This document shows positions 1 through 34,814 of a DNA stretch of 34,814 nt, piece by piece (position 1 is the stretch's first letter; each line of letters opens with the position of its first letter). A model generated the notes under the pieces. The model made no database searches. It was not told where the DNA came from and saw nothing but the letters and a program-made list of their open reading frames with translations. Source of the stretch: a virus; IMG/VR virus record IMGVR_UViG_3300044638_007647, positions 1 to 34,814 of that record; one strand, 5' to 3'. Made by a program: the position numbers and the translations under genes.

Positions 1-129
1 ATTCTATGCAATAGATCTTTTGGTAAAGTATCATCGCTATCTAATCCAAATTTAAATCATTTTGGTAGTAATGAATTTTGTTTTGAAAGTTATTTAGAAA
101 ATCATGAAAGAGAACTTACTAAGATTTAA
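1..129 (+). CDS. 3' end of an unidentified upstream gene (partial)
   Basis: Frame 1 is open from the first base to a TAA at 127-129 and gives 42 residues ending HERELTKI. The other two forward frames close within the first 55 bases. The frame overlaps the start of the exonuclease gene by 26 bases, a longer overlap than most here but not out of line with the small genes near 12.1 kb and 26.9 kb. The fragment is too short to assign a family and shows no motif I recognise. It may instead be chance open sequence; the missing upstream sequence decides this. Confidence 0.4.
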   Translation: MLCNRSFGKVSSLSNPNLNHFGSNEFCFESYLENHERELTKI

Positions 130-736
130 TAAGAAGCAGAGATATTTAATTTTTGACACAGAAACAGAGGGCTTGAATTTAATTAATTCTCGTCCGTGGC
201 AAGTTGCTTGGATTCTGGCGGAAGGAGATAAAGTCTTAGAAAAACACGATCTTTATATAAGATGGGAAGATCTAAACATTTCTGATGAGGCGGCAAAAAT
301 TACTGGCTTCTCCAAACAAGCCTACGACAGGAGGAGTTTAGACCCCAAAGATGTCTTTGATAAATTCTCTAAATACCTAGAAGATGAAAATAATTTAATT
401 ATCGGTCAAAATCTTCTTGGGTTTGATGTTTATATGGTAAATATTTGGAGGAGAGAAATAGGTCTGCCTTCAGATTATTCATTCATTAATAGGATCATTG
501 ATACAAAATCTATTGCAACGGCAATAGCAAAAGAAATACCAGTACAAAAGGAAAATTTATTAAGTTGGCAATATAGACTTTTAAATCACAAAGAAAGAGG
601 TTTAAAAACATCTCAAGCTACCTTATTGAAAAAGTATGACATACCACACGATCCAAAAAGATTACATGACGCTATGTATGACATTGAGATGAATTTTAGA
701 ATCTTTAGAAAACAACTTTTTGATATTGAATTATGA
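104..736 (+). CDS. dnaQ: DEDDh 3'-5' exonuclease (DnaQ/epsilon-like proofreading subunit)
   Basis: A 210-residue protein with the three Exo motifs of the DnaQ superfamily. Exo I is FDTETEGL with Asp18 and Glu20, Exo II is GQNLLGFD with Asp108, and Exo III is LHDAMYD with His188 and Asp193, in the His-x4-Asp spacing of the DEDDh subclass. These residues bind the two metals that hydrolyse a mismatched 3' end. The length is close to the catalytic part of E. coli epsilon (about 180 residues plus a tail). The stop codon overlaps the polymerase start as ATGA, so the two are probably translationally coupled and work as one proofreading replicase. A role as a free nuclease cannot be excluded. The ATG at 104 has no clear Shine-Dalgarno sequence, but motif I lies at a normal distance from it. 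Confidence 0.9.
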   Translation: MKENLLRFNKKQRYLIFDTETEGLNLINSRPWQVAWILAEGDKVLEKHDLYIRWEDLNISDEAAKITGFSKQAYDRRSLDPKDVFDKFSKYLEDENNLIIGQNLLGFDVYMVNIWRREIGLPSDYSFINRIIDTKSIATAIAKEIPVQKENLLSWQYRLLNHKERGLKTSQATLLKKYDIPHDPKRLHDAMYDIEMNFRIFRKQLFDIEL

Positions 737-3294
737 AATTTGAAAACTACTCAAAATACGAAACACCTTTCCCAGTTGGCGTAAAATTACCAGAAATTAA
801 AATCGATAAAAAGTATTATGACTATGTTGGTTGCGATCCTAACTCATCAAATTTTAATTTTTTAAGAAGACTTTGTTATAAAGGAGTAATCTTAAAGGGT
901 ATTGATAAGAAACATGATGTTAATAAGTATTACGAAAGATTAAAAGAGGAGCTAGACATTCTTAATGAATTAGGGTTTATTGATTACATTCTATTAAATT
1001 GGGACATTTTAAATTTCTGCAAAGAAACATCTATTCCAACTGGTGCTGGGCGCGGAAGTGCTGCAGGTTCTCTTGTTCTTTATGTAATTGGCGTAACTAA
1101 CATTGACCCTATTCAATACGATCTTTTCTTTGAAAGATTTGTTTCTAAGAGTCGAGCCAAAAAAATAGAACACAATGGACAGATATATCTAGATGGGAGC
1201 TTATTGGCTGATATTGATAATGATATTAGTTATGATAGGCGAATGGAAGTGATTAATTATATCAATGAAAAATACAAAGGTCGAACTTCAAAGATTTTAA
1301 CTTTAAATACGCTAAGTGGCAAACTTTGCATCAAAGAGTGTGGTAAAATAGTTTCGGAGCTTTCTGAGACACAGGTAAATGAAATTAGTGACTCCATTCC
1401 TAAAAAATTTGGTAAGGTTGCAAAATTAAAGGTTGCATATGAAGAGAGCGAGTTATTTAAAAAATATGCCGATAAATATAAAAGGGCATTTAGGGTGGCT
1501 AAAAAATTAGAAGGTCTTAATAAGAACACAGGAGTTCATCCGTCTGGTATATGTATTAGTTATTATAGCCTTGAAGACATTATGCCTCTACAGCTCACAA
1601 ATGACGGGGCGCTTGTTTCTGGCTATGATATGAATGATGTAGCGAGCTTGAGCGTTAAATTCGATATCCTGGGCCTTAGAACCCTCTCTGTCGTTAATGA
1701 CATTTGTAAGCGTATTGGAATTGATGTAGCAGATATTGACTGCCAACACGAATCAATCTATGCCGCACTAGCCTGTTTAGAAGCACCACAAGGATTATTT
1801 CAAATCGAAGCAGATACTAACTTTAAAGTATGTAAGCAAATAGCCCCCAAAAACCTAGAACAGCTTTCTGCTGTAGTTGCCATAGCTAGACCTGGAGCAT
1901 TGGACTTCAAGGATAGATATGCTGAATACGTTAGAACAGGAGATTTCCAATCCGTGCATCCGTTCTTTGATGATATTTTGAGTTATACTGGTGGGATTCC
2001 TCTTTACCAAGAGCAGTTAATGAAAATGGCTGTAAAAGTTGGATTTAGTTTAGACGAATCAGAACAATTAAGAAGAATTGTTGGCAAGAAAAAGGTGGAT
2101 CAAATGGTGGCTTGGAAAGACAAAATCCAAGAAAAGATTTCAATTAATAATCTTGATCCAGTAATTAGTGAAGTCCTATGGAAGGTTGCAGAAGATTCTG
2201 CTAATTACTCATTCAACAAGTCTCACTCAATTAGTTATGCTTATTTGGCGGCGATTACAGTTTATTTAAAATTTAATTATCCACAGGAGTTCTTTTTGAG
2301 TTTATTAAAATTTGCTAGATTTGAACCAAATGCACATGAAGAAATTCATAAGATATCTCAAGAGTTATCATTGTTTGACATTAAATTATTACCTCCTGAT
2401 TTAAATAAATCTGATATTGATTTCAAAATTGAAGATAAAAATATCCGATATGGATTAAATTGCATTAAAGGGGTTTCAGATAAAGTTCTTGAGTCTTTGC
2501 TTGACTTTAGGGAAGGTTGCTTCAAAAATAAATATGAAGTATTTATTTCGGCAAAACAATCAGGGATAAATATTGGTTGTTTATCTGGATTAATACAAGC
2601 TGGTCTTTTAGATTCCTTTGCGACAAAGGATAGATGTCGTTTGGTTTTAGAAGCTCAATCTTTTAATATTTTGACTGACAGAGAAAAAAGAAATATTATT
2701 GAACTTGGACAAAAGTATGATTTTGATGTTCTGAATTGTATACATGATGTTTTTAAGAATAAAATTATAGCAGATGATAATAAATTATTATTTTCTGATA
2801 AAAGATTCAATACATTCAAAAAGAAATACGAACCATATAAAAGTATTTACGAAATGAACAGAAAGCATATAAAATATGCTAACTGGTTTTTTGAAAAAGA
2901 GTTATTGGGATATAGCTATTCTTATAATATAAGAGACATATTTAAAAACAATGAAAATAGATCATTAATTTCTTCCCAAGAAATTAAAAACGTTGAAACC
3001 CGCTCAAATATACAATTTGTAGGAGTTTTGACTGATATCATGAAAAGAACAAGTTCAAACGGAAATAAATACGCTCGTCTACAATTACAAGATGATCTTG
3101 GATGCGTCAATGGTCTATTTATGGATGGAAACCAAAAAGAAAGATTGACTGAATATTTAAACTCTGGTAAAAAACTTCCAACAAAAGATGACATAGTTGT
3201 TATCAATGGTTCAAAGGGAGATGATATTATTTTTATTGATAAAATCAATATCTTAGAAGACAGGATTTATATGAAACTTTCAGAACTAAAATAA
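733..3294 (+). CDS. dnaE: DNA polymerase III alpha subunit (C-family), PHP domain absent
   Basis: A C-family replicative polymerase of 853 residues. GAGRGSAAGS (104-113) matches the conserved loop GPGRGSGAGS of E. coli alpha. LADIDND holds Asp162 and Asp164, equivalent to the E. coli catalytic D401/D403, and KFDILGLRT supplies the third, Asp311 (D555). Further hallmarks are LYQEQLMKMA, LRRIVGKKK and FNKSHSISYAY, then a helix-hairpin-helix region (YGLNCIKGVSDK) and a C-terminal OB-fold-like part (FVGVLTDIMKRTSSNGNKYA). The catalytic loop lies only about 100 residues from the start, roughly 260 closer than in E. coli alpha, so the N-terminal PHP domain is missing. Proofreading presumably comes from the exonuclease whose stop overlaps this start. 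An insertion before the catalytic aspartates (HNGQIYLDGSLL) is typical of phage-type versions, as far as I recall. All three catalytic aspartates are present, so activity is expected. Confidence 0.95.
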   Translation: MKFENYSKYETPFPVGVKLPEIKIDKKYYDYVGCDPNSSNFNFLRRLCYKGVILKGIDKKHDVNKYYERLKEELDILNELGFIDYILLNWDILNFCKETSIPTGAGRGSAAGSLVLYVIGVTNIDPIQYDLFFERFVSKSRAKKIEHNGQIYLDGSLLADIDNDISYDRRMEVINYINEKYKGRTSKILTLNTLSGKLCIKECGKIVSELSETQVNEISDSIPKKFGKVAKLKVAYEESELFKKYADKYKRAFRVAKKLEGLNKNTGVHPSGICISYYSLEDIMPLQLTNDGALVSGYDMNDVASLSVKFDILGLRTLSVVNDICKRIGIDVADIDCQHESIYAALACLEAPQGLFQIEADTNFKVCKQIAPKNLEQLSAVVAIARPGALDFKDRYAEYVRTGDFQSVHPFFDDILSYTGGIPLYQEQLMKMAVKVGFSLDESEQLRRIVGKKKVDQMVAWKDKIQEKISINNLDPVISEVLWKVAEDSANYSFNKSHSISYAYLAAITVYLKFNYPQEFFLSLLKFARFEPNAHEEIHKISQELSLFDIKLLPPDLNKSDIDFKIEDKNIRYGLNCIKGVSDKVLESLLDFREGCFKNKYEVFISAKQSGINIGCLSGLIQAGLLDSFATKDRCRLVLEAQSFNILTDREKRNIIELGQKYDFDVLNCIHDVFKNKIIADDNKLLFSDKRFNTFKKKYEPYKSIYEMNRKHIKYANWFFEKELLGYSYSYNIRDIFKNNENRSLISSQEIKNVETRSNIQFVGVLTDIMKRTSSNGNKYARLQLQDDLGCVNGLFMDGNQKERLTEYLNSGKKLPTKDDIVVINGSKGDDIIFIDKINILEDRIYMKLSELK

Positions 3295-3306
3295 GTGTAA
3301 ATAATT

Positions 3307-5730
3307 ATGATGGGAATCAACGATTTCAATTTAACACCAAGAGCAAAAAAAGCTTATAAACTGGCAAAACAATTCGCATTAGATAATAATCATACTTTGA
3401 TTAATAATTCTCATGTACTTTATGGTTGTCTCGCTAATGCTACAGATCTATTTTGGAGTTTCCTCAAAAAAAATAATATAGACTTTTCTACAGAAAAATA
3501 TCTAGAAATTTTCTTAAATTTTACAAAAGAAAAGCCCTATTTATTTAAATCAACAAAAAATAGCGGAAATTGGCATCAAGAAATTAATGATACAATGCTG
3601 GCTGCTAAACTATTTTCAGAAGTATATGATAATGATTACATAGCTTCAGAACATATAATTCACTCAATACTTGAATGCTCCACAGATCTTTGTGAGTTTT
3701 TATATAAATCAGGCATCGATACTGAAAAAATAAAGATAGCAATGGAATCTTTTATTATTGAAAGTGATAACCAAAATATTTCCCTAAATGGAGAAAATAC
3801 AGAAAATACTTCTTCAGAAATTAAAAACCTTGTTAAAAAAATAGAACCCCTAAAAAAATATTGCACTTCATTAAATGAACAGGCAATGAATAATTTGTTA
3901 AGTCCTGTTTCTGGAAGAGATAAGGAAATTGATCAATTGATAGAAACACTATCAAAGAAAACAAAAAGCAATGCTATTTTAGTTGGTGAAGCAGGTGTTG
4001 GGAAAACAGCTATTATAGAGGGTCTTGCTCAGAGACTTGTAAAAAATAAAGTTCCAGCCAACTTAATTAATACAGAAATCTATTCTGTGGATATAGGATC
4101 TATGCTGGCTGGTACTAGATATCGAGGTGAGTTTGAAGAAAAGTTCAAATCATTGATTCAATCGGTTTCTGAATTTAAAAATATTATTTTATTTTTTGAT
4201 GAAATCCATACAATTGTTGGCGCTGGTAGTGCAGAAGGATCTTTAGATGCGGCCAATATGTTAAAGCCAGCCCTTGCTAGAGGAAGTTTCAAATGTATTG
4301 GCGCAACAACAACCAAAGAATATAAAAAATTCTTTGAAAAAGATGCCGCGATGAAAAGAAGATTTGAACCAATAATTATTGATTCCCCAAGCAAAAAACA
4401 AACTAAAGATATTATTTTGAATTCTTTAAAATATTATGAGGATTTTCATTTTGTTAAATATTCAAATGAAGTAATTGATTCTATTATAGATTTATGCGAC
4501 AAATACTTGCCAAATCGTCAATTTCCAGATAAAGCATTTGATATCCTTGATCAAGTTGGCGCTAAAGTTAAAATTAAAAAACTTGAACTCCCCAAACCAA
4601 TACAAGATATTCAAGATTTGATTACAGATAAAATATCTGATGATAGTCCATTTGAAAGCGCTCAAGAGGAAAAGCTTTATGAAAAGCTTTTAAAAGAATA
4701 TATAGACAAAATGACACTATTCAATAAATCTATTGTTAAAAATAAATTTAAAGTAAAAATTTTGGATGTATTAGATGTTATTTCTTCAAAAATAGATTTG
4801 CCAATTTCATCAATCTCTTTGGATAATAATGAGTTTATAAATTTTAAAGAAAAAATGCAAAAAGATATTTTTGGTCAAAATGAAAATATTGAAAAAATTA
4901 CAGATATTTTATCTTGCGCCAAGATAGGTTTAAATGATAATAACAAACCTTTATGTAATTTATTTTTTGTTGGACCGACAAGTGTTGGCAAAACTTATAC
5001 AGCTAAAAAAATTGCTGAATATTATTTCGGCAATAAGAAAGCCTTTATACAAATAAATATGAGTGAATACCAAGAAAAGACTGGTATTAGTAAACTGATT
5101 GGGGCTAATGCTGGTTATGTTGGTTATGAGGAAGGCGGTTTATTGACAGAGTTTGTTAGAAACAATCCAAATTGTGTTATCTTATTTGATGAAATAGAAA
5201 AATGTGATCCACAAATTTTAAATCTTTTACTACATTTATTAGACGAGGGATATGTCAATGATAATCTTAATAGAAAAATTGATTTTACTAGATCGATTGT
5301 CATTTTGACTAGCAATATTGGTCATAAAGAAAGCGAAAGCAAGACAATGGGATTCATACAGGACAACAGTCCAAAAGATGAATCTTATAAAGATTCTGTG
5401 AAAAAATATATTAAACCAGAATTATTGGCTAGAATCAATGAGCTAATTATTTTCAACGATTTGACATCAACAGAATTAGTATCAATTATTAATTTTGAAA
5501 TAGATAAAATTAAAAATACATTAAATAATAAAAAAATTAAATTAAATTTTAATAAATCAATCAATAATTTTATTTTAAATAAATTAAAATTAGATAAATT
5601 ACACGCTAGAAACATCAAAGATATCGTAAGATCAGAGATACAAGTTCCAATAGCCAAATTTATCATTAATAACCCCAAAAATGAAAAAATTTCTATAAAA
5701 ATCATTGACAATCAAATGAAGATACATTAA
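3307..5730 (+). CDS. ClpA/ClpC-type AAA+ protein unfoldase (Hsp100)
   Basis: An 807-residue Hsp100 protein with two AAA+ modules. Residues 1-150 form a Clp N-type double repeat (LTPRAKKAYKLA). D1 has Walker A GEAGVGKT (227-234), pore loop GTRYRGEFE (269-277), Walker B with Asp298/Glu299, and arginines in MKRRFEP. The linker of about 100 residues is too short for the long ClpB coiled-coil arm. D2 has Walker A GPTSVGKT (556-563), pore loop GYVGY (603-607), Walker B LFDEIEK (626-632) and sensor-2 Arg768. Met681-Gly-Phe sits in the loop where ClpA has IGL and ClpC/ClpX have VGF/IGF, the tripeptide that docks ClpP. The protein could therefore feed substrates into host ClpP, or unfold proteins alone. 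No ClpP gene is in the window. The ATG is doubled (3307, 3310); either may be used. Confidence 0.93.
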   Translation: MMGINDFNLTPRAKKAYKLAKQFALDNNHTLINNSHVLYGCLANATDLFWSFLKKNNIDFSTEKYLEIFLNFTKEKPYLFKSTKNSGNWHQEINDTMLAAKLFSEVYDNDYIASEHIIHSILECSTDLCEFLYKSGIDTEKIKIAMESFIIESDNQNISLNGENTENTSSEIKNLVKKIEPLKKYCTSLNEQAMNNLLSPVSGRDKEIDQLIETLSKKTKSNAILVGEAGVGKTAIIEGLAQRLVKNKVPANLINTEIYSVDIGSMLAGTRYRGEFEEKFKSLIQSVSEFKNIILFFDEIHTIVGAGSAEGSLDAANMLKPALARGSFKCIGATTTKEYKKFFEKDAAMKRRFEPIIIDSPSKKQTKDIILNSLKYYEDFHFVKYSNEVIDSIIDLCDKYLPNRQFPDKAFDILDQVGAKVKIKKLELPKPIQDIQDLITDKISDDSPFESAQEEKLYEKLLKEYIDKMTLFNKSIVKNKFKVKILDVLDVISSKIDLPISSISLDNNEFINFKEKMQKDIFGQNENIEKITDILSCAKIGLNDNNKPLCNLFFVGPTSVGKTYTAKKIAEYYFGNKKAFIQINMSEYQEKTGISKLIGANAGYVGYEEGGLLTEFVRNNPNCVILFDEIEKCDPQILNLLLHLLDEGYVNDNLNRKIDFTRSIVILTSNIGHKESESKTMGFIQDNSPKDESYKDSVKKYIKPELLARINELIIFNDLTSTELVSIINFEIDKIKNTLNNKKIKLNFNKSINNFILNKLKLDKLHARNIKDIVRSEIQVPIAKFIINNPKNEKISIKIIDNQMKIH

Positions 5731-5742
5731 TATAAGGCTCAT

Positions 5743-5970
5743 ATGAAAAATACAACACATAACCAAATTATGGGCGCAATTCGTCAAAGCAAGGGTCGTT
5801 TTTTTGGCCTTTATACAAAGCAGGGCGAATCAATCAATGCTCGTTTCGTAAATGAAACTCCATCATATGTTTCGATTTATGATCGAAATAATAATTATGA
5901 ACGAAGACTTGCAAAGTCTAGCGTAATTGGGGTTAGAATTTCCGAAAGGAATGTTGGTTCTACATTTTAA
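5743..5970 (+). CDS. Small basic protein, possible SH3/Sm-like beta barrel
   Basis: Seventy-five residues, rich in Arg and Lys, with alternating hydrophobic strands (GRFFGLYTKQG, ARFVNETPSYVSIYD, SSVIGVRISER) that suggest a small beta barrel such as an SH3- or Sm-like fold. No family is recognised with certainty. It starts 13 bases after the unfoldase gene and is one of the few genes with a Shine-Dalgarno-like AAGG shortly before its ATG. A strong terminator follows 20 bases after the stop, so it is the last gene of the first operon. A nucleic-acid-binding role would suit its charge but is a guess. Confidence 0.7.
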   Translation: MKNTTHNQIMGAIRQSKGRFFGLYTKQGESINARFVNETPSYVSIYDRNNNYERRLAKSSVIGVRISERNVGSTF

Positions 5971-5989
5971 TATTTAATTATTGAAATCT

Positions 5990-6026
5990 AAAAAGGAATC
6001 CTATTGAAATATAGGGTTCCTTTTTT
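5990..6026 (+). terminator. Rho-independent terminator
   Basis: A 15-bp stem (5990-6004 with 6011-6025) has a six-base loop and only one G-U wobble. The core GGAAU/CCUAU pairs with AUAGG/GUUCC, flanked by an A-run on the left and a run of six T on the right, so it could also act in the opposite direction. It closes the exonuclease-polymerase-unfoldase-small protein cluster. The next gene starts only 11 bases downstream, so that gene's promoter must lie upstream of or within the terminator region, or it is expressed by read-through. Confidence 0.88.
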
Positions 6027-6036
6027 ATTATTTACA

Positions 6037-7113
6037 ATGAAACTTTCATCTTTATTTGAAAATAGAGCTTATGTTATTAATAATAAAACCTCTTCAAATT
6101 TAGAGGATATTGAATTAATAAACACAATATTAATTAATCTAAAGAAACCAATAAAACCATCATCAATTGAATTTATTAGCATAAATGACGATTATGATAC
6201 ATATAAAGTTGTATCAGATGAAGGCTTATCATTTTGTGTAAAAGTATCTTTGGATGAAAATTGCGATTCTATAAATAAAGAATCTAAAATTATTAGAAAT
6301 ATTAACGAATTAATTAGACCAGGTTATATAGAAGATGGAATAATTAAAATAGGAGATAATCTTAGATACATAATCACCTCTTTTGAAGAGTCTGAATCAC
6401 TTAATCAAATAGGAAGATCTTTTTTATTAGATAATTTTGATTCATTTTGTTATTCATATAAACTTCTTCAAGAAGAAAAAAATATTAATTTTAATTATAA
6501 AGATAGGCTTGATTTAGTATTTCAAAAAATAGAAATAGAAAATTATTTTACAAAAGACGCTATAAATGCAATTAAAAATTACACTGATTTTAAGACAATA
6601 AAATCTTTTCTTTTTGAAATCAAAAATGAAATAATAAATACATATGATCCATCATTCGATAAGTATAAAAATATTTGTCATGGTAATTTAAAAATGAGTA
6701 CGATCATTTCAAATAAAAATTTATTTAAATTTATTAATTTTGAAAATTCATTTAATTGTCATATTTTTTCTGATTTATCTAATTTGACGATCCAATTAGG
6801 CTTACCAGAGAACTTAGATTTATATATATTAAAAGAATTTTGTAAAAATTTAAATATTGAGTATTCGGTATCAACCAACCAATTATATCAAAAATTTTAT
6901 TATATCTCGTTATGTGAAAATGTCATTCATATGACAGTAGATTATTTAAAAGAAGTGTATGTTTACAGTTCACTTAGAACAGATAAAATTATTGACATAT
7001 CAAATAGATTTTCGTTTGCTTATGAAAGATTTTTTAAGATCAAATCTTTTAATAAATTTCATAGTTTTATCATGAAAACTATAACAGAGCCAATTTTAGG
7101 TCAAAAAGCTTAA
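6037..7113 (+). CDS. APH/choline-kinase-fold protein, catalytic residues replaced (pseudokinase)
   Basis: A 358-residue protein with the layout of aminoglycoside-phosphotransferase-like kinases. An N-lobe strand carries Lys69 (FCVKVS) and a helix carries Glu82 (NKESKII), the usual ATP-anchoring pair. The C-lobe has CHGNLKMSTII (214-224) and KFINFENSF (231-239), then SDLSNL (245-250). In active relatives these read HGDxxxxN, IDFE and DLA. Here the catalytic Asp is Asn217, the metal-binding Asn is Ser/Thr221-222, and the second metal Asp is Asn234. Three independent losses at an otherwise well-preserved motif suggest a pseudokinase that may bind nucleotide or a partner without phosphotransfer. 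The ATG at 6037 is preferred; an in-frame TTG at 6004 lies inside the terminator stem. The fold assignment rests on motif reading only. Confidence 0.6.
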   Translation: MKLSSLFENRAYVINNKTSSNLEDIELINTILINLKKPIKPSSIEFISINDDYDTYKVVSDEGLSFCVKVSLDENCDSINKESKIIRNINELIRPGYIEDGIIKIGDNLRYIITSFEESESLNQIGRSFLLDNFDSFCYSYKLLQEEKNINFNYKDRLDLVFQKIEIENYFTKDAINAIKNYTDFKTIKSFLFEIKNEIINTYDPSFDKYKNICHGNLKMSTIISNKNLFKFINFENSFNCHIFSDLSNLTIQLGLPENLDLYILKEFCKNLNIEYSVSTNQLYQKFYYISLCENVIHMTVDYLKEVYVYSSLRTDKIIDISNRFSFAYERFFKIKSFNKFHSFIMKTITEPILGQKA

Positions 7114-7153
7114 TTTTTTTTTTGAATTTCTGCATTATAAAACCATCATCATT

Positions 7154-7624
7154 ATGATTATTCAATATTATAAACCTAATTCAAGTAATACTGGCTGCGC
7201 TTTTGGATTTCAATTAGGTACATCCAATAAATCAAAAGAACCCGTTGTTTTTATGACGGCTATACAGCAGTTTTCATGGAATGAAAAAACAAAAAACGGT
7301 TCTTTTTCAGAGAATTTCAAAAATCCAGAAAAATCTATTTCATTAAAATTTAATGAAAATGAAATTGGGGGATTCATTTACGCGATAGAACAATATTCTG
7401 AATTTTCCGCTTTTCATACATATGAAGAAAATAAAACAGCAATATCCTTTAAGCCATATACTAAAAAGAATGGTCAAAAAGCATTTTCTTTTTCAGTAAC
7501 AAGAAATTCTGCAAATAAATTTGGTATTGGTTTAGAAATGTCAGAAGCTTATTCGCTCGCGCAATTTTTTAAATTTGCCCTCAATCAAATTTATTCTTTT
7601 AGAATTCTTTCAAATGAAAAATAA
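7154..7624 (+). CDS. Candidate Whirly-like single-stranded DNA-binding protein
   Basis: A 156-residue protein whose strand-helix pattern resembles Whirly/PC4-type ssDNA-binding folds. It has strands around VVFMTAIQQFSW, SISLKFNENEIGGFIYAI (compare the Whirly pattern FALSxTEVGxLxxL), an acidic-aromatic stretch FSAFHTYEENKTAISFKPY, a strand FSFSVTRN, and a final helix LAQFFKFALNQIYSF. Aromatic residues are frequent, as expected for base stacking. It stands in a replication-associated cluster, and no other SSB is visible in the window. There is no signature motif, so this is an inferred fold; an unrelated beta-rich phage protein is the alternative. It overlaps the next gene by 11 bases when the preferred start of that gene is used. 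Confidence 0.5.
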   Translation: MIIQYYKPNSSNTGCAFGFQLGTSNKSKEPVVFMTAIQQFSWNEKTKNGSFSENFKNPEKSISLKFNENEIGGFIYAIEQYSEFSAFHTYEENKTAISFKPYTKKNGQKAFSFSVTRNSANKFGIGLEMSEAYSLAQFFKFALNQIYSFRILSNEK

Positions 7625-9518
7625 AAAAACAGTATTAATTCATTCTAATTTTTGTAAAGCTTTTACTGGCTTTGGTAAAAATAAAAAAAATATTCTTAGA
7701 TATTTATATTCTACAGAAAAATATAATATAGTAGAAGCAGCTAATGGTTTAAGTTTTAAAAACAATACAACTGAATCTACTCCCTGGACATGTTATGGTA
7801 CTCTTCCTAATCAATCCGTTCTTAATGGTTTAAATCAAGATCAATTAAGATCGGTTGGTTATGGTGGATTGTTAATAGATGAAATTATAAACATTACCAA
7901 ACCTGATGTCTATATAGGAATTGAAGATATATGGGCATTTAGTGATTTTCATAAAAAATCATGGTGGAACAATATTAATTGTATGATTTGGACAACTTTA
8001 GATAGTTTACCAATACTACCACAAGCGATTGAATACGCTCCTAAAATAAAAAATTATTATATATGGTCTTCTTTTGCTGAAAAAGAATTTAAAAAAATCG
8101 GCTATGATAATATTAAAACATTACACGGCTCAATTGAAACAAAAAATTTCTTTAGATTAAGTGATGAAGAAAGGTTGAAATTAAGAGAAAACAATAATCT
8201 TGATCAAGATTCATTTATCATTGGTTTTGTATTTAGAAATCAATTAAGAAAATCAGTACCAAATCTATTAGATGGATTTAAAAAATTTAAAGATAAGAAT
8301 CCAGATATAAAAGCAAAATTACTTTTACACACTTATTGGCAAGAAGGTTGGGACATAACAAGACTTCTTGAAGAAAAAGGAATAGACAGTAATGATATCA
8401 TTACTACATATGTATGCAATCAATGTGGAAAATATGAAATAAAAAAATATGTAGGCGAAAATCAAAACTGTAGATTTTGTAAATCAGAAAAATCTTCAAA
8501 TACAACTAATGTATCATATGGAGTTTCAGAAAAACAACTTAATGAAATTTATAATTTAATGGATGTATATTGTCATCCGTTTACTAGTGGAGGTCAAGAA
8601 ATACCCATTCAAGAAGCTAAATTGACAGAATTAATTACTCTTGTTACAAACTATTCTTGTGGCGAAGAAAACTGTACAGAAGAAAGCGGTGGCATACCAT
8701 TAAATTGGCATGAATATAGAGAACCTGGCACTCAATTCATAAAGGCATCTACAGATGCGTCATCAATCGCTGAAAACTTAGAGAAAGTTCATAAAATGAC
8801 TTCTGAAAAAAGAAGTGCAATTGGATTGATTGCTAGGCAGTGGGTAATTGATAATTTTTCTGTAGAAGCAATTGGTAAAAAATTAGAAGAAATTATTGAT
8901 AATATGCCCGAACATAATTTTGATTTTTCTCAAAAAATTCATAAGCTTAAAGAAGAATACACGCCTTACAAGAAGGAAATGTCTATAGATGAATTTGTTA
9001 TCGATATACATAAATATATTTTAAATGAAGACATAGATAAAAACTCTTCATCTTTTAAACAGTGGAAAAATAAATTAATAAATAATGAAATTGATCATAA
9101 TAAAATGACTGAACATTTTATTAATTTAGCAAAACAACAAAATAATAATGAAAAAATAGATTTTGCTTCAATGTTTTCTAGTGAAGATGAAAATAAAAGA
9201 ATTGCTGTTTTAATCCCTCAGTCAGAGACAGATGTGTTTTTGATCAATTCTTTAATTAAAAATTTAAAAAAACAATACCCAGAATACAATATATATATAT
9301 TTACATCTCCTAAATATTTTGAATATATAGAGGATAATCCATACGTATATAAATGTTTACCATATTCAGAAAGCCTAGACAACTTTACTATATTAGAGGG
9401 AATTGGAGAAAACAAAGGATTTTTTGAGATGGCTTTCTATCCATGTATTACTACTCAAAAAAACGTATCATACATACATAACGGAAAGAATAAAAATCAA
9501 TTTTCATTATATAATTAA
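7614..9518 (+). CDS. GT-B glycosyltransferase (GT4-like) with zinc-ribbon insert and GT9-like C-terminal Rossmann half
   Basis: A 634-residue protein. Residues 1-430 look like a GT4-type GT-B enzyme that moves a sugar from a nucleotide-sugar donor. The C-lobe strand FIIGFVFRNQLRKSVPNLL is followed by the donor-site motif HPFTSGGQEIPIQEA, with Glu329 and Glu334. Between them are two CxxC pairs (Cys268/271 and Cys286/289), a likely zinc-ribbon insert. Residues 526-634 start a second Rossmann unit (KRIAVLIPQSETDVFLINSL) like the N-lobe of ADP-heptose-type GT9 enzymes; its matching C-lobe is in the next gene. The ATG at 7614 is chosen over an upstream in-frame TTG at 7575 because only the ATG puts the first strand (TVLIHSN) at the N-terminus. 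Acceptor unknown; phage DNA, virion protein or host envelope are possible. Confidence 0.75.
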   Translation: MKNKKTVLIHSNFCKAFTGFGKNKKNILRYLYSTEKYNIVEAANGLSFKNNTTESTPWTCYGTLPNQSVLNGLNQDQLRSVGYGGLLIDEIINITKPDVYIGIEDIWAFSDFHKKSWWNNINCMIWTTLDSLPILPQAIEYAPKIKNYYIWSSFAEKEFKKIGYDNIKTLHGSIETKNFFRLSDEERLKLRENNNLDQDSFIIGFVFRNQLRKSVPNLLDGFKKFKDKNPDIKAKLLLHTYWQEGWDITRLLEEKGIDSNDIITTYVCNQCGKYEIKKYVGENQNCRFCKSEKSSNTTNVSYGVSEKQLNEIYNLMDVYCHPFTSGGQEIPIQEAKLTELITLVTNYSCGEENCTEESGGIPLNWHEYREPGTQFIKASTDASSIAENLEKVHKMTSEKRSAIGLIARQWVIDNFSVEAIGKKLEEIIDNMPEHNFDFSQKIHKLKEEYTPYKKEMSIDEFVIDIHKYILNEDIDKNSSSFKQWKNKLINNEIDHNKMTEHFINLAKQQNNNEKIDFASMFSSEDENKRIAVLIPQSETDVFLINSLIKNLKKQYPEYNIYIFTSPKYFEYIEDNPYVYKCLPYSESLDNFTILEGIGENKGFFEMAFYPCITTQKNVSYIHNGKNKNQFSLYN

Positions 9519-9520
9519 TT

Positions 9521-10669
9521 ATGTCTCACCTATTAGAAGAATATGCTAAAAGCCTTGGTGTTTATATATCAAAGCCAATTGTATCAAAACATTATTTTCC
9601 AATCTGTGAAAATAAATATATTACAATTCATTTAGAAGATGATATACAATCAAAAAAATATAAATACTATCATATAGTTTTAAGTTTATTAAAACCATTT
9701 TTAATAGAACAAAATATTAAAGTATTTCAAATAGATTGTAAATCAGAATATATTGATAATATAGATAAAGGTCTTTCAAATTTAACCTTTAGACAATATG
9801 CTTATATAATATCCAAATCCATATTACATATAGGATCTGATAATATTTATTCTCATTACGCAAGTTCTCAAAACGTACCAATAATAAATATATTTGGGAA
9901 TGTATACCCATCTGTATCCAATGGTTATTGGTCGAAAAAACATGAAAAAATAGATATATGTCCAGAATGGAAAGTCAAACCATGTTTAAGTTTAAATGAC
10001 CCAAATGAAGAAATTAATAATATAAAACCAGAAGAAATAGCTCAATCTGTTCTAACCCTATTAAAACAAAATAAAAAAATAAATTTTAAAACTATTCATA
10101 TAGGTAAATTATTTAATAATAAAATTATCGAAGTTGTGCCGCTTAAAAATTTTAATAATTCATTAAATAAAAATCAAACAATTTTTATAAGAGCTGATTA
10201 CGGTTTTGATGAAAATATATTTTTGCAATATTGTAAAAATTATAAAGTAGCTATTATTTGTGACAAATTAATTCAATATTCCGCTTTATCATTAATTAAA
10301 AATAATATAGAAAAATTATCATTTTTAATTGATAGAAATACAGAAGATATACCAGATAGATATATGGAAATCTTAAAAGAATTTAAAATTAATTTTGAAA
10401 TTTTGGTAAAAAATGAAGAAGATTTGTCTCTTATAAGAAATAAATATTTTGATCAACAAGTTAATTTATATAAAATTAATAAAAATAAGCCTGATTTTAT
10501 CAAACCAAATTTAAAATTTTTCTCCAATAAGCTTTTAATAGAGGGGCATAATTCTTATGCAAGCAAGGCTCATTGGTTAATTAATGAAAAAATCATTGAC
10601 AAAAATATGAATATATTAGATACTCTTGAATACTGGAATGAATTAGAACATTTTTATATTTATGAGTAA
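9521..10669 (+). CDS. GT9-like (heptosyltransferase-type) C-lobe protein
   Basis: A 382-residue protein. Residues 1-190 resemble the C-terminal half of GT9 enzymes. A strand YITIHLED opens the domain, and TFRQYAYIISKSILHIG then SHYASSQNVPIINIFG match the donor-binding region usually read as SxxELAALIxxAxLxIGxDSG...HxAAALGxPxVxLFG. The expected N-lobe is at the end of the preceding gene, two bases upstream in another frame, so together they could make one GT9 enzyme from two chains. The remaining 190 residues carry a further alpha/beta domain (TIFIRADYGF) that I do not recognise. The ATG follows the previous stop directly, so translation by re-initiation is likely. Whether the pair is active cannot be told from sequence. 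Confidence 0.65.
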   Translation: MSHLLEEYAKSLGVYISKPIVSKHYFPICENKYITIHLEDDIQSKKYKYYHIVLSLLKPFLIEQNIKVFQIDCKSEYIDNIDKGLSNLTFRQYAYIISKSILHIGSDNIYSHYASSQNVPIINIFGNVYPSVSNGYWSKKHEKIDICPEWKVKPCLSLNDPNEEINNIKPEEIAQSVLTLLKQNKKINFKTIHIGKLFNNKIIEVVPLKNFNNSLNKNQTIFIRADYGFDENIFLQYCKNYKVAIICDKLIQYSALSLIKNNIEKLSFLIDRNTEDIPDRYMEILKEFKINFEILVKNEEDLSLIRNKYFDQQVNLYKINKNKPDFIKPNLKFFSNKLLIEGHNSYASKAHWLINEKIIDKNMNILDTLEYWNELEHFYIYE

Positions 10670-11486
10670 AATTAAACAAAAACAAGCAACTGAAGAATCT
10701 CAAGTTCAAAATTCTACAGAAGAAGATGTAATTAAAAGTCCATTTGAAAAATACTCTAGAAATCAATACGGATTATTGAATAGCGTAGAATATCATTTTA
10801 ATGATGATGGTTCAATTAATTGGAGGAAAATGATTAAAAATGAATTCCTCTACCCCAATAAAGGGTGGTTTGATTTAAGAAAAAAAGAATTTCCTAATTC
10901 TATTGAAGGTCTAGCAGATAATCAACTTTTAATCATGCTTGGAGGTATTAAAGAATTAGCCAAATTGCGCGGATTTACTGATGTAGCATACGAAGTCTCT
11001 CACATTAAAGAAGATTATATTGTAGCAAAATGTCAAATCACTTGGATTGGAAATTATGAAACAAATGATAGATCTATTCTTTTCGAGGATGTTGCTAATG
11101 CAACTATTAAAAACACCGATGATTTTTGCATTAAATTTTTAGAAACAATTGCTTGTAATAGGGCTTTTGTTCGTTGTGTTCGTAATTTTCTGAATATTCA
11201 TATTGTAGGAGCAGATGAAATTGATAAATCAAAAAATTCAATAGCAGTTAGTTCCGAAGACATGTCTTACGATTCTTCAATTATTCCGATTACTCCAGTT
11301 GGAATCTTAGAAAAAACAATGAGAGATAAACATGGTGTAGTTGAATTTGAAGATTTTAAAAATATTCTAAGAGATTTGTGGACTTCTGATAAATATAGAA
11401 ATGAAGAAGTGAAAACTTGGAAGAGCTTTTCTGATATTCCCGCAAAAGAAGCTAGAATTATTTTAACATTAATTAGTTCAAAATGA
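10662..11486 (+). CDS. Candidate Rad52/Erf-like single-strand annealing protein
   Basis: A 274-residue protein. Its core (about 65-185) has a helix LADNQLLIMLGGIKELAKL, beta strands (DVAYEVSHI, YIVAKCQITWI, SILFEDVANAT) and a helix ETIACNRAFVRCVRNFLNI. That last helix resembles the AETRAxxRALRxxLNI pattern of phage Rad52/Sak/Erf-type annealing proteins. The first 40 residues are polar and look disordered; the last 65 form a helical tail. Annealing proteins promote recombination-dependent replication and would fit beside a phage replicase. The match is one of pattern only, so a different DNA-binding role is possible. It overlaps the preceding gene by 8 bases and the next by an ATGA. Confidence 0.45.
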   Translation: MSKIKQKQATEESQVQNSTEEDVIKSPFEKYSRNQYGLLNSVEYHFNDDGSINWRKMIKNEFLYPNKGWFDLRKKEFPNSIEGLADNQLLIMLGGIKELAKLRGFTDVAYEVSHIKEDYIVAKCQITWIGNYETNDRSILFEDVANATIKNTDDFCIKFLETIACNRAFVRCVRNFLNIHIVGADEIDKSKNSIAVSSEDMSYDSSIIPITPVGILEKTMRDKHGVVEFEDFKNILRDLWTSDKYRNEEVKTWKSFSDIPAKEARIILTLISSK

Positions 11487-11938
11487 TTAAAAGAATTTTA
11501 AATACTGAAGATTTTAAACAAGCTGTAAATGATATATTTGATTTACATGAATTTGAAAACGAGAATCATGGTCATTTCTTTTTAAAACACAATAAAGAAA
11601 CAATTTTAAATTGCTTAAATCATAAGCATTTATTGGCTTGGGATTTTTTTGTTTGGGCTAATTTTAATGGAAATAATTATGACGCAATAATTGCTTTCCT
11701 AAATGATAAGAATGTTAAATTTGGAGAATCAATATTTACAGAATATATTTGGCTTTCAAAAAATCCAAAAGTAGGTTATAAATTATTTAAAGAAGCTTTA
11801 AATTTCGCAAGAGATAAAAAATTTAAATATATTATGATGAACTCGGTATGTAAACACCCAAATTCCGATCAAGTTAAAAATTTTTATAAAAAAATGGGTT
11901 TTGTAAAAGATACAGAAACATTTATTGCAAAATTATGA
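11483..11938 (+). CDS. GNAT-like N-acetyltransferase-fold protein
   Basis: A 151-residue protein with the closing elements of the GNAT fold: a helix KVGYKLFKEALNFARDKKF, a strand YIMMNSV, then SDQVKNFYKKMGFVKDTETF, the typical neighbour-to-C-terminus pattern in which a residue-rich helix leads to a kinked MGF strand. The acetyl-CoA pyrophosphate loop Q/RxxGxG/A is only weakly represented by NPKVGYK, so activity is uncertain. Start and stop overlap neighbours by ATGA, placing it in the same operon as the annealing-like protein. A second, more diverged GNAT-like gene lies at 26482. Confidence 0.62.
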   Translation: MIKRILNTEDFKQAVNDIFDLHEFENENHGHFFLKHNKETILNCLNHKHLLAWDFFVWANFNGNNYDAIIAFLNDKNVKFGESIFTEYIWLSKNPKVGYKLFKEALNFARDKKFKYIMMNSVCKHPNSDQVKNFYKKMGFVKDTETFIAKL

Positions 11939-12102
11939 ACAATAAAACAGCAAAAAAAATAAGATCAATATTTCCCAATGATGATGAAATATCTCGTCGA
12001 GTTTATAGGCGTTTAAAAAAACAATATAATAAATTATCAGAAAAAGCTAAACCTATTTTTCTAGAAAACGCTAAAAGACTTTTAAATGGACAAGAAGAGT
12101 AA
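11935..12102 (+). CDS. Small basic hypothetical protein (55 aa)
   Basis: A 55-residue reading frame starting with an ATG that overlaps the GNAT stop (ATGA) and ending TAA at 12102. The product is lysine/arginine-rich (RRVYRRLKKQYNKL, KRLLNGQEE) and predicted helical throughout. Its placement in a chain of overlapping genes and the absence of any alternative gene in this interval support it. It resembles small basic phage proteins of unknown role. Confidence 0.6.
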   Translation: MNNKTAKKIRSIFPNDDEISRRVYRRLKKQYNKLSEKAKPIFLENAKRLLNGQEE

Positions 12103-12295
12103 TGATTGGAATTCTAAAAAAATAGGATCTTTTTGGATTAAAAAAACAAAAACAGATAAACAATATCTTTCTGGAAATATAGAAATAAAATTAAAAGACG
12201 GATCTTCTCAAAAAATTTTTATATCAATTTATAAAAATGATTTCAAAAAAGATTCCAATCCAGATTTTAATGCATATCAAATAGAAGTTTTATAA
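12086..12295 (+). CDS. Small beta-rich hypothetical protein (69 aa)
   Basis: Sixty-nine residues with the pattern IGSFWIKKTKTDKQYLSG, strand IEIKLKDG, strand KIFISIYKN, and DFNAYQI. Short phage proteins of this layout (a GxFW..K..YLSG opening and a closing NPDFxxYxI) are common near replication genes and somewhat resemble DUF736-type proteins; their function is not established. It overlaps the preceding small gene by 17 bases. Its last 19 bases also overlap the 3' end of the opposing fibre-like gene, so the two operons meet tail to tail without a terminator. Confidence 0.65.
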   Translation: MDKKSNDWNSKKIGSFWIKKTKTDKQYLSGNIEIKLKDGSSQKIFISIYKNDFKKDSNPDFNAYQIEVL

Positions 12296-14628
12296 AGTTT
12301 ATAAGATGATGGTGGATAATCGGTGTTAGCTAATAAATAAATATTATCTACATCACCAGATATTGAATAATCTATAAATGAATTATCACTAATAGCATAT
12401 TCTGAAAAAGATATACCAGTTCTACTTAAATCCAAACCTACTGTATTATCTACTACCATTAATTTAGATGAACAAAATTGTCCAGAAGCATCTTTAAATT
12501 GAGTAGTATATTCATAAGAATGATATAAATTTTTTGGCATTATATCGATAATTTTATTTCCAGAAGATTCAATTAATCCAGTTACCAAATTAACTAATGT
12601 TGTAGCATCGCCAAGTGTTAATTCTAATAATTGTGTAGATATTTTAGATATTTCTGGTGGAGTTTGGTATATGTTATATGGACCAATCTCCCAGCCATGA
12701 CCTTTACCTAAATCGCTAAAAGGAACAAGTTTAAACCAATAATCAGTATAAGGTTGTAATTTTATTTTTTCTAATCTAAAATTATAATTTTTTGTATTTG
12801 ATATTATTGGTACGCTTTTAATAAAATTATCTTCTTTTTCAACCACTCCACTCAAATCAGATGCATATATATCAATTCTATTAAAAAATGTATATGATGG
12901 ATCATTTCTAAAAATTAAATCAAAATCAAGATAACCAGTATTTATATCTCCAATCTGTTTTATGCCATTCTGTCTCAATCTGTGCGGCAAAAGAAATTCA
13001 TGATATTTTATTAATTCTAGACCAGTACTGCTTATTCCACTATAGTATAATTTAATATTTTTTGTATGATCATTTATACCACTATATTGATGAGACGAAG
13101 AAAATATATAATAATTTCCATCAATACCTGTTGGACTCATTAGATTATATAAATATTCGTTATTTATATCTGTTTTATACTGCACAACCCCAGAACCAGA
13201 ATATCCATCAACAAAACCATCGTTTTGTTGAAAAATAAGATCAATATTTGAATCGCCCCAATCAATTAATAAAGACTCTTGAGTTGTTCTGCCAAAAGTT
13301 AGATTACCTTGAATAGTTAAATTAGAACCACTTAAAGTTAAGTCGTAATTAGGAAAATATAATAAATTATCACTAACAAATTGCAAATATTCATTTTGTT
13401 CAGTTTCATGATAAGGATAATATTTTTGATATCCAATTGGGTCTTCATTATACCAGTAGCCAGAGCCATCTCTAACATAGATTTGATCTATATGAGATTC
13501 ATTTCCGTATACAAATATTTTATTATTATGTATGTTGCTGTTTTCATTATTTATTTTTATATCAACACCAAAATTATGCTTGTATTCTCCAAATATATTT
13601 ATATTTTCTTCTTCTGTTAAAGTAAATTGTTGTTGAAATGAATTTGAAATATAATTTTGGTAAATAATATTTCCTTTTTCATCTAAAATATCCACATCAA
13701 TCCCTTGTACATAAGGGTTTTCTATGATATCCTCTGTTGTGTTTAATTGATTCAAATCTCTATCTAAAAGAGTCAATGAAAATGTAACATCTTTTTTTGT
13801 ATGAACCGCTACGCCAGTATTTATAATTGACAAATCACCAGTATTTACATCAAGTATTGCATCAAAATTATTAATTGGTTTTAAAGTATATTTGTCATAA
13901 TCAATTGATCCTGATAAACCTAGTTCATATAATAATGGAGATATAGGTATCTCTACTCTTTTGACTAAAGAACTTGCGGGGCTTATGCCTTGACTCGCTG
14001 GCTGAGGATTAATGACATAGTAATCAGATTTATTATTAAAATCAATCACCAAAGATGCTGGACCAGATCCACCGCCACCAGGAAACCAGTCAGCATGGCA
14101 ATCTATAAATATTTTATCTGATATAACTCCAGATCTATAAGCTTTATCTATATCAACAAGAATAATTTCTGGCCCTTTTGATGTATTGTCTGCAGTTATT
14201 TGCCATAAATAATCCCCACTATAATTTCCATATGTCCCAGGGACATTATAACCTACAGATTCTTGTCTTTTGGGATCGGGTTGCCTATTTAGATTATAAA
14301 TATATAGATCTCCACTCCAACCAGTACTACTTACAAACCATGGATATGCAACATCTTCAGAAGATATCCCACTATATAGATCTCTTTCAACAACCCATAA
14401 TGATTCTCCACTACTCCAATATATACTACCCAAACCAGTATTATTATAAAAAGCTCTACCATTATAACTTCCAGTTCTCTGATAAATATAATTGCCATCA
14501 TCTAAATAAGCATTAGCATTTTCATCAGTGATAATTATATCTTGATTGAAATAAAATGTTGTTTTAGTGTCTAAATCATTTTTATCGTCTGGCCATTCAT
14601 AGGTAATTTTTATATTAGGTAAAGACAT
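12277..14628 (-). CDS. Tail fibre / tail-tip associated structural protein
   Basis: A 783-residue protein, last gene of the minus-strand tail operon. It is rich in Gly, Ser, Tyr, Asn and Asp and in short beta strands, as in receptor-binding fibres. A Gly-rich linker (GGGGSGP) lies near residue 187, and an FN3-like segment (LQPYTDYWFKLVPFSDLG) near the C-terminal third. There is no N-terminal signal or collagen repeat. It starts 20 bases after the second J gene, so it probably attaches to or extends the J hub. No specific family is recognised. The C-terminal codons overlap the opposing small gene at 12086-12295. Confidence 0.6.
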   Translation of the reverse strand: MSLPNIKITYEWPDDKNDLDTKTTFYFNQDIIITDENANAYLDDGNYIYQRTGSYNGRAFYNNTGLGSIYWSSGESLWVVERDLYSGISSEDVAYPWFVSSTGWSGDLYIYNLNRQPDPKRQESVGYNVPGTYGNYSGDYLWQITADNTSKGPEIILVDIDKAYRSGVISDKIFIDCHADWFPGGGGSGPASLVIDFNNKSDYYVINPQPASQGISPASSLVKRVEIPISPLLYELGLSGSIDYDKYTLKPINNFDAILDVNTGDLSIINTGVAVHTKKDVTFSLTLLDRDLNQLNTTEDIIENPYVQGIDVDILDEKGNIIYQNYISNSFQQQFTLTEEENINIFGEYKHNFGVDIKINNENSNIHNNKIFVYGNESHIDQIYVRDGSGYWYNEDPIGYQKYYPYHETEQNEYLQFVSDNLLYFPNYDLTLSGSNLTIQGNLTFGRTTQESLLIDWGDSNIDLIFQQNDGFVDGYSGSGVVQYKTDINNEYLYNLMSPTGIDGNYYIFSSSHQYSGINDHTKNIKLYYSGISSTGLELIKYHEFLLPHRLRQNGIKQIGDINTGYLDFDLIFRNDPSYTFFNRIDIYASDLSGVVEKEDNFIKSVPIISNTKNYNFRLEKIKLQPYTDYWFKLVPFSDLGKGHGWEIGPYNIYQTPPEISKISTQLLELTLGDATTLVNLVTGLIESSGNKIIDIMPKNLYHSYEYTTQFKDASGQFCSSKLMVVDNTVGLDLSRTGISFSEYAISDNSFIDYSISGDVDNIYLLANTDYPPSSYKLYKTSI

Positions 14629-14648
14629 ATATATATTATACAGTTAAA

Positions 14649-17600
14649 TTAAAGAATTTTTATACTTTTCACAAATGATCTATCATAATTAACAGACGTA
14701 GATCCATCGAACATTATAAATATTCCAGATGAATCGTATTGAGAATCATAATAAACATATTGATTAGATCCAGCATTTGAAGAATTACCTTTAGCATTTA
14801 CGCGTAATGAATAATTGCCCACAGCCCCAACATAATCAAAAAATCCAGTAGATGAAGTATTGATCTCGGAATAATTGCCATTTGGATAGACCAATTTGAC
14901 ATTATAACCTGTGGCTTTAATATCTTTTGTCCATCTTCCGCTAACAATCAATTGTCCATCAACATCAAATCCAGTTGAAAAATATTTAATTTGTGGAGGA
15001 GATAATGTTTCTAAAGTTTTATTATTGATTGTTTGAGTAACTAAATAACTATATGTATTTGATGGCACTTCAATACTAATATTATTTTCTATTAATGACC
15101 ACTTACCAGTACTGTATTTATTAGCTATAATAGTATATTCATTTGGATAATCTTCTATAATTTTCAATACTTTATACAATTGATCATCAGCATTTTTTCT
15201 TTGAAAACGATATGTCGAACCAGGAGATACAAAATTGAGAAGTGAATAATTTATATCATTTTTTGAAATATAAGCCTCACAACCATAATCTTTTATTTCT
15301 ATGCCTGTTACTCCAAAAGTAGTAATTTGTGGGGGATGTATTTGATTTAAATCAGATTGAGTAACAGCCCTATTTGTTGATACAAAATTCAAATCATTAA
15401 TGGACAAATCTCCAGTTGGTGTATAAACTGTAAGTTTATTATCAAAGTCTTCTGAAGAAAAACTTTCATTTAATCTTATACTCCCCCTTGAAGTATCGAC
15501 ATCTAAAATCTTTCCAAAATTAGATTTTAAACTCCTGAGTTCATCTTCTACAATAATCAAGTCACCTGGCCTACATAAAAGAGCTTCTGTTCCAGTAGAA
15601 AATGAAACACTTTCATTTTCTTTGATCGTTTGGTAAATCAAATGCTGACCAATTCTTCTCGCCATCGCTCTTGAGGAAACGCCAGCAGCATTAATAGTTC
15701 TTTTGAAAATACCTCGTATTGCAATATCTTCTTCATCTTCTACATATTCTATTCTGGTTTCAAAATCATTAAATCTATCTATATAAACGACTTCTATAGA
15801 ATTATATTGTTCATCTCTTCTATAATTACTATAACTAAATAAACCATCTTTAACGTTAGCATTCGTAAATAAAGAACTCGCAAGCCTTGGTCTATCATCA
15901 ACAAAATTTATCTCAGAGTTATAGTAATATACTATACCTCTAAAAAGAGCGGCAATAGTGTTGATTGTGTCAAAAATTTTTGATTCTTCTTGGAATAAAA
16001 TGTTACAAGAAAATCTTGGTTCCAATCCGCCAGCTCCATCAGGAACGCCAATAAAATATCCATTATCATCAACTGTATCGCAAAATCTTGCAACTTTATA
16101 AAGCTCCCAAATATCAATTTGAGAAACATCTAAATATTGACCTAAACCATAACGAGTACTTGTTAGTATATCGTATAAAATCCATGCTGGATTATCAGTC
16201 CACTCCAAATCTTCTTTAAATGTCCCATCCCAATCGCCTATATAAATTTGTTTAAACTCTAAATCCGTTGTATCATATTCAGATTTTGTATTAAAATATC
16301 TTTTATCTTTGCCGTTTACATATATTGGATGATAATTACTTGGCACTTTGACCTTCTTTAATTTACAATCATAAATTCTATTAGGAATAGCGGAAAAACT
16401 TCTAGAATCTATTTTTGTACCAATTATTGCTGAAAATGGATAAGTTAAATTTACATCGATGATTTCAGTTATTTTATTTAATTTAACATTTTTTTGTACT
16501 AGCGTTGAATTTGTTTCTGTAGATAATTTTGTTACTTTTACATATCTTCTTTTTATACTTAAATCATAAGCGCTATTTGAAGAAGATTCTATGGATGGCA
16601 AAATAAATGGTTGATTTATCTGCTTACCATCATAAGCTTGAATAAATTTATAATCATTACTTACATAAGGAGTTAATTCAGGATTTCCAATATCAATTAT
16701 CGATGGACTTTCAACTAAGGCTACTATTTGGAATCTATATGTTGATATTTGAGATTTATTTTGTCCGCTCTCATCAGTTAAACCTGTTTCTATTTGTACG
16801 TTTAATATTGCTGGATATTTTGACCCAGCATTTAAATGTTTATCTGTACCATAAAAATTTAATTTTTGTTTTTGTAGAGTATCAAATAAGTTATCAACTT
16901 GAAAAGAGACATAAACACTAGTTACATTTGGGTTTTCGATTATATGAGTAATTGGATTAGCTATTTCATTATAATTATTATCTAAAGTACTCCAATCCGT
17001 AAAACTTTTTCCATCTCTATTATCCAAACTACCTTCAGCTGTTGGTATACCAAAATTATTTTGATATTTTAATAAGTTGTTATTATCGGGTACTTTTTGA
17101 ATCTGATTGAATAATTTAAATGGACCAATCAACGAAGATTGATAAACTTTATCTATTAATACCTTATTAAAAAATCTAAAAGGTTCCTGATACTCCTTGC
17201 CATACCTCACTTCAGCCAAAACATTAGAATAATTATACTTTTGTTCGTAATCTGCTGCTGCAGTGACACTTGCATCTAAATATTTTAATTTTAATGTTGA
17301 TATATCTTTTAAAGTATTGATAGAACTCGTTTTAATAGAAAAATTACTATTAAATGGTTCGATGTCACTTGTAAATGACCCAGGTTGATGCGGTCTACCT
17401 TCAGATCCTTTTATTAAAATTAAATAAAACCCTTGTATTTGTCCAGTAAAAATTCCACTAGCATTAACTATAGGTACAAAAAAATCATAATATGTAATTT
17501 CTCCATTATTAGTTTTTATTCTTTTATTTGAAGAATCTTCAAATACAAACTCAACAAATTTAGTTGAATTAACTGCTGTTGATTTTAAATCTACATTTAT

Positions 17601-18533
17601 AGCAGTAGTAGCACTTGGAGCCTTTAAAAACACTAACATGCTATCATTTAATTTAGTCAAACCACATTTATTAATAAACCAATGATTTGGCAAATCTGTA
17701 TAATTTATCCAATCAACTCCAATATTTCTTTTGAAAATTTTATCTATTAAATCTTTTTGATATACATTACCAGAATTATATAAATTTCTTATTTCTGTAA
17801 AGGAAGGTTTAATATATTCGTTAAAATATTCAGTATAATTATCTTCAATAATCGTCTTCCATAATCCACGCCCTAAGGGCGCGTCATAAAAATACCAATT
17901 TGATAAAGTATTTAAATTATAAAACAAACGAGAATCAGATGTTCTTTTTAAATGATCATGATATTTTGTTGAATTTATATTTGTTTTATCGGAGACTGCA
18001 ATCTCTCGATAAATTGGACCAGGATAACGAGTGCCGCCACCTAAAGGCCAACTATACCACCGCTCTTCTTCGTATAATTTCCCTTGGTCCCATCCTGCTA
18101 TTTTTTTGTATGAAGAATCTAATGCGGAAAGTGGATGTACGACACCAGGTGTTGTATTATTTGATAAATCTGTAAATAAATTTTTAAGTTTAGTTGTGGT
18201 TTCATCTGCCCTAATTGTAGCTAAATTTTGTAAATTAGCTCCTATAGAATCTTGAGAACTTGATTCTGCTGCATCATCATTGCTTACTGCTATAGGCGTA
18301 TTATCTAAATATATTCCTTGTAAAATAGCATCTTTATTTAATAATAAACCATTTTTATTTACTAATCCAGCTATCGGCCCATCACTTATTAGGTCCAATG
18401 TTTCTGCATAACTATATGATGCAGATACTTGCCATTCTCCAATATCTGGTGGCGTTAAAACTGCTGGTTTAACTTCTGGTTTTGATTTTTTACCAGCACC
18501 AGCAATATTAATTTTTTTAAGCAAATGTTTCAT
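14649..18533 (-). CDS. J: Tail tip protein J-like, paralogue 2 (host specificity protein)
   Basis: A 1294-residue homologue of lambda J, the central tail-tip hub that contacts the receptor. The N-terminus holds the family signature SYAETLDLISDGPI (about 41-54). The hub core carries SRAMARRIGQHLIYQ and ALLCRPGDLIIVED (around 970-1000), and the C-terminus ends in an FN3-like domain (LIVSGRWTKD) closing at KSIKIL. It begins one base after the stop of an upstream gene with the same architecture. The two share the first 80 residues and everything from roughly residue 700 on at high identity, but differ strongly between. Both frames are intact, so neither looks like a pseudogene. It could be a second hub subunit, an alternative receptor-binding version, or a spare copy. 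Confidence 0.88.
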   Translation of the reverse strand: MKHLLKKINIAGAGKKSKPEVKPAVLTPPDIGEWQVSASYSYAETLDLISDGPIAGLVNKNGLLLNKDAILQGIYLDNTPIAVSNDDAAESSSQDSIGANLQNLATIRADETTTKLKNLFTDLSNNTTPGVVHPLSALDSSYKKIAGWDQGKLYEEERWYSWPLGGGTRYPGPIYREIAVSDKTNINSTKYHDHLKRTSDSRLFYNLNTLSNWYFYDAPLGRGLWKTIIEDNYTEYFNEYIKPSFTEIRNLYNSGNVYQKDLIDKIFKRNIGVDWINYTDLPNHWFINKCGLTKLNDSMLVFLKAPSATTAINVDLKSTAVNSTKFVEFVFEDSSNKRIKTNNGEITYYDFFVPIVNASGIFTGQIQGFYLILIKGSEGRPHQPGSFTSDIEPFNSNFSIKTSSINTLKDISTLKLKYLDASVTAAADYEQKYNYSNVLAEVRYGKEYQEPFRFFNKVLIDKVYQSSLIGPFKLFNQIQKVPDNNNLLKYQNNFGIPTAEGSLDNRDGKSFTDWSTLDNNYNEIANPITHIIENPNVTSVYVSFQVDNLFDTLQKQKLNFYGTDKHLNAGSKYPAILNVQIETGLTDESGQNKSQISTYRFQIVALVESPSIIDIGNPELTPYVSNDYKFIQAYDGKQINQPFILPSIESSSNSAYDLSIKRRYVKVTKLSTETNSTLVQKNVKLNKITEIIDVNLTYPFSAIIGTKIDSRSFSAIPNRIYDCKLKKVKVPSNYHPIYVNGKDKRYFNTKSEYDTTDLEFKQIYIGDWDGTFKEDLEWTDNPAWILYDILTSTRYGLGQYLDVSQIDIWELYKVARFCDTVDDNGYFIGVPDGAGGLEPRFSCNILFQEESKIFDTINTIAALFRGIVYYYNSEINFVDDRPRLASSLFTNANVKDGLFSYSNYRRDEQYNSIEVVYIDRFNDFETRIEYVEDEEDIAIRGIFKRTINAAGVSSRAMARRIGQHLIYQTIKENESVSFSTGTEALLCRPGDLIIVEDELRSLKSNFGKILDVDTSRGSIRLNESFSSEDFDNKLTVYTPTGDLSINDLNFVSTNRAVTQSDLNQIHPPQITTFGVTGIEIKDYGCEAYISKNDINYSLLNFVSPGSTYRFQRKNADDQLYKVLKIIEDYPNEYTIIANKYSTGKWSLIENNISIEVPSNTYSYLVTQTINNKTLETLSPPQIKYFSTGFDVDGQLIVSGRWTKDIKATGYNVKLVYPNGNYSEINTSSTGFFDYVGAVGNYSLRVNAKGNSSNAGSNQYVYYDSQYDSSGIFIMFDGSTSVNYDRSFVKSIKIL

Positions 18534-18534
18534 A

Positions 18535-21500
18535 TTAAAGAATTTTTATACTTTTCACAAATGATCTATCATAATTTGTAGATATAGCCCCATCAAACAT
18601 TACGAATATTCCAGATGAATCGTATTGGGAATCGTAATAGACATATGGATTAGATGCAATACTTGAAGAATTACCCTTAGCATTTACACGTAATGCGTAA
18701 TTGCCAACAGAGTTTATGACATTAGAATATCCAGTAGATGATATGTTTTCTTGTATATAATTACCATTTGGATAGACCAATTTCACATTATAACCTGTGG
18801 CTTTATTATTACTTGTCCATCTACCACTAATAATTAATTCGCCATTATTATTAAAGCCTGTTGAAAGATATTTAATCTCTGGGGTAGATAATGTTTCTAA
18901 AACTCTTCCATTAATATTTTGAGTAACTTGATAACTATATGTATCATTAGATGATTCAACGCTGGTTCCGTTTTCTATTAACGACCATTTACCAGTATCA
19001 TATTTATTTGCAGAAATTAGATATTCATTTGGATTTTCTTCTGTAATTTTCAATATTTTATATAACTGATCATCAGAATTTTTTCTTTGAAAACGATATG
19101 TTGAACCAAGAGGTATAAATTTAAGAAGTGAATAATTCATATCATTTTCTGAAACATAAGCTTCACAACCATAATCTTTTATTTCTATACCTGTTATTCC
19201 AAAGGTAGTAATTTGTGGTGGATTAGTTTTAGACGATTTAAATAAGTTTTCATTTTGGTTTACTTGATTTAAAGCATTTTCTTCATTTATTTGAGACATT
19301 GTTAATAAACCAGTCGGCGTATAAACTGTAAGTTTATTATTAAAATCTTCAGAAGAAAAGCTTTCATTTAATCTAATAGTTCCATTTAAAGCGTCAACAT
19401 CCAAAATTTTTCCAAAATTAGATTTTAAACTTCTGAGTTCATCTTCTACAATAATTAAATCTCCTGGTCTACATAAAAGAGCTTCAGTTCCAGTAGAAAA
19501 TGAAACGCTTTCATTCTCTTTAATTGTTTGATAAATCAAATGTTGACCGATTCTTCTGGCCATTGCTCTCGACGAAACACCAAGAGCATTTATTGTTTTC
19601 TTATGAGTGCCTCTTTTTAGAATATCTTCCGCATCTTCCACATATTCTATTTTAGTTTCAAAATTATTAAACCTATCAATAAAAATAACTTCTATAGAAT
19701 TATATCGTTCGTTATTAGTATAATTGCTGTAACTAAATAATCCATCTTTTACATTAGCATTTGTAAATAAACTTTTTATAAGTTTTGGTCTATCATCTAC
19801 AAAATTTATTTCAGAGTTGTAATGATAAACCATACCTCTAAAAAGAGCAGCAATAGTATTAATTGCATCAAAAATTTTTATGCCTTCTTGAAATAAAATG
19901 TTACAAGAAAATCTTGGTTCCAATCCGCCAGCTCCATCAGGAACGCCAATAAAATATCCATTATCGTCAACTGCATCGCAAAATCTTCCAATTTGATATA
20001 ATTCCCAAATATCAATTTGAGAAATATCTAAATATTGGCCAAGTCCGTAACGAGTGCTAGTTAATATATCATATAAAATCCATGCTGGATTATCAGTCCA
20101 TTCTACATTATCTTTGAATGTTCCATCCCAATCACCTACATAAATCCTTTTATTTGCTGCTGATGTACTATTAAAATCAGATACAGTATTAAAATATCTT
20201 TTATCTTTACCATTAGCATACCTAGCTTCATAATTTTTAGGTACTTTAACTTTTTTAAGTTTACAGTCATAAATTCTATTCGGAACTGATGAAAAAGTTC
20301 TAGAATCTATTTTTGTGGCAACTATCGCTGAAAATGGATAAGTTAAATTTGTATCAATAATTTCAGTAACTTTATATAGTGATAATGTTTTTTTTACTAA
20401 TGTTGAATTAGTTTCTGTAGATAATTTTTTAACTTTAATATATCTTTTATATTTATCTTCATTTTTTATGTCGTTTATTTTTGGTAATTCAAATGGGTCC
20501 GACATTAAATGACCATTCATAGGTGTGATAAATGAATAATCATTAGCTCTATAATTTCTTAATTCAGGATTACCTATATCAACAATAGTTTGAGATAATA
20601 TTAAAGATACAATTTGATATTGATATGTTTCTATATTTGTTTTATCTCCATCTATATTTATTAAACCTGTTTCAATTTCAATATTTACTATTGCTGGATA
20701 ATTTGAACCAATATCTTTATATACTGGTGTTAAAGATGCAATCTGCGACTGAAGAGTATTTCTTAAAATATTAGCAGAAGCTGGCATTCTCAATTGTATT
20801 GGAGTCATCGCTGTATCATATAATTGATCAATTTTTAAAGATATGAACACGCTATCTACATTTGGATTCTCAATTATATGAACAATTGGATTAGCTATTT
20901 CATTATAATTTTCATTTTTATTATTCCAATTGCCATAATCATAATTTCCCCTGTTATCATTACTTCCTTCATTCACCGCTAAACCATCTAAAGTTTCAAA
21001 AGGATTTGTATTACGACTATAATTGAATTTTTGTTTTATTACATTCTCATCGGCGTATATTTTTTGTATTTGATTATTATTAATTCTAAACGGCCCCAAT
21101 AAGGCACTTTCATAATATTTATCAATATAAATTTTATTAAAATATTGAAATGGTAATTGATATTCTTTACCATATCTAGCTTCAGCAAAGAAATCAGAGT
21201 AATTATATTTTGAATAATAATTATTTGCAAAAGTATTTAGTTTTTGATTTGCTAATGCAATTTGTGTTGGATCTATTTCTATAATTGGATCATTAACTGA
21301 ATCAGTATCTAATCTAGATAGAATTAAAGAATCGGCTCTAGTTAAAATATCTATAGTTGTTCTTTTTAAAGAATAACTTACTACTGCATAATTATAATGT
21401 GTTATAACTGGGGTGGCTGGCCAAACTCCAGCAAATTCAGGCCATGTGTTTCCAGAAGAATCTGCGTGAAAATGATATTTCAATTTTATCATTAAAGCGT

Positions 21501-22749
21501 AACACCCTTTAACTTGACCAGTAAAATATCCGTTTGCATTAATGACTGGGACCAAAAAATCACAATAAGTTATTTCTCCATTGTCAGATTCTAAATTAAC
21601 GACTTGACTATCTTTTAATCTAAATTCTAAATCTCTTACTTGATTATTACTTGAAGTTTGTTTTAAATTTATATTTATACCTAGTTGATCAGCAGGAGGC
21701 TTCATTATCACCAACATCATATCATCATTAGTATTTGTTAATACATATTTATTTATAAAAGTATTAGTTAAATCATTTACGGTTAAAGACAACCAATTAT
21801 CTCCAATTCTTCTTTTAAATAATTTATTTATATAATCTTTTTGATATACATTGCCAGAATTATATAAATTTTTTATTTCTGTAATATATGTAGTCAATGT
21901 GGATGAATGTAGATTCCATCTACTAATATCGAAAAAACCCATGCCAGCTCGCGCGCGTTTATTTGCAAGAGGACCACTACCCATTCTAGCAACTGGAGTT
22001 CCGTAACTTATTCTAAGTCCAAAATCATTAAAACTTAAAGTATTATCATTAGTTTTTTTGATAATTGTATTTGGAAAATATGGATTAACTATAGGTACTG
22101 TAGTGGTATTTTGTATATTTAATTGCTCTAATTTATAAACAGCTCCGCCATTGATAACGTCCTTTCCTTGCGAGTTGGTTGCTCTAGTTATACCCCAATC
22201 TCCATTCATATGTATTCTATTGGTAGTTTTATACATATTATTATCAAATCCAGCCCCCGTAGTATAACCATATAAAGCCCAAACCTGTCTCGCAGCAGCC
22301 AGTTCTGATGGCGCTGTTTGTTGCAATGCAAGATCTGGAGCATTTTTTATATTTAAAAAAACATTTTTTATTACTTCGGCTGTTTTTGTTTTATCTAAAA
22401 CATATTCAGTAAATAGCGGTTCTTGAGGAATAGGATCAATACCACCCACATTAAAATCTAAACTAACAGATGAGGCCGCTTCAGCTTCAGCATTATTAGG
22501 TTCTTGGACTACAGTTCCATCAAGATAAATACCTTGTAAGATAGTATTATTCGTTAAAACTAAACCATCTTTATTTACCAAGCCTTCAATTGGCCCATCG
22601 CTTATTAGATCTAATGTTTCTGCATAACTGTATGATGCAGCTAAATTAATTTCGCCATATATAGGAGGATTTAATGAAGCAGGTTTAACTTCTGGTTTTG
22701 ATTTCTTGCCAGCACCAGCAATATTAATTTTTTTTAATATATGCTTCAT
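18535..22749 (-). CDS. J: Tail tip protein J-like, paralogue 1 (host specificity protein)
   Basis: A 1404-residue lambda J homologue. SYAETLDLISDGPIEG (about 41-56) is the family signature. SRAMARRIGQHLIYQ, ALLCRPGDLIIVED (around 1080-1100) and DGLFSYSNY mark the hub core, and an FN3-like domain closes the protein. It lies in the expected order L-K-I-J and its ATG overlaps the I stop as ATGA, so this is the positional J. It is 110 residues longer than the second copy, with the difference in the variable region before about residue 800. It is longer than lambda J (1132 residues), which fits extra domains in that region. Known J proteins trimerise at the tail tip and determine host range; that role is inferred here. 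Confidence 0.92.
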   Translation of the reverse strand: MKHILKKINIAGAGKKSKPEVKPASLNPPIYGEINLAASYSYAETLDLISDGPIEGLVNKDGLVLTNNTILQGIYLDGTVVQEPNNAEAEAASSVSLDFNVGGIDPIPQEPLFTEYVLDKTKTAEVIKNVFLNIKNAPDLALQQTAPSELAAARQVWALYGYTTGAGFDNNMYKTTNRIHMNGDWGITRATNSQGKDVINGGAVYKLEQLNIQNTTTVPIVNPYFPNTIIKKTNDNTLSFNDFGLRISYGTPVARMGSGPLANKRARAGMGFFDISRWNLHSSTLTTYITEIKNLYNSGNVYQKDYINKLFKRRIGDNWLSLTVNDLTNTFINKYVLTNTNDDMMLVIMKPPADQLGININLKQTSSNNQVRDLEFRLKDSQVVNLESDNGEITYCDFLVPVINANGYFTGQVKGCYALMIKLKYHFHADSSGNTWPEFAGVWPATPVITHYNYAVVSYSLKRTTIDILTRADSLILSRLDTDSVNDPIIEIDPTQIALANQKLNTFANNYYSKYNYSDFFAEARYGKEYQLPFQYFNKIYIDKYYESALLGPFRINNNQIQKIYADENVIKQKFNYSRNTNPFETLDGLAVNEGSNDNRGNYDYGNWNNKNENYNEIANPIVHIIENPNVDSVFISLKIDQLYDTAMTPIQLRMPASANILRNTLQSQIASLTPVYKDIGSNYPAIVNIEIETGLINIDGDKTNIETYQYQIVSLILSQTIVDIGNPELRNYRANDYSFITPMNGHLMSDPFELPKINDIKNEDKYKRYIKVKKLSTETNSTLVKKTLSLYKVTEIIDTNLTYPFSAIVATKIDSRTFSSVPNRIYDCKLKKVKVPKNYEARYANGKDKRYFNTVSDFNSTSAANKRIYVGDWDGTFKDNVEWTDNPAWILYDILTSTRYGLGQYLDISQIDIWELYQIGRFCDAVDDNGYFIGVPDGAGGLEPRFSCNILFQEGIKIFDAINTIAALFRGMVYHYNSEINFVDDRPKLIKSLFTNANVKDGLFSYSNYTNNERYNSIEVIFIDRFNNFETKIEYVEDAEDILKRGTHKKTINALGVSSRAMARRIGQHLIYQTIKENESVSFSTGTEALLCRPGDLIIVEDELRSLKSNFGKILDVDALNGTIRLNESFSSEDFNNKLTVYTPTGLLTMSQINEENALNQVNQNENLFKSSKTNPPQITTFGITGIEIKDYGCEAYVSENDMNYSLLKFIPLGSTYRFQRKNSDDQLYKILKITEENPNEYLISANKYDTGKWSLIENGTSVESSNDTYSYQVTQNINGRVLETLSTPEIKYLSTGFNNNGELIISGRWTSNNKATGYNVKLVYPNGNYIQENISSTGYSNVINSVGNYALRVNAKGNSSSIASNPYVYYDSQYDSSGIFVMFDGAISTNYDRSFVKSIKIL

Positions 22750-23441
22750 GTATTTATTAATTTTCTCGACAAAATCTGTGAAGAATTAGAATCTAAACCA
22801 CCAATATTAAATTGATCTTGTGTATAAGCATCTCTTGTATCCCTAGATTGTTGATAGGATTTAATTGAAAACTGAATAACTTGAGCGCCAACTTTTAAGC
22901 GTCCATAACCGAATGGTACTGGCGAACCTTGATTAGCTAAATTTACTTTATTAGAAAACATAAAAGATTCCTCTAACGCTTTTGTGGATGCTGATGCTTG
23001 AGAGCTTGTGCTTTCATTATCAGCTAATAAATACTGTAAACCAAGTGATACAGCACTTAAAATTAAACCACCAACAATTTGTGATGCCAACATGGACGAT
23101 GTAAATACTGTTGCAGTACCAATACCAATTCCAGCTAATCCAGCACTAATACCTGTTAAAACAGCTGCACCAATAGCTGCACCAGAACCAACAATCATAG
23201 GGACCAAATGTATTTCTTGTGGTGTATTTTTAATATCTAATTCAGATATATCTTGAATTTTTTGGTTATCAATAATTATTGTATAATTTAAACCCTCTCT
23301 AGATAATTCATTTATTCTATTAATAAAATTTTTCTTATTAACGTCGATAGCCTTTAGAATGTATTTAGTTCTATTTAAATTTAACTTTAAATTTTCACCA
23401 AACTCTTTTCCCAAAATACCATGTAAAGTAATATTTGTCAT
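22746..23441 (-). CDS. I: Tail assembly protein I-like (TipI)
   Basis: A 231-residue homologue of lambda tail assembly protein I. Residues 1-80 are a small ubiquitin-like/beta-grasp-type region, followed by a long Gly/Ala-rich hydrophobic stretch (83-139, GSGAAIGAAVLTGISAGLAG and on), and then the family hallmark GSPVPFGYGRLKVGAQV (172-188). Lambda I is needed for tail-tip assembly but is not found in the finished virion; a similar role is inferred. The gene sits between K and J as in lambda, with ATGA overlaps at both ends, so the stoichiometry is probably set by coupled translation. Confidence 0.88.
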   Translation of the reverse strand: MTNITLHGILGKEFGENLKLNLNRTKYILKAIDVNKKNFINRINELSREGLNYTIIIDNQKIQDISELDIKNTPQEIHLVPMIVGSGAAIGAAVLTGISAGLAGIGIGTATVFTSSMLASQIVGGLILSAVSLGLQYLLADNESTSSQASASTKALEESFMFSNKVNLANQGSPVPFGYGRLKVGAQVIQFSIKSYQQSRDTRDAYTQDQFNIGGLDSNSSQILSRKLINT

Positions 23442-23845
23442 AATCTTTCCTTAACCCTTTCTAATATCTTTACATCATATTCAGAGTTTTTAGGTTGATA
23501 AATTTGAATTTTTTTTGTATTTAAGCTATATATCAAAAATGGTACACAACAATTTTCAGACATTTTAATATCAAATTCTGATGCACTTTCATCTCCAGTA
23601 ATATGACTATGGAATATTGCAACAATAGAATTTTTTTGTTTAAAAAATAAATATCTTAATGCGTCAATTGCAAAAAAGTTTTGAGGATCTGCCGAGCAAT
23701 TTTGCTCAAGTTGAACTACATATTTTTTTTCATCAATATTAAAACCTAAAAATCCGCAAATCTCCATGGATGGATGAAAATCCGCCCAATGTTTAATTTT
23801 ATTTAAAGCGTCTATTATTTTTCTATATTTATAAATATTATCCAT
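23438..23845 (-). CDS. K: Tail assembly protein K-like JAB/MPN metallopeptidase (no NlpC/P60 domain)
   Basis: A 135-residue Mov34/MPN/JAB protein. The JAMM zinc motif is complete: Glu28 in SMEICGF, then HSHITGDESASEFD with His79, His81, Ser89 and Asp92 in the HxHx7Sx2D spacing. Lambda K joins a JAB domain to an NlpC/P60 peptidase; only the JAB half is present here. The gene lies between L and I in the standard order. I start it at ATG 23845, which overlaps the L stop by 8 bases (ATGGATAA). A longer frame open to 23956 would add 37 residues of low-complexity sequence out of keeping with the family; ATG 23857 is also possible. It probably processes a tail component or cell-wall material. Confidence 0.85.
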   Translation of the reverse strand: MDNIYKYRKIIDALNKIKHWADFHPSMEICGFLGFNIDEKKYVVQLEQNCSADPQNFFAIDALRYLFFKQKNSIVAIFHSHITGDESASEFDIKMSENCCVPFLIYSLNTKKIQIYQPKNSEYDVKILERVKERL

Positions 23846-26483
23846 AACTAAATCCATCTGTTCCAGGAAATCCACCAAAATGTAAACTTGAATTATTAAC
23901 TGTTTTTGTCCTTGAAACAGTTTCATTTTGTGTATATGTAATTGTTTCTGTTCCAAAAATACCTGATATTTGCAGGGGGTACAAATCTTGATGCGTATCT
24001 ATAATTTGTGATGAATTTTCAGCATCAATTTGCATATCCCACCAAGCTATTAATGAGTTATTAATAATATTAGGCGTACTTTGTAAACATTCTTCATATT
24101 GACTAGGATATTTTACAGCTCCAATTGTTTTTATTAATGCTTGTTTTTCTGAAGTTATTAATTGACGACCCCATAAAGCCCAAGATGCTATTCTTCCATT
24201 TAAAGATCTCAATGTTTTATTTGGCATATGAAAAGAATTACCTAAAATTAAAGCTTCTGGTCGAAAACTTAATAATTGATTCTTATTAGATGATGTAAAT
24301 GAATGTTGAACTGTATTATTAATCTCTATCTGAAAAGAATCAGTGCCATTTAAATCAAAATTTGGATGTTTATATCCAATTGATGTGGTTTTATTATATT
24401 TTTTTGTATAAATTCCATTTTCTAACTGAGCGCCAGAAATATAAATACCACTAGAACCATCTCCGTAATCTCCCGAAATATCAAAAACAATAGATTGATT
24501 TATATTATATGGATCAGATGAAATTTTACCAGTTGTATAAATTGGAGAAGTGACACCAGGCAACGGTCCAAAATCTACTTTAACTAAACATCTACCAGCT
24601 TGATTACTATTATTGACAGTATGTTTTACTCTGAACCAGTCATTTTCTATTTTTTTTATTTCTGGGAAATAATAATCTGTTTGAGTATGATTAAATATAC
24701 CAGTCGCATTCAAATCATAAATAGAAAATCTATCTAAATATTTTTCTGGGGTTCCAGGCAAATACTCTCTACTTTTAATATAAAAAAATCTATAAGAATT
24801 TGAATCAGGTTTTTTAACATGTATTGAAAAATTAGTAGCAACAGCATTAGCTTGCCAAGAACTGCTTAATGAAAAATCTGCTCTAATGTATGAATCTATA
24901 TTGAAATCATCTTTATTTTCAATTGATGAAGATTTTAAACCATTTGTTGGTTGCATCAATTCGCCAGTAATGTCATCAGTTACTGTACAATTATTTTTTG
25001 TCCAAGTGTTTGCAGTAAAATTTTCAGAATTACGCAGATAATTATGAGGTGATGATAAATTTCTTTTAGCAGTAATTAAAACATGCACATCAGAATTAAA
25101 GTCCACAGTTCCAGCAAGTTCATTTTTTATTGAATAATTAGGTATTAACTTTGAATTGGTTGCTGTTTGATCATCTATTTTATAATGAAGATTTAAATCA
25201 TCTTTTGTAGCATCTTTATCCCAAGTATTTAAATTAAAAGATTCGATATTATCTAAAAATCTATTTGCAGTAGAAGCTAAATTACCACCTGGATAATTAT
25301 TAGTGTTTTTATCTTCTTGTGTTGGTGATAATGTAGTTCCAACAATGCCAGCTCCATTAATAGAATTAAAATCTTTAACCCATCCAGCTAATGTAAAATT
25401 TGAATCAAAAGTCTCCAATAAATTATCGTCATTACTATATAACATACCGATTTTACTATTAGCCGCATCACCACTAAATCTAATAAAATCTTCGGTTTTA
25501 GATGATTGAAATGTTGTATATTTTACAGCTTGAGCATTATTAAATCTTAACTTACATGCAGATATTTTTTTAGTGCATCCATCTTTTTGCCAGTAAGTTG
25601 GATTACTTTCTGGATGTTCCCCCTTAGTAGAGTTTTTAACACAAACATACCAATTTTTCATTGTAGTTGGTCTTAAATTTGTCTCCAATTCAGCGCTTAA
25701 TATAACTTTTGGATTTTCTAAATAAGCTATATTGCCTTGATTATATGTTTTTGTTGGACTCCAAGCGTAATTTGGATTTGAGTCAAGACCATTTAATGGT
25801 ACATTCTCTGGTACAATGTTAGTTCCAGCAGAATTTACAAAAGGCGTTCCATCCTCTCTTTCAATCGGCAATCCTTTATAATTACATCCTTGACCCCTAT
25901 ACTGCCAATAACAATACTTTGCTAAAATTTTTCTATGATTAACTTCGAAATTCTCCAAATCTAAAGGGGAAGTTAATTCAAATTCAACATAATATTTATT
26001 TTCAGTTGTTTTTTGGCCAATAAGATATTCTTCATTACTAATCTCGGCGGTATAATCTTGACTTCCAAATGGATTGCCACCATCAAAATTTAAATCATCT
26101 ATATATTTTAAAAAAGTTCTTTTTCTAACAAATTTAGCATTTTTAAAATCTTTATTGTTCTGAAGTAGACTTGTAATTAAATAATCTTTATTCGCTATCC
26201 TTATTTTTGGCCTTGCTAATTGACCATTTCCATTTATTTCAAAACCTTCTGATTCAAATGGTACAGGTATATATTGAATGTTTTGCCAATATAGATTATT
26301 TTCAAAAACCGAACCATTATGAATTGGTATGTATGTTGTAGGTTTATTGATTGTGTCTGGATATATTCTAAAGAATTCCAATATAGCTGTTGGCTGAAAA
26401 TCCAACAAACTTCTTGCAATTTTATCTTGTCCTTGACCCATATTTAAATTTACACTATTATTGATATAATAATCTAAATGCAT
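23838..26483 (-). CDS. L: Minor tail protein L-like, with Fe-S cysteines and LamG-like extension
   Basis: An 881-residue protein whose first 315 residues match lambda L (232 residues). Cys191 and Cys200 (KYCYWQYRGQGC) and Cys303 and Cys310 (DGCTKKISAC) repeat the lambda spacing of nine and seven for the [4Fe-4S] cysteines. About 100 residues are inserted between the pairs, including a CBM5/12-like piece (SPTKTYNQGNIAYLE, NWYVCVKNSTKG, NPTYW). After KLRF, a LamG/concanavalin-like domain starts (about 333-380, FTLAGWVKDF) and resumes at about 755-785 (GRIASWALWGRQL). Between these lies a phage carbohydrate-binding-type module opening NYLRNSENFTANTWTKNN (481-498). It would cap the tail tube near J and may bind surface glycans. 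The start codon overlaps that of the divergent gene at 26482. Confidence 0.88.
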   Translation of the reverse strand: MHLDYYINNSVNLNMGQGQDKIARSLLDFQPTAILEFFRIYPDTINKPTTYIPIHNGSVFENNLYWQNIQYIPVPFESEGFEINGNGQLARPKIRIANKDYLITSLLQNNKDFKNAKFVRKRTFLKYIDDLNFDGGNPFGSQDYTAEISNEEYLIGQKTTENKYYVEFELTSPLDLENFEVNHRKILAKYCYWQYRGQGCNYKGLPIEREDGTPFVNSAGTNIVPENVPLNGLDSNPNYAWSPTKTYNQGNIAYLENPKVILSAELETNLRPTTMKNWYVCVKNSTKGEHPESNPTYWQKDGCTKKISACKLRFNNAQAVKYTTFQSSKTEDFIRFSGDAANSKIGMLYSNDDNLLETFDSNFTLAGWVKDFNSINGAGIVGTTLSPTQEDKNTNNYPGGNLASTANRFLDNIESFNLNTWDKDATKDDLNLHYKIDDQTATNSKLIPNYSIKNELAGTVDFNSDVHVLITAKRNLSSPHNYLRNSENFTANTWTKNNCTVTDDITGELMQPTNGLKSSSIENKDDFNIDSYIRADFSLSSSWQANAVATNFSIHVKKPDSNSYRFFYIKSREYLPGTPEKYLDRFSIYDLNATGIFNHTQTDYYFPEIKKIENDWFRVKHTVNNSNQAGRCLVKVDFGPLPGVTSPIYTTGKISSDPYNINQSIVFDISGDYGDGSSGIYISGAQLENGIYTKKYNKTTSIGYKHPNFDLNGTDSFQIEINNTVQHSFTSSNKNQLLSFRPEALILGNSFHMPNKTLRSLNGRIASWALWGRQLITSEKQALIKTIGAVKYPSQYEECLQSTPNIINNSLIAWWDMQIDAENSSQIIDTHQDLYPLQISGIFGTETITYTQNETVSRTKTVNNSSLHFGGFPGTDGFSYG

Positions 26484-26958
26484 GAAAATTAAACAAATAT
26501 TAGAGAGAAATGAAAATTTAGATAATCATTTTATTAATTTCTGCCTAAGGTCAAAACCTTTTGATTTTTGTTGTTTAAGCTCTAAAACTTTAAGAATAAC
26601 AAAAATTAATGAATATCTTGATGTCTTATATGAAACATGTAAAATTTTTATTGTTTATAAAAATAATAAAATATTAACATCCGTTTTTATTTCAGAACAA
26701 CCAGATCATTTAATTGTTGAATTTGTTTTTGGCAATGCAATTGATTTTACATCAAAAGAAGCAATAGATGGATTTCATAAAATTTTAAAATTTGCACAAG
26801 AAAAATTTCAAAAATATTATACAATATCAGTAATAGAAAGAGAATTTAAAAAAAATAAATATATCACTTGGATCAAAAGATATGATAAAAAATGCGAAAT
26901 TTGTTATGAAGATCCAAAAGAAATAAAAATATCTTGGAAATATGAAAGGCTTTGTTGA
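26482..26958 (+). CDS. Hypothetical protein, weak GNAT-like fold
   Basis: A 158-residue protein. The pattern of strand IFIVYKNNKILTSVFISE, strand HLIVEFVFGNAID, helix KEAIDGFHKILKFAQEKFQ, then TWIKRYDKKCEICYE is like a GNAT fold. The central acetyl-CoA loop is not clear, so catalysis is doubtful. The layout is reminiscent of the protein at 11483-11938, and the two genes flank the inverted tail module. Its ATG overlaps the L start by two bases on opposite strands (CATG), so there is no intergenic promoter. A fold change or a structural role is equally possible. Confidence 0.5.
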   Translation: MKIKQILERNENLDNHFINFCLRSKPFDFCCLSSKTLRITKINEYLDVLYETCKIFIVYKNNKILTSVFISEQPDHLIVEFVFGNAIDFTSKEAIDGFHKILKFAQEKFQKYYTISVIEREFKKNKYITWIKRYDKKCEICYEDPKEIKISWKYERLC

Positions 26959-27199
26959 GATAATTGGAATTAATTCTAGTTTTAAAGAATTAAAAAACGA
27001 ATCATTTAATAATTGTGAATTAAAATTTAATAATGGAATTCATGAATTAATTTTAAACAATAAAAAATATCTTTTAGATTTAAAAAAGACTTATATTTTA
27101 TGTGATTATCTAATTTTAGAAGGATTGATTAGTGACGATTCAACCTCTGTTGGTAGAATTTCTTTAAAATTTATTCCAAAAAATCTTGACATTTCTTAG
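26942..27199 (+). CDS. Small beta-rich hypothetical protein (85 aa)
   Basis: Eighty-five residues, mostly alternating hydrophobic and polar positions (GFVEIIGINSSF, HELILNNKKYLLDL, GRISLKFIPKNL), suggesting a small all-beta domain. No family is recognised. It overlaps the preceding gene by 17 bases and so is probably co-translated with it. The candidate promoter for the next gene lies within its last codons. Confidence 0.6.
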   Translation: MKGFVEIIGINSSFKELKNESFNNCELKFNNGIHELILNNKKYLLDLKKTYILCDYLILEGLISDDSTSVGRISLKFIPKNLDIS

Positions 27200-27214
27200 A
27201 ATTTGCATTAAATT
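27186..27214 (+). promoter_or_regulatory. Candidate sigma70-type promoter
   Basis: A perfect TTGACA (27186-27191) is followed 17 bases later by TAAATT (27209-27214), four of six matches to TATAAT. It lies across the stop codon of the upstream gene and ahead of the roughly 97-base non-coding gap, the longest in the window. It would drive the single small gene at 27296-27499. Such sequences can arise by chance in AT-rich DNA, so support is moderate. Confidence 0.42.
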
Positions 27215-27295
27215 CACTTCAATGAATAAAGCATTACTTATCTATATTATACTACATACTCTTATTCAAACATATATTCACAATAATTAAAAAAA

Positions 27296-27499
27296 ATGTC
27301 TACAGTCAAAACTGAATCGGTATATCGTGTTTACGATACAAAAGGTAATTACCACCAATCTTATAGTTGTTTTTTCCCTGACGCTTTTAAATGGGCAAAA
27401 AGCTGCGCCAATAGAGTAAACGGAAGGGTGGATCAAATTGATATCAAAAATGGCGAAGAAGTTGTAACAACTATTTTCACTGCTAAAACTGAAAAATAA
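27296..27499 (+). CDS. Small hypothetical protein (67 aa), single-gene transcription unit
   Basis: Sixty-seven residues: VYRVYDTKGNYHQSYSCFF, a helix AFKWAKSCANRV, then strands GRVDQIDIKNGEE and VTTIFTAKTEK, a beta-alpha-beta-beta outline. It uses more evenly mixed codons than its neighbours. I do not recognise it. It is preceded by the window's longest intergenic gap with a candidate promoter and is followed by a strong terminator, so it is probably transcribed alone. That arrangement suits a highly expressed or separately timed factor. The leader before its ATG ends in a run of A with no clear Shine-Dalgarno sequence. Confidence 0.65.
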   Translation: MSTVKTESVYRVYDTKGNYHQSYSCFFPDAFKWAKSCANRVNGRVDQIDIKNGEEVVTTIFTAKTEK

Positions 27500-27526
27500 A
27501 AATTAAAAAACAAGCTTTATTCTTTT

Positions 27527-27563
27527 AATAAACCTCACTATTTTTAGTGAGGTTTATTTTTAT
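27527..27563 (+). terminator. Rho-independent terminator
   Basis: A perfect 14-bp stem (27527-27540 with 27545-27558; core AAACCTCACTA) has a four-T loop and a trailing T-run. It ends the transcript of the 67-residue protein gene and insulates it from the holin-like gene that starts 34 bases later. Confidence 0.92.
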
Positions 27564-27596
27564 ATATTTAAAATTTTATGTGTAATTAAATTTATA

Positions 27597-27914
27597 ATGG
27601 AACCCGAAAAATCCTTATTAAAAGAATTTATAAATGGCGGCTGGGTAATACCTTTAATTGGAGCCGCAGCAATGATTGCACGATTACTATCTACAGATAG
27701 AGAATTAAAAATTGTAGAACAGTTTAAGAAAATATTAAGTGCTGCTATTGCCTCTGGTATAGCTTGGTTTATTCTTGAACAAACTGATATTTCTAGCTTA
27801 TACAAAGCAATTACTTATGGGATTATAGGTGTTATTTCTCCAGAGATAATCAATGGTATCATTACATTAGGCAAAAGCTTTGAAAAGAACCCAACTAAAT
27901 ACATTAAAAAGTAA
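27597..27914 (+). CDS. Holin-like small membrane protein
   Basis: A 105-residue protein with three likely membrane segments at about 16-31 (WVIPLIGAAAMIARLL), 46-60 (ILSAAIASGIAWFIL) and 71-91 (AITYGIIGVISPEIINGI), and a short basic C-terminal tail (KNPTKYIKK). Size, segment number and charged tail fit phage holins, which form membrane lesions to time lysis. No endolysin lies next to it, so the assignment rests on topology alone; another small phage membrane protein is possible. It follows the strong terminator at 27527-27563, so it should have its own promoter, not clearly visible in the 34-base gap. Confidence 0.55.
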   Translation: MEPEKSLLKEFINGGWVIPLIGAAAMIARLLSTDRELKIVEQFKKILSAAIASGIAWFILEQTDISSLYKAITYGIIGVISPEIINGIITLGKSFEKNPTKYIKK

Positions 27915-27977
27915 AACTTTTTAGTGTAATTTAAAAAGAATAGACATAATTTAGTTTATGCAATTTGGTTGTACCAA
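27905..27977 (+). other. Two weak inverted repeats between the holin-like and fibre genes
   Basis: An 8-bp AT-rich hairpin (TAAAAAGT, loop AAA, ACTTTTTA) spans the stop codon at 27905-27923. A 5-bp inverted repeat TTGGT/ACCAA lies at 27965-27977, followed at once by a T-run and the fibre ATG at 27987. Either could be a weak terminator, an operator or chance. No clear promoter hexamers are seen in the gap. Confidence 0.22.
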
Positions 27978-27986
27978 TAATTTTTT

Positions 27987-30599
27987 ATGGCAAATAATTT
28001 TAGAGTTAAAAATTTAAATGCAAATACTGGCAATTTTCAAGAAATTTATATTTCTGGATCTCTAGTTTCTTTGTCTAGTAGTAATAATGTATTATTAACT
28101 GGTACTCAATTTATTAGAGGGCAAAAACATTTTGAATTTCCAATACGATACACAGGAAATAATAATAATTTATCTGGGCAATTTCCCTTTATTGGGGGTG
28201 GTATATCCAATTTTTCGAGCGGCAATTATTCCTTTGTCGGCGCTGGACAATTAAACGAATCACGGGGCGAATCTTCAGCTATCGCTGGCGGCTACGATAA
28301 TATACTCAATGGACAATATTCGTTTATCGGCGGCGGTTATATTAACGAACTAAACGGAGAAGGTGGAGTTATCGCTGGTGGTAGCAATAACCAAGCTTTT
28401 AATACTAATTCTGTAGTCGTTGGCGGTAACGGTAATCGAGCTTCTGGCAGTAATTCAATCGTTTGCGGAGGCTCAAGCAACGAAGCGCAGAATTTGCTTG
28501 GTGGAGCTTTCGTTGGCGGCGGTAACAGCAATCGAGCGGTATCGCATCGCTCGGCGGTCGTTGGAGGCGCATCTAACTTATCGAGCGGCAATTATTCCTT
28601 TGTCGGCGCTGGACAATTAAACGAATCACGGGGCGAATCTTCAGCTATCGCTGGCGGCTACGATAACTTAATAAATGACGCTTATTCATTCATCGGCGGC
28701 GGTTATATTAACGAAGTAAACGGAGCTTATTCAGTTATCGCTGGTGGACAAGGCAATCGATCTTTTAGCAGTAATTCTGTAGTCGTTGGCGGCAACAGTA
28801 ATCGAGCTTCTGGCGAGAATTCAATCGTTTGCGGAGGCTCAAGCAACGAAGCGCAAAACATAAATGGTGGAGCTTTCGTTGGCGGTGGGAACAGCAATCG
28901 AGCGGTGTCATACCGATCAGCGGTCGTTGGAGGCGTGTCCAACTTATCGAGCGGAAATTATTCGTTTGTAGGCGCTGGACAAATAAACGAATCACGGGGC
29001 GAAGTTTCAGCTATCGCTGGCGGCTACGATAACTTAATAAATGACGCTTATTCATTCATCGGCGGCGGTTATATTAACGAAGTAAACGGAGCTTATTCAG
29101 TTATCGCTGGTGGACAAGGCAATCGATCTTTTAGCAGTAATTCTGTAGTCGTTGGCGGCAACAGTAATCGAGCTTCTGGCGAGAATTCAATCGTTTGCGG
29201 AGGCTCAAGCAACGAAGCGCAAAACATAAATGGTGGAGCTTTCGTTGGCGGTGGGAACAGCAATCGAGCGGTGTCATACCGATCAGCGGTCGTTGGAGGC
29301 GTGTCCAACTTATCGAGCGGAAATTATTCGTTTGTAGGCGCTGGACAAATAAACGAATCACGGGGCGAAGTTTCAGCTATCGCTGGCGGCTACGATAACT
29401 TAATAAATGACGCTTATTCATTCATCGGCGGCGGTTATATTAACGAAGTAAACGGAGCTTATTCAGTTATCGCTGGTGGACAAGGTAATCGATCTTTTAG
29501 CAGTAATTCTGTAGTTGTTGGCGGTAACGGCAATCGAGCTTCTGGCGAGAACTCTATCGTTTGCGGAGGCTCAAGCAATCAGGCGCAGAATTCGCTTGGT
29601 GGCGCTTTCGTTGGTGGTGGAAATAGCAATCAAGCGGTGTCATACCGATCAGCGGTTGTCGGAGGCACATCCAACTTATCGAGCGGAAATTATTCTTTTG
29701 TCGGCGCTGGAGGACTGAACGAATCTCGTGGTTCTTATTCTGCCATCGCTGGTGGCTACGATAACTTAATAAATGGCACTTATTCATTCATCGGCGGCGG
29801 TTACATTAACCAGATTGATGGAACTAATGCAGTTATCGCTGGTGGAGAAAGCAATCGATCTTTTAGCAGTAATTCTGTAGTTGTTGGCGGTAACGGCAAT
29901 CGAGCTTCTGGCGAGAACTCTATCGTTTGCGGAGGCTCAAGTAATCAGGCGCAGAATTCGCTTGGTGGCGCTTTCGTTGGTGGTGGAAATAGCAATCAAG
30001 CGGTGTCATACCGATCAGCGGTTGTCGGAGGCGCATCCAACTTATCGAGCGGAAATTATTCTTTTGTCGGCGCTGGACAACTGAACGAATCAAGAGGTAC
30101 AGCCTCAGCCATCGCTGGTGGCTACGATAACTTAATAAATGACACTTATTCATTCATCGGCGGCGGTTACATCAATATAGTTTCCAATACTTATTCTGTT
30201 GTTTGTGGCGGTTATGATAATGAAGCATATAAAACATCATCTTTTATCGGTGGTGGATATGAAAATTGGTCTAGTGGAGATTATTCATTTATAGGCGGTG
30301 GTCGGGATCATAGAGCAAGTGGAGATTATTCATATATTGTCGGGGGTAGAAAAGGCATGATTGCATCGAGTGATATTGGTGCGGCGGTTTTTGCGGATGG
30401 ACAAGATAGAAATCACATTTCAAAAGGCTCTCATACTTGTTCTTTAGATTTTGTAAATGGAGTTTTTCTTAGACTGCCAACATTTTCTGGGCCAAGTACT
30501 GGTATTGGTAATATAGGGGAATTAAAAGTCAGTGGTACATTTTTATATGTTGCTACAGGCGCTAATCAATGGGGTAGAGTTTCATTATCAAGTTTTTAA
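27987..30599 (+). CDS. Repetitive tail fibre (YadA-head-like 15-residue repeats)
   Basis: An 870-residue fibre. A short head (1-73) has the module LTGTQFIRGQKHFEF, similar to QTISGIKTF in the second fibre. Most of the rest is five 122-residue units and a sixth partial one, each made of seven 15-residue and one 17-residue strand repeats with consensus SxIxGGxxNxxxGxY. The pattern recalls trimeric-autotransporter (YadA/Hia) head repeats, which build left-handed beta-roll trimers. Each unit has one Cys in SIVCGG. The C-terminal 80 residues (ADGQDRNHISKGSHTCSL to TGANQWGRVSL) form a closing domain often seen in phage fibres. No intramolecular chaperone domain is seen. It probably trimerises and binds host surface or sits as a tail decoration. 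The GC content is visibly higher than around it. Confidence 0.82.
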   Translation: MANNFRVKNLNANTGNFQEIYISGSLVSLSSSNNVLLTGTQFIRGQKHFEFPIRYTGNNNNLSGQFPFIGGGISNFSSGNYSFVGAGQLNESRGESSAIAGGYDNILNGQYSFIGGGYINELNGEGGVIAGGSNNQAFNTNSVVVGGNGNRASGSNSIVCGGSSNEAQNLLGGAFVGGGNSNRAVSHRSAVVGGASNLSSGNYSFVGAGQLNESRGESSAIAGGYDNLINDAYSFIGGGYINEVNGAYSVIAGGQGNRSFSSNSVVVGGNSNRASGENSIVCGGSSNEAQNINGGAFVGGGNSNRAVSYRSAVVGGVSNLSSGNYSFVGAGQINESRGEVSAIAGGYDNLINDAYSFIGGGYINEVNGAYSVIAGGQGNRSFSSNSVVVGGNSNRASGENSIVCGGSSNEAQNINGGAFVGGGNSNRAVSYRSAVVGGVSNLSSGNYSFVGAGQINESRGEVSAIAGGYDNLINDAYSFIGGGYINEVNGAYSVIAGGQGNRSFSSNSVVVGGNGNRASGENSIVCGGSSNQAQNSLGGAFVGGGNSNQAVSYRSAVVGGTSNLSSGNYSFVGAGGLNESRGSYSAIAGGYDNLINGTYSFIGGGYINQIDGTNAVIAGGESNRSFSSNSVVVGGNGNRASGENSIVCGGSSNQAQNSLGGAFVGGGNSNQAVSYRSAVVGGASNLSSGNYSFVGAGQLNESRGTASAIAGGYDNLINDTYSFIGGGYINIVSNTYSVVCGGYDNEAYKTSSFIGGGYENWSSGDYSFIGGGRDHRASGDYSYIVGGRKGMIASSDIGAAVFADGQDRNHISKGSHTCSLDFVNGVFLRLPTFSGPSTGIGNIGELKVSGTFLYVATGANQWGRVSLSSF
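28206..30176 (+). repeat. 366-bp tandem repeats inside the fibre gene (five full, one partial)
   Basis: Units start at 28206, 28572, 28938, 29304, 29670 and 30036 with a constant period of 366 bp, so the frame is kept. Each begins with codons for SN[LF]SSGNYSFVGAG. Units 2 and 3 are the most alike: 28640-29119 and 29006-29485 appear identical over 480 bases. Units 1, 5 and 6 are more diverged. Shorter 45-bp sub-repeats continue past the last unit to about 30370. Such identity suggests recent unequal crossing-over and a copy number that may vary between relatives. Confidence 0.92.
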
Positions 30600-30611
30600 A
30601 TATTATTAACA

Positions 30612-31265
30612 ATGCCTTATCTTAACCATAATATCCCAACAATCACATGTTTGATAAGAAATGAATATCTTTTTAATCATGAAAAGGGGTATGGTGAATA
30701 CACTTCATGCGATGTTCATTCTGTAGCTTCAATTGAGAAAAGGGTTCCACTTTTTGAAGCATTTTTAACAAATGGAGTAAACTGGACTCGCCGCCCAATT
30801 ACCGCCTTTTGTTGGAAAGAATGTGATCCAGTACCACTAGAACATGCAATGTATTGGGATTGTTTCAGTCCATATGTTGATGTTCAAGTAAGAACAAGAT
30901 TAAAAGGGTTAAAGGCTAAACTCATCAATCCAAAGGGGCAAAAGGAATGGGGTGAATATATGTTCACTTTAGATTGGGGCTGGGAAAATAAATCAATTCT
31001 AGATACTAATTTCTCCGAAACTGCAGAACATAAATGCGCTCATTTATTCAAAATGGATAATGGTAATTTTTATGCTTACCCTAATAATAGAATCATATGG
31101 CATGATGATGCTTGGGTGGACACACCAATTGATAAAAACCCAGGATATAAAATAGATTTAAATACATATAGCGTTGAAAATAAAAGAGTTCAATATACAG
31201 ACTATAGCTATATGACAGAATTTACAAATGGACCTCAGAAAACAAATACTACAGGAATTATTTGA
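30612..31265 (+). CDS. Hypothetical protein among fibre genes (217 aa)
   Basis: A 217-residue protein rich in Trp, Tyr and Cys (FCWKECDPVPLEHAMYWDCF, MFTLDWGWEN, NNRIIWHDDAWV), probably a compact globular domain. There is no signal peptide or membrane segment. No family is recognised. It starts 12 bases after the fibre gene and overlaps the SET-domain gene by 38 bases, so it is in the fibre operon and likely co-translated with the SET protein. It could be a structural, chaperone or modification-target protein; none of these is shown by the sequence. Confidence 0.7.
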   Translation: MPYLNHNIPTITCLIRNEYLFNHEKGYGEYTSCDVHSVASIEKRVPLFEAFLTNGVNWTRRPITAFCWKECDPVPLEHAMYWDCFSPYVDVQVRTRLKGLKAKLINPKGQKEWGEYMFTLDWGWENKSILDTNFSETAEHKCAHLFKMDNGNFYAYPNNRIIWHDDAWVDTPIDKNPGYKIDLNTYSVENKRVQYTDYSYMTEFTNGPQKTNTTGII

Positions 31266-31635
31266 TAAAACTATTGTAAAACTCGCCCCAAGTCAAATTA
31301 ATAATGCTGGAGTTGGTGTTTTTGCAATGAGCGAAATCGAAAAAGAAGATATTGTATTCGCTACAAATACGAATAAATTTATTCAGTGGTTTGAGATTGA
31401 AGGAATTGAGCAAAATATAAGTCGCTACATTAAACAAATGTGCAATCACAATGAACATGGATTTTGGATAGATTGTCCAGTAAATAAAATTAGCCCATCT
31501 TATTATGTAAATCACTCCGAAGAACCTAATTTATATCATGATTTAATTACCGATACTTATTACGCCATCAAAAATATTGAAATTGGTGAAGAACTAACAT
31601 GTAAATATCTTCCAGAAGAGGTCGATTGGGTGTAA
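31228..31635 (+). CDS. SET-domain protein (putative protein lysine methyltransferase)
   Basis: A 135-residue minimal SET domain. The SAM-binding start GVGVFA (28-33), NHSEEPN (95-101) and GEELTCKY (120-127, with the catalytic-type Tyr127) are all present in the canonical order. No pre-SET or post-SET cysteine cluster is visible. SET enzymes methylate lysines in proteins using SAM; the target here is unknown. It overlaps the upstream hypothetical gene by 38 bases and precedes the adaptor and fibre genes, so a virion protein is one candidate substrate. The next in-frame ATG (Met34) falls just after the GVGVFA motif, so the ATG at 31228 is the better start. Confidence 0.8.
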   Translation: MDLRKQILQELFDKTIVKLAPSQINNAGVGVFAMSEIEKEDIVFATNTNKFIQWFEIEGIEQNISRYIKQMCNHNEHGFWIDCPVNKISPSYYVNHSEEPNLYHDLITDTYYAIKNIEIGEELTCKYLPEEVDWV

Positions 31636-31644
31636 TAATCTTTG

Positions 31645-31977
31645 ATGAGTGCCGCATATACTGGAATAACTATTGAACAAAGAGCTTGCTATGATTTAAC
31701 GCTCACTATTCAGCAAAATGGTGGAATTTATAATTTGAGTGGAGTTACTCTTACTGGTCAAATTCGTAGAAATTTTGATGATGCTTTACAGGCAGTTTTT
31801 AAAACTGAAATTCTTAGCGTACCAAGTGGTATTGCAAAAATTAGTTTAGATGGTTCACAAACACAAAATCTTGATTTAGCTCCTTCTTATTGGGATCTAT
31901 ATGCAGATAAATCTGGACAATGTTCAGATAGATTGTTGTCTGGCCCTGTTTATATTGTTAAAAATACTACAAAATGA
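31645..31977 (+). CDS. Putative fibre adaptor (BppU N-terminal-like)
   Basis: A 110-residue all-beta protein. The pattern ACYDLTLTIQQNGGIYNLSGVTLTGQIRRNFDD is like the N-terminal domain of baseplate/receptor-binding adaptor proteins (BppU-N type), in which a strand ends in xLTGxTxxxQIR. The rest continues as short strands (GIAKISLDGSQT, YWDLYADKSG, GPVYIVKN). It would join the next fibre to the tail. The ATG at 31645 is chosen over a TTG one codon earlier. Its stop overlaps the fibre start as ATGA, so stoichiometric synthesis with that fibre is likely. Confidence 0.62.
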   Translation: MSAAYTGITIEQRACYDLTLTIQQNGGIYNLSGVTLTGQIRRNFDDALQAVFKTEILSVPSGIAKISLDGSQTQNLDLAPSYWDLYADKSGQCSDRLLSGPVYIVKNTTK

Positions 31978-34610
31978 GTGATATAACTATATCTGTAATC
32001 CAACCTCCATCGACGACAATTAATGTTGGCGTGGATGAAACCACACTTATTCAAGCTGGAATAGGTTTACCGCCGCATTCAGTTACTCATATAAGTGGTG
32101 GAAGTGATGAAATTAATCATAATTTACTTGGTGGATTACAAGGTGGATCTGGAAATGAGTTTTATCATCTTAACTCTGGACAATATTTTAATTTAGTTAC
32201 TGGTGACATTGTGCGCCCAACTGAAACTGGGCAATTTTATCCAAATTCAAATCCTTCTGGTTTCATTACTGGTGTTGATTTGTCTAATTACGCAACAACT
32301 GATTATACAACTGGCATTAGCGGAGATTTACAAAATCAAATCAATAACTTAAATAATGAAACTGGAGACTACGTTTTAAAAACAGAAACTGGTAATTTTA
32401 TCACTAACTTTCAAACTGGAGAATTTTATTCAAATAGCAATCCTTCGGGTTTTATAACGGGTGTTGATTTATCTCATTATGCAACAATTGATTATACGAC
32501 TGGCATTAGCGGAGGTTTACAAAATCAAATCACTAATCTCAATAATAATACTGGATTCTATGTCTTAAATTCACAAACTGGTATTTTTTACCCAACTAGT
32601 AATCCTAGTGGATTTATTACTGGAGTTGATCTTTCTTTTTATGCTACCCAAAATTATGTAACAGGTGTTAGCGGCCACCTTCAAGGGCAAATTACGACTT
32701 TAAATTCTCAAACTGGATCTTTTTACCCAAGAACAAATCCAAGTGGATATATTACAGGAATCAATAATTTAGTCTTTACTACTGGAAATCAAACAATAAG
32801 TGGAATCAAAACTTTTTCCGACAATCTTGTGGTTGGTGGAAATGATTTATTTGTTGACACATCGACTGATAGAGTGGGTATTTTTACATCCTCTCCAACG
32901 GCGACTTTAGATGTTAATGGAAGTGGACTTTTTAGAAGTGGATTAAGCACTCAATATGTTTCTGGTGTTTCTGGTTCAAGTTTAAATATTATAGGATATT
33001 CCAATTCGACAATAACTCAAACCCAACGCAATATAAACATTGCGGCGGGTTCGGGAACAAGTACTATTAGTGCGGGTGATCTAATTTTAATGGGTGGTGG
33101 TTTGAGTGGAGTCGCGCCAAATATTTTAAAAACTGGCGCAAGTATTATTATTGGTGGCGCGACAAGTTCGACAAATAATATAACCATAAAACCTTCAATT
33201 GATGCCAATGCATCTGCTGGAAATGTTGTTATCGAAGCGGGATTATCTCCTACTTATAATGGTAAAATCAACATGTTTGGTGATGTAAATATTAATGGCA
33301 CAACAGATATTGGAGCAGCATTATCATCAAAAAATATAAACATATACAGAAGAGGTGATTTATTTGGTTCTCCATCTCAAAGGCTTGCTATTTCAATAGA
33401 TAATAACAATGCTAATTTTCAAAATGGGATGGGATTACAAATAAGCGGAGTACAAGTGACTCCTAGTTTATATGCTAGTTCGACCAATTTAGCTTCTACT
33501 GGTTTGGTTTTAGATGGAAAAATTAATAATCTTAGTGGTTATGTTACAGGAATAAGCGGTGGATTACAAACTCAAATTACCACCCTCAATAATCAAACAG
33601 GTAACTACTATACAAAAAATGAATCTGAGTCTAGATATGTAAATACAACAGGCGCAGAAACAATTCTTGGAGATAAAACTTTCCACGATAAAGTATACAT
33701 TAATAATTTATACGTTACAGGTCTTGAAACAATAGTAAACACAACTAATACAAATGTAGCTAGTAATTATATAATGCTCAACTTAACTGGTGGAGCAGTT
33801 GATGGTGGTATTTTCTTTGTTACTGGTTCTGGACTTACTGGGGTAAATGATTCTGGCGCAATTATTGGTTTTGATCATTCTGACAAATTTAAATTTGGCA
33901 TTGCAACTAGAGCAAGTGATTTAAGCACCTTGGATACTATTGCTTCTTATGAAGAAGTAACTGGAATAAGTGGAAGTTTACAAACACAAATTTCTACACT
34001 AAATAGTGCGACAGGAAATTATGCTTTAAAAATAGAAACTGGTAATTTTATTACTAATTCTCAAACTGGAGAATTTTACGCAAATTCTAATCCATCTGGC
34101 TTTATAACAGGTATTGATCTTTCTTCATATGCTACCCAAGTTTACGTCACAGGAATTAGCGGTGATCTTCAAGGACAAATCACTGACCTTAATAATGCGA
34201 CAGGAGATTATATACTAAATAGCCAAACTGGACAATTTTACGCAAATTCTAATCCAAGTGGGTTTATTACTGGAGTCGATTTATCCTCTTATGCTACTCA
34301 AACTTATGTAACTGGAATAAGTGGTGAATTACAAACTCAAATCACTAATTTAAACAATGCTACTGGTTCTTATGTATTAAATTCTCAAACTGGTGATTTT
34401 TATGCGAACTCAAATCCTAGTGGTTTTATTACAGGAATTGAAAACATCGTCTTTACAACGGGAGATCAGACAATAAGTGGTGTAAAAACATTTAATAGTA
34501 GACCTTTTGTTAATGGAACTGGAGTCATGTTGAGTGGAGAAGCATCGACTCAAAACAATCTAACAATTGAAGATTCAAACACAATCATAGGTCTTTCAAT
34601 CTTTTTATAA
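31974..34610 (+). CDS. Repetitive tail fibre, second gene (878 aa)
   Basis: An 878-residue fibre with two blocks of a roughly 60-residue repeat (NSNPSGFITGVDLS[NS]YAT, then TGISGxLQxQIxxLNxxTG). Three copies lie near residues 85-265 and three near 660-825. The LQxQIxxLN segments suggest short coiled coils that would trimerise. Between the blocks are TGNQTISGIKTF modules and VGIFTSSPTATLDVNGSG, both usual in phage fibres and often in knob-like or connector domains. A region NASNYIMLNL-like (near 590-640, TNTNVASNYIMLNLTGG) is also frequent in marine-phage fibres, as far as I recall. No C-terminal protease or chaperone domain is present. It follows the adaptor with an ATGA overlap. Confidence 0.8.
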   Translation: MSDITISVIQPPSTTINVGVDETTLIQAGIGLPPHSVTHISGGSDEINHNLLGGLQGGSGNEFYHLNSGQYFNLVTGDIVRPTETGQFYPNSNPSGFITGVDLSNYATTDYTTGISGDLQNQINNLNNETGDYVLKTETGNFITNFQTGEFYSNSNPSGFITGVDLSHYATIDYTTGISGGLQNQITNLNNNTGFYVLNSQTGIFYPTSNPSGFITGVDLSFYATQNYVTGVSGHLQGQITTLNSQTGSFYPRTNPSGYITGINNLVFTTGNQTISGIKTFSDNLVVGGNDLFVDTSTDRVGIFTSSPTATLDVNGSGLFRSGLSTQYVSGVSGSSLNIIGYSNSTITQTQRNINIAAGSGTSTISAGDLILMGGGLSGVAPNILKTGASIIIGGATSSTNNITIKPSIDANASAGNVVIEAGLSPTYNGKINMFGDVNINGTTDIGAALSSKNINIYRRGDLFGSPSQRLAISIDNNNANFQNGMGLQISGVQVTPSLYASSTNLASTGLVLDGKINNLSGYVTGISGGLQTQITTLNNQTGNYYTKNESESRYVNTTGAETILGDKTFHDKVYINNLYVTGLETIVNTTNTNVASNYIMLNLTGGAVDGGIFFVTGSGLTGVNDSGAIIGFDHSDKFKFGIATRASDLSTLDTIASYEEVTGISGSLQTQISTLNSATGNYALKIETGNFITNSQTGEFYANSNPSGFITGIDLSSYATQVYVTGISGDLQGQITDLNNATGDYILNSQTGQFYANSNPSGFITGVDLSSYATQTYVTGISGELQTQITNLNNATGSYVLNSQTGDFYANSNPSGFITGIENIVFTTGDQTISGVKTFNSRPFVNGTGVMLSGEASTQNNLTIEDSNTIIGLSIFL
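32226..32769 (+). repeat. First block of fibre-2 coding repeats (three copies)
   Basis: Three degenerate copies of a unit of about 180-195 bp encode NSNPSGFITGVDLS...YAT...TGISG.LQ.QI..LN..TG. Copies have diverged at DNA level, unlike the near-identical units of the first fibre. A matching block lies further downstream in the same gene. Confidence 0.72.
33958..34440 (+). repeat. Second block of fibre-2 coding repeats (three copies)
   Basis: Three copies of the same unit as at 32226-32769 (ANSNPSGFITGxDLSSYAT, TGISGxLQxQI). They are followed again by the TGDQTISGVKTF module, so the order repeat block then QTISGxKTF occurs twice in the protein and suggests an internal duplication of a whole segment. 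Confidence 0.72.
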
Positions 34611-34626
34611 AAAAATAAATAAAATC

Positions 34627-34814
34627 ATGGCAACATATACAAAGCAATTATTATCCCAAAGCACAAATGGCAAGTCTATTGTTATAACTGCCAGTGGTGC
34701 TAACACTACAACAATACACACAACACAAGCATCATCAAGTGTAGTTGATGAGGTGTGGTTATACGCTACAAACTCTACAACATCAGATATAATGTTTAAT
34801 TTATTATATGGAGG
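34627..34814 (+). CDS. Probable virion structural protein (partial, 5' end only)
   Basis: An ATG at 34627 opens a frame that runs off the window after 62 codons. The product begins MATYTKQLLSQSTNGKSI and continues VITASGANTTTIHT and VDEVWLYATNSTTSDIMF, a beta-sandwich-like pattern seen in small tail or capsid decoration proteins placed after phage fibres. It is incomplete, so neither its length nor its family can be fixed. It starts 16 bases after the fibre-2 stop and is probably in the same operon. Confidence 0.68.
   Translation, partial: MATYTKQLLSQSTNGKSIVITASGANTTTIHTTQASSSVVDEVWLYATNSTTSDIMFNLLYG

Follow-up and report, generated by a model that had tools for sequence, protein, structure and literature searches.

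Tandem paralogs of the tail-tip hub gene J in an uncultured siphophage, diverging in an inserted hub module

The DNA analyzed here (the window) is a stretch of 34,814 nucleotides, positions 1 to 34,814 of the IMG/VR virus record IMGVR_UViG_3300044638_007647. A tail-tip gene cluster lies on its minus strand in the order L-K-I-J1-J2-D (Table 1), which keeps the L-K-I-J order and contains two J genes arranged head to tail. The first-pass annotation had described two intact J frames in tandem, and this description is exact: both are uninterrupted open reading frames, of 1404 and 1294 residues, and a single base separates the stop codon of J1 from the start codon of J2 (TAA-T-ATG). Both proteins belong to the J family by their matches to Pfam PF13550 (Phage-tail_3) and PHROG 31 (‘central tail fiber J’), and they are 56% identical to one another over their full length (BLASTP, E=0); they are full-length within their own phage family, not by comparison with lambda J. 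The plug protein gene I is present in a single copy upstream of the pair and overlaps the start of J1 by 4 nt, while D, downstream of J2, encodes a protein of 783 residues. Homologues of D in related phages vary from under 600 to 2,971 residues and one of them (L010) has a C-type lectin domain (4.5e-6); these features, and the position of D next to J in most relatives, make D a likelier distal receptor-binding fibre than J.

Table 1. Coordinates of the tail-tip genes and of the J1 and J2 segments in the window.
Feature	Position	Strand	Remarks
L, minor tail protein (in lambda: hub partner supplying HDI)	23838..26483	-	PF05100 1.1e-37; PHROG 18 7.5e-50
K, JAB-domain peptidase-like tail assembly protein	23438..23956	-	Prok-JAB 1.1e-6; PHROG 30 1.8e-16
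I, plug protein	22746..23441	-	PHROG 32 tail assembly protein 1.2e-29
J1, first J paralog; tail-tip hub protein	18535..22749	-	1404 aa; ORF; PF13550 1.1e-20; PHROG 31 1.7e-112
J1 inserted module, residues ~81-535	21145..22509	-	without lambda J counterpart; lambda J 82 aligns to J1 538
J1 hub core, residues ~769-1150	19300..20445	-	82% identical to J2; dN/dS 0.15
J2, second J paralog	14649..18533	-	1294 aa; ORF; PF13550 3.4e-19; PHROG 31 3e-118
J2 inserted module, residues ~81-453 (corresponding, divergent)	17175..18293	-	L009 J 85 aligns to J2 430
D, putative distal fibre / receptor-binding protein	12277..14628	-	adjoins J in about 60 relatives

A number of further features surround the J pair. 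The L gene, as called, overlaps K by 119 nt at its 3' end and encodes 881 residues, of which only residues 63-214 match the PHROG L profile; the L proteins of the close relatives L009 and L011 have 317-325 residues, which points to a large C-terminal extension of L in the window. A glycosyltransferase/acetyltransferase cassette (7154-11938) adjoins the tail-tip genes, and its gene order is repeated in many relatives; a search of the cultured phage collection gave no match for the window glycosyltransferase. A 366-bp tandem repeat (28205-30169; 5.4 copies, 91% matches) lies within an 870-residue open reading frame (27987-30599) that perhaps encodes a repetitive fibre-like protein. The adjacent gene at 30612-31635, labelled ‘ferredoxin’ by PHROG 3704, has matches of up to 70% in Synechococcus phages, to regions annotated as PurM or hypothetical; a SET-domain gene comes next, and a SET or methyltransferase gene is found there in some of the matched Synechococcus phages too. 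As the window also encodes a DNA polymerase III alpha subunit and a ClpA-like ATPase, besides the glycosyltransferase and the SET-domain protein, the 34.8-kb record probably covers only part of a larger phage, with the remainder of the tail outside its limits.

The similarity of J1 and J2 is unevenly distributed. Their N-terminal and C-terminal halves had been described as shared, and this is the case for residues 1-80 (78% identity) and for the C-terminal ~640 residues, but not for J1 ~81-530 and J2 81-448, which are divergent. Identity reaches 82% in the hub core and 69% in the C-terminus, and falls to only about 25% between J1 81-290 and J2 81-250, which are essentially unalignable. J1 80-290 had no BLAST match to any other J among 114 Js, nor had J2 81-250 to any other J. 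Structure comparison equates J1 538-799 with the FNIII-A domain of lambda J (residues 82-207; Z 12.2, 125 residues), and the J2 model (pLDDT 61 overall) aligns over residues 27-882 with lambda J 11-364 (Z 14.0, rmsd 5.3 over 341 residues, 26% identity). From these matches, the divergent region of both proteins is an insertion of about 370-455 residues placed just before the position of FNIII-A, where lambda J has none. In the lambda hub, the plug protein gpI is bound by FNIII-A, which is part of the HDII-insertion (PMC10721106). Natural Js that do not have the insertion occur in L009 and L183-L185, and these proteins are 945-958 residues long. When single-J phages whose cores are 94-99% identical are compared, conservation is in most cases lowest in the first part of the insertion. 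This first part is modelled with pLDDT mostly between 25 and 37, while the second part forms a confident alpha/beta region; no receptor-binding fold was identified in the insertion, for which the first-part models are of low confidence and the listed structure matches fall mostly on the neighbouring FNIII-A-like sandwich.

The J2 model, together with a profile match of residues 659-1016 to lambda J 179-508 (E 5.8e-63), indicates a hub-domain fold like that of lambda J. The family profile match ends near residue 705 of the 1132 residues of lambda J, and some 45 residues of J2 follow that point; J1 and J2 are therefore of lambda type in their hub part and end after the FNIII region, without the C-terminal shaft, straight fibre and receptor-binding domain.

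Lambda-type siphophages normally carry a single J, which forms the trimeric hub. Scans of IMG/VR and GTDB genomes gave nearly 200 J loci, and most relatives of the window conform to this pattern: about 60 viral relatives with both neighbours visible have one J in the order I-J-D, and of 25 records searched in full, two of them MAG genomes and the others virus records of at most 148 kb, only L192 and L197 had a second J. The single-J relatives do not carry a broken second copy. Among about 100 related phages, a search for tandem pairs found two Js in two other lineages only, L192/L201 and L197. L192 (3300043548) and L201 (3300043424) are contigs from two metagenomes that share 7.25 kb without a difference and have the order J-I-J-D; L197 has the order I-I-J-J, with two very divergent Js of which the second is cut by the contig end. 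L053, L190 and L137 were rejected as double-J loci, as each has a single J split over two open reading frames. Two divergent adjacent I (plug) genes precede J in five contigs (L056:3352-4702, L068:3306-4597, L197:2112-3381, L199:8092-9257 and L200:5760-6796), with two Js in L197 and one visible J in the other four; the single J-type open reading frame of L056 (L056:4702-14292) encodes 3,196 residues, more than twice the usual length. The J-like places in the cultured phage collection number 1,559, spread over 1,555 records (core alone: 1,558 over 1,554), so that up to four cultured records have a second J-like place and may provide a cultured-phage precedent for a double J. A literature search mostly confined to non-subscription journals found no precedent for a duplicated J.

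A tree built from 101 hub cores makes J1 and J2 sisters with support of 100/100, a placement that is subject to the caveat that gene conversion can give paralogs a sister appearance. The two Js of L192 are also sisters (100/100), in another supported clade. Their separate supported clades and the gene order, J-J as against J-I-J, suggest that the window pair and the L192/L201 pair are probably the products of separate duplications. One shared ancient duplication is disfavoured by the same clades and gene order, although concerted evolution may, with lower probability, have masked such an origin. Acquisition of J1 or J2 from another phage is unsupported, each being the other's closest relative.

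Substitution patterns between J1 and J2 differ sharply along the gene, with dN/dS of about 0.15 in the core and 0.47-0.67 in the insert and its flank. By contrast, dS is similar across the alignable segments (0.5-0.9; about 0.6-0.7 in the core), which argues against a freshly homogenised core. There are 24 identical codons in a row at J1 929-952, and the signal of exchange is weak; a permutation test for gene conversion that might have homogenised the core recently was only borderline (P 0.03-0.06), and this reading was set aside. The two copies have 16 and 15 unique changes on symmetric branches, and these counts, with the low core dN/dS, are indicative of constraint on both: neither copy looks to be decaying, and a pseudogene at either position was ruled out on this evidence. 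The pair would be best accounted for as a lineage-specific tandem duplication of which both copies have been kept.

Taken with the focused divergence, these results lead us to propose that J was duplicated, that both copies were kept, and that alternative or mixed J trimers may present two forms of a recognition module carried on the hub, a reading to which we give a probability of roughly 0.5. In this scheme J1 and J2 would both be made from one operon and translated in tandem; they would fill the same three positions of the hub, in competition or as a mixture, sharing the L ring and the I plug, and their common C-terminus would dock the same downstream fibre D. Through such competition or mixing, virions would carry one inserted module, the other, or a mixture of both on the hub, and surface recognition would be widened or hedged while the injection machinery stayed constant. 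We count in favor of this reading the intact tandem arrangement and the independent contigs that span it, the sister relation of the two Js, the focused divergence in the insert, the constrained core, the location of the insert next to a domain that touches gpI in the lambda hub, the natural Js that have no insert, and the same divergence pattern in L192/L201. The first-pass interpretation is supported in part. That the two proteins have two receptor specificities, as had been suggested, is only plausible, because the divergent part is a hub insertion and not a C-terminal receptor-binding domain of the lambda kind, which is absent here. We are more tentative about, and lean somewhat against, the wider proposition that duplication of the central hub has occurred repeatedly in a group of uncultured siphophages, with a single genome giving rise to alternative or mixed trimers that differ in a fast-evolving hub-borne recognition module; if this were true, the injection machine itself would vary, rather than the peripheral fibres.

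A heteromeric hub built from J1 and J2 is a candidate arrangement, and in its obligate form the two proteins would have divided their labor, either in a defined mixed trimer or at two distinct tail-tip positions. Both proteins are intact and equally constrained, their core identity is high enough for mixing, and double-J and double-I arrangements recur in the wider group, including the I-I-J-J order of L197. We nevertheless consider an obligate heteromer unlikely, since in lambda the three J positions of the hub are identical and go with a single L/I set (PMC10721106), L and I are each encoded just once in the window, one J suffices for nearly all relatives, and a fixed 2:1 or 1:2 mix would break the three-fold symmetry. 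It is likewise doubtful that the duplicate is an evolutionary way station, either serving mainly as a recombination reservoir for J alleles or in the course of being lost, with little effect on the single virion. The long identical stretch in the core hints at occasional exchange, and duplications are present in few lineages while most relatives have one J; against this, the exchange signal is at the borderline given above and neither copy has any sign of decay despite the depth of core dS. Although the likeness of J1 and J2 could mislead an assembler, and the 3300044675 assembly is interrupted within J1, an assembly artefact or a chimera of two single-J strains is highly improbable, as the junction is spanned by independent contigs from two other metagenomes (L001 from 3300044675, window 11822-20845, 99.99% over 9,024 nt; L003 from 3300034062, window 15691-19929, 100% over 4,239 nt), two single-J strains would not be expected to place the J1 stop next to the J2 start, and no close single-J strain was found in scans with the J1 or J2 protein.

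The prevailing picture of the central hub is of one uniform trimer. The maintenance of two hub paralogs, with apparently separate origins in related phages, would imply that the hub can vary among the progeny of one phage. It would also suggest that host interaction has an overlooked site in the inserted hub domain, which lambda does not have. The double-J phages make it possible to test directly whether three-fold hubs tolerate mixed subunits.

Comparison with lambda gpJ (PDB 8IYK, 8K35, 8XCG; PHROG 31) reveals the same hub scaffold, the same L-K-I-J gene order and an equivalent of FNIII-A. Lambda gpJ continues into an alpha-helical shaft, a straight fibre and a C-terminal receptor-binding domain that contacts LamB (PMC11101478), whereas J1 and J2 have none of these; the window, in turn, has two copies of the gene and the insertion before FNIII-A. 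The single-J relatives in IMG/VR (L008, L186, L181, L010, L011, L070) have hub cores 66-71% identical to those of the window, the L-K-I-J-D order where it is visible and, in several cases, the same downstream glycosyltransferase cassette, but a lone J wherever the genes on both sides are visible. L192/L201 is similar to the window in having two intact Js, 65% identical, that diverge in the same region and conserve the core, within the same flanking gene cassette; it differs in the second I between the Js and in the position of its pair elsewhere in the tree. Phages K1-5 and SP6 carry dual tailspikes, and thus two receptor-binding proteins. They resemble the window in encoding two recognition proteins together, a role that is putative for J1 and J2; their recognition proteins, however, are peripheral spikes or fibres, while here it is the central hub that is duplicated.
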